Shown: positions 1-64,000 of the stretch, piece by piece
How the letters are laid out: each line of letters begins with the position of its first letter
Position numbering within the stretch: the first letter of the stretch is position 1
Assembly: GCF_009909235.1 (NCBI RefSeq)
Contig: NZ_JAAAPO010000001.1
Location: 434,001-498,000 of the forward strand
Reading direction: 5' to 3'
Length of the DNA: 64,000 nt
Source: Novosphingobium ovatum
GTDB lineage: Bacteria; Pseudomonadota; Alphaproteobacteria; Sphingomonadales; Sphingomonadaceae
Translations under genes and position numbers: made by a program
Notes under the pieces: model-generated
Told to the model about the DNA's origin: nothing
Databases searched by the model: none
The model's input: the letters and a program-made list of their open reading frames with translations, nothing else

Positions 1-1
1 C

Positions 2-520
2 GCGGCGCGGTTTCGCACCGCCGTTACTCCGCTGGAGCAGGGGCAATGGGGCGCGGGCGGCATGGATCGCGTGGAATTCATGATCGCCACCAACCCCGGC
101 GCGGATTTCGCACCCTTGGCCAAGATCGCTTCGGGCGGCGAATTGTCGCGCTTTATCCTGGCGTTGAAGGTCGCGCTGGCCGAGGAAGGGGGCGCGGCGA
201 CGATGATCTTTGACGAGATCGACCGGGGCGTGGGCGGCGCGGTGGCGCAGGCCATTGGTGAGCGGCTGGCCCGGCTGGCGGGCGTTGGCGGGGGGGCGAA
301 CGGCGGGCAATTGCTGGCCGTGACCCACAGCCCACAGGTCGCCGCGCGCGGGACTCAGCATTACTTCATCGCCAAATCATCGGACGGCATCGTCACTCGC
401 ACGGGCGTGGTGCAACTGGACGGCGCCGGGCGGCAAGAGGAAATCGCCCGCATGCTCTCGGGCGCCGAAATCACGCCAGAGGCGCGCGCGCAGGCCGACC
501 GCCTGCTGGAAGGGGTATAA
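2..520 (+). CDS. recN: DNA repair protein RecN, C-terminal part (cut by window edge)
   Basis: RecN is an SMC-like ATPase acting in recombinational repair of double-strand breaks. Only the last ~172 codons are present. The frame is open from base 2, so the 5' part lies outside the window. Visible C-terminal ATPase-head motifs are the ABC signature-like ASGGELSRF, the Walker B stretch MIFDEIDRGVGG and the H-loop region VTHSPQVAA. The gene ends in TAA 49 bp before ligA on the same strand. The recN-ligA order is common in alphaproteobacteria. The identification is firm; only the start is unseen. Confidence 0.95.
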   Translation, partial: AARFRTAVTPLEQGQWGAGGMDRVEFMIATNPGADFAPLAKIASGGELSRFILALKVALAEEGGAATMIFDEIDRGVGGAVAQAIGERLARLAGVGGGANGGQLLAVTHSPQVAARGTQHYFIAKSSDGIVTRTGVVQLDGAGRQEEIARMLSGAEITPEARAQADRLLEGV

Positions 521-560
521 GCGGGCGCGCCATATTTGCCCGCGCCGCCAATCGCGTTAA

Positions 561-2666
<2,106 letters not shown>

Positions 2667-2743
2667 GGGCGGCATTACAGGCAAATCTTAACCCGGCGTG
2701 TCTATGTATCTGTGCGTAATTATCGGCGCAAAGAGGGCATTTG

Positions 2744-3523
2744 GTGGTGGTTCGCTCAGGCTGGCAGGGAATGGTGGCGGGTGTTGCGGCGGCACTGGCC
2801 GCGCCGGCGCGCGGGCGCGCTTGGGCGGCGGTGGCCTGCGTCCCGGCGATCACGCTGGCCGGATGTGGCGAGGCGGGCAACACCGACCCTGTGTTCCAGA
2901 TCGCGCCAGCGGGCGCGCTCTCGCGGCTGGCTGGATCGTATATGCCTGACAAGGCGTGGGAAGACGCCGGGTTCACCACTTTGGCCGGCCGTGACGAGGC
3001 GGGCAATGCGGTCTGGCTGTTTCAGGACAAGGGCAAGCATGACCTGATCCGTCTGATAGCCGAGCCCAAGCCTGCCGAGGGCGGTGGCTCGCATATCTAT
3101 ATCCGCGTCGAACCCGCCGCCGGCCCGGCCGAGGGCAAGGTGCGCGAAATTCTGGACAAGAACGCCGATCTCAACGGGTTGTTCGTCAGTTCGACCGTCA
3201 ATCACGTGATCAAGACGCTGTCTGGCGAGGACAAGCCGCTGCCCCCGGTTGACCCGGCCAAGCTGGCGCTGTTGCAGGGTCTGGTGCAGGACCACGGGCC
3301 TTCGCGCATGGGGCCGGGCGGTGGTGGCGCGGCGGGCGCTACGGTACTGGGTGGGGCGCAGGGCGGGCCCAAAACCACCTTTATCGACACCGGCGTGACG
3401 CCGCCGCCGCCCGGCACGCAGCAGATCTATCGCGGCGTCAGCGATGCCACCCCCGGCCGGCCCGACATGTCATGGGAGGCCAAAGTGGGCACGCTGGACC
3501 CGCGCATGCCCGGCGGGCAATAA
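2744..3523 (+). CDS. Predicted lipoprotein of unknown function
   Basis: I do not recognise a named family. The product (~259 aa) begins with a hydrophobic N-terminal segment ending in the lipobox LAGC, so it is probably a diacylglyceryl-modified envelope lipoprotein. The mature part is charged and soluble (AGSYMPDKAWEDAGF, GRDEAGNAVWLFQD). It is followed by a Gly/Ala/Pro-rich tail. GTG at 2744 is chosen because AGAGGG lies 6 bp upstream; ATG at 2771 would give a shorter, more typical lipoprotein signal. It follows ligA by 77 bp and converges on prmA. Confidence 0.6.
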   Translation: MVVRSGWQGMVAGVAAALAAPARGRAWAAVACVPAITLAGCGEAGNTDPVFQIAPAGALSRLAGSYMPDKAWEDAGFTTLAGRDEAGNAVWLFQDKGKHDLIRLIAEPKPAEGGGSHIYIRVEPAAGPAEGKVREILDKNADLNGLFVSSTVNHVIKTLSGEDKPLPPVDPAKLALLQGLVQDHGPSRMGPGGGGAAGATVLGGAQGGPKTTFIDTGVTPPPPGTQQIYRGVSDATPGRPDMSWEAKVGTLDPRMPGGQ

Positions 3524-3566
3524 CGCCCGATCAGCTCCGGCGCGCTGCCAGGGCGCTGCCGGTGCC

Positions 3567-4595
3567 TTACCAGCGGCGCGACCATTCCTCCAGGGCGCGG
3601 GGGCGACTGGCGCGGATCCCGGCATGGCGCCGTTTGCGCAGCCACAGGATCGACCAGTCGCCATTGACCAGCCGCCGCGCGATGCGCATCCCCGCGCGGG
3701 CATAGGCGGCGCGCACCTGCGCCTCCTGAGTCTCCAGCAGGCCCGCCAGCAACAGCGACCCGCCCGGCGCGATGGCGCGGGCAAAATCGGGGGCCAGTTC
3801 GATCAGCGGCCCGGCCAGAATATTGGCGATCAGCAGATCATACGGCCCGCGCGCCTGCAACAGCGGATCGGCCATGCCGTCGGCCACCACCATGGTCATC
3901 TCGCCGCGGTCGGCGCCGATGGGCATGTCGTTTTCGCGGGCATTGTCCAGCACCACCTTGACGCAGGCGGCATCGATATCGCTGGCCGTGGCATGGGCAT
4001 AGGGCCACAGATGCAGCCCGGCAAAGCCCAGCAGGCCCGTGCCCGTGCCAATATCGGCCAGATTGCGCACCGCCAGCCCTTCGGCCCGCATGCGTGAGAG
4101 CATCGTCAAACAGCCCGCCGTGGTTTCATGATGCCCCGTGCCAAAGGCGCAGGAGGCCGGGATGCAGAAATCGCGCAGGCCGTCCTGCGGGGGCAGGGGA
4201 TGTTCGGGGGTGTGGACGCGGAACACGCCCGCATGGATGGGCTTCAGCCCTTCCTGTGACAGGGTGATCCAGTCGACATCGGGCAGGCGTTCGACGATCA
4301 GTTCGGGCACATGGCCATCGGGCGCATCATCAAACAGCGCGCGAATCGCGCTCAGGTCATCATCGGTCGGCTGACGCGGCAGCCATGCCTCCAATTGCCA
4401 GTCCTCGGGCTGGTCCTTGGCCACTTCACAGCCCGACAGGACGATTTCGTGGTCCCAGTCCCACGCATCCTCATGCGCGATCAGCGCCGCTTCGGTCGCC
4501 ACGCGTGGGGCATAGACCATGACTTTCCAGTTCTGACCGGCGTCATCGGACAGCGTTTCGGCGGCAGGGGCGGGGGTTTTGGCTTTTTTGGGCAT
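3567..4595 (-). CDS. prmA: Ribosomal protein L11 methyltransferase (50S L11 trimethylation)
   Basis: PrmA methylates lysines and the N-terminal amine of ribosomal protein L11 with S-adenosylmethionine in the cytosol. The 342-aa product has the PrmA substrate-recognition half and then a Rossmann methyltransferase. The SAM motif I is DIGTGTGLLGFAGL, followed by ASDIDAACVKV. The family motif AFGTGHHETT and the motif IV stretch LIANILAGPLIEL are also present. The frame stays open a further 110 codons upstream, but that part has no PrmA character. The ATG at 4595 (MPKKAK) gives family-like length. The gene is divergent from sdhC. Confidence 0.9.
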   Translation of the reverse strand: MPKKAKTPAPAAETLSDDAGQNWKVMVYAPRVATEAALIAHEDAWDWDHEIVLSGCEVAKDQPEDWQLEAWLPRQPTDDDLSAIRALFDDAPDGHVPELIVERLPDVDWITLSQEGLKPIHAGVFRVHTPEHPLPPQDGLRDFCIPASCAFGTGHHETTAGCLTMLSRMRAEGLAVRNLADIGTGTGLLGFAGLHLWPYAHATASDIDAACVKVVLDNARENDMPIGADRGEMTMVVADGMADPLLQARGPYDLLIANILAGPLIELAPDFARAIAPGGSLLLAGLLETQEAQVRAAYARAGMRIARRLVNGDWSILWLRKRRHAGIRASRPRALEEWSRRW

Positions 4596-4815
4596 GGGCC
4601 GCAAATAGGCCGCTGTGTCGCGCCTGCCAAGGGGGCGCGCCAGAGGGGCACATCTGTATGCAGTCCTGACATTTGCCTGTTCGCACTGCGGCAACCGCCC
4701 TCTCCTATTGGGCAATAGCGCGTTCTGATGCTTGCACCGCTGCACGATTTGTCTAAGGGGGAGGGCGAGAAGCGGGGTGATCCCGCATTGCAGCAAGCCA
4801 AGGGGATTCGTCGAA

Positions 4816-5217
4816 ATGGCCCAAGCCAGCACTGGCCGCAAAGCGCGGCCGCTATCGCCGCATTTGCAAATCTGGCGTTGGGGTCCGGCCATGGCCGTGT
4901 CGATCCTGCACCGCGTTTCGGGCAATGGCCTGGCGGTTGTGGGTCTGGGCGCGTTGCTGTGCTGGCTCGGCGCTCTGGTCGGGGGCGAGGCCTCCTATGC
5001 CAACTTCGCCGCGCAGGCCGGCACGTGGTACGGCCGCATCGTGCTGATCGGTATCAGCTGGGCCTTCTTCAACCACCTGTGCAGCGGTTTGCGCCATTTC
5101 GTTCTGGACATCGGCGCCGGCTTCGAAGTCAAGAGCAACAACATCTGGTCGATCGTGTCGATCGTGCTGGGCGCCCTGCTGACCGCCGCCTTCTGGGCGG
5201 TGCTGCTGCTGCGTTAA
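4816..5217 (+). CDS. sdhC: Succinate dehydrogenase cytochrome b556 subunit SdhC
   Basis: SdhC is one of two membrane anchors of complex II, binding heme b and ubiquinone in the inner membrane. The 133-aa product shows the family pattern SPHLQIW near the N terminus, the quinone-site segment SILHRVSG, three membrane spans (~36-57, ~72-97, ~110-131) and the heme signature HLCSGLRHFVLD (residues ~87-98). ATG at 4816 is chosen over an in-frame upstream start because the protein then begins just before the conserved RPLSPHLQIW. It is first gene of sdhCDA; sdhD follows after 12 bp with AAGGAG as its ribosome site. Confidence 0.95.
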   Translation: MAQASTGRKARPLSPHLQIWRWGPAMAVSILHRVSGNGLAVVGLGALLCWLGALVGGEASYANFAAQAGTWYGRIVLIGISWAFFNHLCSGLRHFVLDIGAGFEVKSNNIWSIVSIVLGALLTAAFWAVLLLR

Positions 5218-5229
5218 GGAGTCTGATCC

Positions 5230-5613
5230 ATGGGTAACGGAACCTCCATCGGTCGCGTGCGCGGGCTGGGCTCGTCGCACAACGGGGCGCATCACTGGCT
5301 GATCCAGCGCTTTACCGCCATCGGCAATCTGGTGCTGACGGTGTGGTTTGCGGTCTCGCTGCTGCTGCTGCCCGATTTTGCCTATACCACGCTGCGTGAC
5401 TGGTTTGCCTCGCCGGTGTCGGCCTCGGGCATGGCGCTGTTGATCATCAGCACCTTTTGGCACGCCCGCGTTGGTTTGCAGGTGGTGATCGAGGATTACC
5501 TCCACGATCACGGGAACAAGTTCGCCGCTCTGGCGGCGCTCAATCTGGTTGTGTTCGGCGCGGTGGCCTTTGGCCTGTTCTGCGTCGCCCGCCTTGCTCT
5601 GGGAGCCGCGTAA
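5230..5613 (+). CDS. sdhD: Succinate dehydrogenase membrane anchor SdhD
   Basis: SdhD is the second hydrophobic anchor of complex II. The 127-aa protein contains the conserved [12 protein letters not shown] segment near residue 18. It has three predicted membrane spans and the heme/quinone motif [16 protein letters not shown] (residues ~77-92). In this motif the first His corresponds to the second heme ligand and the Asp-Tyr pair lines the quinone site. Its TAA stop shares one base with the sdhA ATG (TAATG), so translation is probably coupled. Confidence 0.94.
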
Positions 5614-7418
5614 TGACCGCCGCGTACAAGATCATCGACCACACCTATGACACCGTGGTGGTGGGCGCGGGCGGTTCGGGCCTGCGCGCGACCATGGGCA
5701 GCGCAGAAGCCGGTTTGAAGACCGCCTGCATCACCAAGGTTTTCCCGACCCGCAGCCACACCGTGGCGGCGCAGGGCGGCATCGCGGCATCGCTGTGCAA
5801 CAACACGCCCGACCACTGGACGTGGCACATGTACGACACCGTCAAGGGGTCGGACTGGCTGGGCGATCAGGACGCCATTGAGTACATGGTGCGCGAGGCC
5901 CCGCAGGCGGTGTACGAGCTGGAGCACGCGGGCGTGCCGTTCAGCCGTAACGCCGATGGCACCATCTATCAGCGCCCCTTTGGCGGCCACATGCAGAACA
6001 TGGGCGAAGGCCCGCCGGTGCAGCGCACCTGCGCCGCGGCCGACCGTACCGGCCACGCCATGCTGCACGCGCTGTACCAACAGTCGCTCAAGTATGACGC
6101 GGACTTCTTCATCGAATATTTCGCCATCGACCTGATCATGGAAGACGGCGAATGCCGTGGCGTGATCGCGCTGTGCATGGACGATGGCACGCTGCACCGC
6201 TTCAAGGCCAAGGCCGTGGTGCTGGCCACCGGCGGCTATGGCCGTTCGTATTTCACCGCGACCTCGGCGCACACCTGCACGGGTGACGGCGGCGGCATGG
6301 TGCTGCGCGCTGGCCTGCCGTTGCAGGACATGGAATTCGTGCAGTTCCACCCGACCGGCATCTATGGCGCGGGCGTGCTGATCACCGAAGGCGCGCGCGG
6401 CGAAGGCGGCTATCTGACCAACTCGGAAGGCGAGCGTTTCATGGAACGCTATGCCCCCAGCGCCAAGGATCTGGCCTCGCGCGACGTTGTGTCGCGGTCG
6501 ATGGCGATGGAAATCCGCGAAGGGCGCGGCGTTGGTCCGCACAAGGACCACATCTACCTGCACCTCGATCACATCGATCCCAAGGTGCTGGCCGAGCGTC
6601 TGCCGGGGATCACCGAGAGCGGCAAGATCTTTGCCGGTGTCGACCTGACCCGTCAGCCGCTGCCCGTGGTGCCGACCGTGCACTATAACATGGGCGGCAT
6701 CCCCACCAACTATCACGGCGAAGTCGTGACGATTGGTGCGGACGGCAACCCTGAAACGGTGGTGCCGGGCCTGTTCGCCGTGGGCGAGGCGGCCTGTGTG
6801 TCGGTCCATGGCGCGAACCGCCTGGGCTCGAACTCGCTGATCGACCTGGTGGTGTTTGGCCGCGCTGCTGGCCACCGCCTCAAGGAACTGGTCAAGCCGG
6901 GCGAAGCGCACAAGGAACTGCCCAAGGATTCGGCTGATCTGGCGCTCACGCGTCTGGACCACTTCCGCAACGCCAAGGGCGGTTCGTCGACGGCGGAAAT
7001 CCGCACCGAGATGCAGCGCACCATGTCGGGCCACGCGGCGGTGTTCCGCACCGACGAGCTGATGGCAGAAGGCAAGGTGAAGCTGGCCGACACCTATGCC
7101 AAGATGGCGGACATCAAGGTCACCGACCGCTCGCTGATCTGGAACAGCGATCTGGTGGAAACGCTGGAGCTGGACAACCTGATCTCGCAGGCCTCGGTCA
7201 CGCTGCATGGCGCCCACGCCCGCAAGGAATCGCGCGGCGCCCATGCGCATGAGGATTTCCCCGACCGCAACGACGCCGAGTGGATGAAGCACACCGTCGG
7301 CTGGTTCGAGGGCTGGGGCGGCAAGGGCGGCGCGGTGTCGCTGGACTATCGTCCGGTGCACGAATTCACGCTGACCGAGGATGTCGACTACATCAAGCCC
7401 AAGAAGCGCGTGTACTAA
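5613..7418 (+). CDS. sdhA: Succinate dehydrogenase flavoprotein subunit SdhA
   Basis: SdhA oxidises succinate to fumarate on the cytoplasmic face of complex II, linking the TCA cycle to the quinone pool. The 601-aa protein has the FAD-binding GAGGSG motif (residues ~18-23) and the covalent-flavin motif RSHT with His49. Substrate-binding segments include [18 protein letters not shown] and the [11 protein letters not shown] loop. Length is typical. The start overlaps the sdhD stop. A hairpin terminator follows at 7445. The iron-sulfur subunit gene sdhB, which often follows sdhA, is not next to it and is not seen elsewhere in the window. Confidence 0.97.
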
Positions 7419-7444
7419 ACCGCGCCATCACAGGCTGACAGGAG

Positions 7445-7474
7445 AGGGCGGGGCCGCAAGGCTGCCGCCCTTTT
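7445..7474 (+). terminator. Rho-independent terminator after sdhCDA
   Basis: A GC-rich stem AGGGCGG/CCGCCCT encloses a shorter GCC-GCAA-GGC hairpin. It is followed by TTTTC. It lies 27 bp past the sdhA stop, which supports sdhCDA being a three-gene operon without sdhB. Confidence 0.75.
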
Positions 7475-7580
7475 CTGTTGCGGTCCGGTTGGGCCATGAT
7501 CGGGTTATGGGCGGATGGCGCGGCGGGTTGGCCCCGCCGCTGGCCAGGCGCGGCCCCGCCGGGCCGCCGCCGCGCTGCGT

Positions 7581-8489
7581 TCAGCCAAAGGTGTTGCAGG
7601 CCTTGGGATCGCCGCTGTCCATGCCTTTGCGCAGCCATTCCATGCGCTGGGCGGCGCTGCCATGGGTGAACGCGCTTTCGTTCACCGCCCGGCCCGCCGA
7701 TTTCAACAGCACATCATCGCCAATCTGATGCGCCGCGTTCAGCCCGCTTTCCATGTCGCCCGGTTCCAGCCGGTCGCGGTTCTTGGCCGCCCACACCCCC
7801 GCGAAACAGTCCGCCTGCAATTCCAGCCGCACCGACAGGGCGTTGGCCGCATCGGGGTTTTCCTGCTGCTGGCGGTGGACGCGGTCCGATGTGCCGCGCA
7901 GGGATTGGATGTGGTGGCCATATTCATGCGCCATTACATACAGGCGGGCAAACTGGCCCTTGGCGCCCAATTCCTGTTCCATCACGCGATAGAAATCGGT
8001 GTCGATATAGATGCCATTGTCTGCCGGGCAGTAAAACGGGCCCATCGCGCTTTGCGCCGCGCCACAGCCCGACCGCCCGTTCTGGCTGTAAAACCACAGG
8101 CGCGGTTTGGAAAATGCATATCCCGCCGCAGCAAACATCGGCGCCCATGTCTTGTTCAGCGAGGACAGCGCCTGACAGGCCTCGCGGCTGAGGGGATCGA
8201 CGGCGCAACTGGACGAGGCATCGCTGCCGCGCGGGGTGGGGGTTTCGCCCGAATCGGGGATGGCCTGTGCCACCTGACTGGTCCCGCCATCGATCATGCC
8301 CAGAACCGAGAGCGGGTTGAAGCCCAGCACCCATGCCCCCGCCATCAGCAACAGGATCGTCCCCAGACCCAGCCCGCCGCCGCCAAGATGCAGCCCCTGA
8401 CCGCCGCCGCCCCCAAAGCCGCCAAACCCGCCGCTGCCGCGCTGATCGCCGACATCCACGTCATTGGGGTCAAAATCGTCCAGCCGCAT
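7581..8489 (-). CDS. YpfJ-type neutral zinc metallopeptidase
   Basis: This 302-aa protein belongs to the putative neutral zinc metallopeptidase family (YpfJ), membrane-anchored proteases of unknown substrate. It starts with a short cytosolic Gly-rich region (residues ~18-42). One membrane span (~43-63) and an extracytoplasmic catalytic domain follow. The zinc motif HEYGHHIQ is at ~188-195, with downstream ELQADCFAG as the likely third-ligand region. Paired cysteines (SSCAVDPLSREAC, GCGAAQ..FYC) fit a disulfide-bonded periplasmic domain. It converges on sdhA and diverges from the M28 peptidase gene. Confidence 0.88.
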   Translation of the reverse strand: MRLDDFDPNDVDVGDQRGSGGFGGFGGGGGQGLHLGGGGLGLGTILLLMAGAWVLGFNPLSVLGMIDGGTSQVAQAIPDSGETPTPRGSDASSSCAVDPLSREACQALSSLNKTWAPMFAAAGYAFSKPRLWFYSQNGRSGCGAAQSAMGPFYCPADNGIYIDTDFYRVMEQELGAKGQFARLYVMAHEYGHHIQSLRGTSDRVHRQQQENPDAANALSVRLELQADCFAGVWAAKNRDRLEPGDMESGLNAAHQIGDDVLLKSAGRAVNESAFTHGSAAQRMEWLRKGMDSGDPKACNTFG

Positions 8490-8696
8490 TGGGTCAATCC
8501 TGTCGCTATGGTCGGGCGCTGGCCCGCCATGTCCTGATCCTTGGCCATCTATCTGGGGGTTTTCACCCGGTTTGCCAAGGCGCTGTTGGCGGCTTGGCCC
8601 ACGTCATCCGGCTTTGCATCCAAGGGGTGAAAAATCGCATCGGATATCGTGCGGGGGTGGCCTTGTCGGCGCGCATGGTTGGTGTAGACAAAGACG

Positions 8697-10271
8697 ATGA
8701 GCCGACCTCCACGAGCGACAGGACGTGACCTTGCGGGCCCCCTTCGGGCGGGCGTGGGGCTGGCTGTGGCGGCGGCGTTGGCGTGGATCGCGCCGCAGCA
8801 GGCAAACGCCCGCCCCAACCGGGCAGAGCAGCAGATCGCCCAGCAAATGCTGTCCCATATCAACGTGTTGGCCAGCGATGATTTCGCCGGCCGTGAACCG
8901 GGCACCGATGGTGAGGGCAAGACGCTGCGCTATATCGGCCAGCAGTTGTTCCAGATGGGGATGGTGTCGGGGACCAATGACCCGGGCCATCCGTGGTTTG
9001 CGCCGGTCACGCTGGTGGCGCGCGAACCGGCGGCCTCGGTGGCGCAGTTCGCGCGGCGCGGGCGGCCGGTGGCGGTGGGTGATGACGATGTGCTGATGCT
9101 GACATCGGGACGGCGCAGTCTGGTGCAAAAGGCGCCGCTGTATTTCGTCGGGCGCGGGGGCAGCGTGCCGCCTCGGGCCGAATTGGCCGGGCGGGTGGCG
9201 GTGATGCTGGACGCGGACACGCCCGCCGCCCGCGCCGCCGCCGCCACGGGCGATGTGCCGCGCGACCGGCAATCCAGCACGCGGCAAAACGCGTTGCTGG
9301 CGGGGGGCGCGCTGGCGGTGATCACGGTGCTGGATGGCGATCGCACGCTGGCCAGCGTGGCCGGGCGGCGCAAACGGTCGGGCTATGCGCTGGCCAGCCA
9401 GGCGCTGGGCGGCGACTTGGAGGGGTTCATTACCCGCGTCGGCATGGCGCGGCTGTTGGCGGGCGGGCCGGTCAGTCTGGACCAGTTGGAGGCCGAGGCT
9501 GACCGCCCCGATTTCGTCCCGCGCGTGCTGGACCTGAGCGCCAGTCTGGAGGCCACCACGCGCGAAACCACCATCCGCACCCACAATCTGATCGGCAAGA
9601 TCCCCGGCCGCCATCCAGAGGCGGGGGCGGTGCTGTTGCTGGCGCATTGGGACCATTTCGGCATTTGCGGCGCGCCTCCGGCCGAACATCTGGTGTGCAA
9701 TGGCGCGGTGGACAATGCCAGCGGCGTGGCCGCCATGCTGGAAATCGCCCGCCGTCTGGCGCGGCCCGCGGTGCCCTATGACCGCGATATCTATATTCTG
9801 GCCACCACGGCTGAGGAATTGGGCCTGTTGGGCGCGGAGGCCTTTGCCGAAAAACCGCCGATCCCGCTGAGCAATATCGTCGCGGCGCTGAATGTCGATT
9901 CGGTGGCGATTGCGCCCGCTGACACGCCGCTGGGCATTGTGGGCAAGGGGATGACGCCGCTGGATGCCGCCATCGCCGCCGTCGCCCGCCAGCAAAAGCG
10001 CAAGCTGTCCGAGAGCACCGCCCCCAACCAGTATATCCGCCGACAGGACGGCTGGGCGCTGATCAACCATGACGTGCCGGCCGTGATGGTGACATCGGCC
10101 TATGGCAACATCGCCTTGCTGGAGACGTTTTTCGACACCGATTACCACCGCCCTCAGGATGTGGTGAAACCGGGGATCGAACTGGGCGGGGCGGCGCAGG
10201 ATGTGCTGTTCCATGTCGCGTTGATCCAGTATTTCGCCGATATGCGCCGTTACGTCCGGCCCGGAGGATAG
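8697..10271 (+). CDS. Exported M28-family metallopeptidase
   Basis: The 524-aa product is a secreted zinc aminopeptidase-like protein. A signal peptide ends near ANA (residue ~38). The mature part opens with the family's HINVLASDDFAGREPGT and carries a protease-associated-like insert. The dinuclear-zinc centre is formed by LLAHWDHFG, AVDNASGVAAM, TTAEELGLLG and the final HRPQDVVK. All canonical metal ligands (H, D, E, D, H) appear present. The ATG with its signal peptide decides the start. Substrate is unknown; M28 proteins of this type are generally peptide or dipeptide scavengers. Confidence 0.87.
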   Translation: MSRPPRATGRDLAGPLRAGVGLAVAAALAWIAPQQANARPNRAEQQIAQQMLSHINVLASDDFAGREPGTDGEGKTLRYIGQQLFQMGMVSGTNDPGHPWFAPVTLVAREPAASVAQFARRGRPVAVGDDDVLMLTSGRRSLVQKAPLYFVGRGGSVPPRAELAGRVAVMLDADTPAARAAAATGDVPRDRQSSTRQNALLAGGALAVITVLDGDRTLASVAGRRKRSGYALASQALGGDLEGFITRVGMARLLAGGPVSLDQLEAEADRPDFVPRVLDLSASLEATTRETTIRTHNLIGKIPGRHPEAGAVLLLAHWDHFGICGAPPAEHLVCNGAVDNASGVAAMLEIARRLARPAVPYDRDIYILATTAEELGLLGAEAFAEKPPIPLSNIVAALNVDSVAIAPADTPLGIVGKGMTPLDAAIAAVARQQKRKLSESTAPNQYIRRQDGWALINHDVPAVMVTSAYGNIALLETFFDTDYHRPQDVVKPGIELGGAAQDVLFHVALIQYFADMRRYVRPGG

Positions 10272-10413
10272 CGCGGCGGCCCAGTTCCGGGCGGCGTTGC
10301 TGTATCGGGCGTGAACTGGCTGTTCATTGACGCGCCACTGGCGCGCGATTACCACAGCACGCGTCGCGGTGGGGCACATCGGCGTCGCACCCTGCGTGAC
10401 ACAGGAGGGACTG

Positions 10414-10863
10414 ATGAAGAAGATTCTGCTTTCGCTCGCCGTCGTGGCCGCTTTCGCGCTGCCCGCCGCCGCCAATGCCGAAACCTGCCGTGACAAGACT
10501 AACGGCCGTTTTGCCAAGTGTGGCACGCCGGGCGCTGTTCCTGATTCGCAATATGTCCGCAAGAGCGGCGCTCCGGCCCCCGCGCCCAAGGCTGCGCCCG
10601 CGCCCAAGGCCGCGCCGGCTCCTGCGCCCGCTCCCGCGCCGGCCGCGCCCAAGGCTGGCCCGTGCAAGGACGCCAATGGTCGCTTTATCAAGTGCGGCGC
10701 CGCGCCCGCGCCGGCCCCTGCGGCCAAGCCCGCTCCGGCTCCGGCGCCCGCGCCCAAGCCTGCGCCTGCGGCCAAGCCCGCCCCGGCGCCCGCTCCGGCG
10801 CCTGCCGCCAAGAAGGCACCGTGCAAGGACAGCAATGGCCGCTTTATCAAGTGCCCGGCCTGA
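10414..10863 (+). CDS. Exported Ala/Pro-rich protein with three CxD-NGRF-KC micro-repeats
   Basis: The 149-aa product has a clear signal peptide (MKKILLSLAV...ANAE) and a strong ribosome site (ACAGGAGG). The mature protein consists of three copies of a tiny cysteine-bracketed unit: CRDKTNGRFAKC, CKDANGRFIKC and CKDSNGRFIKC. They are separated by long low-complexity linkers of Ala-Pro and Ala-Pro-Lys. Each unit could be a disulfide-closed hairpin spaced along an extended, positively charged rod. Such proteins occur in sphingomonads as uncharacterised; I know no assigned function. Possible roles are cell-wall or polysaccharide binding, but this is inference. The repeats were read directly. Confidence 0.8.
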   Translation: MKKILLSLAVVAAFALPAAANAETCRDKTNGRFAKCGTPGAVPDSQYVRKSGAPAPAPKAAPAPKAAPAPAPAPAPAAPKAGPCKDANGRFIKCGAAPAPAPAAKPAPAPAPAPKPAPAAKPAPAPAPAPAAKKAPCKDSNGRFIKCPA

Positions 10864-10877
10864 CGACACGGGCCTGA

Positions 10878-12551
<1,674 letters not shown>

Positions 12552-12591
12552 GCCGGGAAGGAAAGGGCAGGGGCGAAGGTGCCTCCGGCGG

Positions 12592-12647
12592 GTTAAGGGC
12601 AAGTCAGTTGTGCCGATTTCTCAAGAGAAATCGGTTGGGCCCTTAAC
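12592..12647. repeat. Nested inverted repeats downstream of guaB
   Basis: An inner perfect palindromic stem CCGATTTCTC/GAGAAATCGG, separated only by AA (12613-12634), sits inside an outer 9-bp inverted repeat GTTAAGGGC/GCCCTTAAC (12592-12600 and 12639-12647). The string GCCTCCGGCGG occurs just before it and again at about 12707. There is no T-run, so it is not a standard terminator. It may be an intergenic palindromic repeat element. Confidence 0.5.
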
Positions 12648-12767
12648 AATCCCGAAAATGGGGTTTCCTGCCGACACCTTTGCGCCGCAGGCTTTCATTG
12701 AATGCCTCCGGCGGTATGACGTTCGACTGCGGTTGAATCGCCGCGCCACGCAGACGTTATTGGGAGC

Positions 12768-12799
12768 GCGAGGGACGAGTCCCTCGCATTCTCTTTTTT
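12768..12799 (+). terminator. Rho-independent terminator between guaB and rsmB
   Basis: A perfect 9-bp stem GCGAGGGAC/GTCCCTCGC with a two-base GA centre is followed by ATTCTC and six T. It ends about 20 bp before the rsmB start, so it most likely terminates transcription coming from guaB. Confidence 0.6.
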
Positions 12800-12820
12800 C
12801 CCGACTTTAGGCAGCGCCCA

Positions 12821-13996
12821 ATGACCCCCCAAGCCCGCATCCAAGCCGCCATCGACATCCTGGACGCGGTGATCGGCGCGGCGCGGGCGCAGGGCGCGCC
12901 GGCCGACCGGCTGATCAGCGACTGGTTTCGCACGCGGCGTTTTGCCGGCAGCAAGGACCGGCGGGCGGTGCGCGATCTGGTCTATGCGGCGGTGCGGGCC
13001 TGTGGGCCGGTGCCGGTGTCGGGCCGGGCGGCGATGCTGCGGGTGGCGCAGGCTCAGCCGGAACTGGCGGTGCTGTTTGACGGAGGCCGCCACGCCCCCG
13101 CGCCGATTGATCCGGCAGAGCCGGTGGCTGACGGCGGCATCGCGCCCGCTTGGTTGGCGCAGGCCTTGGCCGACAGCGGCATTGCCGGGGCCGAGGCCGA
13201 AGCGCTGATGGAGCGCGCCCCGCTGGACATCCGCGTCAACACGCTAAAGGCGGACCGCGCCAGCCTGACCCTGCCGCTGGAGGGCGAGCCGCTGGCCGCC
13301 GCACAAGGCTTGCGTTACCCCGCCAACACCCCGGTCGAGGGCTGGGACGCCTATGCCGACGGCCGGATCGAGGTGCAGGACGGGGGATCGCAGCTGGTTT
13401 GCGCCATGGCCGACGCCCGCCCCGGCGAAACGGTGATCGACCTGTGCGCGGGGGCTGGCGGCAAGACGCTGGCGCTGGCCGCCGCGATGGGGAACCGGGG
13501 CACGCTGGTGGCGTGCGATGTTGACCGCGCCCGGTTGCAACGTCTGGCGCCGCGCGCCACGCGCGCGGGCGCGATGGTGCATGACACGGTGCTGATGAAT
13601 CCGGGGCGTGAGGTGGAGGCACTGGCCAAATATGCCGCCAAAGCCGATCTGGTGCTGATCGACGCGCCATGCACCGGCACGGGCACATGGCGGCGCAATC
13701 CCGAAAGCCGCTGGCGCCTGACGCCTGCCGAATTGGCGCGGATCACAGCGATTCAGGCGCGTTTGCTGGATGTGGCGGCGGGGCTGGTGCGGCCGGGCGG
13801 GCGGCTGGTGTTTGTCACCTGCTCGCTGCTGGACGCCGAGGGCGCGGGGCAGTTCGACGCCTTTCTGGCGCGCGAGCCGCGCGCGCGGGCCGATGCCATT
13901 ACCCTGCCGCTGGGGCGCGCGCGGGGTGCGGGGTGGCGTTTGTCCCCAGCCTTGGACGGCACCGATGGCTTTTTCGTTGGCCGGGCGTTCTTGTGA
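12821..13996 (+). CDS. rsmB: RsmB-type 16S rRNA cytosine-C5 methyltransferase
   Basis: RsmB/NOP-family enzymes transfer methyl from SAM to C5 of an rRNA cytosine (C967 of 16S rRNA for RsmB). The 391-aa product has an N-terminal NusB-like helical domain (residues ~1-70). The Rossmann methyltransferase carries SAM motif I DLCAGAGGKTLALA (~207-220), the motif IV cysteine in DAPCTGTGTWRR (Cys284) and the catalytic cysteine in FVTCSLL (Cys334). Both cysteines needed for the covalent mechanism are present. A close homologue with another rRNA target (RsmF-like) cannot be excluded, but the NusB-like part favours RsmB. Confidence 0.85.
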   Translation: MTPQARIQAAIDILDAVIGAARAQGAPADRLISDWFRTRRFAGSKDRRAVRDLVYAAVRACGPVPVSGRAAMLRVAQAQPELAVLFDGGRHAPAPIDPAEPVADGGIAPAWLAQALADSGIAGAEAEALMERAPLDIRVNTLKADRASLTLPLEGEPLAAAQGLRYPANTPVEGWDAYADGRIEVQDGGSQLVCAMADARPGETVIDLCAGAGGKTLALAAAMGNRGTLVACDVDRARLQRLAPRATRAGAMVHDTVLMNPGREVEALAKYAAKADLVLIDAPCTGTGTWRRNPESRWRLTPAELARITAIQARLLDVAAGLVRPGGRLVFVTCSLLDAEGAGQFDAFLAREPRARADAITLPLGRARGAGWRLSPALDGTDGFFVGRAFL

Positions 13997-14088
13997 TCGC
14001 CCTGTCGGCTGTGTTAGCGTAACCCGTTATGTTCGAAGCCTCGCCCCCCACTCGGCGGTTTCGCCCTGCCTCGGCCAAGGAAGTTTTC

Positions 14089-14640
14089 ATGCGTTTTGCT
14101 CCGGTGTCCGCCTGCCTGTCGGTTGCGCTGGCGATTACGGCCAGTTCGTTGCAATCCGCCCCAGCCGAGGTGCTGGACCCGCGCGCCATGGCCTTGGTCG
14201 AGCAGGCGCAGGTGGCGCTGGACGCAGGCAATCTGGATGGCGCGGTGGACGGGTTCGAGGCGGCGCTGGCGATCCAGCCGGGCAGCAACGCGCTGGTGAT
14301 GAAGCTGGCCGAGGTGGCGCGGCGGCAGGGGATGCAGGGCAAGGCGCTGCATTATTACCGCGTGGTTCTGGCCCGCAGCCCGCAGGATCTGGACGCCATT
14401 GCCGGTGAGGGGCAGGCGCTGGCCGAGAAGGGCGCGATTGAAAAGGCGCGCAAGAACCTGTCGCGGCTGGGCGGATTGTGCGGCAGCGGCTGTGATCAGA
14501 CGCGCGCGCTGGACGCGGCGATTGCGGCCGTGGTGGCGCGGGTCCCGGCGGGCGGCGCGGCCAGCGGCGGGGCGGCAACGCCGCGCATCGTTACGGTGGA
14601 CGATGTCAAGCCGCAGGCCGAAGTGCGCGCCGACAAGTAA
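14089..14640 (+). CDS. Exported tetratricopeptide-repeat protein
   Basis: The 183-aa product has a signal peptide (MRFAPVSACLSVALAITASS) and TPR-like helical pairs: ALVEQAQVALDAGNLDGAVDGFEAAL, then KALHYYRVVLARSPQD. It is therefore a small periplasmic protein likely to mediate protein-protein contacts. A CGSGC pair near residue ~140 may form a disulfide. ATG at 14089 is favoured by AAGGAAG 6 bp upstream and by the signal peptide; the frame is open a little further upstream. The gene lies 92 bp after rsmB and converges on rppH. No specific partner can be named. Confidence 0.7.
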   Translation: MRFAPVSACLSVALAITASSLQSAPAEVLDPRAMALVEQAQVALDAGNLDGAVDGFEAALAIQPGSNALVMKLAEVARRQGMQGKALHYYRVVLARSPQDLDAIAGEGQALAEKGAIEKARKNLSRLGGLCGSGCDQTRALDAAIAAVVARVPAGGAASGGAATPRIVTVDDVKPQAEVRADK

Positions 14641-14706
14641 GGCGCGCGCTGACAGGTAGCGCAGAAACGGGGGCGCTCCGCCGGCGCCCCGCGCGTCATT
14701 GGCGTC

Positions 14707-15207
14707 TCAGATCAGGTCGCGGAATTCATCCAGCACCGCGCGATAGACGCGCTTTTTGAACGGCACGATCATCTCGGGCAGATGTTCGGGCTCTGCCCAT
14801 TTCCACGCGTCGAATTCGGCCGGTTCATGGGCGTTCAGGTTGATGTCGCTGTCCTGTCCGGTAAAGCGCATCAGTATCCAGAACTGGCGCTGGCCACGAT
14901 AGCGGCCCTTCCACAGCTTGCCGATCAGGTGGTCGGGCAGGTCGTACAGCACTTCCTCGCGCGTTTGGGCAAGTATGGTGGCGTTCGCCTCATCCACGCC
15001 GGTTTCTTCAAACAATTCGCGATAGGCGGCGGCGCGCAGATCCTCGCCTTCGTCGATGCCGCCCTGTGGCATTTGCCAGAAATCGCCGTCCTGACCCACC
15101 TCGCTCTCGCGCTGGTCGATTCGGCGGCCAACGAACACCCGGCCATGCTGATTGACCAGCATCACGCCAACGCAGGGCCGATAGGGAAGTGCGGAAAAAT
15201 CGGTCAT
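14707..15207 (-). CDS. rppH: RNA pyrophosphohydrolase RppH (Nudix)
   Basis: RppH removes pyrophosphate from 5'-triphosphate mRNA ends and so starts RNase E-dependent decay. The 166-aa product opens with YRPCVGVMLVN and RVFVGRRID, typical of this subfamily. The Nudix box GGIDEGEDLRAAAYRELFEE with following TGV lies at about residues 49-71. Residues YDLPDHLIGKLWKGRYRGQRQFWIL match the RppH signature downstream of the box. ATG at 15207 is used; the codon before it is TTG in the same frame. It is divergent from korA. Confidence 0.92.
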   Translation of the reverse strand: MTDFSALPYRPCVGVMLVNQHGRVFVGRRIDQRESEVGQDGDFWQMPQGGIDEGEDLRAAAYRELFEETGVDEANATILAQTREEVLYDLPDHLIGKLWKGRYRGQRQFWILMRFTGQDSDINLNAHEPAEFDAWKWAEPEHLPEMIVPFKKRVYRAVLDEFRDLI

Positions 15208-15614
15208 CAATCAAACCTGTCCTGATGTTGCCCCCCAGCATAAACGCCTGTCCCCCGCGTATAAAGCTGGAAATTGCGCCGGGTTGGTGCGGGGTTGGGC
15301 GATTGCCGCTTGACTAGTGGGCGCAACAGGTTTTGGGGGCGTGCAGTCGGCCTGTGTCCGACGCGCCTTGCCGGGCTGGCAGGCGGCAACCCACGCGGAC
15401 TTTGCGGCCTGACAGTTTTTCTGGATTGCGCCATGGGTTCGCATTGGGACAAGGGGCCAGACTGCGGCCTGCCTTGCCGCTTGCCTGATTTGGGTAAAAG
15501 GGGCAGGGCACATGTGCGACAGAACGGGCGGGACTCAACTGTCCGGGCGCGCATGGGCGGGCTGACACATGCATGCTGTCCGGGTGAACACCTCCGGGCA
15601 ATGGAAGGAAGAGA
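15208..15614. other. Intergenic region between rppH and korA
   Basis: This 407-bp divergent gap should contain the promoters of rppH and korA. I see no convincing gene in it. TTGACT at 15309 resembles a -35 box, but no good -10 box follows at the right distance. The korA ribosome site GGAAGGAAGAG is at the right edge. Confidence 0.5.
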
Positions 15615-17495
15615 ATGGCTACTGTGATCGATGCGGGCGCGCAGGCGCATTCGACCGACAATACTCCCGAAGCGGTGGTGGTGCGTTTCGCCGGTGACTC
15701 GGGCGATGGCATGCAGCTGACGGGCGGGCAATTCACGCTCTCGACGGCGCTGTCGGGCAATGATCTGGCCACCTTCCCGGACTTCCCTTCCGAAATCCGC
15801 GCGCCGCAGGGCACGCTGTTTGGCGTGTCGGCGTTCCAGATCAATTTCGGCAGCACCGAAATCACCACCGCGGGCGATCAGCCCGACGTGCTGGTGGCGA
15901 TGAACCCGGCCGCCCTCAAGGTGAACCTGCCCTCGCTGAAGGCGGGCGGGCTGATCATCGCGGACACCGGTGAGTTCAACAAGCGCAACCTGGAAAAGGC
16001 CAAGTACGAGGTCAGCCCGATCGACGATGGCAGCCTTGCCAAGTGGCGGTTGCTGGCCTTCGACATCAGCGCCCTGACGCTGGAGGCGGTCAAGCCCTTC
16101 GGCCTTGGCAACAAGGAAGCGCTGCGCTGCAAGAACATGTGGACGCTGGGTCTGGCGCTGTGGATGTTCGACCGCGACCGTCAGCCGCTGATCGACTGGC
16201 TGAACGACAAGTTCAAGAAGAACCCCGTTCTGGCCGAGGCGAACATCGCCGCGCTGAACGCGGGCCATGCCTATGGCGAAACGGCCGAAATCGGCGGTCA
16301 GGTCAAGCAGCAGCACCTGCCGCCCGCGCCCCAGTCGCCGGGCCTGTATCGCACTATCACCGGCGCCGAGGCGATCAGCCTTGGTCTGGTCGCTGGCGCC
16401 AAGCTGGCTGATCTGCCGATGTTCTTTGGCGGCTATCCGATCACGCCCGCCTCGGCCATTCTGCATTATCTGGCCAAGATGAAGGAGTTTGGCGTCACCA
16501 CCTTCCAGGCTGAGGATGAAATCGCCGCTGTCGCTTCGGCGATTGGCGCGTCCTATGCCGGGTCGCTGGGCGTGACGTCCTCGTCGGGTCCGGGCATTGC
16601 GCTCAAGGGTGAGGCGCTGGGCCTTGCGGTGATGACCGAACTGCCGCTGGTGGTGGTCAACTCGCAGCGCGGCGGCCCGTCGACCGGTTTGCCGACCAAG
16701 ACCGAGCAGTCGGACCTGTATCAGGCGCTGTATGGCCGCAACGGTGACACGCCGATGCCCGTCATCGCCGCCCGTTCGCCCGCCGACGCGTTTGAATGCG
16801 CGATCGAGGCGTGCCGTCTGGCGGTGCAGTTCATGACGCCCGTCATGCTGCTGACCGATGGCTATATTGGTAACGCCGCCGAGCCGTGGAAGGTGCCGGA
16901 CCCGGCCACCTTTACCCCGTTCCCGGTGACGTTCCTGACTGAAAACAACGCGCCCGACGGTGGCAAGCCGCTGCCTTACAAGCGCGACGAAAAGGGCGCC
17001 CGCCCGTGGATCAAGCCGGGCACCCCCGGTCTGATGCACCGCATCGGCGGCATTGAAAAGGCGCCTGACACCGGCGACATCGATTACTCGCCCGCCGTGC
17101 ACCAGATGCAGACCGACGCCCGCAAGGACAAGGTGGACGGCATCGCCCACCACATCCCGGCGCAGGAGGTCAGCCAAGGCACCCAAGGCGGCAAGCTGGC
17201 CATTGTCGGCTGGGGCAGCACCTTCGGCCCGATCCATCAGGCCGTCCGCCGCGCCCGCGCCAAGGGGCAGGATGTCAGCCACATCCACATCCGCCACATC
17301 TGGCCGATGCCCGCCAATCTGGGCGACTTGCTCAAGTCCTATGACAAGATCATCGTGCCCGAAATGAACACCGGCCAGTTGAAGACCGTGCTGCGCGATC
17401 AGTATCTGGTGGATGCGCGTCCGCTGAACAAGGTGTCGGGCCAGCCCTTCACCATCGCGGAAATCGAAGCCGCCATCGACGCTGCTCTGGCCTGA
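15615..17495 (+). CDS. korA: 2-oxoglutarate:ferredoxin oxidoreductase alpha subunit (fused gamma-alpha)
   Basis: KorA with KorB decarboxylates 2-oxoglutarate (or a related 2-oxoacid) to the CoA ester while reducing ferredoxin. The 626-aa subunit is a fusion of the gamma domain (VVRFAGDSGDGMQLTGGQF..., residues ~20-200) and the alpha domain (~250-600). The alpha domain includes FFGGYPITPASAILHYLAK, the TPP-contact segment FQAEDEIAAVASAIGAS, and TSSSGPGIALKGEALG. Ribosome site GGAAGGAAG precedes the ATG. korB follows after 11 bp. In sphingomonads such enzymes coexist with the 2-oxoglutarate dehydrogenase complex. The substrate is assigned by similarity only. Confidence 0.85.
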   Translation: MATVIDAGAQAHSTDNTPEAVVVRFAGDSGDGMQLTGGQFTLSTALSGNDLATFPDFPSEIRAPQGTLFGVSAFQINFGSTEITTAGDQPDVLVAMNPAALKVNLPSLKAGGLIIADTGEFNKRNLEKAKYEVSPIDDGSLAKWRLLAFDISALTLEAVKPFGLGNKEALRCKNMWTLGLALWMFDRDRQPLIDWLNDKFKKNPVLAEANIAALNAGHAYGETAEIGGQVKQQHLPPAPQSPGLYRTITGAEAISLGLVAGAKLADLPMFFGGYPITPASAILHYLAKMKEFGVTTFQAEDEIAAVASAIGASYAGSLGVTSSSGPGIALKGEALGLAVMTELPLVVVNSQRGGPSTGLPTKTEQSDLYQALYGRNGDTPMPVIAARSPADAFECAIEACRLAVQFMTPVMLLTDGYIGNAAEPWKVPDPATFTPFPVTFLTENNAPDGGKPLPYKRDEKGARPWIKPGTPGLMHRIGGIEKAPDTGDIDYSPAVHQMQTDARKDKVDGIAHHIPAQEVSQGTQGGKLAIVGWGSTFGPIHQAVRRARAKGQDVSHIHIRHIWPMPANLGDLLKSYDKIIVPEMNTGQLKTVLRDQYLVDARPLNKVSGQPFTIAEIEAAIDAALA

Positions 17496-17506
17496 GGGGA
17501 CCCAAG

Positions 17507-18577
17507 ATGAACGAGATGACCACGATCAAGACCACCCTCAAGGATTGGGAATCGGATCAGGAAGTCCGCTGGTGCCCTGGTTGCGGCGACTATGCGATCC
17601 TCAAGGCGGTGCAGCGCACCCTGCCCGAACTGGGCGCGGACCCGGCCAAGACGGTGTTCGTGTCGGGCATCGGTTGCTCCAGCCGCTTCCCCTATTACAT
17701 GGCGTCCTATGGCTTCCACACCATCCACGGCCGCGCGCCGGCGGTGGCAACCGGCATCAAGCTGGCCAATCCCGAACTGGACCTGTGGCTGGTGACGGGT
17801 GACGGCGATGGCATGTCGATCGGCGGCAACCACACGATGCATTTCCTGCGCCGCAACATCAATTGCCAGATCATGTTGTTCAACAACGAGATTTACGGCC
17901 TGACCAAGGGGCAATATTCGCCCACCAGCCGTTTGGGCACGCCTTCGCCGACGACCCCGCTGGGCTCGGTGGACCGTCCGTTGCAGCCGGGCGCCTTTGC
18001 GCTGGGCGCGGGCGCGCCGTTTGTTGCGCGCGCCTATGACACGTCCAAGAACCTGACCGACGTGCTCAAGGCCGCTCATGCCCATCAGGGCGCGGCTTTC
18101 GTCGAAATCTTCCAGAACTGCATCGTCTATAACAAGGACCGCTTTGCCGACTTTACCGAGAAGGCGGTGGCCGATCAGGGCCAGCTGTGGCTGAAGAATG
18201 GCGAGCCGATGCTGTTTGGTTCGGTCAAGTCGGGCGGGTTCAAGGGCATTGCGCTGGACACGGAAAAGCTGGCGCTCAAGGTTGTGGACGTGGCCGTGGG
18301 CGAGGATGGCAAGCCCGACTGGCAGGCTGCTGGCGTGCTGGTGCATGACGTGACCAACCGTGGCGTGGCGCATATGCTGGTCGAATTGCCGATGGGGCCG
18401 TTCCCGGTGGCGCTGGGCGTGATCTATGACGATCCGCGCCCGACCTATGAAGGCGCGATGCTGGCGCAGGACGAACAGGCCCGCGCGGGCAAGACCGCCG
18501 ATCTGGCCAAGCTGTTCGCCAAGGGCCAGACCTGGTCGGTGGCCGAAGAAGATCAGGGCCCGCTGTCGGGCGTGTGA
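17507..18577 (+). CDS. korB: 2-oxoglutarate:ferredoxin oxidoreductase beta subunit
   Basis: The 356-aa beta subunit binds thiamine diphosphate. It shows RWCPGCGDYAILKA at residues ~22-35, GIGCSSRFPYYM, and the TPP/Mg motif GDGDGMSIGGNH followed by LFNNEIYGLTKGQYSPTS. The cysteines CPGC and GIGC fit ligands of the subunit's iron-sulfur cluster in this family. It forms an operon with korA (11-bp gap, AGGGGA as ribosome site) that is closed by a terminator at 18600. It converges on oxyR. Confidence 0.88.
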   Translation: MNEMTTIKTTLKDWESDQEVRWCPGCGDYAILKAVQRTLPELGADPAKTVFVSGIGCSSRFPYYMASYGFHTIHGRAPAVATGIKLANPELDLWLVTGDGDGMSIGGNHTMHFLRRNINCQIMLFNNEIYGLTKGQYSPTSRLGTPSPTTPLGSVDRPLQPGAFALGAGAPFVARAYDTSKNLTDVLKAAHAHQGAAFVEIFQNCIVYNKDRFADFTEKAVADQGQLWLKNGEPMLFGSVKSGGFKGIALDTEKLALKVVDVAVGEDGKPDWQAAGVLVHDVTNRGVAHMLVELPMGPFPVALGVIYDDPRPTYEGAMLAQDEQARAGKTADLAKLFAKGQTWSVAEEDQGPLSGV

Positions 18578-18599
18578 TCACAGGCTGATTCAGGATGCG

Positions 18600-18625
18600 A
18601 AGGGGGCGGGCGACCGCCCCCTTTT
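18600..18625 (+). terminator. Rho-independent terminator after korAB
   Basis: The stem AAGGGGGCGG/CCGCCCCCTT with a GCGA tetraloop is followed by TT, 22 bp past the korB stop. It is perfectly paired over 10 bp. Confidence 0.8.
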
Positions 18626-18670
18626 GCGTGTGTGGCATGACGCGGCGTTGATGCGGGTTAAACGCCACCA

Positions 18671-18693
18671 TATTGTAGTCATTGACAACAAAA
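18671..18693. repeat. 23-bp quasi-palindromic repeat, copy 1
   Basis: The core TTGTAGTCA-T-TGACAACAA is a 9-bp inverted repeat with one mismatch. The full 23 bp, including flanking TA and AA, recurs exactly at 37904-37926. Both copies lie in gaps between converging genes; here it is 24 bp from the oxyR stop. It is AT-rich against a GC-rich background. Its function is unknown; an operator-like protein-binding site or a small repeat element are both possible. Confidence 0.7.
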
Positions 18694-18716
18694 TCAGGCG
18701 CGCGGGCAGGGGCGGA

Positions 18717-19613
18717 TCATCCGGCGCGCAGTTCCTCGGCCAACAGGCGGAATTCATCCGTGCGGGGGCTGTTGCGGCGCCACACCAGCGCGATTTCGCG
18801 ATTGGCGGAGTCAGAGCGCAGCGGGCGGGCAACGACATTGGTGCCGTTCAAGATCCCCGCATCCAGTGCCATTTCGGGCAGCATCGTCAGCCCCAGCCCA
18901 TTGTCCACCATCTGCACCAGCGTGTGCAAAGAGGTGCCGATCATCGTCGCGCTGGCCCGCAATTCAGGCCGGTTGCAGGCGGCAAGTGCATGATCTTTCA
19001 GGCAATGTCCGTCTTCCAGCAGCAGTAGGCGGTGTTCGTCGATCAGGTCCGGGCTGATTTCCTCGGGCGGGTCGCGCGGGTCATCCTTGGGAAAGGCGAC
19101 GAACAAGGCGTCGAGCTCAATCGTCTCCTTGTCCACCTCCCCGGTGGGGTAGGGCAGCGCCAAAAGCACGCAATCGGCCCGCCCATGGTGCAGCGATTCG
19201 ATCGCCTGCGCGCTGGGCTCTTCGCGCAGGAACAGGCGCAAATGCGGGCGTTCGCGGCGCAAACGGGGCAACATGCGGGGCAGCAGGAAGGGGGCGATGG
19301 TGGGGATCACGCTCATCCGCACTTCACCCGAAAGTGGTTGAGAAGACGCGTGAATCAGGTCTGACAGCTCCTCCGCCTCGCGCAGGATGCGGTGCGCCTT
19401 GGCCACCACCGCATTGCCCAAAGGCGTGAAGCGGACATGCCGCTTCGTCCGCTCCACCAGCACCACGCCCAGCAGATTTTCCAGATCACGCAACCCCGCC
19501 GACAGGGTGGATTGCGACACGTGACACGCCTCGGCGGCGCGGCCGAAATGCTCGTGCTCGTGCAAAGAAACCAGATATTGCAACTGCTTGAGCGTGGGCT
19601 GATAGACGCTCAT
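18717..19613 (-). CDS. oxyR: OxyR-type hydrogen-peroxide-sensing LysR regulator
   Basis: OxyR activates peroxide-defence genes after disulfide formation. The 298-aa protein has the LysR winged helix (TLKQLQYLVSLHEHEHFGRAAEACHVSQ at ~7-34, written here in part only). Its effector domain contains LEDGHCLKDHALAAC. The cysteines at 204 and 213 have the same nine-residue spacing as the redox pair of E. coli OxyR. Pro-Thr residues in VIPTIAPFLLP also match. The ATG directly abuts the rnd stop codon, so it is probably co-transcribed with rnd. No catalase or peroxidase gene is adjacent. Confidence 0.88.
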   Translation of the reverse strand: MSVYQPTLKQLQYLVSLHEHEHFGRAAEACHVSQSTLSAGLRDLENLLGVVLVERTKRHVRFTPLGNAVVAKAHRILREAEELSDLIHASSQPLSGEVRMSVIPTIAPFLLPRMLPRLRRERPHLRLFLREEPSAQAIESLHHGRADCVLLALPYPTGEVDKETIELDALFVAFPKDDPRDPPEEISPDLIDEHRLLLLEDGHCLKDHALAACNRPELRASATMIGTSLHTLVQMVDNGLGLTMLPEMALDAGILNGTNVVARPLRSDSANREIALVWRRNSPRTDEFRLLAEELRAG

Positions 19614-20873
19614 TTACGCCTCCGCGTCATCCTCGGTCAGCGGCAAGGGGCCGTCCTCGTCCTCTTCAGCGGGCAGGGCGTTGGCCTCGCGCATGTCGTC
19701 ATGCAACTCGTCGACATGGGTCATTTTCAACCGTCCGCCGACCACGGCAAAGGCCAAACGCCCCTCGACCAACTCCAGCGCGTCCTTGCCGAACACCTCA
19801 TAGCGCCAGCCCTCAAGGATCGAGACATCCTTGCGCACACCGGCCGCCAACAGTTCCAGATCATCGCTGCGGGCCAGCAGGCGGGCGGCGACGTCAATCT
19901 CGCGCGCGCGGATTTTCAGCAGCAATTTCAACAGGTCGGCAACCAAAGCGCCTTCCTTGCCCAACGGCGCGCCGCGCGGGGCCTTGGGCGGCATTTCCGC
20001 CTCGGTCAGGGGCTTGGACGCCTCGATCGCCTGCATCAGGCGCTTGCCGATTTCATTGTCCTTCCAACCCGGCGACAGACCGCGCACCTTGGCCAGATCG
20101 GCCTGCGCCTTGGGCGGGTGGCTGGCGATATCGGCCAGCGTTTCGTCGCGCGCGATGCGGCCACGCGGGATGTTCTTGTCCTGCGCCTCATACTCGCGCC
20201 AGGCGGCCAAAGCCTTGAGCCTGCCCAGCATCGCCGGGTTGCGCCCTGCCGCCTTGATCTTCAGCCAGGCGTTGCCCGCGTCATTGCGGTAATTGTCGGG
20301 ATCGGCCAGCTTCTCCATCTCGGCGTCCAGCCAATGGCCCCGGTTGGTCTTGATCAACCGCTTGAGAATGCGCGGGAAAATCTTGGCCAGATGGGTGACG
20401 TCGCCGATCGCATATTCGATCTGCCGCTCGGTCAGGGGGCGGCGCGACCAGTCGGTGAACCGCGCGCCCTTATCAATGGCAAAGCCCAGCCAGCTTTCGA
20501 CCAGATTGGAATAGCCGATCTGCTCGCTCTGGCTGATGGCCATCATGGCGATCTGCGTGTCGAAAATCGGGTGCGGCGTCTTGCCGGTCAGGTTGTAGAT
20601 GATTTCCACATCCTGCCCGCCGGCGTGAAAGATCTTCAGCACATCCTCATTGTCGACCAGCAGGTCCAGCAATGGCGACATGTCCAGCCCCGGCGCCATC
20701 GGATCGACAGCGGCCGCCTCGTTCACATCGGCGATCTGGATCAGGCACAATTCGGGCCAATAGGTGCTTTCGCGCATGAATTCGGTGTCGACGCAGACAA
20801 AGTCGGCGCGGGCCAGTCGTTCACACAGGGCAGCCAGTTCGTCGGAGTCGGTGATCAGTTTGTGTATCTTCAT
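19614..20873 (-). CDS. rnd: Ribonuclease D
   Basis: RNase D is a 3'-5' exoribonuclease that trims tRNA and other small RNA precursors. The 419-aa product has the DEDD exonuclease fold. Its motifs are VDTEF (Asp29, Glu31), HAGGQDVEIIY (Asp88), and YAIGDVTHLAKIF for the last Tyr/Asp motif. HRDC-type helical domains follow, with RIARDETLADIASHPP and IRAREIDVAARLLARSDDLE. It is divergent from aspS, with a 219-bp gap, and is followed without any gap by oxyR. Confidence 0.93.
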   Translation of the reverse strand: MKIHKLITDSDELAALCERLARADFVCVDTEFMRESTYWPELCLIQIADVNEAAAVDPMAPGLDMSPLLDLLVDNEDVLKIFHAGGQDVEIIYNLTGKTPHPIFDTQIAMMAISQSEQIGYSNLVESWLGFAIDKGARFTDWSRRPLTERQIEYAIGDVTHLAKIFPRILKRLIKTNRGHWLDAEMEKLADPDNYRNDAGNAWLKIKAAGRNPAMLGRLKALAAWREYEAQDKNIPRGRIARDETLADIASHPPKAQADLAKVRGLSPGWKDNEIGKRLMQAIEASKPLTEAEMPPKAPRGAPLGKEGALVADLLKLLLKIRAREIDVAARLLARSDDLELLAAGVRKDVSILEGWRYEVFGKDALELVEGRLAFAVVGGRLKMTHVDELHDDMREANALPAEEDEDGPLPLTEDDAEA

Positions 20874-20987
20874 CGTTTTTCTGTCTTTGGCCCGGATGCG
20901 GGCGCTTCGCTGGGTGGATGGGGCGCAAAATGCGCGCTACAGCCACTTTCGCACGGGTTGCGTGGGTGAGGGCAGGCCCCTCTCGGC

Positions 20988-21016
20988 TTGACAAACACGC
21001 GGCATTGGATTGTTAG
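20988..21016 (+). promoter_or_regulatory. Possible sigma-70 promoter of aspS
   Basis: A consensus -35 box TTGACA (20988-20993) is followed after 17 bp by TGTTAG (21011-21016), a weak -10 match. It lies 77 bp upstream of the aspS ATG. The -35 box is exact, but the -10 box is poor. Confidence 0.35.
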
Positions 21017-21092
21017 CCAGCGCATTCGCGGCACGCCTGATTGCCGCTATGGTCATCCCTGCCCGACAATGGGCCGAATGGAAAGAGTTGTC

Positions 21093-22904
21093 ATGCAATC
21101 GCCCCAAGCCGAAACTCTGGCGCATCCCTATCGTTCGCACACTTGCGGCGCGCTGAATGCCCAGAATGTGGGGCAAAGCGTGCGTCTGTCGGGCTGGGTC
21201 CACCGCAAGCGCGATCATGGCGGCGTGCTGTTTGTGGACCTGCGCGACCATTACGGCATCACCCAGATCGTCGCTGACAGCGACAGCCCGGCGCTGCCGG
21301 TGCTCGAATCGCTGCGTGTGGAAAGCGTGGTGACGATCGAGGGCGAGGTGAAGGCCCGCAGCGAATCGACCGTCAACGCCAACCTGCCCACCGGCGCGAT
21401 CGAGGTGTTTGCCCGCAACGCCATCGTGCTGTCGGCCGCCGCCGAACTGCCGATGCCGGTGGCTGGCGAGCAGGAATACCCCGAGGAAATCCGCCTCAAG
21501 TACCGCTTCCTTGACCTGCGCCGCGAGACGCTGCACGCCAATATCGTCAAGCGCACGCAGGTGATCTCCTCGATGCGCCGCGCGATGGAGGACATCGGCT
21601 TTACCGAATATTCGACGCCGATCCTGACCGCCAGCAGCCCCGAAGGCGCGCGCGACTTCCTCGTGCCCAGCCGTATCCACCCCGGCACCTTCTTTGCGCT
21701 GCCGCAGGCGCCCCAGCAGTACAAGCAGCTGTTGATGGTGGCCGGTTTCGACCGCTACTTCCAGATCGCCCCCTGCTTCCGCGACGAAGACCCCCGCGCC
21801 GACCGTCTGCCCGGTGAGTTCTACCAGCTTGATCTGGAAATGAGCTTTGTCACGCAGGAAGAGATCTGGGAAACGATGGAGCCGGTGATCGGCGGCATCT
21901 TTGAAAAGTTTGCCGATGGCCGCAGCGTGACGCCTTCGGGCAGCTTCCCGCGCATCGCCTATGACGATGCCATGCTGAAATATGGCAGCGACAAGCCTGA
22001 CCTGCGCAACCCGATCCTGATCTCGGACGTGTCGCATCACTTCACCACCAGCGGCTTTGGCCTGTTTGAAAAGATCGTCGGCACGGGCGGCGTGGTGCGC
22101 GCCATTCCGGCCCCGAACACGGCGGACAAGAGCCGCAAGTTCTTTGACGAAATGAACGAATGGGCGCGCAGCGAGGGCCATGCCGGCCTTGGCTATGTCA
22201 CGCGCAAGGGCGGCGAATTTGGCGGCCCGATTGCTAAGAACCACGGCACCGAAGGCATGGAAAAGCTCTATGCCGAACTGGGGCTGGGCGCGGACGATGG
22301 GCTGTTCTTTGCCGCGGGCAAGGCCGATCAGGCCGCCAAGCTGGCAGGCGCCGCGCGCACTCGCGTGGGCACGCTGCTGAACCTGATTGACGAAAGCCGG
22401 TTTGACCTGTGCTGGATCGTCGACTTCCCCTTCTTCGAGGAAGGCGAGGAGCCGGGCAGCATCGATTTCGCCCACAACCCCTTCTCCATGCCGCAGGGCG
22501 GGATCGAGGCGCTGACCGATGGCCGCGATCCGCTGGGCATCAAGGCGTTCCAGTACGATCTGGTCTGCAACGGCTATGAAATCGCCAGCGGCTCGATCCG
22601 TAACCAGCACCCCGACCTGATGGTCAAGGCGTTCGAGATGGTGGGCCTGTCCAAGCAGGACGTCGAGGACCGCTTTGGCGGGATGTACCGCGCGTTCCAG
22701 TATGGCGCGCCGCCCCATGGTGGCATGGCCGCCGGCGTTGACCGCATCGTCATGCTGATCTGCGGCGCGCAGAACCTGCGCGAGATCACGCTGTTCCCGA
22801 TGAACCAGCGCGCCGAGGACCTGTTGATGAATGCCCCCGCGCCCGCCGGGCTCAAGCAACTGCGCGAACTGCACATCCGCGTGGTCGAGCCGTCCAAGGG
22901 ATAA
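21093..22904 (+). CDS. aspS: Aspartyl-tRNA synthetase
   Basis: AspS charges tRNA-Asp (and possibly tRNA-Asn in bacteria lacking AsnRS) in the cytosol. The 603-aa bacterial-type enzyme has the N-terminal OB anticodon-binding domain ([23 protein letters not shown]). The class II catalytic core follows, with motif 1 near [20 protein letters not shown] and motif 2 [24 protein letters not shown] (cited in part). Motif 3 is [11 protein letters not shown]. The GAD insertion region lies between. ATG at 21093 is preceded by GGAAAGAG; upstream in-frame codons are not family-like. Confidence 0.95.
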
Positions 22905-23041
22905 CCATTACCGCGCTGTAACCGCACATGCATTCGCATTCCTGTGTGGTTGGGGCGCGTTATGCCGCTTGCCAGCATCCGCGCCACCCATTAGGGCGCG
23001 AATTGCGTTTCAGTTTTTGCCGCTATCCAGAGGGGAATATC

Positions 23042-23278
23042 ATGAGCACCATCGCGGAACAGGTTAGCAAGATCGTCGTCGAACACCTGGGTGTCGAGGA
23101 AGACAAGGTGACGCCCGAGGCGAGCTTTATCGACGACCTGGGCGCTGACAGCCTGGACATTGTTGAGCTGGTGATGGCTTTCGAGGAAGAGTTCGGCGTG
23201 GAAATCCCCGACGACACCGCCGAGAAGATCACCACCGTGCAGGACGCGATCTCGTTCATCGAGGCCGCCAAGGCCTGA
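23042..23278 (+). CDS. acpP: Acyl carrier protein
   Basis: AcpP carries growing fatty-acyl chains on phosphopantetheine. The 78-residue acidic protein has the attachment motif [12 protein letters not shown] with Ser37. The rest, [16 protein letters not shown] and [11 protein letters not shown], is typical of bacterial AcpP. The ribosome site AGAGGGGAAT is strong. fabF follows on the same strand after a long 374-bp gap, so acpP probably has its own high-level transcript. Confidence 0.97.
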
Positions 23279-23652
23279 TTTTGGCCAGCCCGGCCCGTCC
23301 CGGCGCCTCGCGCCGGGGGAGGCGGGTTGATCCTGCCCGTTACGGTCCCTTTGGCGATCGTTCGGGCAGGCGCCCGCCCGGCAGGCTGCATGGCTCGATG
23401 GTGGTGACACCCCGTTTTGGGATTGGGCTGCGGCAGCCCACGCCGGCGCGGTTTCAACCATCAGCGGGTCGCATCGCGCAGCCACAGGCTTGCCACACGC
23501 CGGCAGCCGGGTAAAAGCAGGCTCGGCCCCGTGGGGCTGGGCCTGTTGCATATGCGGGCGGATCGTTTTGGGCGGACTGTCTGGCCAGATCGTTTCGGAC
23601 GCGCGTGCGGGGGATGGATTGCCCCGTGCCGCCACTCTCGGAGAATACCAGA
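23279..23652. other. Long acpP-fabF intergenic region with a hairpin
   Basis: This 374-bp gap has no convincing gene. A perfect 8-bp hairpin CCCGGCGC/GCGCCGGG with a CTC loop (23299-23317) lies 20 bp past acpP. It has no T-run and could attenuate or protect the acpP mRNA 3' end. The remainder is GC-rich and probably holds the fabF promoter. Confidence 0.5.
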
Positions 23653-24918
23653 ATGCGTCGTGTCGTCGTTACCGGGCTTGGCCTTGTCACTCCGCTGGGT
23701 GCGGATGTCGAGACCGTTTGGGCCAATATCCTGGCGGGCAAGTCGGGTGCGGGCCGTATTACCAAGTTCGACACCACCGGGCAGAAGTGCCACATCGCCT
23801 GTGAGGTCAAGCCTGCCGATCACGAGTATGGCTTTGACGCGGGCAAGCGTGTCGATCACAAGATCCAGCGTCAGGTCGATCCGTTCATCGTGTTCGGCAT
23901 CGACGCGGCGGGTCAGGCGATCGAGGACGCGGGCCTGGCCGACATGCCCGAAGAGATGCGTTACCGCGCCGGTTGCAGCATCGGCAGCGGCATCGGCGGC
24001 CTGCCGGGCATCGAAAGCGAATCGCTGGTGCTGGCCGAAAAGGGGCCGGCACGCGTCTCGCCCCACTTCGTCCATGGCCGCCTGATCAACCTGATCTCGG
24101 GTCAGGTCAGCATCAAGTATGGTCTGATGGGCCCGAATCACGCGGTGGTGACGGCGTGCTCGACCGGCGCGCATTCGATCGGTGACGCCGCGCGCATGAT
24201 CCGCGACGATGACGCCGACATCATGCTGGCAGGCGGCGCCGAATCGACCATCTGCCCCATCGGCATTGCCGGTTTCGCGCAGGCCCGCGCCCTGTCGACC
24301 GCCTTTAACGACGATCCGACCAAGGCAAGCCGCCCCTATGACAAGGACCGCGATGGTTTCGTCATGGGTGAGGGCGCCGGCGTTGTCGTGCTCGAAGAGT
24401 ATGAGCACGCCAAGGCGCGCGGCGCCAAGATCTATGCCGAGGTGATCGGCTATGGTCTGTCGGGCGATGCCTATCACGTGACCGCGCCGCACCCCGAAGG
24501 CTCGGGCGCGTTCCGCTCGATGCAGATGGCGTTGAAGAAGGCCGGTCTGAACCCGGAAGACATCGACTATATCAACGCCCACGGCACCAGCACCCCCTTG
24601 GGTGACGAGCTGGAACTGGGCGCGGTGCGTCGTTTGTTTGGCGATGCCATCGGCAATGTCTCGATGTCCTCGACCAAGAGCGCCATCGGCCACCTGCTGG
24701 GCGGCGCGGGCGCGGTGGAGGCGATCTTCTGCATCCTGGCGCTGCGTGACCAGATCGTGCCGCCGACGCTGAACCTGGACAACCCCAGCGATGGCTGCAT
24801 CGGCGTCGATCTGGTGCCGCATGTCGCCAAGAAGCGCGAAGTGCGCGCCGTGCTGAACAACTCGTTCGGCTTTGGCGGCACCAACGCCTCGCTGGTGATG
24901 ACGCGGGTTGCGGAGTAA
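23653..24918 (+). CDS. fabF: Beta-ketoacyl-ACP synthase II
   Basis: FabF condenses malonyl-ACP with acyl-ACP during fatty-acid elongation. The 421-aa protein begins MRRVVVTGLGLVTPLG. It has the catalytic triad of the family: Cys169 in VVTACSTGAHS, His310 in INAHGTSTPLGD, and His347 in STKSAIGHLLGGAG. The C-terminal FGFGGTNASLV loop is intact. ATG at 23653 is preceded by GGAGAATACCAGA. It follows acpP, the usual partner. mltG follows 108 bp downstream, an order widespread in bacteria. Confidence 0.96.
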   Translation: MRRVVVTGLGLVTPLGADVETVWANILAGKSGAGRITKFDTTGQKCHIACEVKPADHEYGFDAGKRVDHKIQRQVDPFIVFGIDAAGQAIEDAGLADMPEEMRYRAGCSIGSGIGGLPGIESESLVLAEKGPARVSPHFVHGRLINLISGQVSIKYGLMGPNHAVVTACSTGAHSIGDAARMIRDDDADIMLAGGAESTICPIGIAGFAQARALSTAFNDDPTKASRPYDKDRDGFVMGEGAGVVVLEEYEHAKARGAKIYAEVIGYGLSGDAYHVTAPHPEGSGAFRSMQMALKKAGLNPEDIDYINAHGTSTPLGDELELGAVRRLFGDAIGNVSMSSTKSAIGHLLGGAGAVEAIFCILALRDQIVPPTLNLDNPSDGCIGVDLVPHVAKKREVRAVLNNSFGFGGTNASLVMTRVAE

Positions 24919-25026
24919 GGGCTGATCGGCCACCCCTGTGCGCGTGGCCGGACAGACGGGAATGATGGACGGGGTTGGGACGCGGTGTGGAACCGAATCT
25001 CAACCCCGTTGTCGTAATGGGATGCC

Positions 25027-25998
25027 ATGAAAAAGATCCTGCTGATCGTGTTGGGCGTGGTGGTGCTGGGGCTGGGCGGGCTGACGGCCAGCCTGTTTCA
25101 GGGCTGGTATGGCGCGGGGCCTTTGCCGGCCGAGCGCGTTTTTACCGTGCCTGATGGCGCCAACATCCGGATTGTCGCGGCCAAGTTGCAGGAGTCGGGC
25201 GCGGTTTATTCGGCGCGCGCGTTCCATTTCCATGCGCGCCTGCTGGGCCGTGGGCATGAGATCAAGGCGGGCGAGTTCCTGTTGCCGGCAGCGGCCAGCG
25301 AATCGGAAATCCTGGAAATCATCAGCGGTGACAAGGCCCTGCGCCGCTTTGTCACGGTGCCCGAAGGCATGCCCGCGATCATGGTGCACGAGCGGCTGAT
25401 GGCACAGCCCTATCTGACCGGCGAGATCCAGATGCCTGCCGAGGGCAGCATCCTGCCCGACAGCTATGACATCAAGGCGGGCGAGACGCGCGCGGCGGTG
25501 CTGGCGCGGATGCAGGGCGCGATGACCCGGACTCTGGCCGAATTGTGGGACAAGCGCGGCCCGGACACCGTTGCCCGCACGCCCGAGGAGGCGGTGATTC
25601 TGGCCTCGATCGTCGAGAAGGAGACCGGCAAGCCGTCCGAGCGGCCGATGGTGGCGGGGCTTTATTCCAACCGCATCCGTCAGGGCATCATGTTGCAGGC
25701 CGATCCGACGATCATCTATCCCATCACCAAGGGCAAGCCGCTGGGCCGCCGCATCCTGAAAAGCGAGATCGCGGCGCGCAACGACTATAACACCTATGCC
25801 ATGCAGGGCCTGCCCAAGGGGCCGATCACCAACCCCAGCCGCGCCAGCATCGAGGCCGTGCTGCACCCGGCCAAGACCGACGTGCTGTATATGGTGGCCG
25901 ATGGCACGGGCGGGCACGCCTTTGCCACGACGCTGGAACAGCATAACGCCAACGTTGAAAAGTGGTTTGTCATCCGCCGGTCAAAGGGCGAGATCTGA
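25027..25998 (+). CDS. mltG: Endolytic murein transglycosylase MltG
   Basis: MltG cleaves nascent peptidoglycan strands near the inner membrane and helps set glycan length. The 323-aa protein has one N-terminal membrane anchor (residues ~3-25), a LysM-like region and the YceG catalytic domain. The catalytic glutamate lies in ILASIVEKETGKPSERP (Glu197). Further conserved parts are LYSNRIRQGIMLQADPT and YNTYAMQGLPKGPITNPS. Length and order (fabF-mltG) are typical. Confidence 0.94.
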   Translation: MKKILLIVLGVVVLGLGGLTASLFQGWYGAGPLPAERVFTVPDGANIRIVAAKLQESGAVYSARAFHFHARLLGRGHEIKAGEFLLPAAASESEILEIISGDKALRRFVTVPEGMPAIMVHERLMAQPYLTGEIQMPAEGSILPDSYDIKAGETRAAVLARMQGAMTRTLAELWDKRGPDTVARTPEEAVILASIVEKETGKPSERPMVAGLYSNRIRQGIMLQADPTIIYPITKGKPLGRRILKSEIAARNDYNTYAMQGLPKGPITNPSRASIEAVLHPAKTDVLYMVADGTGGHAFATTLEQHNANVEKWFVIRRSKGEI

Positions 25999-26010
25999 CG
26001 GCTCTGGCGT

Positions 26011-26433
26011 TTAAGAGGCGGCGCGCAGGCGGTGGGCGGCGTACCACGTTTGCGCTACCGCCAGCGTCAGGATGATCGCCGGAAACACCGCCGCGCCCAT
26101 GCCCTTGGCCGCCAGCAGGTCGGTGGCCAGCAGGCTCCAGCCAAATTGCACCAACACGCCTAGAACGCCCGCCGCACTGGCCGCCAGCGCCAACCGGCCG
26201 CGCCCCAGCGCCAGCGCCACAGCCCCCGTCAATCCGCCCAGCGTGGCCAGCGCATAGGCGCCCCATGCCCATACCGGCATCGCCGCCCAGATCCGCGCTG
26301 TCACCGGGTCTCCGGCGGCCAGTGTGGCCGGATCGGCGGTGGACTGCATCGCAAAGGCGGCCACGCCCAGCGCGTTCCACGCCAGAAAGGCGATGGTGAT
26401 GGCGCGGTGGCGGCGGTTGGGTTGGGGCGACAT
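26011..26433 (-). CDS. Small four-span membrane protein of unknown function
   Basis: The 140-aa product has four predicted membrane spans. They are at about residues 13-30, 50-70 (VWAWGAYALATLGGLTGAVALAL), 75-97 and 110-130. A conserved-looking WNALGV motif lies in the first helix and QFGWSLLATDLL between the later ones. It resembles a small proteobacterial family often labelled 'sugar transporter' without experimental support. I would leave it as unknown. ATG at 26433 (MSPQPNRRHR) is chosen because it sits just before the first span. Confidence 0.6.
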   Translation of the reverse strand: MSPQPNRRHRAITIAFLAWNALGVAAFAMQSTADPATLAAGDPVTARIWAAMPVWAWGAYALATLGGLTGAVALALGRGRLALAASAAGVLGVLVQFGWSLLATDLLAAKGMGAAVFPAIILTLAVAQTWYAAHRLRAAS

Positions 26434-26692
26434 CGGGCACCTGAAGGCAAGCAGTGGTGGGGGCAGGGCGGTGGCGCAAGGATGCCTGATTTCGCGCATG
26501 GGGCAAGCCTTGTCATGGGGTGGGTGTCGAAGGCATGCTGGGTGGAAATCGCTTGGCCGGGAAAGAAAAATCACCTTTGCAGCAAAAAGAGGCATTTGCC
26601 CTGTTGACCGGGGCGGCAGGGCTGGCTAATGGGCGCGCCTGCCCAGCGCGAAAGGCGGTTTTCACCGCTCACTAACGCCGGTTTGCCAGTGT

Positions 26693-26769
26693 GGCGGAGT
26701 AGCTCAGCAGGTTAGAGCAGCGGAATCATAATCCGCGTGTCGGGGGTTCGAGTCCCTCCTCCGCTACCA
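26693..26769 (+). tRNA. Elongator tRNA-Met (anticodon CAT)
   Basis: The 77-nt sequence folds as a cloverleaf. The acceptor GGCGGAG pairs with CTCCGCT, ending in A-CCA encoded in the DNA. The D arm is GCTCAGCAGGTTAGAGC. The anticodon stem GCGGA/TCCGC holds the loop ATCATAA with CAT, and the T arm has TTCGAGT in its loop. The G1-T72 wobble, rather than the unpaired initiator start, and overall resemblance to alphaproteobacterial tRNA-Met favour the elongator form. A weak TTGACC-N17-TAATGG promoter lies 60 bp upstream. An integrase remnant abuts its 3' end. Confidence 0.92.
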
Positions 26770-27156
26770 TAAAAACAATGGCTTAGGGCCATCGTGGTCC
26801 CCGCGGATCAGGGACGGTTTACAAACTGTCGTAAACCGCCAGGCGCTCAGGCGCTCCAGCATCGACACAATGACACCTGCTTCATCGACGTAGCGGCTGC
26901 GAATTTCGCTGATCCGTTTGGCCGTCCAGCCAATGGTTCGCGCGATCTCTTCATCGGTCAGCCCGCGCATGGCGAGCCAGGTTGCATAGGTTCCACGCAG
27001 GTCATGCATGGTGCGGTCGAAGCCATCAGGTTTGGCCTTCTGGAACACGCTTCCCAGTCCGCTTTCGGTCCAAGGCTCGCCGCGACTGTTTCTCAGGATT
27101 GGGCCTGACCCAGTGCCGATGGAGTCCAGCAACCCGCGAAGGTCTGGGAGGATCGG
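26764..27156 (-). pseudogene. Truncated tyrosine recombinase (phage/island integrase) at tRNA-Met
   Basis: Only the C-terminal catalytic part of an integrase remains (~130 codons). The visible stretch includes PILPDLRGLLDSIG, HDLRGTYATWLAM with the HxxR pair, an IGWT segment at the usual H/W position, and RSRYVDE with the Tyr nucleophile. The N-terminal and core-binding domains are gone, cut near 27157 where an IS3-like end begins. The coding sequence runs into the last bases of the tRNA gene, the usual position for a tRNA-targeting island integrase. It cannot encode a working recombinase. The exact junction is approximate. Confidence 0.75.
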
Positions 27157-27267
27157 TGTGGCTTGCTGTCGGTTTGATGGACGCCGAGATAAGGTGATGT
27201 CATCGGACGGAGCACATCGATGCAACGAAGCACGTTCAGCCGCGAGTTCAAGCTTGAGGCGGTAAGA
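27157..27267 (+). mobile_element. IS3-family left-end remnant with start of orfA
   Basis: A start codon at 27220 opens MQRSTFSREFKLEAVR, the characteristic N terminus of IS3-family OrfA transposases. Homology stops after about 16 codons and the frame runs into unrelated sequence. Upstream, 27157-27219 resembles the short leader of such elements; TG at 27157 could be the terminal dinucleotide. No orfB or right end is present. The fragment interrupts the integrase. The element name is not assigned. Confidence 0.6.
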
Positions 27268-27402
27268 TGGGGCAAGGGGTGGCGCTCCAATTCGCGGTAA
27301 TCGCCGCAAATGGCGTGACTGGGGCGTAAATCGTCCAAGCCTTTGCCAAATTTGATCCAATCGGGTGACGCGGGCGAATCGCGAATGCTAGGGCTGGGGC
27401 AG

Positions 27403-27819
27403 ATGAAGCGGATTCGCGCCTTTTTGCAGCGTCGGCATGGGCTGACGGCGGCCGTGCTGGTGGTGTCGCTGGCGATGAAGGCACTGGTGCCCGGTGGCTT
27501 TATGCTGGAGGGCGGGCAGCAAACGGTGACCATCCGCATCTGTTCGGACGCCAACCTGCCCGCGCGCCAGATCACGCTGGCTTTGCCGATGCGGGGCGAT
27601 GGGCCGTTTCCCGCCAGCCACGATGGCAAGGGCAACGCGACCGCGCCATGCCATTTTGGCGTGCTGGGTCAGCCCACGCTGGACCATGGCGATCCGGTGC
27701 TGTTGGCGATGGCGCTGTTGTTGGCGCTGGCGCTGGTGTTTGCGCCCTTGTTGCCGGCGTTTGTCCGGCGGCTGTTCCATTTGCGCCCACCCTTGCGCGG
27801 GCCTCCGTTGGCGGCCTGA
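27403..27819 (+). CDS. DUF2946-like small membrane protein
   Basis: The 138-aa product begins with a basic, then hydrophobic segment (LTAAVLVVSLAMKALVPGGFM) typical of DUF2946 proteins, whose signature is a first helix ending in xLVPxGFM. A short loop with one Cys pair follows (IRICSDA, APCHFG), then a second membrane span (LLAMALLLALALVFAPLLPAF). DUF2946 members are often found near copper- or TonB-related genes, but their function is unknown. ATG at 27403 with GGGGCAG upstream is preferred; in-frame ATGs at 27343 and 27385 are alternatives. Confidence 0.6.
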   Translation: MKRIRAFLQRRHGLTAAVLVVSLAMKALVPGGFMLEGGQQTVTIRICSDANLPARQITLALPMRGDGPFPASHDGKGNATAPCHFGVLGQPTLDHGDPVLLAMALLLALALVFAPLLPAFVRRLFHLRPPLRGPPLAA

Positions 27820-27861
27820 CCGGGCAGCGGGGCGCCTTCCCAATAACGCCCCGCGTGCCGG

Positions 27862-28770
27862 TTATGGCGCCGGTGACAAACCGCCGCGCGCCGCCAATTG
27901 CTGATCAATCACCTGCAGCACCGGCGTCAGGGCGGGATTGGCATGATCCGCGCGCCACGCGGCATATAATTCCACCACCGGACCGACATCTTCCAGCGGG
28001 CTGAATTCCACGCCCACGGGCCGCAACTGGCACGCGCTTTCGGGCACCAGGGCAAAGCCGTGGCCGGCCCCCACCATCACCAAAATCGAATGGATCTGCG
28101 TCAGGTGCTGCGTCACGCTGGGCTGCGCCCCGGCGCTGGTCAGCAAGCCCGCCACCAATTCATGGAAATAGCGCGATTTGTCGGGCGAATACATGACAAA
28201 GGGCCGCCCGTCGAAATCACCCAGACGGCGCGGACGTTCTTCGGGCGGGACGCTGGCGGGGGAACAGACCACCAGTGGCTCGCTGGCGATATGGCGGCAG
28301 GCAAAGCCTTCGCGGCGGACGGGGGGGCGCAGGATCGCCAGATCCAGACTGTCGCGCAACAATCCCTCGACCAGATCGCCGCTGACCGATTCGCGCAGCA
28401 GCATTTGCACATCGGGCAATTGCGCCTGCAACGCGCCGATCAGCGCCGGGACATAGCGATAGAGCGAGGCGGCGGTAAAGCCGATCGTCACCAGCCCCTG
28501 TTGCCCCGCCGCCGCCGCGCGCGCCGTGACCAGCGCGCTGTCGGCCATGTGGACGATGCGTTGCGCCTCGGGCAGGAAGGCCTTGCCGCTGGCGGTCAGC
28601 CGCACCGACCGGCTGGAGCGGTTGAACAATTGCACCTGCAGGATGCGCTCCAGCACCTGGATATGGCGGCTGAGCGGCGGTTGCGACATGTTCAGGCGCA
28701 GGGCCGCGCGGCCGAAATGCAGTTCTTCGGCGACGGCCACGAAACAGCGCAGTTGGATCAGTTCAAACAC
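27862..28770 (-). CDS. LysR-type regulator, probably of the adjacent aldarate genes
   Basis: The ~302-aa product has the LysR helix-turn-helix (LRCFVAVAEELHFGRAALRLNMSQPPLSRHIQ, cited in part) and a CatM/BenM-like effector domain (GLVTIGFTAASLYRYVPALI...VRREGFACRHI). It is divergent from the talarate/galactarate dehydratase gene. An ATAC-N7-GTAT element lies in between, so it likely controls that gene in response to a pathway compound. GTG at 28770 gives the family-like start (MFELIQLRCF); TTG at 28806 in the same frame is an alternative. Confidence 0.85.
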   Translation of the reverse strand: MFELIQLRCFVAVAEELHFGRAALRLNMSQPPLSRHIQVLERILQVQLFNRSSRSVRLTASGKAFLPEAQRIVHMADSALVTARAAAAGQQGLVTIGFTAASLYRYVPALIGALQAQLPDVQMLLRESVSGDLVEGLLRDSLDLAILRPPVRREGFACRHIASEPLVVCSPASVPPEERPRRLGDFDGRPFVMYSPDKSRYFHELVAGLLTSAGAQPSVTQHLTQIHSILVMVGAGHGFALVPESACQLRPVGVEFSPLEDVGPVVELYAAWRADHANPALTPVLQVIDQQLAARGGLSPAP

Positions 28771-28806
28771 ACAAGGCAGGCTATGCCGCGCGGGCGGTGG
28801 GCGCAA

Positions 28807-28823
28807 GATACCAGACGGGTATC
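28807..28823. promoter_or_regulatory. Candidate LysR-box
   Basis: GATACC-AGACG-GGTATC is a perfect 6-bp inverted repeat containing ATAC-N7-GTAT, matching the T-N11-A rule of LysR-type sites. A further GATACC half-site lies at 28859-28864. Both lie in the divergent gap between the LysR gene and the dehydratase gene. Confidence 0.55.
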
Positions 28824-28865
28824 AAACACCCGCCATCATTTCCAATTGGCTATGGATTGATACCA

Positions 28866-28879
28866 TGCAAGCGCTTGAT
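28866..28879. promoter_or_regulatory. Candidate LacI-type operator
   Basis: The palindrome CAAGCGCTTG (28868-28877) fits the AANCGNTT core recognised by LacI-family regulators. It is 64 bp upstream of the dehydratase start. A LacI-type gene is encoded at 45023-46144, and imperfect versions of this site precede other genes of the island. Confidence 0.4.
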
Positions 28880-28940
28880 CCAGACGGCGCGTGGCAGGAC
28901 ACAGGCGCCCATATAGAACCAGTGACGACAGAGGATGACT

Positions 28941-30101
28941 ATGACGCGCGCCCCATATCAGGACGCCATCGAACAGGTGGACATCTCGTTGGTGTTCCTG
29001 CCGCTGGACCGCCCGATCAGCGATGCCAAGGTGTTGACCGGGCGGCAAAAACCGCTGACCCGCGTGGCCATGCTGTTTGCCGAGATCCGCAGCCGCGATG
29101 GCCACACCGGCATGGGCTTCAGCTATTCCAAGCGTGCCGGTGGCCCCGGCATGTACGCCCACGCCCGCGAAGTGGCCGACAATCTGATCGGCGAGGACCC
29201 CAATGACATCGACCGCCTGTGGACCAAGCTGGTCTGGGCGGGGGCTTCGGTGGGGCGGGCGGGCCTGTCGACGCAGGCGGTGGCCGCGATCGACAATGCG
29301 CTGTGGGACATGAAGGCGCGCCGCGCCGGCCTGTCGCTGGCCAAGCTGCTGGGCGCCCAGCGCGAGGGGGTGGCCTGCTACAACACCTCGGGCGGGTTCT
29401 TCTCTTCGCCCATCGGGGAAGTGCTGGAGAACGTGGAGAAATCCATCGAGGCCGGGATCGGCGGGATCAAGCTGAAGGTGGGCCATCCCGACCCGGCGCA
29501 GGATCTGGCGCGGGTGTCGGCGGTGGCCAGACAGATCAATGGCCGCGTGGCGCTGATGGCCGACGCCAACCAGCAATGGGACCGCCGCACCGCCAAACGC
29601 ATGGCCCGCGCGCTGGATGAATTCGGCCTGACATGGCTGGAAGAACCGCTGGACGCCTATGACACCGAAGGCCACGCGATGCTGGCCGCGATGGACGGCC
29701 CGCCGATCGCCACGGGCGAGATGCTGGTCAGCGCGCCTGAACATTTCGCCCTGATCCAGGGCCGCGCGGTGCAGTTCATTCAGCCCGATGCGGGCCGGGT
29801 GGGCGGCATCACTCAATTCCAGCGCGTCACCGCCATGGCGCGCGAACACCATCTGGACATGGCCCCGCACTTTGCGATGGAGCTGCACCTGCACCTTTCG
29901 GCGGCCTATCCCCATGCGGCGTGGGTGGAACATTTCGACTGGCTGGAACCGCTGTTTGACGAGCGGCTGGAGATCGCCGGGGGCAAGATGCTGGTGCCTG
30001 ACCGTCCGGGGCTGGGCGCCACGATCAGCGAACAGGCGCGCCGCTGGACGCAGGCGCGGTGCAGCCTTACCCCGGCTGGCATTACCGATCATTCCTGCTG
30101 A
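28941..30101 (+). CDS. L-talarate/galactarate dehydratase (enolase superfamily)
   Basis: Enzymes of this family dehydrate galactarate (mucate) or L-talarate to 5-dehydro-4-deoxyglucarate. The 386-aa protein has the mandelate-racemase fold with the KxK motif GIKLKVG (Lys177, Lys179). Metal ligands appear in MADANQQWD (Asp208), WLEEPLD (Glu234) and ATGEMLVS (Glu260). The base is in DMAPHFAMELHLHL (His310). The HFDWLEPLF and VPDRPGLG segments are typical of talarate/galactarate dehydratases. ATG at 28941 has GAGG 6 bp upstream; ATG at 28935 is possible. It heads a unit with the MFS gene 13 bp downstream. Confidence 0.85.
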   Translation: MTRAPYQDAIEQVDISLVFLPLDRPISDAKVLTGRQKPLTRVAMLFAEIRSRDGHTGMGFSYSKRAGGPGMYAHAREVADNLIGEDPNDIDRLWTKLVWAGASVGRAGLSTQAVAAIDNALWDMKARRAGLSLAKLLGAQREGVACYNTSGGFFSSPIGEVLENVEKSIEAGIGGIKLKVGHPDPAQDLARVSAVARQINGRVALMADANQQWDRRTAKRMARALDEFGLTWLEEPLDAYDTEGHAMLAAMDGPPIATGEMLVSAPEHFALIQGRAVQFIQPDAGRVGGITQFQRVTAMAREHHLDMAPHFAMELHLHLSAAYPHAAWVEHFDWLEPLFDERLEIAGGKMLVPDRPGLGATISEQARRWTQARCSLTPAGITDHSC

Positions 30102-30114
30102 ACGGAGCCGGGAG

Positions 30115-31407
30115 ATGATATCCACCGGGCGCGTGCGCTATGGCGTGCTGGCGATGCTGTTTGTCGCAACCTTGATCAATTACGCTGATCGCGCGACGCT
30201 ATCGCTGGCCGCGCCGGTGCTGTCGGCCGATCTGGGCATCGACAAATTGGCGCTGGGGGTGGTGTTTTCGGCCTTTGGCTGGGCTTATGTCGCGGTGCAG
30301 GTGCCGGGGGGCTGGCTGCTCGACCGGTTTGGCGCGCCGCGCGTTTATCTGGCCGCGATCGTGCTGTGGTCGGCGTTCACGGCGATGCAGGGCGCGGTGG
30401 TCTGGGCCAGCGGCAGCACCGCCATCACCCTGCTGTTTGCCCTGCGCTTTCTGGTAGGGCTTGCCGAAGGGCCATCGTTCCCCGGCAATGCCCGGATCGT
30501 TGCGGCATGGTTCCCGGCGCGCGAGCGCGGCACCGCATCGGCCATTTTCAATTCGGCGCAATATTTCGCCACGGTGCTGTTTGCGCCGATCATGGGGTGG
30601 ATCATCCATGGCTTTGGCTGGCCTTGGGTGTTTGTGTTCATGGGCGCGGTGGGGATGGGGGTGGCGGTGATCTGGGCGCGGGTGGTGTGCGATCCGGCCG
30701 ATCATCCCCGCCTGACCGATGCCGAACGCGCGCTGATCGCCGAGGGCGCGCCGCCCGCCGACCCGGCCACGCTTGCGCCTGTGCCGATGGGCCGCGCCTT
30801 GCGCGTGTTGCTGACCGACCGCACGCTGGTCGGGCTGTATCTGGCGCAATTCTTCATCACCACGCTGACCTATTTCTTCCTGACATGGTTCCCGGTCTAT
30901 CTGGTCGAGGAACGCCACCTCTCGATTGTGGACGCGGGGCTGTTTTCGGTGGTGCCGGCGGTTTGCGGCTTTGTTGGGGGCGTGCTGGGGGGCGTATGGT
31001 CGGACTGGTTGTTGCGGCGCGGCGCCAGCGCGACCGTCGCGCGCAAGGTGCCCATGGCCAGCGGGATGCTGATCGCGCTGTCCATTTTGGGCTGCAATTA
31101 CGTCACCAGCGACGCGATGGTGTTGCTGTGCATGAGCGCGGCGTTTTTCGGCAAGGGCGTGGGCGCGCTGGGCTGGGCGGTGATGGCCGATGTCGCGCCG
31201 CGCCGGGCGGGCGGGCTGTCGGGCGGGATCTTCAACATGTTCGGCAATTCGGCCGCGATCATCACGCCGATTGTCATTGGCTATGTGCTCAAGGTGACCG
31301 GCTCGTTTGATCTGGTGCTGGCGCTGGTGGCGGGCTGCGCGCTGGCATCGGTGGTATGCGTGGTGGCGGTGATGGGGCGGATCACCCGGATCGAACTGAC
31401 CGATTGA
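30115..31407 (+). CDS. MFS transporter, GudP-like (galactarate/glucarate uptake)
   Basis: The 430-aa protein has 12 predicted spans. It has the anion:cation symporter (ACS) signature near the N terminus, RYGVLAMLFVATLINYADRATLS, which closely resembles the glucarate/galactarate transporter GudP (cited in part). The loop GWLLDRFGAPRVY follows helix 2. Placement 13 bp behind the talarate/galactarate dehydratase supports import of an aldarate across the inner membrane. The exact substrate is inferred. GGAGCCGGGAG serves as ribosome site. Confidence 0.82.
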   Translation: MISTGRVRYGVLAMLFVATLINYADRATLSLAAPVLSADLGIDKLALGVVFSAFGWAYVAVQVPGGWLLDRFGAPRVYLAAIVLWSAFTAMQGAVVWASGSTAITLLFALRFLVGLAEGPSFPGNARIVAAWFPARERGTASAIFNSAQYFATVLFAPIMGWIIHGFGWPWVFVFMGAVGMGVAVIWARVVCDPADHPRLTDAERALIAEGAPPADPATLAPVPMGRALRVLLTDRTLVGLYLAQFFITTLTYFFLTWFPVYLVEERHLSIVDAGLFSVVPAVCGFVGGVLGGVWSDWLLRRGASATVARKVPMASGMLIALSILGCNYVTSDAMVLLCMSAAFFGKGVGALGWAVMADVAPRRAGGLSGGIFNMFGNSAAIITPIVIGYVLKVTGSFDLVLALVAGCALASVVCVVAVMGRITRIELTD

Positions 31408-31444
31408 GCCTCTGCCTGACGTGGCGGCGCGGATCGCCATGGAC

Positions 31445-31464
31445 CGATATTGTCGACAATATCG
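31445..31464. promoter_or_regulatory. Perfect 20-bp palindrome, candidate GntR-type operator
   Basis: CGATATTGTCGACAATATCG is a perfect palindrome with no spacer. The inner ATTGTCGACAAT matches the general TTGT-N2-ACAA form of FCD-type GntR operators. It is 97 bp upstream of the exported hydrolase gene at 31562, in the gap after the MFS gene. No GntR gene is in the window. Confidence 0.55.
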
Positions 31465-31561
31465 TATGGCATTTAACATTTGCGCGCCGCCCGGTGCCAT
31501 CGCACAAGGCGGCGCAGGATCGCCCCGGCAACAGGGGCCAGACCACCAGAGGACGGGACAG

Positions 31562-33151
31562 ATGGGCAGGACAAGCAGGGTTGCGCGCGCGCGCAGGGGG
31601 ATGTTGGCAGGGCTGATGGCGGCCGTGACGCTGACCGGAGCGGCGAGCGCCGCATGGGCCGATGTGACGCGCGTGTCGCCGCCCGTGCCCGCCAATGCGC
31701 AGAACCCGGTGTTTGGCGCGGCCTTTGTGCCGGGGGCGGGGCTGTCGGTCGATCTGGCGCCGCATGGCTATGTCGAGGAGGAATATTTCATCACCGGCAC
31801 CGCCGATGCGTGGGAACGCGCCGATGGGCGGATGCGGGTAAAGACATCGGCCGTCCCCTATGTCACGCGGATCATTGTGCGCCGCCCGGCCGACCGCGCG
31901 GCGTTCAGCGGGGTTGTGCATTTCGAACCCATCCACCCCTCGCAAGGGGGGACGACGCATTGGTTCCTGACGGCGCCCTATGCGATGGCGCGCGGGGATG
32001 TGTATGTGGCGGCCTCGGTGGGAGATGATGCGCCGTCGCGCCGGATTTCGCGCAGCGCGCCCGCGCCCACCGCGCAAAGTCAGGTGCTCAAATGGTTTTC
32101 GCCCAGCCGCTATGCCGATCTGGCCTGGCCGGAAGAAGACGGCATCGCCTATGAGGTGATGGGCCATATCGGCCGCCTGTTGCGCAGCGACCGGGCCGAA
32201 AACCCCCTGCGCGGCTGGGCGGTAAAGGCGATGCTGGTGGGCGGCTGGTCGTTTACCGGCAGCATCCAGCGCACCTATGTCAACGAAGGCTTCCATGACC
32301 GCATCCGTCTGCCCGGCGGGCGGGCGGTGTTTGACGGCTATCTGGTGGGTATTTCCTCGCGCTGGAACGGGGGCGGCTATGTTCCGCTCAACAGTGCCGA
32401 AACCCTGCCGCCGCCCGCCGATCCGCGCCGCGCCTGGCGCAAGATCGACGCCCCCGTGATCGAGTTCATGAGCGAGTTCGAGGTGGCGACCGGCGCTGGT
32501 CCGCAACTGGCCGACCGCAATGGCCGCGCGGGCGGGCATCGCCTGTACCAATTGGGCGGGACGATCCATTCCAGCAGCATGACCGACCCGCGCCTGTCCC
32601 GGCGCGAGCGGCCCAATATCGCGCAACTGGCGATGCGCGGCTATCCTTTGGACGCGGTGCGGGGCGAAACGGGCGATGACGTGTGCAGCGCGCCGATCAG
32701 CGATGTGGCGCATCCCGCCTATGCCCGCGCGGCGCTGGACAATCTGCGCCAATGGGTGTTGCGCGGGGTGGAGCCGCCCCATGCCCCCGAACTGATCCGC
32801 GCCGATCAGACCAACGACATCCGCAGCATCCGGCGCGATGCCACCGGCAACCCGCTGGGCGGCATGCCCGCGGTCGAGTTTGCCGTGCCGCTGGCGGGTT
32901 ATGGCCTGTATGCGGGCACGGACAAGCCGGGGTGCTTCCCCACCGCTGGCCGCCCGATCTTTGTCCGCAATGACCTGACACCGGCGCAATTGCGGGCGCG
33001 ATATGGCACGCGGGCGGCCTATCTGGCGCGCTATGACGCGGCGGTGGACCGGGCGGTGGCGGGGCGCTGGCTATTGGCCGGTGACGCGCGCGAGATGAAG
33101 CAGATCGCCCGGGCGCGGTCGTATGAAGCCTTTGGCGGGGGAGACAAGTGA
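31562..33151 (+). CDS. Exported alpha/beta-hydrolase-domain protein (Abhydrolase_10-like)
   Basis: The 529-aa product has a signal peptide (ending near AWA-DV, residue ~33). Its domain resembles the 'alpha/beta hydrolase domain' family of secreted proteins. Family features include YVEEEYFITGTAD, VPYVTRIIVRRP, and VHFEPIHPSQGGTTHW. A nucleophile-like VGGWSFTGS and a C-terminal GYGLYAGTDKPGCFPT loop follow. Substrates of this family are unknown. Its TGA overlaps the ATG of the next hydrolase gene, so the two are co-translated. In context it may cleave esters of hydroxy-acids outside the cytoplasm. Confidence 0.7.
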   Translation: MGRTSRVARARRGMLAGLMAAVTLTGAASAAWADVTRVSPPVPANAQNPVFGAAFVPGAGLSVDLAPHGYVEEEYFITGTADAWERADGRMRVKTSAVPYVTRIIVRRPADRAAFSGVVHFEPIHPSQGGTTHWFLTAPYAMARGDVYVAASVGDDAPSRRISRSAPAPTAQSQVLKWFSPSRYADLAWPEEDGIAYEVMGHIGRLLRSDRAENPLRGWAVKAMLVGGWSFTGSIQRTYVNEGFHDRIRLPGGRAVFDGYLVGISSRWNGGGYVPLNSAETLPPPADPRRAWRKIDAPVIEFMSEFEVATGAGPQLADRNGRAGGHRLYQLGGTIHSSSMTDPRLSRRERPNIAQLAMRGYPLDAVRGETGDDVCSAPISDVAHPAYARAALDNLRQWVLRGVEPPHAPELIRADQTNDIRSIRRDATGNPLGGMPAVEFAVPLAGYGLYAGTDKPGCFPTAGRPIFVRNDLTPAQLRARYGTRAAYLARYDAAVDRAVAGRWLLAGDAREMKQIARARSYEAFGGGDK

Positions 33152-34932
33152 TGCGGGCCAAAATTCTGGGTGCGGGGCTGATGGTGGGCACGATGGCGGC
33201 GGCCCTGATGGCAGGCGGCATGGCGGTGGCGGGTGGGCCGGTTCCGGCAACGGCCCCGGTGCTGGCCGGGCCGCAATTTGGCCATTACTCCCCGGCGGCG
33301 CAGTTTGACGGCATCATCAGCGCGTCCCAATACGTCACCATGCGCGATGGCGTGCAATTGGCGGTGCGGATCGACCGGCCGTCACAGGGGGGCAAGCTGG
33401 TCGAGGGCCGCTTCCCGGTGATCTGGCACCACTCGCTCTCGATCTCGCAGGCGGCCGCTGATGGCGCCGGGGACCGCGTCAGCGACTATCGCCGGGTGCA
33501 GGAACTGGTGCGCCACGGCTATGTCGTGGTGCAGGTGGCGCGGCGCGGCAATGGCCAGTCCTTTGGCGCCATGCGCGGCTATCACGACCGCAACGAAACG
33601 CAGGATGCCTTTGAAATGGTTGAGTGGCTCTCCACCCAGCCGTGGTCGGACGGCAAGGTGGGGATGTATGGCTGTTCGAACACCGGGGATGCGGCGATGC
33701 AGTCGCTGACGGTGCGGCCCCCGGCGTTGAAGGCGGTGTGGGCGGGCTGTTTCAGCTGGCACAAATTTGATGCGTTCCGCCGTGGCGGGATCTTTGCGCA
33801 ATGGGGCACGGGGCCGTCGCGCACGCTGGAACAGGACATGGCCGTCGCCCCCGTCGATGGCGATGGGGACAAGCGCCTGTTGGCCGTGGCCGCGCAGCAG
33901 CACCGCAATTCGACCAACCTGTTCGAGATGTGGAAGAGCCTGCCCTACCGCGACAGTTGGTCGCCGCAGGTGTTCAGCCGCTTCTGGGGCGAGGGTTCGA
34001 TTGCCTCATACGCCAGCCAGATGCGCCTGTCGGGGGTGCCGGTCTATATCCAGGGCGGCTGGTTTGACGAATTGCGCGATCAGGGGCTGATTGCACGGAT
34101 GAACCTGCCGGGGGCGCGCATCCTGATCGGCCCGTGGAAGCATTGCGACAATGACGACTTTGCCCTGTTGCAGGAGATGCAGCGCTTTTTCGACAGGCAT
34201 TTGAAGGGGATCGACACCGGCATCGATGCGCAGGCGCCGATCCATTATTTCACCATGAACGCGGCCAAGGGCAGTGAATGGCGCGCCAGCCAAAGCTGGC
34301 CGGTGGCGGGCGCGACCCCCACGCCGTTTCACCTGAGCGCCAAGGGGCAGGTGGGGGCGATGGCGGCCACCCCGGTCAAGGCGCCGTGGAGCCTGAGCTT
34401 TGCCGCCAATTATGATGTGCGTTGCCCTGATGCGGGCAGCGGGTCGCGGGTGCAGCCCTGCCATGTGGTGGGCGCGGGGCCGGGCTTTGCCGGGCGGCCG
34501 GTGTTGAGTGATACCGAAGTGACGGGCGATCCGCTGGTGGATGTCTGGGTGGCGGCGGATGGCTCGGACGCCAATGTCTTTGCCTATCTGGAGGATGTGG
34601 CCCCCGATGGCACGGTGCGTGTCGTGACCGAGGGGCGGATCAAGGCGTCCCTGCGGGCGACATCGCAGGCGCCTTGGGCGCTGCCGGCGGGGGTGCCGTG
34701 GATGCGCGCCTATGCACAGGACGCTCAGCCGTTGACGCCGGGTGAGGCTGTGCATTTGCGCTTTGCCATGATGCCCACCAGTTGGGTGTTCCAAAAAGGC
34801 CACCGGATGCAGGTGACGATCACCGGCGCCGACCACCGCGAAAGGTTGCGCGAACCGGCCAAGGCGCCGCGCATCACCATTCTGGGCGGGGCGGACCGTG
34901 CGGCGCAGGTGATCCTGCCGGTGGTGCGATAA
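33151..34932 (+). CDS. Exported CocE/NonD-type (S15) hydrolase
   Basis: The 593-aa product has a signal peptide and a CocE/X-Pro-dipeptidyl-peptidase hydrolase domain. This includes QYVTMRDGVQLAVRIDRP and the nucleophile elbow MYGCSNTGDAAM. The other triad members lie in GGWFDELRDQG (Asp) and IGPWKHCDND (His), so the triad looks complete. The C-terminal jelly-roll typical of CocE enzymes contains DPLVDVWVAADGSDANVFAYL. CocE relatives hydrolyse esters such as cocaine or cephalosporin side-chain esters. The start overlaps the previous stop (TGATG). Confidence 0.82.
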   Translation: MRAKILGAGLMVGTMAAALMAGGMAVAGGPVPATAPVLAGPQFGHYSPAAQFDGIISASQYVTMRDGVQLAVRIDRPSQGGKLVEGRFPVIWHHSLSISQAAADGAGDRVSDYRRVQELVRHGYVVVQVARRGNGQSFGAMRGYHDRNETQDAFEMVEWLSTQPWSDGKVGMYGCSNTGDAAMQSLTVRPPALKAVWAGCFSWHKFDAFRRGGIFAQWGTGPSRTLEQDMAVAPVDGDGDKRLLAVAAQQHRNSTNLFEMWKSLPYRDSWSPQVFSRFWGEGSIASYASQMRLSGVPVYIQGGWFDELRDQGLIARMNLPGARILIGPWKHCDNDDFALLQEMQRFFDRHLKGIDTGIDAQAPIHYFTMNAAKGSEWRASQSWPVAGATPTPFHLSAKGQVGAMAATPVKAPWSLSFAANYDVRCPDAGSGSRVQPCHVVGAGPGFAGRPVLSDTEVTGDPLVDVWVAADGSDANVFAYLEDVAPDGTVRVVTEGRIKASLRATSQAPWALPAGVPWMRAYAQDAQPLTPGEAVHLRFAMMPTSWVFQKGHRMQVTITGADHRERLREPAKAPRITILGGADRAAQVILPVVR

Positions 34933-34938
34933 TATCCG

Positions 34939-34973
34939 GGGCCGGCGGGGGCGCGATCCCCCGCCGGCCCTTT
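34939..34973 (+). terminator. Strong rho-independent terminator
   Basis: A perfect 13-bp stem GGGCCGGCGGGGG/CCCCCGCCGGCCC with a 6-nt loop is followed by TTT. It lies 6 bp past the CocE-like gene and just before the end of the converging hydrolase gene. Confidence 0.75.
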
Positions 34974-34977
34974 GGCC

Positions 34978-36006
34978 TTATTGCGGGTCGATCATGTTTT
35001 TTTGCACGCGCAGGTCAACCTGCGTGCACAGGCGGCACACCGGCCCTGTAAAGCTGCGGCCCGCCACCGCGTCGCCGCGCAGCCGCCACTCCAGCCAGTC
35101 GATGTCGATCTGCGCCGCCCGCCCGCCCAGCAGGCTGCGGAAGGTGCCGCCATGGCCGACATTGATATCCACCAGCACGGCGGGAATATGCTTGATCCGG
35201 CGATAGTCGTCGGTGCCGTTGTCATAGGCGATGTCGGTCGGGCCGCCCATCACATACAGGATCGGGGCGTGCAGTTTCTGCAGGTGGGATTTTTCCAGCG
35301 CCACCCCGTTCACCGCGCGCAAATCGTTGAAAATGCCGCTGTTGTGGATGATCGTCGTGGCAATGCGCGGATCGGTCGAGGCGGCCAGCGCCTGAATGCC
35401 GCCACACGAATGGCCCGATGCGGCGATCGCCTTTTCATCGATGCGGCCAAACAGCGGGCTGTCCTTGCGGCGGTTTTCGGCCAGCGCCCAATCCAGCCCG
35501 GCCAGCACCTGCGCATGGGTGGTTTTGGTGACGATGGGGCGGCCATCGGCGCCCTTGGCCCGCGGCGTGGCACCCGGACCCGAGAAATTGCCCCCCGGCG
35601 CCACCACCAGATAGCCATAGGAGGCGATCTCCATCAGGTGCATGCGCGCGGCTGCGCCATCATCGCGGCACCCGCCATTGCCCCACACCAGCACGCCCAG
35701 CTTTTTCCCGCCCATCGCGGCCAGATCGCGCGGGCGATAGACCACATGATCGGCCAGCGTGGGCGATACTTCGCGGATGGCGGGATAGGGGCCGGTGCCG
35801 GGCATGTCGGGCATGCCGGCATAGGCGTCGCGGATCAGGTCGCCTTCGACATCGCGGGCCTGATCCAGCGTGATCCCGCCAAAGGGCGCAAAAGGCGCGG
35901 GTTTGGCGGCGGGGGCCGGGGCCGGCGCGGCGGTTTGCGCCACGGCGGGCAGGCTTTGCGTCAGCAGCGGCAGCGCTGCGATCAGGGACTTCCAGCTTTG
36001 AGTCAT
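34978..36006 (-). CDS. Exported alpha/beta hydrolase
   Basis: The 342-aa product has a signal peptide (SLIAALPLLTQSLPAVAQ) and an Ala-Pro linker. Its alpha/beta hydrolase fold has LGVLVWGNGGCRDDG and the nucleophile elbow ASGHSCGGIQAL. The likely acid lies in YVMGGPTDIAYDN, and NVGHGGTFRSL carries the His. This resembles dienelactone-hydrolase/PET-hydrolase-like esterases. A C-terminal CRLC pair may form a disulfide. It is divergent from the tannase-like gene and converges on the CocE-like gene. ATG 36006 follows GGAGAGAG; GTG at 36009 is an alternative. Confidence 0.75.
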   Translation of the reverse strand: MTQSWKSLIAALPLLTQSLPAVAQTAAPAPAPAAKPAPFAPFGGITLDQARDVEGDLIRDAYAGMPDMPGTGPYPAIREVSPTLADHVVYRPRDLAAMGGKKLGVLVWGNGGCRDDGAAARMHLMEIASYGYLVVAPGGNFSGPGATPRAKGADGRPIVTKTTHAQVLAGLDWALAENRRKDSPLFGRIDEKAIAASGHSCGGIQALAASTDPRIATTIIHNSGIFNDLRAVNGVALEKSHLQKLHAPILYVMGGPTDIAYDNGTDDYRRIKHIPAVLVDINVGHGGTFRSLLGGRAAQIDIDWLEWRLRGDAVAGRSFTGPVCRLCTQVDLRVQKNMIDPQ

Positions 36007-36225
36007 CACTCTCTCCGGTTTTGGATTTGGGGCTGTTGTGCCGTTGGATGGGTGGGTTATGCAATGGCTTGCATGGATGCTAATGCGGCATGCAGGGTTG
36101 TGGCAATGGCATGAATGACGGAATTCATAGGAAAATACGCTGCGGCAAGCGGGGGTGCTGCCTTTGCAAGCGGGTGCATTGGCGTGTATCCGGTGGGCAA
36201 CGGCATAACAGGCAGGAGAGGAAGC

Positions 36226-37884
36226 ATGGACAAGCGGTGGATCGGCGGCGCGGCGCTAATGGCGATGGGTGTGGCATTGGGCGCGGGATGGGCGGCGCAG
36301 GGCGGACAGGCGGCTTCGCCCGCGCCTTTGCCCCCTGTCACGCGCGGCGCGCCCGCGCCCGGCACCGCGCCCGGTGAGGCCTGCGCCCGCCTGTCGGGCC
36401 GGATCGGCGGGATGGAGATCACCCGCGCCACGCTGATCACCCCCGCCCCCAACTGGGCGCCGCAGAGCGACAGCACCTATGTCCCCGTCCCCGTCACCCG
36501 CCCGCTGTGCCGCGTCGAAGGCGCGATCGAGGGCAATATCGGGGTCGAGGCATGGCTGCCGCTGGACTGGAACGGACGGTTGTTGGCAGGCGGGGTGGGC
36601 GGCCCGGCGGGCCAGTTCAATTACCGCGACATGTCGCGCCGCGCGCAGGAAGGCTTTGCCACCTTCTCCACCGACAGCGGCCATAAAAAGGCGTTCGAGC
36701 GCTGGATGTCACTGCCCAAGGCGCGGGTGGATTACGAACATCGCGCCACCCACCTTTCGACTCTGGCGGTCAAGGCGGTGGCCGAGGCCTTTTACGGGCG
36801 CGCGCCGGGCAAAGCCTATTTTCTGGGCTGCTCGGGCGGCGGGCGTCAGGGGCTGAAGGAAATGCAGCAATATCCGGGCGACTATGACGGCATCATTGCC
36901 GGCGCGCCGGGGCCGGACATGCCGCGCCAATCGGTGCGGATGCTGTGGTTCGCCTTGCAGGCCAAACGCTCACCCGCAGGCGCGCTGAATGATGCTGATT
37001 GGGATCTGTATGAAAAAACCGCTGTCTCTCAATGCGATGGGCTGGACGGGGTAAAGGATGGGGTGATCGCATACCCGCCCGCCTGCCGGGTGGACATCTC
37101 GCGGCTGGCCTGCGCGCCGGGAGGCGCGGCGGGCAATGGGGGCGGCACCTGCCTCTCCGCGCCCAAGCTGGCGATGCTGCGGCAAATCATCAGTCCCATG
37201 CCCGACGAACACGGCCGCCCGATGGATCGCGGGCTGTTTGCCGGGGTGCGCACCCGTCCGGGGCCGCCTTCGCCACTGTTGCGCCAGATGTGGGCCGATG
37301 GCGTCTATGACAATCCCGACTGGAACGAAGACACATTCCGCCGCACCCATGACCTGAACGCGGCCTATCGGTTGATGCCGCAACTGGCCGCCAACAGCAC
37401 CGCCATCGGCCCCTTTGTCGCGCGCGGAGCAAAGGCGATCATCTATCAGGGCTGGGCCGACCCATCGACCAACGCCGGGCCGACGCTGGACTATTACGAT
37501 GCCTTGACGCGGGCGCGCGGTGGGCGGGCGGCGCTGGGCCAGTCGGTGCGGCTGTTCATGGTGCCGGGGATGTACCATTGCCGGGGCGGCGCGGGGCCGG
37601 ACGCCTTTGGCGGATCGGGGCACGAGACATGGCCCGGCAACCCGCAACGCGACATGTTGTGGGCGCTGATCGATTGGGTGGAGCAGGGCCGCGCCCCCGA
37701 CACGATCATCGCCACCGGCCAGCGCAAGGCTGGGGTGGGGGCGGGGGCCTATACCCGGCCGATCTGTGCCTATCCGATGCGGGCGGAATATGCCGGGCGC
37801 GGGGGCGATATCTGGGACGCGGCGTCCTATCGCTGCGCCATGCCCAAGGCGCGGTCGTCGCCATGGGCAAAAGGCGGGGCGTAA
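36226..37884 (+). CDS. Exported tannase/feruloyl-esterase family protein
   Basis: Tannase-family esterases release gallate or hydroxycinnamates from plant esters. The 552-aa product has a signal peptide and the family's CS-D-HC arrangement. LGCSGGGRQGLKEM contains Cys-Ser, IYQGWADPSTNAG contains Asp, and MVPGMYHCRGG contains His-Cys. The Cys pair normally bridges the triad. Other features are NWAPQSDSTYVPVPVTRPLCRVEG (cited in part) and YPGDYDGIIAGAPG. ATG at 36226 with AGGAGAGGAAG upstream is chosen over a longer in-frame start at 36115. It sits among aldarate genes, hinting at aryl-ester substrates. Confidence 0.85.
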   Translation: MDKRWIGGAALMAMGVALGAGWAAQGGQAASPAPLPPVTRGAPAPGTAPGEACARLSGRIGGMEITRATLITPAPNWAPQSDSTYVPVPVTRPLCRVEGAIEGNIGVEAWLPLDWNGRLLAGGVGGPAGQFNYRDMSRRAQEGFATFSTDSGHKKAFERWMSLPKARVDYEHRATHLSTLAVKAVAEAFYGRAPGKAYFLGCSGGGRQGLKEMQQYPGDYDGIIAGAPGPDMPRQSVRMLWFALQAKRSPAGALNDADWDLYEKTAVSQCDGLDGVKDGVIAYPPACRVDISRLACAPGGAAGNGGGTCLSAPKLAMLRQIISPMPDEHGRPMDRGLFAGVRTRPGPPSPLLRQMWADGVYDNPDWNEDTFRRTHDLNAAYRLMPQLAANSTAIGPFVARGAKAIIYQGWADPSTNAGPTLDYYDALTRARGGRAALGQSVRLFMVPGMYHCRGGAGPDAFGGSGHETWPGNPQRDMLWALIDWVEQGRAPDTIIATGQRKAGVGAGAYTRPICAYPMRAEYAGRGGDIWDAASYRCAMPKARSSPWAKGGA

Positions 37885-37903
37885 CGCGGTCTTGCGCGCG
37901 CCT

Positions 37904-37926
37904 TATTGTAGTCATTGACAACAAAA
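37904..37926. repeat. 23-bp quasi-palindromic repeat, copy 2
   Basis: This is identical over 23 bp to 18671-18693, with the same orientation on the plus strand. It lies 20 bp past the tannase-like gene and overlaps the first bases of the terminator stem of gudD. As at copy 1, the flanking genes converge. Confidence 0.7.
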
Positions 37927-37956
37927 ACCCCCGGCGGATCGCTCCACCGGGGGTTT
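37925..37956 (-). terminator. Terminator of the gudD-kdgD side (possibly bidirectional)
   Basis: The 10-bp stem AAACCCCCGG/CCGGGGGTTT, extended by an inner GGA/TCC pair, has TTTTTG after it on the minus strand and only TTT on the plus strand. It is therefore best read as terminator of the minus-strand gudD transcript. It may also stop plus-strand transcription from the tannase-like gene. Confidence 0.7.
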
Positions 37957-37974
37957 GCTGTCGCGCCGGATCGG

Positions 37975-39321
37975 TCAGCGCAACAGGCAGGGGCGTTTGT
38001 GGTCAAAGGTCCAGTTGGGGATCAGATAGCGCATCGCCAGCGCGTCATCCCGCCCGTCCAGCGCGTGCCGATTGTACAGCTCATGGGCCGCGGCCAGCGC
38101 GTCCTCGTCCAGCGTGACGCCAAGGCCAGGGGCGTCAGGCACCGCGACTTCGCCCCCGATGATGCGCGGCGGATTTTGTGTAAGATATTGGCCATCCTGC
38201 CAAATCCAGTGGGTGTCGATGGCTGTGATGCGCCCCGGCGCGGCTGCGGCCACCTGTGTGAACATCGCCAGCGATATGTCAAAGTGGTTGTTCGAATGCG
38301 ATCCCCACGTCAGCCCGGCCTCGGCGCAGGTTTGCGCGACCCGCACAGAGCCCGCCATTGTCCAGAAATGCGGGTCGGCCAGCGGGATATCCACCGCGTC
38401 CAGTTTCAACGCATGCATCAGTTGCCGCCAGTCGGTGGCGACCATGTTGGTGGCGGTGGGAAGCCCGGTGGAACGGCGGAATTCCGCCATTATTTCGCGC
38501 CCGGAATAGCCGTTTTCCGCGCCGCAGGGGTCTTCGGCATAGGCCAGAATGTCGCGCAGGGGGCGGCACAAACGCACCGCTTCGTCCAGGCTCCACGCGC
38601 CATTGGGGTCCAGCGTGATGCGCGCATCGGGAAAGGCGGATTTGAGCGCGGTGACGGCGGCGACCTCGTCCTCACCGGCCAGAACACCGCCCTTCAGCTT
38701 GAAATCGGCAAAGCCATAGCGGGCCTGCGCGGCCTGTGCCAAGGCGACGATGGCGGCCGGGTCCATGGCCGGTTGATGGCGCAAATATTCCCATGAATCC
38801 GTGGCTTGCGCGCCATCGTCATAGGGCAGATCGGTGCGGGCGCGGTCCCCGACATAGAACAAATAGCCCAGCATCGGCACCGAGGCGCGTTGTTGTCCCT
38901 CGCCAAGCAGGGCCGCCACCGGCACCTCCAGCTGCTGGCCCAACAGGTCCAGCAGCGCGCTTTCCACCGCCGTCACGGCATGGACGGTGATGCGCAGGTC
39001 AAACGTCTGCAACCCCCGCCCACCGGCATCGCGCCCGCCAAAAGCCTGCTGGATCTGGCGCAGGATGGCCGCGTGCTGGCCCAGCTTTTGCCCCACCACC
39101 AGCGGGCGGGCGTCCTCCAGCGTGGCGCGGATGGCCTCTCCGCCGGGGACTTCGCCCAGCCCGATGCGGCCGGATTCATCGTGCAGGATCAGGATGTTGC
39201 GGCTGAACCACGGAGCATGCGCGCCCGACAGGTTCAGCAACATGCTGTCGCGTCCGGCCACCGGCACCACGCGCATGTCGGTGATGCGGGGCAGGCCGGT
39301 GCTGGTGGCGTATGGGGTCAT
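37975..39321 (-). CDS. gudD: D-glucarate dehydratase
   Basis: GudD dehydrates D-glucarate (and L-idarate) to 5-dehydro-4-deoxy-D-glucarate. The 448-aa product matches the family length (E. coli 446). Motifs are DFKLKGGVL (Lys pair), [26 protein letters not shown] and the catalytic His in [39 protein letters not shown] is a GudD hallmark, cited in part. ATG at 39321 is used although the frame stays open further upstream over the kdgD end. It lies 17 bp behind kdgD in one operon, giving consecutive pathway steps. Confidence 0.94.
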
Positions 39322-39338
39322 GGCGCGTCCTTTCGCCT

Positions 39339-40265
39339 TCAGGCCAATGCGTCGCGGTTGGCCGCGATCAGGGCGTCCAGCGCCTCCTGCTCTGCGGGCA
39401 ACAGATCGGTCAAGGGCGCGCGCACCGGCCCGGCGTCCCGCCCGATCGATCGCACCCCTGCCTTGACGATCGAGACGGCATAGCCCGTGCCCCGGTTGCG
39501 GATCGCCAGATAGGGCATGACGAAATCGCGCAGGCCCGACATGATCCGACCATGGTCGCGCGCCCGCACCGCCGCGTAAAAGCGCAGCGCCCATTCCGGC
39601 ATGAAGTTGAAAATGGCCGAGGAATAGGTCGTAACCCCCATCTCCAGATAGGCCGGGGCAAAGGTTTCGGCCGTGGGCAAGCCGCCGACATAGGTCAGCC
39701 GGTCGCCCAGTTTGGCATAGATGCGCATCATCAGTTCGATGTCGCCCACCCCGTCCTTGAACCCCACCAGATTGGGGTTGCGCTCGCACAGGCGGGCCAG
39801 CGTGTCCTCGGTCACGATGCCATTGTCGCGGTTATAGACGATGACGCCCAGATCCGTGGCGCGGCACACGGCCTCGATCCGCGCGGCCAGCCCTTCCTGC
39901 GTGGCATTGACCAGATAGGCCGGCAACAGCAACAGCGCGTCCGCCCCGGCGTTTTTGGCGCGCTGGGCCAGATCGACCGCCTGCGCCGTGCCATAGCCAC
40001 AGCCCGCGATCACCGGCACGCGGCCAGCGGTCACCTCGGCGGCGGCGCGCACCACGCGCTCGACCTCGTCCGGCATCAGCGAGAAGAATTCGCCCGTACC
40101 GCCCGCCGGAAAGATCCCGGTGATCGCATGGCCCAGCATATAGTCGCAATGGGCGCGATAGGGCTCCTCGTCAAAGGCGTGGGTGGCGGTGAAATGCGTC
40201 ACCGGAAAGGACAGCAGCCCGCTGCCAATCAGGTCCGCGGCCGCTTGCGGGGCGAAATGGGCCAT
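39339..40265 (-). CDS. kdgD: 5-dehydro-4-deoxyglucarate dehydratase (KdgD)
   Basis: KdgD, a DapA-fold lyase, converts 5-dehydro-4-deoxyglucarate to 2-oxoglutarate semialdehyde, CO2 and water. The 308-aa product has [10 protein letters not shown] near the N terminus, [13 protein letters not shown], the Tyr in VIVYNRDNG (Tyr144) and the Schiff-base Lys in [10 protein letters not shown] (Lys170). It accepts the product of both dehydratases in this locus. The following enzyme, 2-oxoglutarate-semialdehyde dehydrogenase, is not in the window. It forms an operon with gudD. Confidence 0.93.
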
Positions 40266-40620
40266 CGCTTGTCTCCAAAAATAGTCAGCGCGGCCAACAC
40301 AACATGCCGCATTGGCAGCCGCTTTGGCGCGGGGGCGGGGGGCAAGTCCAAAACCGGGGCTGGATCAATTGATGCCAATTCGGGATCGATGGGCGGTTTT
40401 GTCCGCCGGCGTGGCATCAATACGCTTTTCGTATCGATCCATCCCAGCACCGTTCTGGAGGCGACGCCCGCCTGATGGCATTTGCAAGCGCATACATGCC
40501 GGGCCGGAGAGGGCGCAACAGGGCAGGCAGACATCATCGTTTCGCGCTGACCGGCGCGGCCTTGCCGCCTTTTCCACCCGCAAAAAGCAAGCACCGGCAT
40601 AGATTTGAGGGAGGGATTGG
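40266..40620. promoter_or_regulatory. Divergent control region kdgD / TonB receptor
   Basis: This 355-bp gap holds several symmetric sites and no gene. They are the palindrome ATCAATTGAT (40364-40373), the inverted repeat ATACG-CTTTT-CGTAT (40420-40434), and an imperfect LacI-like core TTGCAAGCGCATAC (40482-40495). The TonB-receptor ribosome site GAGGGAGG is at the right edge. Confidence 0.45.
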
Positions 40621-42795
40621 ATGATGAAGACTGTACTGGCCTGCACCACGGCGCTGGCCATGGTGCCGATGATGGCCCACACCGCCTACGCCGCCGAGGC
40701 GGCTCCCGCCCAGGCACAGGCAAATGCCGACGCGCCGATCATCGTCACGGCCGAACGCCGCGCGCTCAATGTGCAGGACATGCCCGTCTCGATCGTCGCA
40801 ATGAATGCCGAAATGCTGCGCGACCGGGGCGTGGGCGATTTGAACGACCTGCAATCGCAGGTGCCTTCGCTGTCCTTTGTCGACAATGGCAATTCCAAAT
40901 TCCTGAACATCCGCGGCGTTGGCCTGACCGAGGCCGCCCCCAACCAGTCGGTGGCCGTCGCGGTGCATCTGGATGGCGCCTATATCGCGCGCGAATTCAC
41001 CTTTAACGATGCGTTTTTCGATGTCGAAACGGTCGAGGTGCTGCGCGGGCCGCAGGGCACCTATTCGGGGCAGAACGCTTCGGGCGGGGCGATCTTCATC
41101 AACTCGGCCAAACCCAGCCTGACGCGCACCAATGGTTTTGCCGAGGTGACGCTGGGCAATTACGCGCGCAAGCAGTTCAGCGGCGCGGTCAGCACGCCAC
41201 TGACCGACACGCTGGCCGTGCGCGTGTCGCTTCAGGCCGAGGCACGCGACAGTTTCTACACCAACCGTGGCCCTACCGGCTCGGCTGGCGCGGTGGTGTC
41301 CTCGCAGCCGGGCAACCTCAACCGCTTTCTGGGGCGGGTGCAATTGCTGTGGAAGCCGGTCGACAGTCTGGAACTGCGCCTGATCCATCAGTACAGCAAT
41401 GTCGATTCAGACGGCATCCCCCGCAACGCCTATACCGCGGCCAATCTGGCGCGGCCCTATGTGCTGAACTATGACACCACCGACACGTTGCAGCGCGTGC
41501 GCTATCACCGCACCACCGGCGCGATGCGCTGGGATGTGTTCAGCGGCGCGCGGTTGAACGTCAACGCGTCCTATCAGGAAACCCGCAACGATCAGCGCAT
41601 CGACAGCGACCGCACCAGCACGCTGGTCGATCCCACCGTGCGGCAGGAATATTCGCAATTTGACATCCGCGACCGCTATTTCACCGGCGAAGTCAACCTG
41701 ATGTCATCGGGCAGCGGGCCGTTTGAATGGACGGTGGGTGCCACCACGCTGGACTATCGCCAAAAGGCCTATCTTTATACGCCCAAGGGCACGCAGATCG
41801 CGGCGGGCAACGGCACCTATATGTATCTGGACGCCTTCCGCCAGAACACCGCGCTGTTTGCCGAAGTGGGCTACCAGTTTGGCCGCGTGCAGGTGAAGGC
41901 GGGCGCCCGTTACAACCACGAGGTCAACGGTTTCTACACCGATTCCTATCGTACCACCGGGATCTATGGCGCGCCGTCCTCGTATTTTACCCCGCCTTAT
42001 CAGCGGTTCAAGAATGTGACGGGCCGCGTGTTGGTCAATTGGAAGCCTTCGGATGACCATCTGATCTATGGCACCGTCAGCCGGGGGTACAAGCCGGGCG
42101 GGATCACGCCGACCGGCGACAATTACGATTCCGAAACCGTCACCAATTTCGAACTGGGCTGGAAGGGTGAGTTTCTGGACCGCAAGGTGACGACCTCGGT
42201 CTCGGCGTTTTACATGAAGTATGACGGGTTCCAGGCCTCGATCGCCACCGATCCCGACAACCCCACCACGCGCGACACCAAGAACATCAACAACACCGAA
42301 ATCAAGGGTGTCGAGGCGCAGCTTGCAGCCCATATCAATGGGTTGCATGCCGATGTCAGCTTTTCGGTGCTGGATGCCAAATTTGGCAATCTGACCATTT
42401 TCCTGCCGGTGGGCGCCTATGGCAACACCACCACCCTGCCGGTGAATGTGGGCGGGCGTCAGGTGAACTATGCGCCCAAGTTCAGCGCTGCGGCCGGGCT
42501 TGGCTATGACATTGCCATGCCCGGCGGCACGCTGACCCCCAGCGTCCGCGTCTCGCACACCGCCAGCCAGTGGTCCTCGTTCTTCCAGCTGCCGTACCAC
42601 CGGATGGACGCGCGCACGCTGGTTGACCTGCGCCTGACGTACAAGGCCGAGCGCAACTGGAAGCTGCAGGCCTATGTCACCAACCTGTTCGACAAGACCT
42701 ATATCGCCGTGTCCTCGACCGCGACCGATGGCATCGGGGCCTATGGCCTTGGCTCGCCGCGCCAGTTCGGGGCGGCGCTGTCGTACACGTTCTAA
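40621..42795 (+). CDS. TonB-dependent outer-membrane receptor
   Basis: The 724-aa protein has a signal peptide (ending AYAAE) and a TonB-box-like APIIVTAERR. A plug domain follows (MPVSIVAMNAEML...LRGPQGTYSGQNASGGAIFI, cited in part), then a 22-strand-type beta barrel ending in the aromatic C terminus LSYTF. Features GNYARKQFSGA, SRGYKPGG and NLFDKTYIA are typical of sphingomonad receptors for non-siderophore substrates. It is divergent from kdgD-gudD, so it probably imports the substrate of the aldarate block across the outer membrane. The substrate is inferred from context only. Confidence 0.9.
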   Translation: MMKTVLACTTALAMVPMMAHTAYAAEAAPAQAQANADAPIIVTAERRALNVQDMPVSIVAMNAEMLRDRGVGDLNDLQSQVPSLSFVDNGNSKFLNIRGVGLTEAAPNQSVAVAVHLDGAYIAREFTFNDAFFDVETVEVLRGPQGTYSGQNASGGAIFINSAKPSLTRTNGFAEVTLGNYARKQFSGAVSTPLTDTLAVRVSLQAEARDSFYTNRGPTGSAGAVVSSQPGNLNRFLGRVQLLWKPVDSLELRLIHQYSNVDSDGIPRNAYTAANLARPYVLNYDTTDTLQRVRYHRTTGAMRWDVFSGARLNVNASYQETRNDQRIDSDRTSTLVDPTVRQEYSQFDIRDRYFTGEVNLMSSGSGPFEWTVGATTLDYRQKAYLYTPKGTQIAAGNGTYMYLDAFRQNTALFAEVGYQFGRVQVKAGARYNHEVNGFYTDSYRTTGIYGAPSSYFTPPYQRFKNVTGRVLVNWKPSDDHLIYGTVSRGYKPGGITPTGDNYDSETVTNFELGWKGEFLDRKVTTSVSAFYMKYDGFQASIATDPDNPTTRDTKNINNTEIKGVEAQLAAHINGLHADVSFSVLDAKFGNLTIFLPVGAYGNTTTLPVNVGGRQVNYAPKFSAAAGLGYDIAMPGGTLTPSVRVSHTASQWSSFFQLPYHRMDARTLVDLRLTYKAERNWKLQAYVTNLFDKTYIAVSSTATDGIGAYGLGSPRQFGAALSYTF

Positions 42796-42819
42796 ACCGC
42801 GCCTGACCGCATGATGGCG

Positions 42820-42856
42820 AAGGGCCGCTGCCGGGGTGTCCGGTGGCGGCCCTTTT
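42820..42856 (+). terminator. Rho-independent terminator after the TonB receptor gene
   Basis: A 15-bp stem starting AAGGGCCGC and ending GCGGCCCTT, with two mismatches and a 5-nt loop, is followed by TT. It lies 24 bp past the receptor stop and between converging genes. Confidence 0.75.
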
Positions 42857-42873
42857 GTCATGTGCTGCCAGGC

Positions 42874-43455
42874 CTAGTCGGTCCACAGCTTGGCCCGGTC
42901 GCTGCTGCCCACGGCCGGGCACAGCGGTTTGGGCAATTGTACCGAAACCATGAACGAGCCTTCCGGGCCGCTTTTCGAAATGTGGCCCTTGCCGGTGCAA
43001 TCCTCGGCATAGGCGATGTCGCCATGGACCAGATCATGGGTCGTGCCATCGGCCAGACCGATGATCATCCGCCCCAGAATCGGGATCAGCAGCGTGGGCT
43101 GATTGGCGACGTGAAAATCAAAGCCGCTGTTGGGGGCCGATCCGCCGATGCTGACCCGTTCGGCCTTGCGGCGCAGGAACATGGCGATTTCGCCCGACAG
43201 AGGGGCGTTGGTGGGCAATTGTTCGGCGCGGGTCAGGCCGTCCGGGCCGGTATACAGGTGAAAGACACGGCGGAACCACGGCATCTGCCCCGACCCGCGA
43301 AAGTCCAGAGGCACAGGTGGCGGCGGTGCGCCGGTGGTAGCGCCAGTGGTGGCGGCAAGGGCGGGCGCGGCCGCGCCCAGCGCCAGCATCGCGGCCAGCG
43401 AAGCCCCCAGATCGCCCAAGGCATCGCGCCGGGTCGTCTCTTGCGGCTGTGTCAT
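42874..43455 (-). CDS. Exported cupin-domain protein paired with an MFS transporter
   Basis: The 193-aa product starts MTQPQETTRRDALG followed by a hydrophobic stretch to APALAA, compatible with Tat export. Its C-terminal half is a single-domain cupin with FDFHVANQPTLLIPILG and GLADGTTHDL, then DCTGKGHISKS. The same block (D-[FW]-H ... LLI..L.G ... GL.DG..H.L ... G.GH.S.S) forms the C-terminal domain of the fused transporter at 49241-51223. The start overlaps the MFS stop by 4 bp (ATGA), so the two are translationally coupled. The ligand is unknown; a periplasmic sugar-acid or aromatic-acid binding role is a guess. Confidence 0.75.
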   Translation of the reverse strand: MTQPQETTRRDALGDLGASLAAMLALGAAAPALAATTGATTGAPPPPVPLDFRGSGQMPWFRRVFHLYTGPDGLTRAEQLPTNAPLSGEIAMFLRRKAERVSIGGSAPNSGFDFHVANQPTLLIPILGRMIIGLADGTTHDLVHGDIAYAEDCTGKGHISKSGPEGSFMVSVQLPKPLCPAVGSSDRAKLWTD

Positions 43456-44933
43456 GTGATGTCTCCCGATTTTGCTGTTGTTGCGCGCGCCGCGCGGGCC
43501 GCGCGCTGGGCCAGACGGCGCTCGATGATGGCGTGGCGGCGGCGGTCCAGCGGAAAGTTCCAGATGATCAACCCGCCCCCCACTTTCAGCACGGCGGGCA
43601 GGGCGGCCACCGTGAACAATATGCCAAACGCCGCCCATCCGGTGTTCACCGCGCCAGCCTTTGCGTCATAGCCAAAGGCATGCAGCAGCAGGAAACCCAT
43701 CCCCGCGCCCAATGCCGTGGCGATCTTGGTCGTCAGCATATAGAATGCGTAATAGCCGCCAGTGCGCTGTTCATGGGTCTTGAGCCGGCCATAATCCACC
43801 ACATCGGCCAATATCGCGGGCGAGAGCACCAGAATGGCACTGGCCCCCATGCCGATAAAGCTGACAATCACCGCGCTGACCCCGATGATCAGCGATTTGG
43901 GCATGGCCACCGGGTCCAGAAACCAATAGCCTTGCGTTGCCAGCGAGACGATCACCACCGAGACGACATAGGCTCGATGCTTGCCCATGCGGGTGGCGGC
44001 CCATGACCACATCGGCGTGGTGCCCGTCATGACGATGGCAAACAGCGTCATCAGCCACGGATAATACGGCCCCAGCCGCATATAGCCGTCATAGAACATG
44101 AACATCAGTTGCAGCACGCCCAGACTCATGCCGCCCAGACTGAACGCCGCCAGATACAGCCACAGCGGCCGGTTGTGCCGGGTGGACGCGACAAAGCGCC
44201 AGAACGGCATGCGTTGGGGCGGCAGGGGGCGGCCTTGGGGCGCGCGGGCCAGACATAGCGCGGTGGTCGCCGGGATCACCACCAGCGCGACGATGAAGAA
44301 ATAGCCCAGCACCGGGATGGAATAGGCCGATGTCGCCACCAATCCGCCCCACGCCAGCACGATCGGCAGCGCGTCATTGGCCAGATTGCCGACTTGGTTG
44401 ATCAGCCCGCGCATGCCGGTGATGCGCGACCGGCTGTCATAGTCGCTGGCCAGTTCGGCGCCCCAGGCGGTATAGCTGATGTCGGTCAGCGTATAGGCAA
44501 AGTCATAAAGCACTTTCCAGCCAACTAGATAGGCCAGCCCCACCACCGGCGGCGGGCGCAGCAGAAAGAACGCGGCCACCAGCATCAGTGCCGCGCCCAC
44601 CGCGATCCATGGCTTGCGCGCGCCCCAGCGGGTGCGGGTGTGATCCGACATCCAGCCAATCAGCTGATCGGTAAAGGCATTGACGATCCGCAGCGCCACC
44701 AGCGCCGTGCCCAATGCCGCCAGACTGATGCCAAATTCCTTGGCATAAAGCTGGGGCACATAAAGCGTCATCGGGCTTTGCAGCAGGCCGGGGCCGAACG
44801 CGGCCAGACCATAGGTCAGCAGATCCCCGCGCGAGAGGGCGGTAGGCGGGGCGGGAGGATCGGCCGGATCGATTACCGGCACTTCGACGGGGGGCGACAG
44901 GTCGCCTTCATCAATCGACAGACGCGCGGACAT
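43452..44933 (-). CDS. GPH-family MFS transporter (MelB-like)
   Basis: The 493-aa protein has ~12 spans. It carries the glycoside-pentoside-hexuronide signature NAFTDQLIGWMSDHTRTRWGARKPWI, cited in part, after helix 2. The inner loop has ELASDYDSRSRITGMRG. GPH carriers move sugars or glycosides with Na+ or H+. It is followed by an overlapping gene for an exported cupin, mirroring the domain order of the fused protein at 49241-51223. It lies 89 bp downstream of the LacI-type regulator on the same strand. Confidence 0.85.
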   Translation of the reverse strand: MSARLSIDEGDLSPPVEVPVIDPADPPAPPTALSRGDLLTYGLAAFGPGLLQSPMTLYVPQLYAKEFGISLAALGTALVALRIVNAFTDQLIGWMSDHTRTRWGARKPWIAVGAALMLVAAFFLLRPPPVVGLAYLVGWKVLYDFAYTLTDISYTAWGAELASDYDSRSRITGMRGLINQVGNLANDALPIVLAWGGLVATSAYSIPVLGYFFIVALVVIPATTALCLARAPQGRPLPPQRMPFWRFVASTRHNRPLWLYLAAFSLGGMSLGVLQLMFMFYDGYMRLGPYYPWLMTLFAIVMTGTTPMWSWAATRMGKHRAYVVSVVIVSLATQGYWFLDPVAMPKSLIIGVSAVIVSFIGMGASAILVLSPAILADVVDYGRLKTHEQRTGGYYAFYMLTTKIATALGAGMGFLLLHAFGYDAKAGAVNTGWAAFGILFTVAALPAVLKVGGGLIIWNFPLDRRRHAIIERRLAQRAARAARATTAKSGDIT

Positions 44934-45022
44934 GTGGCTCTCCAGTCAGCGAGGAGGGCACAGCGTCCGGGGCGGCAGGCCCCCTGTCGAGGCGGCCCAT
45001 GCCGACTGTTCGCAGGGTGGCT

Positions 45023-46144
45023 TTATTCTGGCAGTGGAGGCGTTTGCGCGGCTTGGGCAGCCGGAAAGGTCAGGCCCTTGGTCGTCTCGCGCTCGATCAC
45101 GTCACAGGCCAGCCAGATGCGCGGCGCGGGGCCACCGGGGGCGGGGCCCAACCGCGCCGCCATCGTCGCCACCGCCGTTTGCACCATCGACAACAGCGGC
45201 AGATGCACCGAGCTGGTGGTGTGCGACAGCCAGCGCGATTGCGACGTGTCGCCAAAGCCGACAACCGACACATCCTGTGGCACGCGCAGGCCATAGGTTT
45301 GCCGCGCCGCATCCACCACGCCGATCGCCAGATAGTCGCTGGCAGCAAACACCGCGTCGGGCGGAGGGCCATCCCCCCCCTTCCCATTGCCCGAAAACAG
45401 CCGTTGCGCCGCGCTAACCCCGTTTTCATAGGTCCAGCCGGTATCGACCCAGCGCGTGGGCGCACAGCCGGCCGCCTCCATCGCGGCGGCAAAGGCCTGA
45501 AGCTCGGTCAGGCGGTGGGGGTTGGCGGCGATGCAGGCGGGGCGGCTGCGCCCCTCGGCCAGCATCAGCCGCGCCACCTGACGGCCCACATCCGGCCCAT
45601 CGATCCACACCAGCGCCGCGCCATCCACCGCGTCCTGACGGTCCAGCACCACCAGCGAGATGTCGGCCGCGCGGACCTTTTTGCGCACACTGGCCCCCGG
45701 CACGGCGGAAAGCACCAGCATGCCGTCGATGTCCTGCTCGATCAGTTCCTCGACCACGCTGTCCAGCATCGCGTGATCGCTGACGATGCGCCAGACGATC
45801 TGGAACCCGCGCAGGGTCAGCTCGTCCTCGATCATGGAATACATGTGGCAGAAATAGGGGCTGTAGAGATTGGCCATCACCACGGCTGCGCGGCGGGTGG
45901 GGAGGCCGTTGATGTCCTCGACCCGTTTGCCATGGCGATAGCCCAGCGCGGCGGCGGCGGCCAGCACCCGCGCGCGGGTGTCGGGCGCAACGCTGGCCCC
46001 GGGCGTGAAGGTGCGCGACACCGCCGAGCGCGAGACCTGTGCCATGCGCGCCACGTCATTGGCGTTCACCTTTCGGCTGCCAGATGGGCGGCTGCTGCTG
46101 GCGCGTTTGGGGGCAGAGGCGGGATCGGGCGGGCGACGGGTCAT
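45023..46144 (-). CDS. LacI-family transcriptional regulator
   Basis: The 373-aa protein has a LacI helix-turn-helix placed after a ~25-residue basic tail. Residues VNANDVARMAQVSRSAVSRTF are read in part as NDVARMAQVSRSAVSR. The hinge ARVLAAAAALGYR and a periplasmic-binding-protein-like effector domain follow (LVVLDRQ...VVGFGDTSQSRW). It lies within the minus-strand run that starts at the fused transporter. A LacI-type core (AAGCGCTT) occurs upstream of the dehydratase at 28941, with weaker versions near 40484 and 53565, which may be its targets. This is inference. Confidence 0.88.
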   Translation of the reverse strand: MTRRPPDPASAPKRASSSRPSGSRKVNANDVARMAQVSRSAVSRTFTPGASVAPDTRARVLAAAAALGYRHGKRVEDINGLPTRRAAVVMANLYSPYFCHMYSMIEDELTLRGFQIVWRIVSDHAMLDSVVEELIEQDIDGMLVLSAVPGASVRKKVRAADISLVVLDRQDAVDGAALVWIDGPDVGRQVARLMLAEGRSRPACIAANPHRLTELQAFAAAMEAAGCAPTRWVDTGWTYENGVSAAQRLFSGNGKGGDGPPPDAVFAASDYLAIGVVDAARQTYGLRVPQDVSVVGFGDTSQSRWLSHTTSSVHLPLLSMVQTAVATMAARLGPAPGGPAPRIWLACDVIERETTKGLTFPAAQAAQTPPLPE

Positions 46145-46258
46145 GTCGGCCCATCGCTGCCCGGCCTTTGCCCGCCCGTCAAGTCACCGCCCGCCAGATT
46201 GGCCGGAACTCCTGCCGCTTTGCCCGATGATCGGATGGCGGGCGGTGGTTTTTTGCGT

Positions 46259-47203
46259 TCAGGCCCCCTCGACAAAAGCCTTGAGGATGGGGGCGGTTGC
46301 TTCTGGATTGTCCTGAATGACAAAGGCGCCCGAATTGGGCACCACCTCGGTTCGGGCATCGCGCAGCGCCGCCTCGGCAAAGGGGCGGAAGCGGGGATAG
46401 GCCTTGTCGAACTGGCCATAGACCAGCAGCGTTGGGCATTCCACCCGGCGCAGCGCGGCACGCAGATCGGTGACGCCCACGCCCCGTTCGCTGGGTTGCA
46501 GCCACAGGCCGGCGGCGCGGCGGCTGGCGATGCCTTCGGGGTTGATCGCATCGGGGTGGACCATGCCGAATGTGTTGACCAGCAATTCGGGCGGCGTGGG
46601 CAGCGGCATGCCCTGCGCGTCAAAGATCGGCTTGAGCTTCTCCTCGACCGCCGCGCGCACCTCGGCCAGCGTCTTGCGCCCGCCCAGCGCGCTGGAGATC
46701 ACCGCCAGACGCCGCACCCGGTCGGGATGTTGCGCCGCCATCACCACGCCCACGCACCCGCCCAGCGAGGTGCCCAGGAGGTCGATCTTGGCAAGCGCCA
46801 TCTCGTCCAGCGCGCCGACCAGCATCGCCGCCGTTTCGGCCAGTGTGTGGATATAGGGCGGCGCGCCATCCATCCGCGACCCGCCATGGCCGGGCAGGTC
46901 AAACGCGATCACCCGCCGCCCATCGGCCAGCGCCGGGGCGACATGCCGCCAGTCCGACAGCCACCCGCCCAGCTTGTGCAGCACCACCACCGGCGGGCGC
47001 GACGTGTCCGTGCCCAGCGTGGCGTAATGCAGCACGCCGCCGCCGCGCCGGATCTGGCCAAAGCCGCTCCACGGGCCGGCGGGCGGCGTGGGCAGGGCAA
47101 CGGGCGGCACAGGCGTGGCGGGGCGGGGGCGGGCGATGGCGGGCCCGGCCGCCAAGGCGCCGATCATGCCCAGCCCCTTGGCCAGATCGCGGCGGTTGAT
47201 CAT
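46259..47203 (-). CDS. Tat-exported alpha/beta hydrolase lacking the usual catalytic His
   Basis: The 314-aa product begins MINRRDLAKGLGMIGALAAGPAIA, a Tat-type signal (cited here for the RR motif). Its alpha/beta hydrolase fold has VVVLHKLGG (oxyanion region), FDLPGHGGS, the elbow LLGTSLGGCVG and an acid in VYGQFDKAYP. Where homologues carry a catalytic His (typically ...GHF...), this protein reads VPNSGAFVIQDNPE, with Ala in place. It may be inactive, use another residue, or have a binding role. It lies in the run fused transporter - SsuD-like - PhyH - hydrolase - LacI. Confidence 0.75.
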   Translation of the reverse strand: MINRRDLAKGLGMIGALAAGPAIARPRPATPVPPVALPTPPAGPWSGFGQIRRGGGVLHYATLGTDTSRPPVVVLHKLGGWLSDWRHVAPALADGRRVIAFDLPGHGGSRMDGAPPYIHTLAETAAMLVGALDEMALAKIDLLGTSLGGCVGVVMAAQHPDRVRRLAVISSALGGRKTLAEVRAAVEEKLKPIFDAQGMPLPTPPELLVNTFGMVHPDAINPEGIASRRAAGLWLQPSERGVGVTDLRAALRRVECPTLLVYGQFDKAYPRFRPFAEAALRDARTEVVPNSGAFVIQDNPEATAPILKAFVEGA

Positions 47204-47248
47204 CGTGGGGTATGTCCTTTCATTGGGGGTAATGTGTCACAGCCCGCC

Positions 47249-48082
47249 TTATGCGGCCAGAGCCGTCCCTTCGCGGCGCCAAAGGATCGGCAGCGTGTCC
47301 TCGCCCCCGCTCACCAGCTCGCCCTCGGGCATGGTCTCGATGCCGGGGATGGCGGCCTTGTAGGGAGCGTTGTGCCAGCGCACATCATGGCCAAACAGGC
47401 GCACCGCCAGCCCCGTGCGCGCCAGCGTTTCGCTGTCATTGCCCTTGGAAAAATGGGGCGTGTGCGGGTGGAAGATCACCGCGTCCCCAGGCTCCATGTC
47501 AAAGCTGACAAAGCGGAAGGGGAAGTCGGGATTGTCGCGCTGCTCCTGGAAATTGGGGCACAGGCCATCGGCCTGATCGGGGCGAAAGCCAAAGGTCAGC
47601 CCTTTGTCGACGCAATGGCGGTGCCAGCCCGCGACATATTCGATCCGCCCGTTTTCGGCATTCACCGGGGTAAAGGCGGTCCAGATGTTGGGGGCCATCT
47701 CGCCGCGCACGGGCCATGCGGTCTCGTCGCAATGCCACGGCATGATCGAGGGGCTGCGCGGCGGTTTGGAGAACAGGTGATCGTGATACATGCGGATATA
47801 GTCCGCGCCGATCACCCGGCCGGTGGCCTCTGCAATCGGGCTGTCCTGCACATAGGCGCGGAAATCGGGGTCTTTGCGCCACATATAGCAGACCGACAGC
47901 ATCGCCCCGTTGGACGGGCCCAGCAGGCCATATTGCCCCGGATCAGCCGCGACGCGGGCGATGGCGGCCTGCATGCGGGTGATCCATTCGGCATCGATCA
48001 AGCCTTTGATCAGCACCACGCCGTCGCGGGCATAGGTGTCGATGTGCTCCTGGGTAATGGGGGAAAGCGGATGGCGGTTCAT
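47249..48082 (-). CDS. PhyH-type Fe(II)/2-oxoglutarate dioxygenase
   Basis: The 277-aa protein belongs to the phytanoyl-CoA dioxygenase family, which hydroxylates diverse small molecules using 2-oxoglutarate and O2. The iron-binding HxD is PWHCDET (residues ~125-131). The distal His is in DAVIFHPHTPHFSKGN, and a conserved Arg follows in TGLAVRLFG. The start MNRHPLSPITQ is preceded by GAGGACTTCCC. It follows the SsuD-like gene by 21 bp, so an oxidative pathway with two oxygenases is likely. The substrate is not evident. Confidence 0.82.
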   Translation of the reverse strand: MNRHPLSPITQEHIDTYARDGVVLIKGLIDAEWITRMQAAIARVAADPGQYGLLGPSNGAMLSVCYMWRKDPDFRAYVQDSPIAEATGRVIGADYIRMYHDHLFSKPPRSPSIMPWHCDETAWPVRGEMAPNIWTAFTPVNAENGRIEYVAGWHRHCVDKGLTFGFRPDQADGLCPNFQEQRDNPDFPFRFVSFDMEPGDAVIFHPHTPHFSKGNDSETLARTGLAVRLFGHDVRWHNAPYKAAIPGIETMPEGELVSGGEDTLPILWRREGTALAA

Positions 48083-48103
48083 GGGAAGTCCTCTCGTCAA
48101 TCG

Positions 48104-49219
48104 TCAGGCGGGGATCGCGGCGGTTTGGGCCGCATCATGCGCATCAGCAGCGGCGCGCAGCAGCGGGAACAACTGTTCGCCATATTCGGGGATGTCGGTG
48201 TCGGGGCGGAAACCGCGGATCAGAAAGCGCGTCACGCCCATGCGGTAATAGTCCATCAGCGCCTCGGTCACTTGGGCCGGGGTGCCGACGAAACAGGCCT
48301 GATTGCCATATTTGCCCTGCGCGGCTTCGGTCACGCCCATCCACAGGCAGCGGTCATGGCGGGTGGCGGCGCGGGCGGTGGCCAACACATGGTCGCCCGC
48401 ATGGGTGCTGTCGGCAAAGTTGGACGGGCCCTGTTGCGGCGCGGCCGATTGGCGCGCCATCATCGCGTGGAAATCGGCCAGCACGGCGTCCGCACGGGCC
48501 CATGCCTCGTCCTCGGTCTGGCCCAGGATCACCAGACAGGTCATCATGAAGCCGACCTGACGCCCATGCCCATCGGCAGCAGCGGTAACGCGGTCCATAT
48601 GGGCGCGGATATGGGCGATGCTGTCGCCGCTCATGGCGAACAGGTCGGCCGTTTGGGCGCAGGCGTCGATCGATTCAGGCGAGGTCCCCGCCCATGACAC
48701 CTCCAGCGCGCCGCCCACCGGCTTGATCGGGGCAAAGGCCTGAGCGTGGCGGTAAAAGGCGCCGTCATGGTCCACCGGCGCATCGGCGGTCCAGATCCGG
48801 CGCATGATCTGCACATATTCCAGCGCGCGGGCATAGCGCTGCGGCTTGGTGGTGAAATCGCCGTCCGCCTCCAGCTCCTTGTCGCTGGGCCCCGCGATGA
48901 TGTGCACGCTCATCCGCCCTGCCGAGAGCTGGTGCACCGTGGCCAGCATCCGCGCCGCCATCGTGGGCGCGATAAAGCCGGGGCGGTGCGCCAGCAGCAC
49001 TCGCAGGCGCGTGGTGTTGGCCAGCACATGGGTGGCGATGGTGTGGCTATCGGGCATGAGTGACGCGTTGGCGATCAGCACCCGGTCATAGCCTGCCGCT
49101 TCCTGCGCCTGTGCCGAGGCGGTGATCGCCGCAACGTCAAACTGGTCCTGGGGCGCGGGGTGCAAGGGGGTCCCCCGGTTGTGGGTGACAAGTCCCGAAA
49201 TCTCGACAGGCATAGGCAT
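48104..49219 (-). CDS. SsuD-like LLM-class flavin-dependent monooxygenase
   Basis: The 371-aa product is a bacterial luciferase-like protein of the alkanesulfonate-monooxygenase group. Features are DSHTIATHVLANTTRLRVLLAHRPGFIAPTMAARM (cited in part), QLSAGRMSVHIIAGP, PQRYARALEYVQIMRRIW and the SWAGTSPESIDACAQTADLF segment. Such enzymes use FMNH2 from a separate reductase to cleave C-S, C-N or other bonds. No reductase gene is in the window. It lies 21 bp downstream of the fused MFS-cupin gene and 21 bp upstream of the PhyH gene. Confidence 0.85.
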   Translation of the reverse strand: MPMPVEISGLVTHNRGTPLHPAPQDQFDVAAITASAQAQEAAGYDRVLIANASLMPDSHTIATHVLANTTRLRVLLAHRPGFIAPTMAARMLATVHQLSAGRMSVHIIAGPSDKELEADGDFTTKPQRYARALEYVQIMRRIWTADAPVDHDGAFYRHAQAFAPIKPVGGALEVSWAGTSPESIDACAQTADLFAMSGDSIAHIRAHMDRVTAAADGHGRQVGFMMTCLVILGQTEDEAWARADAVLADFHAMMARQSAAPQQGPSNFADSTHAGDHVLATARAATRHDRCLWMGVTEAAQGKYGNQACFVGTPAQVTEALMDYYRMGVTRFLIRGFRPDTDIPEYGEQLFPLLRAAADAHDAAQTAAIPA

Positions 49220-49240
49220 TCGTCCTTTTACGGCAAAGAG

Positions 49241-51223
49241 TTATGGCTTGGGGACGGGTTGGGGGTTGTGCTGGATGCTCAGGCTGTTGGCCACGCATTG
49301 CTCGGGCGCGACGCCGTCCGGGCAGGACGAGGCGCGGCTGCGCAGCGGGTCTTCGCGCGGGAGGCGCACCGTCATCGCCATCACCGGCACGCTGCCGACC
49401 GAGCGGCTGGTGTGGCCCTGACCCACCGTGTCATTGGCCAGCACGATCGTGCCAGGTTGCAGGCGGTGGACGGACCCATCGCCCAGTCCCACCTCCAGCG
49501 TGCCGGACAGCACGATCAACAGGCGCGGGCTGGACACGCGGTGCCAGTCGATGAAGGTGCCGGGGGGCGAGACGCCGATCTCGGTGTCGGTGGTATAGAG
49601 CCGCGCGTTGATCGCCAGCGGGTCTGATCCGGGCGCGCGGGGCAGGGTGACCGTGTCCAGATAGGATTTGCCATCCACCCCGGCCGAAATGCGCGGGATC
49701 GTCACCCCATTGGCCGGAACGGGCGTTGCCGGCGCGCTGATCGCCGGGGGCGGCGATGGAGGCGCGCCCGGCCGCGCGGCATCGGCCCGCGCCGGAGAGG
49801 ACGAGAGCGCCAGCGTCATCACCATCGCCACCGCGCCCGCCACCATCGCGGTGGGCAGGGCGGTGTTCAGCGCGGCGTCCTGATCGACCACGGCGGGGGG
49901 CTGTGGGATGCCTGCCGTTTCGGCTTGCCCTTGGGCTGGCGCGCGCAGGAACAGGCAGGCCAGCACCGCCGCCACGGCGGGCAGCACCGAGAGCGAGAGC
50001 ACGATGCCATTGACCACACCGGCCGATTGCACGCTGCCCGCATCATGCGCCGAGACAAAGCCGACCGCCGACAGGATCGCGCTGAACACCCAAGTGCCAA
50101 AGGCCGCCGTGCCCTTTTCCACCATGACGAACACGCCCGCCAACACGCCCTCGGCGCTGGCGGGGCCGTGGTGGCGGGCATGGTCCATTGTGTCGGTCAG
50201 CACCGTGTACAGGCCAAAGAACAGCCCGCCCACGCACAGCCCCTCGACCCCGCCCAGCACCAGCGCCCACGGCATCGGGTGCCCGGCCGGGACCAGATAC
50301 CACGCACACATAGCGGCCGCTTCGGCCAGCGCGGCCAGCATCAAGGCCTGCCGCCGTCCGATCCGCCCGGCGATCCGCACCCATCCGGCCTGACTGGCCA
50401 TCATCCCCAGCGTTTGCAGCAGAAAGATCGAGCCAAGGCTTTTGTCCGCGGCATGCAGCACGTGGCGCGTATAGAATGGCAGCGCCGCGCCATGCAGCGT
50501 CAGTCCGGCAAACATCGTCACCTTGAACGCGATCAGCGCGCGAAACGGGCGGTTGGCGGCAATCGCGGCAGCGGCTTGGCGAAAGGTGATGTGCGGGGTG
50601 GTGGCCGCGTGGCCCTCGCTGGTGGCGTCAATCAGCAGAAAGGTGGCGATCCCGCCCAGCGCGACCAGCCCCGCCAGCACCATCGCCAGCAGCCCATGCG
50701 CCGCCCGGTCTCCTCCCATCAGCGAGAGCATCCATGGCGCGGCCGCCGTTGCCGCCAGCCCGCCAAACGAGGAGCCATAGACGCTGAACGTCATCAGCCG
50801 CGAGCGTTCGTGGAAATCCTGGGTGATCGCCCGGCCAATCGCCAGATAGGGGATGCGATAGAGCGTATAGGCAGTGGAGAAGATCAGCAGTGAGGCACCG
50901 CTCCATACCAGCAGGCCAGTGTATGACAGCCCCGTTGGCACGTTGAACAGCATCACCAGTGAAACCGCCGCCAACAGCGCGCCGCCCACCAGATAGGGCC
51001 GGTGGCGGCCCCAACGGGTGCGGGTGCGATCGGCCAGCACACCCACTACCGGGTCGATCGCCGCGTCATAGATCTTGGACGCGACCACCAGCAGCCCGGC
51101 CATGCCCATCGCCAGCCCCAGCGAATCGGTCATGAACCGCAGGTGGAGCAGGCCAACCGCCCCCACCAGCGCCGCCGAGGTAAAGGAGCCCACGCCCCAT
51201 CCGATCAAGGCCTTGCGCTTCAT
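49241..51223 (-). CDS. GPH-type MFS transporter fused to a C-terminal cupin domain
   Basis: The 660-aa protein combines two modules. Residues ~1-440 are a GPH-family transporter, with DAAIDPVVGVLADRTRTRWGRHRPY after helix 2 (cited in part). After a short soluble linker, a further hydrophobic segment at ~458-474 ends in an AxA-like ARADA. A Pro-rich linker and a cupin at ~555-622 follow (DWHRVSSPRLLIVLSG, GLGDGSVHRL, GQGHTSRS). With 12 MFS spans, the extra span would place the cupin in the periplasm. The cupin matches the separate exported cupin at 42874. ATG 51223 is chosen; upstream codons are not transporter-like. The open frame is continuous, with no frameshift sign. Confidence 0.85.
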   Translation of the reverse strand: MKRKALIGWGVGSFTSAALVGAVGLLHLRFMTDSLGLAMGMAGLLVVASKIYDAAIDPVVGVLADRTRTRWGRHRPYLVGGALLAAVSLVMLFNVPTGLSYTGLLVWSGASLLIFSTAYTLYRIPYLAIGRAITQDFHERSRLMTFSVYGSSFGGLAATAAAPWMLSLMGGDRAAHGLLAMVLAGLVALGGIATFLLIDATSEGHAATTPHITFRQAAAAIAANRPFRALIAFKVTMFAGLTLHGAALPFYTRHVLHAADKSLGSIFLLQTLGMMASQAGWVRIAGRIGRRQALMLAALAEAAAMCAWYLVPAGHPMPWALVLGGVEGLCVGGLFFGLYTVLTDTMDHARHHGPASAEGVLAGVFVMVEKGTAAFGTWVFSAILSAVGFVSAHDAGSVQSAGVVNGIVLSLSVLPAVAAVLACLFLRAPAQGQAETAGIPQPPAVVDQDAALNTALPTAMVAGAVAMVMTLALSSSPARADAARPGAPPSPPPAISAPATPVPANGVTIPRISAGVDGKSYLDTVTLPRAPGSDPLAINARLYTTDTEIGVSPPGTFIDWHRVSSPRLLIVLSGTLEVGLGDGSVHRLQPGTIVLANDTVGQGHTSRSVGSVPVMAMTVRLPREDPLRSRASSCPDGVAPEQCVANSLSIQHNPQPVPKP

Positions 51224-51328
51224 GTTTTCTCCCGTGCGCCGATTGTGGACGCATCGGCCCGGCACGTACCGGGCGGTTGTTGTGCGGGCGGTGGCATGTT
51301 GACCCCGCCTTGGGCAAAGTTTTGCAAA

Positions 51329-51364
51329 AACACTGCACAGATTTTGCAAAGTCTGTGCAGTGTT
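51329..51364. promoter_or_regulatory. 13-bp perfect inverted repeat, operator or minus-strand terminator
   Basis: AACACTGCACAGA and TCTGTGCAGTGTT are perfect inverted arms around the 10-nt spacer TTTTGCAAAG. Directly left lies the palindrome TTTTGCAAAA (51320-51329). On the minus strand the stem is followed by TTTTT, so it may terminate the hydrolase transcript ending at 51414. It is also 106 bp upstream of the fused transporter gene and has operator-like symmetry. Confidence 0.6.
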
Positions 51365-51413
51365 CGCAGGGTGGATAGCGGTGCGCGCTGGCAGCGCAGC
51401 CCCTCCCGCGCGG

Positions 51414-52229
51414 TCAGTCCAGAAAGGCCAGCAATTGCCCGGCGATATCGGCTGCCTCGAACTCCATATAGCCATGGGCGCGGCCGGGCAGGGGCAGCAT
51501 CTGCCCATGCGGGATCAGATGGGCGACGCGGTGGGTGACGTCCCACAGGTCATCTTGTGCATTGACCACCAGCGCGGGCTGGCTCAGCGCCGCCAGCGCT
51601 CCCAGAAAGTCATAGCGATAGACCGCCTCATACCCCCACGGGATGCGGTGGCCGATGCGCAGGCATTCGGCCATGGCTACGTGGCGGTATTCCGGGGTCA
51701 TCCGCGCCTCGCCCAATTCGCCAAAGATCGCCCACAGCATCTCGACATGGCGCAGGCTGCGGTCGGGCGCGGGGAATTTGTCGCGCAGGGTGGCCAGACG
51801 CGCCATGCGGACGTCTTCGGGATAGGCGGCCAGACCGAACAGCCCCAGTTTGCGCACCCGATCAGGCGCGGTCAGCCCCATTTGCGTGGCGATCAGGGAT
51901 CCGGTGTGCATGCCGATGACATCGATCCGCGTGCCATCGATCACCCCGGCACCGGCCAGATGATCGGTCAGCGCCAGCATGTGTTCGGCAAAATCGGGGA
52001 TGGTGGTTGGCGCGGGCGGCGGGTCGGACATGCCATAGCCGGGCGTGTCGGGGGCGATCACCACGCGGCCCTGCGCCAGATGCGGCATCAATGCGCGCCA
52101 TTCATGGCTGTTGCTGGGTGTTTGGTGCAGGCACAGGATCGGCGGCGCGCTGACCGGCCCTTGGGGCAGGCACAGACGGTAATGGATCTGGCCGTAACGG
52201 CTGGGCGCATAGGCTTTGGTGATGGTCAT
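51414..52229 (-). CDS. Alpha/beta hydrolase with His at the nucleophile position
   Basis: The 271-aa cytosolic protein has the alpha/beta hydrolase fold with ILCLHQTPSNSHEW (oxyanion loop), APDTPGYGMSDPP, an acid in VVNAQDDLWD and a His in PGRAHGYMEF. At the nucleophile elbow it reads DVIGMHTGSLIAT, so the usual Ser/Cys/Asp is His. I believe related proteins with GYHTG exist, so this may be a subfamily trait rather than a mutation. The start overlaps the stop of the MFS gene (ATGA), implying joint function on the imported compound. Confidence 0.72.
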   Translation of the reverse strand: MTITKAYAPSRYGQIHYRLCLPQGPVSAPPILCLHQTPSNSHEWRALMPHLAQGRVVIAPDTPGYGMSDPPPAPTTIPDFAEHMLALTDHLAGAGVIDGTRIDVIGMHTGSLIATQMGLTAPDRVRKLGLFGLAAYPEDVRMARLATLRDKFPAPDRSLRHVEMLWAIFGELGEARMTPEYRHVAMAECLRIGHRIPWGYEAVYRYDFLGALAALSQPALVVNAQDDLWDVTHRVAHLIPHGQMLPLPGRAHGYMEFEAADIAGQLLAFLD

Positions 52230-53548
52230 GCGGGGGCTTTCATCCGGGATATGGAACGGGCGGCGATCAGCGCGGCGATCAGGCATCCGCCCAGCGCCAG
52301 CGCGGCAACGGTGGCGATCGACTGGCCGGTGGCGGCAGGGCCTGAAAACACCCGCGCCGTCAGCCCGGCCACCGCCAGCGGTCCCAGCGAACCGCCGATC
52401 ATCGTCATGACAAAGGCGTAAAACGCCACCGCCAGCCCGCGTGATTGGGCGGGTACGATCTCGCTGATGACGGACAGCATGGTGGTGCCGTAAAGCGCGC
52501 TGGCACCCATCACTTGGGCCGCCAGCACCATCGCGCCCAGCGGCCCCGGCATGGCATAGGCCAGCGCCGAGGGCAGCGTTGCCAGCGCGACGATGCCCGC
52601 CAGCGTGACCTTGCCCGCCGTGCCGTAACGGGCCGCGACGCGGTCGACGATCAGCGCCGCCAACCCCGCGCCGATCAGCGCCCAAGCGATCTGGAACAGG
52701 CCCAGCTCTTTACCCACGGCGGTGGCGGCGATGCCCATCTGACGGGTCAGCATGGCAGCGCTCCACCCCGTGATCGCCGCCGCGCCCAGCGCGAACAGCG
52801 CGGCCGACAGATACAGCGGCACCAGCACTCCGGCACGCGCGGCCAGCGCGGGCCAGATCGGCCCGGTCGGAGCGGCCTGCGCCTTGAGCGTGGCGCTGCG
52901 GCTGCCATCGCCCACCAGCCACAACAGCAGCGCCACCGGCAGGCCGCAGGCCCCCAGCACGACAAAGGCCACGCGCCACGCCGCCAGCCCGTCCACCACC
53001 GGCCACCCGGCAAAAAAGCCCGCCGGAACCGCCTGAAGGATCATCCCGCACAGCGTCGATCCCACGCCATAGGCCACCATGCTGCCCAGCACATAAAGCG
53101 CCATCGGGCGGCCGCGCCGTTCGGGCAGGAACATTTCGGCGATGATGCCAACCGCGCATGGGCCCAGCACCGCCTCGCCCACGCCGATGAACAGGCGGCC
53201 GACAAACATGTCGCCAAACCCGCGCGACAGGCCGCAACCGATGGTGGCCGCGCTCCACACCACGATGCCCGCGGCCAGCAACATGCGGCGGTTCACCCGA
53301 TCGGCCAGATGGCCCAGCGGCAGGCCAACGCTGACGTAAAACACGGCAAAGGCAAAGCCTTGCAGGACGGCGATCTGGACATCGCCAATTCCCAGATCAG
53401 CTCGCACCGGATCGATGACCAGCGCCAATATGCCGCGATCCACATAGGCCACCACTTGCGCCAGGCACAGCACGGCGACCGCCGCCCATGCTCGTGCCAC
53501 CGGTATCCGCGCTGGGGCTGGCGCGGGTATCTGTGCAATATTCTGCAT
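52226..53548 (-). CDS. MFS transporter
   Basis: The 440-aa protein has ~12 spans and MFS motifs: VAYVDRGILALVIDPVRADLG in helix 1 (cited in part) and the loop LGHLADRVNRRMLLA. GEAVLGPCAVGIIAEMFLPERRGRPMA follows in helices 4-5. It resembles the spinster/ACS-like carriers frequent in sphingomonad catabolic loci, importing organic acids or aromatic compounds. ATG at 53548 is preceded by GGGGAGAAAGAC. It is the first gene of a two-gene unit with the overlapping hydrolase gene and is divergent from the monooxygenase operon. Confidence 0.82.
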   Translation of the reverse strand: MQNIAQIPAPAPARIPVARAWAAVAVLCLAQVVAYVDRGILALVIDPVRADLGIGDVQIAVLQGFAFAVFYVSVGLPLGHLADRVNRRMLLAAGIVVWSAATIGCGLSRGFGDMFVGRLFIGVGEAVLGPCAVGIIAEMFLPERRGRPMALYVLGSMVAYGVGSTLCGMILQAVPAGFFAGWPVVDGLAAWRVAFVVLGACGLPVALLLWLVGDGSRSATLKAQAAPTGPIWPALAARAGVLVPLYLSAALFALGAAAITGWSAAMLTRQMGIAATAVGKELGLFQIAWALIGAGLAALIVDRVAARYGTAGKVTLAGIVALATLPSALAYAMPGPLGAMVLAAQVMGASALYGTTMLSVISEIVPAQSRGLAVAFYAFVMTMIGGSLGPLAVAGLTARVFSGPAATGQSIATVAALALGGCLIAALIAARSISRMKAPA

Positions 53549-53706
53549 GTCTTTCTCCCCGTTGGAGCGCTTGCCAAACGGTGTTGTTGGTGCTTTCCTT
53601 CGGCGGGAATGCGGGGCGGGGGAACGGGAATGCCATCGGTTTCCGCCTGGCGAACATTTTGCATTGGTGTCTGCAAATTTGTGCAATGCCTTGGCAAAAA
53701 GTGTGC
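53549..53706. promoter_or_regulatory. Divergent promoter region with symmetric AT-rich sites
   Basis: Between the MFS gene (minus) and the monooxygenase gene (plus) lie a LacI-like core GAGCGCTT (53565-53572, in TTGGAGCGCTTGCCAA) and the inverted pair GCATTG/CAATGC (53661-53666 and 53684-53689). The near-palindrome TGCAAATTTGTGCA (53672-53685) lies inside the latter. The TGCAAA...TGTGCA pattern recalls the element at 51329-51364, suggesting a common regulator. Confidence 0.45.
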
Positions 53707-55065
53707 ATGAAACTTCTTGCCTTCCTGATGCAGACCGGCGGCCACATGGCCGGATGGCGCCACCCCGATGCGGCTCCTGCTGCGCTGACTGACATCGCCT
53801 ATTTCCAGCATTGTGCGGCTGTGGCCGAACGTGGGCTGTTTGATGGCGTGTTCATCGCCGATTCGGTGGGCTATCCCCCGGCGCGGGGCGACGATGTGTT
53901 CGCCTGTCTGGAAACGCCAAAGCTGGACCCGGCGGTGATCATCGCGGCGCTCTCGGCCACCACGCGGCATCTCGGCTTTGTGGGCACAGCCTCGACATCC
54001 TATTCGCAACCCTTTGAACTGGCGCGCCGTTTCGCCAGTTTGGACCATGTTACCGGTGGCCGCATTGGCTGGAACATCGTGGCCTCGACCATGGAGAACG
54101 AGGCGCATAATTTCGGGCTGGCCAGCCATTACGACCACACCGAACGCTATGCGCGGGCGGGCGAATTTGTGGATGTGGCGAAACGGCTGTGGGACAGCTG
54201 GGAAGATGGGGCGATGCTGGCTGACAAGGCGGCGGGGCGTTACACCGATCCGGCGCGTATCCATGGCGTGGGCTATCAGGGCGTGCATTTCCAGGTGGCT
54301 GGGCCTCTGAACGTGCCGCGCGGGCCGCAGGGGCATCCGGTGCTGGTGCAGGCCGGGGCGTCCGATGTGGGCAAACGCTTTGCCGCCGCCCATGCCGAGG
54401 TGATCTTTACCTCGCATTCCTCGATGGCAACGGCGCAGGCCTTCCGGGCCGAGATGCACGAGCTGTTGCGCGAGGCCGGGCGCAGCGCCGACAGTTGCAA
54501 GATCATGTGCGCCATCACCCCGATCATCGGCGCCTCGGCCGCCGAGGCGCAGGCCACGCGCACCGCGCTGGACGCGGCGATCCCGCTGCCGGTGGCGATG
54601 GGTAAGCTGGAGGGGTTGCTGGGCAATGTCGACCTGTCGGGGCATGACCCCGATGGCCCGCTGCCTGATGTGCCCGAAAGCGGCATGTCGAAATCCACCT
54701 GGGAGCAGGTGGTGGGTCTGGCCCGGCGCGAGGGGCTGACCATCCGCCAATTGGCCGCGCAAGTGGCCGGTGGCCGCACCAGCCGCACCGTGACCGGCAC
54801 CGCCGCCGATGTCGCGGACGAATTGGAGGCGTGGTACACCAGCGGGGCGGCAGACGGCTTTGTCATTGCCGCGCCTTATCTGCCTGCCGGGCTGGAGCTG
54901 TTTGTCGATGGCGTGGTGCCATTGTTGCAGCAACGCGGCCTGTTCCGCACCGAATATGCGCCCGGAACGTTGCGTGACCGGCTGGGATTGGCGCGGCCAG
55001 ACAATGGCTATGCCAGCGGGGCCTATGCGCCCGTGCGTCCCGAATTCATCGGCAATGGAGCCTGA
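53707..55065 (+). CDS. NtaA/SnaA/DszA-type flavin monooxygenase (first of two)
   Basis: The 452-aa luciferase-like protein belongs to the nitrilotriacetate monooxygenase group. It has LMQTGGHMAGWRHPDA at the N terminus, SQPFELARRFASLDHVTGGRIGWNIVAS and NFGLASHYDHTERYARAGEFVDV (both cited in part). PQGHPVLVQAGAS and EVIFTSHSS complete the family features. These enzymes oxidise C-N or C-S containing compounds with FMNH2 from a partner reductase. It opens a five-gene operon whose last gene encodes a second member. The deacylase-like gene follows after 3 bp. ATG at 53707 is chosen because the family N terminus begins there. Confidence 0.85.
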   Translation: MKLLAFLMQTGGHMAGWRHPDAAPAALTDIAYFQHCAAVAERGLFDGVFIADSVGYPPARGDDVFACLETPKLDPAVIIAALSATTRHLGFVGTASTSYSQPFELARRFASLDHVTGGRIGWNIVASTMENEAHNFGLASHYDHTERYARAGEFVDVAKRLWDSWEDGAMLADKAAGRYTDPARIHGVGYQGVHFQVAGPLNVPRGPQGHPVLVQAGASDVGKRFAAAHAEVIFTSHSSMATAQAFRAEMHELLREAGRSADSCKIMCAITPIIGASAAEAQATRTALDAAIPLPVAMGKLEGLLGNVDLSGHDPDGPLPDVPESGMSKSTWEQVVGLARREGLTIRQLAAQVAGGRTSRTVTGTAADVADELEAWYTSGAADGFVIAAPYLPAGLELFVDGVVPLLQQRGLFRTEYAPGTLRDRLGLARPDNGYASGAYAPVRPEFIGNGA

Positions 55066-55068
55066 GTG

Positions 55069-56814
55069 ATGAGCGCCTATGACCTGATCATTCGTGGCGG
55101 GACGATTGCCGATGGCACCGGCGGCGAATTGCGTGAGGCGGATATCGCCGTGCAGGATGGCCGCATCGCCGCCGTGGGCGAGATCCCGGCCAAGGGCGTC
55201 GAGGAAATCGACGCGCGCCACATGCTGGTCACTCCCGGCTTTGTCGATCTGCACACGCATTATGATGCGCAGGTGACGTGGGACAGCCATTTCAGCCCAT
55301 CGACCAACCATGGCGTCACCACCGTATTGCTGGGCAATTGCGGCGTGGGTTTTGCGCCCTGCAAGCCTGACATGCGCGAGGAAATGATCAATGTCATGGA
55401 GGGTGTCGAGGACATCCCCGGCATCGTCATGGCCGAAGGCTTGCCGTGGAACTGGACGACATTTCCCGATTATCTGGACGCATTGGCACAGCGGCATATG
55501 GATGCCGATTTTGCCGTGGCGGTGCCGCATATCCCGGTGCGCGTGTGGGTGATGGGCCAGCGCGCCATCGACCGTGAGCCCGCCACCACCCGCGACATGG
55601 CCCGCATGGCCGCCATTGTCGCCGAGGGTATGGCGGCAGGGGCCTTTGGCTTTTCCACGACGCGGGTGATCGGCCATCGCACGGCGGGGGGGCAGCAATT
55701 GCCCGTCACCACCGCCAGCGAGGACGAGTTGATGCATATCGCTTTGGCCATGAAGCCCTATGGCAAAGCGCTGTTCATGTCGGCGTCGGAATTTGACACG
55801 ACCCATGGCTTTTCGGGCGAGTTCAACCTGTTGCAGCGCGTGGCGCAGGCGTCTGGCCACACCGTCACCTTTCCGTTGTTGCAATATAACGAAGCGCCCG
55901 ACCGCTGGCACCAGATCGCCGAATATGCCCGTGCCGCCCGCGCAGGCGGCGCCGACATGCTGGGGCAGGTGGTGGGCCGCCCAGTGGGCGTGCTGATGGG
56001 GCTGCAACTGACGCTGCACCCGTTCCGTGGCTGCCCCAGCTATGACGCGATTGACGCCCTGCCTTTGCCACAGCGCGTGGCGGCGATGCGCCAGCCCGAC
56101 ACCCGCGCGGCGATCCTGCGCGAATATGGCCCGGATGGTAAGGGGACCAGGCTGGACCCGGCGAAATACCCCGCCTTCATGCGGTTCATCCACCTGTGTT
56201 ACCCGATGGGGGCCGACCCCGACTATTCCCCGCCCGAAAGCCGCCGTCTGGACAATCTGGCCGCCGCGCGCGGGGTGACGCTGCCCGAACTGGCCTATGA
56301 CCTGTTGCTGGAGGAGGAGGGGCAGGCGATCCTCTATTTCCCGGCGCGCAATTTCACCGCCTATAATCTGGACGTGGTGCATCAGATGCTGACGCGCGAC
56401 GACACGGTGCTGGGGCTGGGCGATGGCGGTGCGCATTGCGGGGCGATCTGCGATGGGTCGATGCAGACCTATATGCTGTCGTACTGGACGCGCGACCGGG
56501 TGGGCGACCGGCTGTCGATCCCGCAAGCGGTCGAGATGATGACCCGCCACACCGCCCGCGTCATGGGCCTGAACGACCGGGGCGTGATCGCGCCGGGGAT
56601 GAAGGCCGATTTCAACATCATCGATTATGACCGGTTGGCGCTGCGCAGCCCACGCGCCAGTTTCGATCTGCCCGCTGGTGGCCGCCGCTTGACACAGGAT
56701 GCGGTGGGCTATGCCGCGACCATCGTGTCGGGTGTGGCGACGCACCGCAATGACGCGCCCACCGGTAATCTGCCCGGCCGCCTGCTGCGCCGCGCCGTTC
56801 CCCATAACGCCTGA
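55069..56814 (+). CDS. N-acyl-D-amino-acid deacylase-like amidohydrolase
   Basis: The 581-aa protein is an amidohydrolase-3/D-aminoacylase family member. Metal-site features are FVDLHTHYDAQVTWD (HxH), the GNCGVGFAPC loop and LGLGDGGAHCGAICD (Asp) near the C terminus. GVIAPGMKADFNIIDY is the closing family motif. Members deacylate N-acyl-D-amino acids or open cyclic amides. The start ATG (55069) is 3 bp after the monooxygenase stop; GTG at 55066 is a weaker alternative. Position between two flavin monooxygenases suggests cleavage of an amide product formed by oxidation. The substrate is unknown. Confidence 0.82.
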   Translation: MSAYDLIIRGGTIADGTGGELREADIAVQDGRIAAVGEIPAKGVEEIDARHMLVTPGFVDLHTHYDAQVTWDSHFSPSTNHGVTTVLLGNCGVGFAPCKPDMREEMINVMEGVEDIPGIVMAEGLPWNWTTFPDYLDALAQRHMDADFAVAVPHIPVRVWVMGQRAIDREPATTRDMARMAAIVAEGMAAGAFGFSTTRVIGHRTAGGQQLPVTTASEDELMHIALAMKPYGKALFMSASEFDTTHGFSGEFNLLQRVAQASGHTVTFPLLQYNEAPDRWHQIAEYARAARAGGADMLGQVVGRPVGVLMGLQLTLHPFRGCPSYDAIDALPLPQRVAAMRQPDTRAAILREYGPDGKGTRLDPAKYPAFMRFIHLCYPMGADPDYSPPESRRLDNLAAARGVTLPELAYDLLLEEEGQAILYFPARNFTAYNLDVVHQMLTRDDTVLGLGDGGAHCGAICDGSMQTYMLSYWTRDRVGDRLSIPQAVEMMTRHTARVMGLNDRGVIAPGMKADFNIIDYDRLALRSPRASFDLPAGGRRLTQDAVGYAATIVSGVATHRNDAPTGNLPGRLLRRAVPHNA

Positions 56815-56825
56815 AAGACCGATTG

Positions 56826-58004
56826 ATGCTTCTGAACCGCCCCCGCGCTGATGAATTGATGGACCGAGATGGCATTGACGCCATCGTCGCCTCGACCCCG
56901 ATCAACACCTATTACCTGTCCAGCTGGGCGACCGATGCCAGTTGGGGCTTTGGCGATCTGGCGCTGGCGCTGTTGCCGCGCGACCACGCCAAGGAAGCCG
57001 CCGTTCTGACGGTTGAGGTCGACACCGGCCAGCCCCAGCAGCGCGGCGGCACATGGATGCGCATCGTGCGCGGCTATGCCCGCAAGCCCGGCATTGGCGC
57101 GGGCGGGGTGCAGGGGGTGATGACATCCGAAGGCCTGCCGCAGAACCACCCCGAGGCGGTGGCCGACTACCTGCGCGAGATCGGCTTGGCCAAGGGCGCG
57201 CGCATCGCCTTCGAGGATCGCGGGTTGGGGCTGGACGTGGCCGAAATGCTGGGCGGGGCCATCGAGGCGGTGGGGGCGCGCGATTTCCTGCGCGACATCC
57301 GCATGGTCAAAACGCCCGAAGAAATGGGCCATATGCGCGCCGCCGCACGCAAGACCGAGCTGGCCCTGCAAATCAGCGCCGAGGCGATTGCCGCGGGCGC
57401 CACCTGCGCCGAGGCAGAACGGGTGTTCTGGTCGGCCACCGCGTTGACGGGCGGGCGGCCGGTGTTCCTGCTGATCACCCCCTATCGCCCCGGCTTTGGC
57501 CGTCTGGACAAGGGGGCGGCGTTGCAGGAGGGCGACACGATCACCTTTGACGCCACCACCGAATATGCCCATTATACCAGCGACATTGGCCGCACCGCTG
57601 TCATCGGCTGGCCCAATGCCGATCAGTTGCGCGTCTTCAACGCCACCCGTCTGGGCTGGCGCGCGGCATTGCCGCATTTCCGCCCCGGCCGCCTGTCGAC
57701 CGACGTGGAAAAGGCCGTGACCGCCTGCATCCAGGCCGCCGGCAACCCCGAGTTCAAGGGCTGTGGCCTGCATTCGGTGGGGCTGGAGCACACCGACCAC
57801 CCGCACCCCAACGGCGGCATGCATACGTTCGAGCTGGTCGATGGCATGGTGATTTCCTGCGACCTGCCATGGATTGGCCCGGCGGTGGGCAAGTTCCATT
57901 TCGAGGACATCATCTACCTCAACAACGGCGAGGTCGAGATTTTGAACAATCCCGATGGCCGTTTGCTGGCCTGTGTCGATGGCCGTGCCGTCCCCGTGGA
58001 GTAA
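56826..58004 (+). CDS. M24-family metalloenzyme (Xaa-Pro peptidase / creatinase-like)
   Basis: The 392-aa protein has the creatinase N-domain (IVASTPINTYYLSSW) and the pita-bread catalytic domain. Metal-site positions are FDATTEYAHYTSDIGRT (two Asp), HSVGLEHTDHPHP (His), MVISCDLPW, where Asp takes the place of the usual Glu, and HFEDIIYL (Glu). The fold covers aminopeptidase P, creatinase and ectoine hydrolase, so a C-N hydrolase on a small molecule is as likely as a dipeptidase here. ATG at 56826 is 11 bp after the deacylase gene; TTG at 56823 precedes it. Confidence 0.78.
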   Translation: MLLNRPRADELMDRDGIDAIVASTPINTYYLSSWATDASWGFGDLALALLPRDHAKEAAVLTVEVDTGQPQQRGGTWMRIVRGYARKPGIGAGGVQGVMTSEGLPQNHPEAVADYLREIGLAKGARIAFEDRGLGLDVAEMLGGAIEAVGARDFLRDIRMVKTPEEMGHMRAAARKTELALQISAEAIAAGATCAEAERVFWSATALTGGRPVFLLITPYRPGFGRLDKGAALQEGDTITFDATTEYAHYTSDIGRTAVIGWPNADQLRVFNATRLGWRAALPHFRPGRLSTDVEKAVTACIQAAGNPEFKGCGLHSVGLEHTDHPHPNGGMHTFELVDGMVISCDLPWIGPAVGKFHFEDIIYLNNGEVEILNNPDGRLLACVDGRAVPVE

Positions 58005-58009
58005 CCCCA

Positions 58010-59326
58010 ATGACAGCGACGCCCCCCGCTGAATACCCGCCTTTCAAATCGGCACTATGGCCGATGGTGTTGCTGTTTCTGGCGGCCAACATCTATTCCA
58101 TCGACAAGAATATCGTTGGCGTGCTGGCCGAACCCATCCGCCACAGCTTTGCCATCGGCGATCAACAGATGAGCCTGCTGTTGGGCCTGGCCTATAGCGT
58201 GCTGTCGGGCGTGCTGGGGCTGGGGCTGGGCTGGCTGGTGGACCATCGCACGCGGCGCATGGTGTTGGCGGGCAGCCTGACGCTGTGGAGCGTGGCGACG
58301 ATGGCCTGTGGGCTGGCCCCCGGCTTTGCCAGCTTTTTCGTGTTCCGCGCGCTGGTGGGATTGGGCGAGGCGGCGTTGGCGCCTGCCGCGCTGTCGCTGA
58401 TCGCCGATCTGTTCCCGCCGGGGCAGAGGGGGCGGGCGCTCTCGTCCTATCTGATCGGGGCCAGCATCGGATCGGGACTGTCATCGGTGGTGCCGGGCTG
58501 GATCATCGGGGCGGATCTGCACCTGTGGCTGCCGTTCTATGGGACGGTGGAGCCGTGGCGCGCGGCCTTTGTCCTGTGTGGCGCGGCGGGGCCGGTGATT
58601 GGCCTGTTGTTCCTGACAGTGCGCGAACCCGCCCGCCACGGCTTTGCCGCCGATGGGGCGGGGGGTATTGGTTTGGGGGCAAAGCTGGCCTCGCTATGGG
58701 CGATGCGCTGGCCGTTGCTGCCGCTGTTTGCCGGGTTCTGCCTGTTCTATGTCGCACTGATCGGCATCACCAGTTGGACCGCCACCTTTCTGGGCCGCCA
58801 TTTCCTGTTGAGCGTGCCGCAATTCGCGCCGCAAATGGGGCTGATGCTGCTGGTGTCGGGGATGGGCGGTTATATCATCAGCGGCTTTGTCGCCGATGCC
58901 GCGCCCATGCGGCGGCCGGGCGGGCGGATCGCCCTGTTGGCGGTGCTGCCGCTGCTGGCGCTGCCCAGCGCCTTTGCCGGGTTTGCGGGTGGTTTGAACG
59001 GTGCGCTGATGTTGCTGGCGGCGATTGGCACGGTGATGCCGATCATCAACGTGGCCACCAATGCCACGGTGCAGGACGTCGTGCCCAATGCGATGCGTGG
59101 CTTTGCCTATGCCACGCTGGGGCTGCTGTCGGCAATTGTTGCGGGCACTGGCGGGCCGTGGGCGGTGGCTTTTGTTTCGACCCATGTTGCGGCTGATCCG
59201 GCGCGGATCGGCCTTGGTTTTCTGTATGTTGGCCTGCCAGCGCTGTTGCTGGCCAGTGCGTGTTTCGCGCTGGCCTGGGCACAGGCGCGCGGGGGCGCGA
59301 TCACTCCTGAAAGGCAATTTCCATGA
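58010..59326 (+). CDS. MFS transporter of the monooxygenase operon
   Basis: The 438-aa protein has ~12 spans with SIDKNIVGVLAEPIRHSFAIG in helix 1 (cited in part) and LGWLVDHRTRRMVLAG after helix 2. GLGEAALAPAALSLIADLFPPGQRGRALS follows in helices 4-5, also cited in part. It is a spinster/ACS-like carrier, probably importing the operon's substrate. It starts 5 bp after the M24 gene stop and overlaps the next monooxygenase gene by 4 bp (ATGA). Confidence 0.83.
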   Translation: MTATPPAEYPPFKSALWPMVLLFLAANIYSIDKNIVGVLAEPIRHSFAIGDQQMSLLLGLAYSVLSGVLGLGLGWLVDHRTRRMVLAGSLTLWSVATMACGLAPGFASFFVFRALVGLGEAALAPAALSLIADLFPPGQRGRALSSYLIGASIGSGLSSVVPGWIIGADLHLWLPFYGTVEPWRAAFVLCGAAGPVIGLLFLTVREPARHGFAADGAGGIGLGAKLASLWAMRWPLLPLFAGFCLFYVALIGITSWTATFLGRHFLLSVPQFAPQMGLMLLVSGMGGYIISGFVADAAPMRRPGGRIALLAVLPLLALPSAFAGFAGGLNGALMLLAAIGTVMPIINVATNATVQDVVPNAMRGFAYATLGLLSAIVAGTGGPWAVAFVSTHVAADPARIGLGFLYVGLPALLLASACFALAWAQARGGAITPERQFP

Positions 59327-60699
59327 ACACGCGGCCACGCCGGATGATTCTGGCCACCTTTATCCATAACAGCGGCGCGCATCCGGGCGGGTGGCGCTAT
59401 GGCGCCAGCGCGGGCGCCGATCAGCATGACGTTCAGCATTACGTCCGGCTGGTGAAAAAGGCCGAAGAGGGCAAGCTGCACTGCTATTTCTCGGGCGATC
59501 AACAGGGGCTGCCCTATATCAAGGGCGCGGACGCCTATGCCGCGACCGATTACGCCGGCAAGCTGGAGCCGACGACATTGCTGGCCGCGCTGGCGATGGT
59601 GACCAGCGATATCGGCCTGATCGGCACAGTGTCGACCACCTATAACGAGCCTTATGCCGTGGCCCGGCGCATCGCCAGTCTGGACCACATCACGCGTGGG
59701 CGCGCGGGGTGGAATGTCGTGACTTCGGCGGGCGCGTCAGAGGCGCGTAATTTTGGCGCCGAGGATCTGATGGACCACGACCTGCGTTATGAGCGGGCCG
59801 AGGAATTTGTCGATGTGGTCAAGCATTTGTGGGACAGCTGGGCCGATGACGCGGTGCTGCGCGACAAGGCGGCGGGGCGTTACTTTGACCCGGCAAAGCT
59901 GCGCCAGTTGAACCATCGTGGCCGGTTTTTCAACGTGGCCGGGCCGCTGAATGTGGGGCGTCCGCCACAGGGTCATCCGGTGATCGTGCAGGCGGGCGGA
60001 TCAGGTCCGGGGCGGGCGCTCTCGGCGCGCACGGCCGACATGATCTTTACCGCGCAGTCGTCCAAGGACAAGGGGCAGGCGTTCTATGCCGACATGAAGG
60101 CCCGCGCTACCGCTTTTGGCCGCGATCCGGCGCATCTGGCGGTGATCCCCTCGGTGCAATTGATGGTCCGCTCTACCGAAGCCGAGGCCCGCGCCGCCGA
60201 GGAGGAATTGCTGGAACTGATCCCCGACGCGCTGGCGTGGAGCACGCTGTGCATGCAGATGGGGTTTGACTTTGGCGCAGCGGGCTATGGCCCGGATGAC
60301 CACATGCCCGACATCCCGCTGACCAATGGCGGGCAATGGGTGCAGCAGGAACTGATGCGCATCGCCCGCGCCGACAATCTGACGCTGGGCCAGTTGGCGC
60401 GCCGCGCCACGGTCAGCCGCGCCAGCTTTGCCATGGCGGGCACGCCCGAACACGTGGCCGACACGCTGGAGGACTGGTTCCGTTCGGGCGCAGCCGATGG
60501 CTTTTCGCTTTCGCCCAATTATCAGCCGGGCGGGCTGGACGATTTTGTCGATCAGGTGGTGCCGATCCTGCAAAGGCGCGGCCTGTTCCGCACAGATTAC
60601 GAAGGCGCCACCTTGCGCGACAATCTGGGCCTGCCGCGCCCGGCCAACAGCTTTGCCGCCGATCCATCGCTGGGGGCAGAGCCCGACCTGTGGGCGTGA
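59323..60699 (+). CDS. NtaA/SnaA/DszA-type flavin monooxygenase (second of two)
   Basis: The 458-aa protein is another member of the nitrilotriacetate-monooxygenase group. It shows ATFIHNSGAHPGGWRYG, EPYAVARRIASLDHITRGRAGWNVVTSAG (cited in part), YERAEEFVDVVKHLWDSW, PQGHPVIVQAGGSGPG and DMIFTAQSS. It is clearly related to, but distinct from, the operon's first gene product. The two could act on successive intermediates or form different complexes. It overlaps the MFS stop by 4 bp and ends the operon. Confidence 0.85.
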   Translation: MNTRPRRMILATFIHNSGAHPGGWRYGASAGADQHDVQHYVRLVKKAEEGKLHCYFSGDQQGLPYIKGADAYAATDYAGKLEPTTLLAALAMVTSDIGLIGTVSTTYNEPYAVARRIASLDHITRGRAGWNVVTSAGASEARNFGAEDLMDHDLRYERAEEFVDVVKHLWDSWADDAVLRDKAAGRYFDPAKLRQLNHRGRFFNVAGPLNVGRPPQGHPVIVQAGGSGPGRALSARTADMIFTAQSSKDKGQAFYADMKARATAFGRDPAHLAVIPSVQLMVRSTEAEARAAEEELLELIPDALAWSTLCMQMGFDFGAAGYGPDDHMPDIPLTNGGQWVQQELMRIARADNLTLGQLARRATVSRASFAMAGTPEHVADTLEDWFRSGAADGFSLSPNYQPGGLDDFVDQVVPILQRRGLFRTDYEGATLRDNLGLPRPANSFAADPSLGAEPDLWA

Positions 60700-60713
60700 T
60701 CGCCTGAACGCGC

Positions 60714-60778
60714 AAAAAAGGCGCATGGCCGATCCGCGGCAGAGGCATCTCTGGTGGGGTGCGGATCGTCCATGCGCC
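60714..60778 (-). terminator. Large rho-independent terminator for the minus-strand gene at 60924
   Basis: Arms 60720-60737 and 60761-60778 form an 18-bp stem with one mismatch around a 23-nt loop that itself contains AGAG-GCAT-CTCT. On the minus strand the stem is followed by six T (60714-60719). It lies 146 bp past the stop of the envelope-protein gene and directly after the converging operon. Confidence 0.7.
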
Positions 60779-60923
60779 GGAAATGCCCCGCCCAATGGAG
60801 AGGGGAGGCGGGCAGGGCGGTCACCCGGCAGCGCCGCCTTGCGAGGGGACAGCGCGCGGGTGACGGGAAGAGGGGAGGAGATGCTGCGGGGAGAGGGGCC
60901 GCCGCGGCATCCCGATACCGTAA

Positions 60924-61382
60924 TTACCAGCCGTGATGATGGTGGCGGAACGGACGGCCATCACGGAAATAGCGGTTGCCGCCGCGATCCCAGTAATAGC
61001 CATCGCGCCACACCCAGCTGGGCCGCACCACATAGGTCGGTCGATAGGCAGGTTCATAGACTGGCGCGTAAGCGGGCGCATAGGCCGGCTCATAGGCAGG
61101 TTCATAGACCACCGGCGGCGGCGGCGGCGGGGCATAGACCGGGGCGGGTTCGTAGCGACGCTCGCGGTGGTTGGAGGCGATGGCCGCGCCAATCGCCAGA
61201 CCAATGATGCCTCCGGCGATCGCCGCGCCGGTGGAGTCGCCGCCGCGATGGCCACCGCGTTCGCCGTCCCAGCCGCCGCGCCCGCCATAGGGCTGTGCCA
61301 TGGCCGGGGTGGCAGCGATGGCGGTGATGACACTGGCGGCAAGGGCCGCGCCGATGATCGATTTCCTGAAGATGGTGGTCAT
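60924..61382 (-). CDS. Exported Tyr/Pro-rich glycine-zipper protein
   Basis: The 152-aa product has a signal peptide (MTTIFRKSIIGAALAASV...AMAQ), a Gly/Arg-rich start (YGGRGGWDGERGGHRGG), a glycine-zipper membrane-like helix AAIAGGIIGLAIGAAIA, and a Tyr-Pro-Ala repeat region (units YEPA and YAPA). The C terminus is WVWRDGYYWDRGGNRYF..., ending HHHHGW. This pattern fits small outer-membrane or surface proteins of sphingomonads (RcnB/YXWXXGH-like tail), function unknown. The ATG at 61382 is decided by the signal peptide. Confidence 0.65.
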   Translation of the reverse strand: MTTIFRKSIIGAALAASVITAIAATPAMAQPYGGRGGWDGERGGHRGGDSTGAAIAGGIIGLAIGAAIASNHRERRYEPAPVYAPPPPPPVVYEPAYEPAYAPAYAPVYEPAYRPTYVVRPSWVWRDGYYWDRGGNRYFRDGRPFRHHHHGW

Positions 61383-61681
61383 GTCGCTTCTCCCTGACGA
61401 AAGGTGGAAGAAGCGCCCCCGCTTCCTTTCCCTCGTCTTGTCCGTGATTCGCGTTCTAGCCTGTGCTTGCTGAACGGCTCCGGGATGGACGATGCAGCCA
61501 TTGTTCAGCTTTGGGCCCAACGGCTGCGGCCTTTCGCACAGGGGAGCCGGGCGGCGTACAGAATGCGATCGTCCCGCGCCAAAGTATATCCGCATTCCCA
61601 TGTAATTTGGGTCAAACGCCAAATAAAGCCTATGCAGATTAATCAGCGGCAACGAATTTACACGATCGGGAGCCGTTCGGC

Positions 61682-63586
61682 ATGATACAGGAACAGGCAC
61701 GCATGGCATCCAAGGCGCTGATTGCCTTGGTTCTCATTACGGTAGCCGTGGCGGGGCTGGTGTTGTTTCAGGTGCGCTTTGGCGGCCCGATTCAAAAGAA
61801 GCACGCTTTGCAGGACGAACTGTTGGCAGATATCCTGCCGCCGCCCGCCTATCTGGTCGAGGCCTATCTGCAGGCCACACTGATCCTGTCCAACCCGCAA
61901 ACCACCGATACTCATATCAAGGCCTTGCAGGCGTTGGAGGCCGATTATCGCCAGCGCAAGGCCTATTGGCAGACCGCGCCAATCCCGGCAGAGGAATTGG
62001 CTCTGTTGCAGCAAAGCCAGACTGCCGCAGAGCTGTTCTGGAAGGTTGTGAACGAACGCTATTTGCCGGCCGCGCGTTCCGGTGACCGCGCCGCGCTGCA
62101 GACCCTGCACGATCAGGAGCTTGAACCAGCCTATCTGGCTCAGCATCAGGCGATCCTCAAACTCGTTGACTATTCAAACGCCTATCGGTCGGAGGAAAAT
62201 CGTGGCGACAACCTGATGATCAACGGGGCCCTGGCGCTGGTGGCGGTGATCGCGCTGACGCTGATGGTGGCGGTGTGGTGGATGGGGCGCCAGGTCGTGG
62301 CGCGCATCACGCAGCCGTTGAGCGATACCGCCAGCACCATGAGCCGTATGGCCGAGGGGCATTATCAGGTGGCGATTGACGGGCAGGACCGCCATGATGA
62401 GATCGGCGTGATGGCGCAGGCCATGGAAGTGTTCCGCAAGGCTGGCATTGCCAAGCAGCAGGCCGAGGTTGAGCAGCAGCAGGTGGTGGCCGCCATGCAG
62501 GAAGGCATGGAAAAGCTGGCCGCCAAGAACCTGGAATTCCGCCTGAACACCGCTTTCCCGCCCAGCTATGAAAGCCTGCGGGTCAATTTCAACGCCGCCG
62601 TCGAGGAATTGGCCAAGGCGCTGGGGCTGGTGCGGGTGGGCTCGGCCAGCCTGATGCGCTCGATCCAGGAAATCCGTGTCGCCAGCGAGGATCTGGCCCG
62701 CCGCAACGAACAGCAGGCCGCCAGTCTGGAGGAAACTTCGGCTTCGATGAACGAGGTGTCGAGCACGGTGCGCGATGCGGCCCGCAGCGCGCAGGTGGTG
62801 CAGGCTTCATCCGATGCCGCCCATGCCAAGGCCAGTCAGGGCGGGGCCGTGGTGGAAAAGGCCACCGCCGCCATGGCCGCGATCGAGCAATCGGCGCAGG
62901 AAATCAGCCAGATCACCAATGTCATCGACGGCATCGCGTTCCAGACCAACCTGCTGGCGTTGAACGCCGGGGTGGAAGCAGCACGGGCAGGCGATGCGGG
63001 CAAGGGCTTTGCCGTGGTGGCCAGCGAGGTACGAGCGCTGGCGCAGCGCAGTGCCGACGCCGCCCGCGATATCAAGGCATTGATCGCCAATTCTTCGCAT
63101 CAGGTTGAAGAAGGCGTGGCGCTGGTGGGCGAAACCGGCATGATGTTGCGCCAGATCGTTGATCAGGTGGGCGAGATCAACACCTTGATCGCCGAGATCG
63201 CCGAGAGTTCCGACCGGCAGGCCAGCAATATCTCGCTGGTCAACAACGCCGTCAACGAAATGGACCGCATGACGCAGCAGAACGCGGCGATGGTTGAGGA
63301 ATCCTCGGCCGCAACGCGCAGTCTGGCTGACGAGGCTACGCGCCTGACCGAACTGGTGGCGCAGTTCCGCACCCGTGACCGGGCCGCCCGCGCGAACCTG
63401 ACCGGCACCGCCGCGGCAGCGGTGCGGCGGCAGACCGCGCTGGACGAGGTGCCGAGCCTTCAGGCTGTCGCGCCAACAGTGGACGTCCTGCCTTTGCCAG
63501 ACCTGGCCGCGCGCCGCACGGCCCCGCCGCCGGTCACCGGTAACCTGGCGCTATCATCCAAGGACGACGACTGGAGCAGCTTCTGA
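61682..63586 (+). CDS. Methyl-accepting chemotaxis protein with CheR-type tail
   Basis: The 634-aa chemoreceptor has an N-terminal span (~residues 9-28) and a ~150-residue periplasmic helical sensor. A second span ([26 protein letters not shown], cited in part) is followed by a HAMP domain ([20 protein letters not shown]). A long coiled-coil signalling domain carries the MCP hairpin [26 protein letters not shown], cited in part. The C terminus is DDWSSF, which fits the xWxxF pentapeptide that tethers CheR/CheB in other bacteria. No che genes are adjacent. A shorter start at 61703 (MASKAL) is possible; GGGAG precedes 61682. Confidence 0.9.
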
Positions 63587-63600
63587 TTTCCGCCCCCGCC

Positions 63601-63633
63601 CGCCCGCGCGCAAACCTTAACGCTGCGCGGGCG
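63601..63633 (+). terminator. Possible hairpin terminator after the chemoreceptor gene
   Basis: The 9-bp stem CGCCCGCGC/GCGCGGGCG with a 15-nt loop lies 14 bp past the stop codon. There is no T-run after it, so termination is uncertain. Confidence 0.35.
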
Positions 63634-63806
63634 GATCGGTGAAAAGGGGCGCGGCGGTTAACTCGCTGGATCACAAAGCAGCTGCGGGGCTCGGTGCAAT
63701 GCCGCGGATTTGCGGGATTTTTTCCGCGCGACAAAAAATCTGATTCACCATTTCTTAACAGTGTCATTTAGCCCAGTGGTAAATGGCGTCACCGTAATTG
63801 CCCGGA

Positions 63807-63834
63807 TATCGCAGGGGTGGGGACCCCGGCGATA
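63807..63834 (+). promoter_or_regulatory. Stable leader hairpin before the last gene
   Basis: TATCGC/GCGATA encloses, after one mismatch, GGGGT/ACCCC with a GGGG loop, giving 11 base pairs. It ends 16 bp before the ATG at 63851 and just upstream of the ribosome site GGGGAAAGAA. It could affect translation or mRNA stability. Confidence 0.4.
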
Positions 63835-63850
63835 GAGACCGGGGAAAGAA

Positions 63851-64000
63851 ATGGGACAGAAAATTCGACATTGGGGAGGCCTGATCGCGACGATCGCGGC
63901 CTTGGCCAGTGGGCCAGCGATGGCCAATGTGACGGCTGGCGGCGGGTCGGGCAACACGTCCACGGCTGCGGGCAGCTCTACCGCCGAAGTGGTGCAGCCG
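63851..64000 (+). CDS. Exported protein, N-terminal part only (cut by window edge)
   Basis: Only the first 50 codons are inside the window. MGQKIRHWGGLIATIAALASGPAMA is a signal peptide (cited for its character, cleavage after AMA). It is followed by a Gly/Ser/Thr-rich start, NVTAGGGSGNTSTA. This composition fits exported pilin- or DUF4402-like proteins of sphingomonads, but the identity cannot be decided from this fragment. The start follows GGGGAAAGAA. A structured leader precedes it. Confidence 0.55.
   Translation, partial: MGQKIRHWGGLIATIAALASGPAMANVTAGGGSGNTSTAAGSSTAEVVQP

Follow-up and report, generated by a model that had tools for sequence, protein, structure and literature searches.

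An in-frame MFS_2 transporter-cupin fusion in Novosphingobium and the gene locus of its unfused relatives

The fused gene and its neighbours in the window

The window, that is, the whole stretch of 64,000 nucleotides of Novosphingobium ovatum DNA that was analysed, carries on its minus strand (51223..49241) a single open frame of 660 amino acids; its product has 12 transporter helices, then one helix more, and ends, past a linker, in a cupin-like barrel. The parts of this gene and the genes lying beyond it on the same strand are as follows.

49943..51223, minus strand: MFS_2 (GPH-like) transporter part, residues 1-427, with 12 predicted long helices (Pfam MFS_2, 8.2e-68; phmmer match to MelB, 4.6e-27; AlphaFold2 helices)
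49805..49879, minus strand: 13th hydrophobic helix, residues 449-473, with a signal-peptide-like core (AlphaFold2 helix of low pLDDT; best 19-residue hydropathy 1.95)
49784..49792, minus strand: A-R-A at residues 478-480, directly before D481, a candidate site for signal peptidase I judged from sequence (PARA followed by D or Q in 4/4 fused proteins)
49244..49714, minus strand: cupin part (cupF), residues 504-660, in which cysteines 634 and 643 are conserved (50% identical to cupF of Sphingobium boeckii, where it is a separate gene; AlphaFold2 strands)
48104..49219, minus strand: LLM-class flavin monooxygenase (LLM1), constant neighbour of cupF (Pfam Bac_luciferase, 7.8e-53; adjoins cupF in 15/15 genomes)
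47249..48100, minus strand: PhyH-family (phytanoyl-CoA dioxygenase-like) oxygenase (Pfam PhyH, 3.1e-26; same locus in relatives)
46259..47203, minus strand: alpha/beta hydrolase ABH1, common to the other three fused loci (Pfam Abhydrolase_1)
45023..46144, minus strand: LacI-type regulator, common to the other three fused loci (Pfam LacI and Peripla_BP_3)
43452..44933, minus strand: second MFS_2 transporter (GPH2), with a 4-bp overlap with cupS (Pfam MFS_2, 9.4e-69)
42874..43455, minus strand: separate cupin (cupS) with a twin-arginine-like start, TRRDALG...ALA (signal called by eye)

The original prediction had read the 660-residue frame as a 12-span GPH transporter joined through an extra hydrophobic segment and a linker to a cupin, an architecture that is confirmed by the open frame, Pfam, and AlphaFold2. 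The MFS_2 profile (PF13347) matches the fused protein at 229.3 bits against a cut-off of 27, with residues 10-426 aligned to positions 3-420 of the 427 in the profile, and homology to MelB (4m64) extends over residues 7-421 (phmmer, 4.6e-27). Against the NCBIfam model for GPH cation symporters (TIGR00792), however, the transporter part scores 200.4 bits, below the cut-off of 231.35. The part is called MFS_2, GPH-like, here. In the cupin, residues 553-619 score 21.5 against Cupin_2 (PF07883), under the gathering cut-off of 27.2 bits. Modelled as a whole with AlphaFold2 (mean pLDDT 66, pTM 0.60), the fused protein comprises 12 long helices and one short helix within residues 2-427, a further helix at 449-473, and strands at 507-620; pLDDT is low at the junction, where the hydrophobic helix (in the forties) is followed by a long Ala/Pro-rich linker (31-46). 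The cupin domain modelled alone forms a barrel, i.e., the double-stranded beta-helix of the cupin fold, with a mean pLDDT of 76 and a pTM of 0.67.

An unfused transporter-cupin pair had also been reported about 6 kb further along the same strand, with a 4-bp overlap. This pair, GPH2 and cupS, lies approximately 4.3 kb beyond the fused gene (6.3 kb from start to start), and the ATGA at 43452-43455 is common to both of its genes. The two cupins of the window are 37% identical over 94 amino acids (E 3e-15) and share, as claimed, the series D-x-H, LLI, GL.DG..H.L, and G.GH.S in that order; no Pfam family was found for cupS at 0.001. What did not survive is the standing of GPH2 as the usual partner of cupS: among 119 genomes of the genus, GPH2 has matches at E up to 1e-80 only in its own genome and in G552 (N. 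resinovorum), and no cupin lies beside the latter copy in the 20 kb read. An ancestral GPH2-cupS pairing was rejected on these grounds. In S. boeckii, an extra gene for a different MFS_2-type transporter, situated between PhyH and cupS, likewise overlaps cupS by 4 bp (locus L028:15439-17399); since this transporter is only 27% identical to GPH2, the two overlaps probably have separate origins.

Several further gene groups were observed in the window and beyond it. At 37975-42795, beside cupS, a TonB-receptor-like gene lies on the plus strand, and a dihydrodipicolinate-synthase-family gene, followed by an enolase-superfamily-like gene (the enolase name assigned by eye), lies on the minus strand. 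At 53488-60699, the opposite (plus) strand carries LLM2, amidohydrolase-like, M24-like, MFS, and LLM3 genes (some of them named by eye), several of which N. sediminicola and SG751A likewise have close to their fused loci. LLM genes resembling the NtaA/DmoA-type LLM2 of the window occur at L067:3268-5126 and L077:2563-4523, where their ends are overlapped by small cupin genes, that of L067 with no signal seen. Another contig of the same genome (C2, L026:4495-18760) holds a paralogous cassette of a small cupin, two TonB receptors, an MFS_2 transporter, an LLM1-like gene, and DUF1838, with MFS, kinase-like, and hydrolase genes on the opposite strand; a theme of transporter, LLM, and cupin recurs in this way within one genome.

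Fused and unfused loci among relatives

The in-frame fusion is present in four related Novosphingobium soil bacteria, namely the organism of the window, SG707, N. sediminicola, and SG751A (the others at approximately 75% identity), and all four fused frames are free of stops. A whole-protein search of the 119 genus genomes recovered the same fused frame in two further genomes, G636 and G591, those of N. sediminicola and SG751A, and the SG707 fusion was added by a contig scan with two short peptide patterns (60 stretches from 11 relatives), the counts of which are lower bounds. A sequencing error that joined two genes, named in the original prediction as a refuting condition, or a chance frame is ruled out, because three other genomes carry the fusion in frame. 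An internal translation start yielding a separate cupin is unlikely, because the start codons that might serve at the junction lack a Shine-Dalgarno-like stretch in all but one of the four genomes (in SG707, GAGG alone precedes one of them) and the resulting signal would have no basic n-region.

Both trees group the four fused proteins as a single clade (100/99 for the transporter, 100/100 for the cupin), and one origin is therefore the simplest reading of these sequences. The transporter tree leaves out L003, L004, L005, L006, L007, GPH2, and L063 (a near-copy of ST904) and adds G527, and the cupin tree leaves out profundi (start not trimmed) as well as RL4 and resinovorum (near-copies). The branch leading to the fused cupins is long (1.34 changes per column versus 0.42 for the transporter part), so the job of the fused cupin may have drifted from that of the free one. 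In pairwise comparisons between the window and the other three fusions, dN/dS is 0.23-0.26 for the transporter, 0.24-0.33 for the cupin, and 0.45-0.65 for the junction; both domains are under selection, since the ratios of the two are similar. Three of the four fused sequences are close kin, and the transporter part of the window is 79% identical to that of its nearest kin.

Eleven other genomes encode the parts separately, in one locus in 10 of them and over two contigs in AP12. These genomes are Sphingobium boeckii and Novosphingobium AAP83, profundi, guangzhouense, HII-3, ST904, RL4, resinovorum, AP12, G618, and G527, of which RL4 and ST904 are near-copies. The unfused order has two arms, one running PhyH, cupS, transporter and the other LLM1, cupF. 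LLM1 and cupF are adjacent in all 15 genomes, fused ones included; cupS adjoins the transporter ortholog in 11/11 unfused genomes and in 0/4 fused ones; and cupF follows the transporter in none of the 11 unfused genomes. The locus lies on 1.8 Mb plasmids in RL4 and resinovorum SA1, and a second locus of S. boeckii contains the transporter, cupS, and PhyH, with no cupF in the stretch read.

Within the genus, the transporter ortholog (at least 53% identity), cupF, and cupS are each found in 8 of the 119 genomes, and these are the same 8, with four further genomes holding only distant transporters (32-35%). The formal chance of two identical sets, 1/C(119,8) = 1.3e-12, overstates this co-occurrence because the genomes are related. 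Co-occurrence across genomes had been proposed as a check on the pairing, which is indeed found elsewhere, in three further fusions and 11 unfused genomes. The conserved partnership that the original prediction proposed is real, as attested by the shared set of genomes and the inherited fusion, but it comprises five genes or more of one locus and not a transporter-cupin pair, because outside the fused clade cupF adjoins LLM1, its constant neighbour, and cupS is grouped with PhyH and the transporter. When the genes of 16 stretches were clustered, no further enzyme proved common to all, and a Pfam scan of 20 neighbours from several loci found esterases, a GH3 glycosidase, polysaccharide-deacetylase-like proteins, and an isochorismatase-like protein in different loci; the neighbour lists come from a simple longest-frame caller and may include false or overlong genes.

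Searches at wider taxonomic levels scored 7-10 candidates per genome, and their counts are lower bounds. A family-level search with the fused cupin matched 8 of 298 genomes at E 1e-5; its own genome and G021 have the close form and the other six have distant cupins, and the stretches read around these distant cupins contained no transporter of this group. At the level of the order, 5 of 396 genomes matched at 1e-15: four belong to the genus, and one, G316 of another family, has a distant cupin on a 7.7-kb contig from which the other parts of the locus are absent. A class-level search with cupS found 1 of 385 genomes, its own, and a phylum-level search found 20 of 398 including its own; nine phylum-level cupin loci that were read had no second gene of the locus within approximately 1.5 kb. 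Among related single-domain cupins of other Pseudomonadota, no signal was seen in seven of the nine loci read, the start being not resolved in the other two. Of plasmid records, 5 match the whole fused protein, none covering 80% of it in one place, and 10 match the cupin. Because only distant cupins without the locus parts were found beyond these genomes, the transporter-cupin link is a feature of one small group of loci and not of the cupin family. Within the family of these short Pseudomonadota cupins, cupF and cupS seem to form a branch that is exported.

Location and chemistry of the two domains

In the N-termini of unfused cupF proteins (8 examined of 11, by eye), a basic residue precedes an early hydrophobic stretch, and all eight are Sec- or lipoprotein-like, two of them ending in a lipobox-like S-G-A-C. 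In cupS, RR or KR precedes the hydrophobic stretch in 10/10 rows (also by eye). Two cysteines near the C-terminus of cupF are invariant in 10/10 rows, which would fit a periplasmic disulfide and an oxidising compartment. Both termini of MelB are cytoplasmic (PMC8329300); with 12 helices plus one and MelB-like cytoplasmic ends, the fused cupin would lie outside, and a periplasmic location is most likely from the modelled topology. The odd number of spans postulated at first therefore has its counterpart in the 12 + 1 helices predicted by AlphaFold2, and the proposed match with an exported separate cupin extends to the export-type starts, called by eye, of the unfused relatives of the cupin.

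The junction itself can be read in two ways. In all four fusions the 13th helix is followed by PARA and then by D or Q, a junction that agrees with the hydrophobic-patch and A-x-B parts of the signal-peptide rule used in PMC3608174. The 13th helix of the window has a hydropathy of 1.95, compared with 1.06-2.61 for the 12 transporter helices. Of the four fusions, SG707 and SG751A alone have a basic residue near the 13th helix; the arginines that come closest ahead of it in the window and N. sediminicola belong to the end of helix 12. The "extra hydrophobic segment" looks like the old signal peptide of the cupin with its AxA site, and since this site is kept in all four fusions, the cupin may be cut free rather than sit at the transporter mouth. 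The original prediction had placed it at the mouth, and the predicted periplasmic side agrees with this, but the conserved site makes release possible; between release and tethering we judge the balance close to even, with a slight lean to cutting. The fused cytochrome b/c1 of Bradyrhizobium is a parallel for internal cleavage, which is not used as evidence here. A possible precedent within the genus, by analogy, is Saro_1194 of N. aromaticivorans, of which only the C-terminal part was detected, with a cut after A-V-A that follows an internal hydrophobic patch (PMC3608174). Saro_1194 is, like the fused gene, one annotated frame, and its C-terminal part appears in mature, periplasmic form after an A-x-A cut; unlike the fused gene, it involves other protein families (the C-terminal part is CHRD-like), and its authors read it as two separate proteins and not as a processed fusion (PMC3608174).

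In the transporter part, the MelB cation residues D55, D59, and T121 are kept as D53, D57, and T120, and the galactoside residues D19, D124, W128, and R149 are replaced by A17, R123, L127, and V148 (the roles of these residues are given in PMC8329300). Arg occupies the position of MelB D124 in all 11 transporter rows aligned. Because the cation residues are kept and the galactose-binding ones lost, the protein is probably a cation-coupled symporter whose substrate is not a galactoside, and the transported compound is perhaps anionic. A sulfonate was considered as the substrate, given a resemblance of LLM1 to alkanesulfonate monooxygenase below the cut-off and Arg123 of the transporter, and was dropped when nothing further supported it. 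The part resembles MelB and the MFS_2/GPH symporters in its homology over most of its length and in its cation residues, whereas it differs from MelB in the replaced galactoside residues and in matching TIGR00792 below the cut-off. MelB is not known to have a cupin.

Canonical metal-binding cupins have the first motif HxH(x)3-4E and a second motif with a His. In the first motif of cupF, D-x-H stands in place of H-x-H and there is no Glu; the second-motif His is present in 9/10 rows, the exception being the fused cupin of SG751A (L075:9869-10495), in which the otherwise conserved His of G-x-G-H is an Arg. Metal chemistry may accordingly not be essential. cupS has one His in each motif, and neither cupin has the usual HxH...E metal motif. 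The nearest solved structure is 3es1, an N. aromaticivorans protein with a cupin fold and no known function, which was found by the cupF+cupS profile (7.7e-4) and ranked first by Foldseek (1.7e-5); only 50 positions match by sequence, however, and the Foldseek superposition is poor, with an rmsd of 17.6 over 164 columns. No solved structure was found with the cupS profile alone at E up to 1. The first Foldseek rows are mostly cupins (E 1.7e-5 downwards), with modest TM-scores of 0.27-0.39 of the query among the 50 matches listed. SznF and vitamin-K carboxylase lead the VIA-align matches at Z 8-9, followed by cupins at Z up to 8, and 3es1 is absent from the best 50. The rows for SznF and vitamin-K carboxylase cover approximately 80-100 residues and were not accepted as a sign of kinship, and the many cupin matches of both programs are of unrelated function. 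Two periplasmic cupins, MncA and CucA, are known from one cyanobacterium, one exported by Tat and the other by Sec (PMC4192464). They resemble cupS, with its Tat-like start, and cupF, with its Sec- or lipoprotein-like start, in being two apparently exported cupins of one organism, although the available text of PMC4192464 mentions no transporter fusion. A metal selection of the MncA kind was set aside as analogy only.

Proposed origin of the fusion and its possible meaning

Our preferred reading, to which we give a probability of roughly 0.55, starts from the observed fusion, its conservation, the locus, and the co-occurrence: an MFS_2 cation symporter and the exported cupF, two members of an uptake-catabolism locus of Novosphingobium and Sphingobium, were fused, and the cupin would handle the substrate in the periplasm. 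The cupF gene would have become attached to the end of the transporter gene without losing the core of its signal peptide. Following the predicted topology, this core would come after the 12 transporter helices as a 13th segment and, as we infer, carry the cupin to the periplasm, where signal peptidase I would cut it free at PARA-D/Q or the linker would keep it tethered. One gene for both would hold the output of transporter and cupin at 1:1. With modest confidence, we take the cupin most likely to bind or chemically convert the compound before the symporter imports it for the LLM and PhyH oxygenases. Against this reading stand the low pLDDT of the 13th helix of the window, together with a hydrophobic stretch long enough for a membrane anchor, the missing basic residue just before the signal core in the window and N. 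sediminicola, and the free cupF gene of relatives, which adjoins LLM1 and not the transporter.

One sub-case of the preferred reading, whose odds overlap with it, takes the 13th helix as a stable anchor and the cupin as a binding or processing domain at the periplasmic mouth. We regard it as tentative. A core as hydropathic as the transporter helices, the long Ala/Pro linker of the window protein, which is of a spacer type, the lack of a basic residue directly ahead of the segment in two of the fusions, and selection on both halves all favour an anchor, whereas P-x-A-R-A before D or Q resembles the c-region of a signal peptide and is kept in every fusion, and the other three proteins have only a few residues, with no Pro linker, between this site and the barrel. 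The conservation of PARA is weak evidence either way, because three of the four sequences are close kin. A somewhat more doubtful alternative is that the fusion arose by rearrangement and stop loss and is itself functionless, its parts acting as before; its restriction to one clade, its absence from 11 of 15 genomes, and a junction that evolves faster than either domain are what such an event would leave. A rearrangement nevertheless had to be fixed, given that cupF never follows the transporter in the unfused genomes, and the fusion has persisted even as its transporter part diverged, to 79% identity between the window and its nearest kin. That the cupin is instead a cytoplasmic partner of the oxygenases, with a 13th segment that does not cross the membrane, seems very unlikely. 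The signal-less single-domain cupins of other Pseudomonadota (7/9 loci) and the small cupins beside LLM genes at L067 and L077 lend it some colour, but the export-type starts of 8 unfused cupF and 10 cupS rows (by eye), the cytoplasmic end of helix 12 expected from MelB homology, and the strong hydrophobicity of the 13th segment all speak against it.

Transporters fused to extracytoplasmic domains are known as such, and the general view is that MFS carriers need no partner protein in the periplasm. The original prediction knew of no described system of this kind, and we found no description of a transporter-cupin fusion or of this locus in the open-licence PubMed Central literature; as far as this search reaches, both the MFS_2-cupin fusion and the locus with two exported cupins are new. 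Because the fused cupin is, in relatives, a separate and apparently exported protein of the same neighbourhood, the fusion suggests that transporter and cupin work together outside the inner membrane. It is a speculative possibility, and one we would not favour at present, that the fused protein is an MFS_2 carrier with its own tethered periplasmic cupin, which captures or converts the substrate before import in an undescribed pathway with two exported cupins, an LLM, and a PhyH oxygenase; if true, it would be the MFS counterpart of the binding-protein domains fused to other transporters. The fused protein is also a test object for internal signal-peptide cleavage, and the compact locus, with a transporter, two cupins, LLM, PhyH, and often a TonB receptor nearby, lends itself to a search for the substrate. 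Thus, with one MFS_2 carrier and two apparently exported cupins, one of them welded to the carrier in a single clade, the locus offers a test case for periplasmic helpers of MFS carriers.
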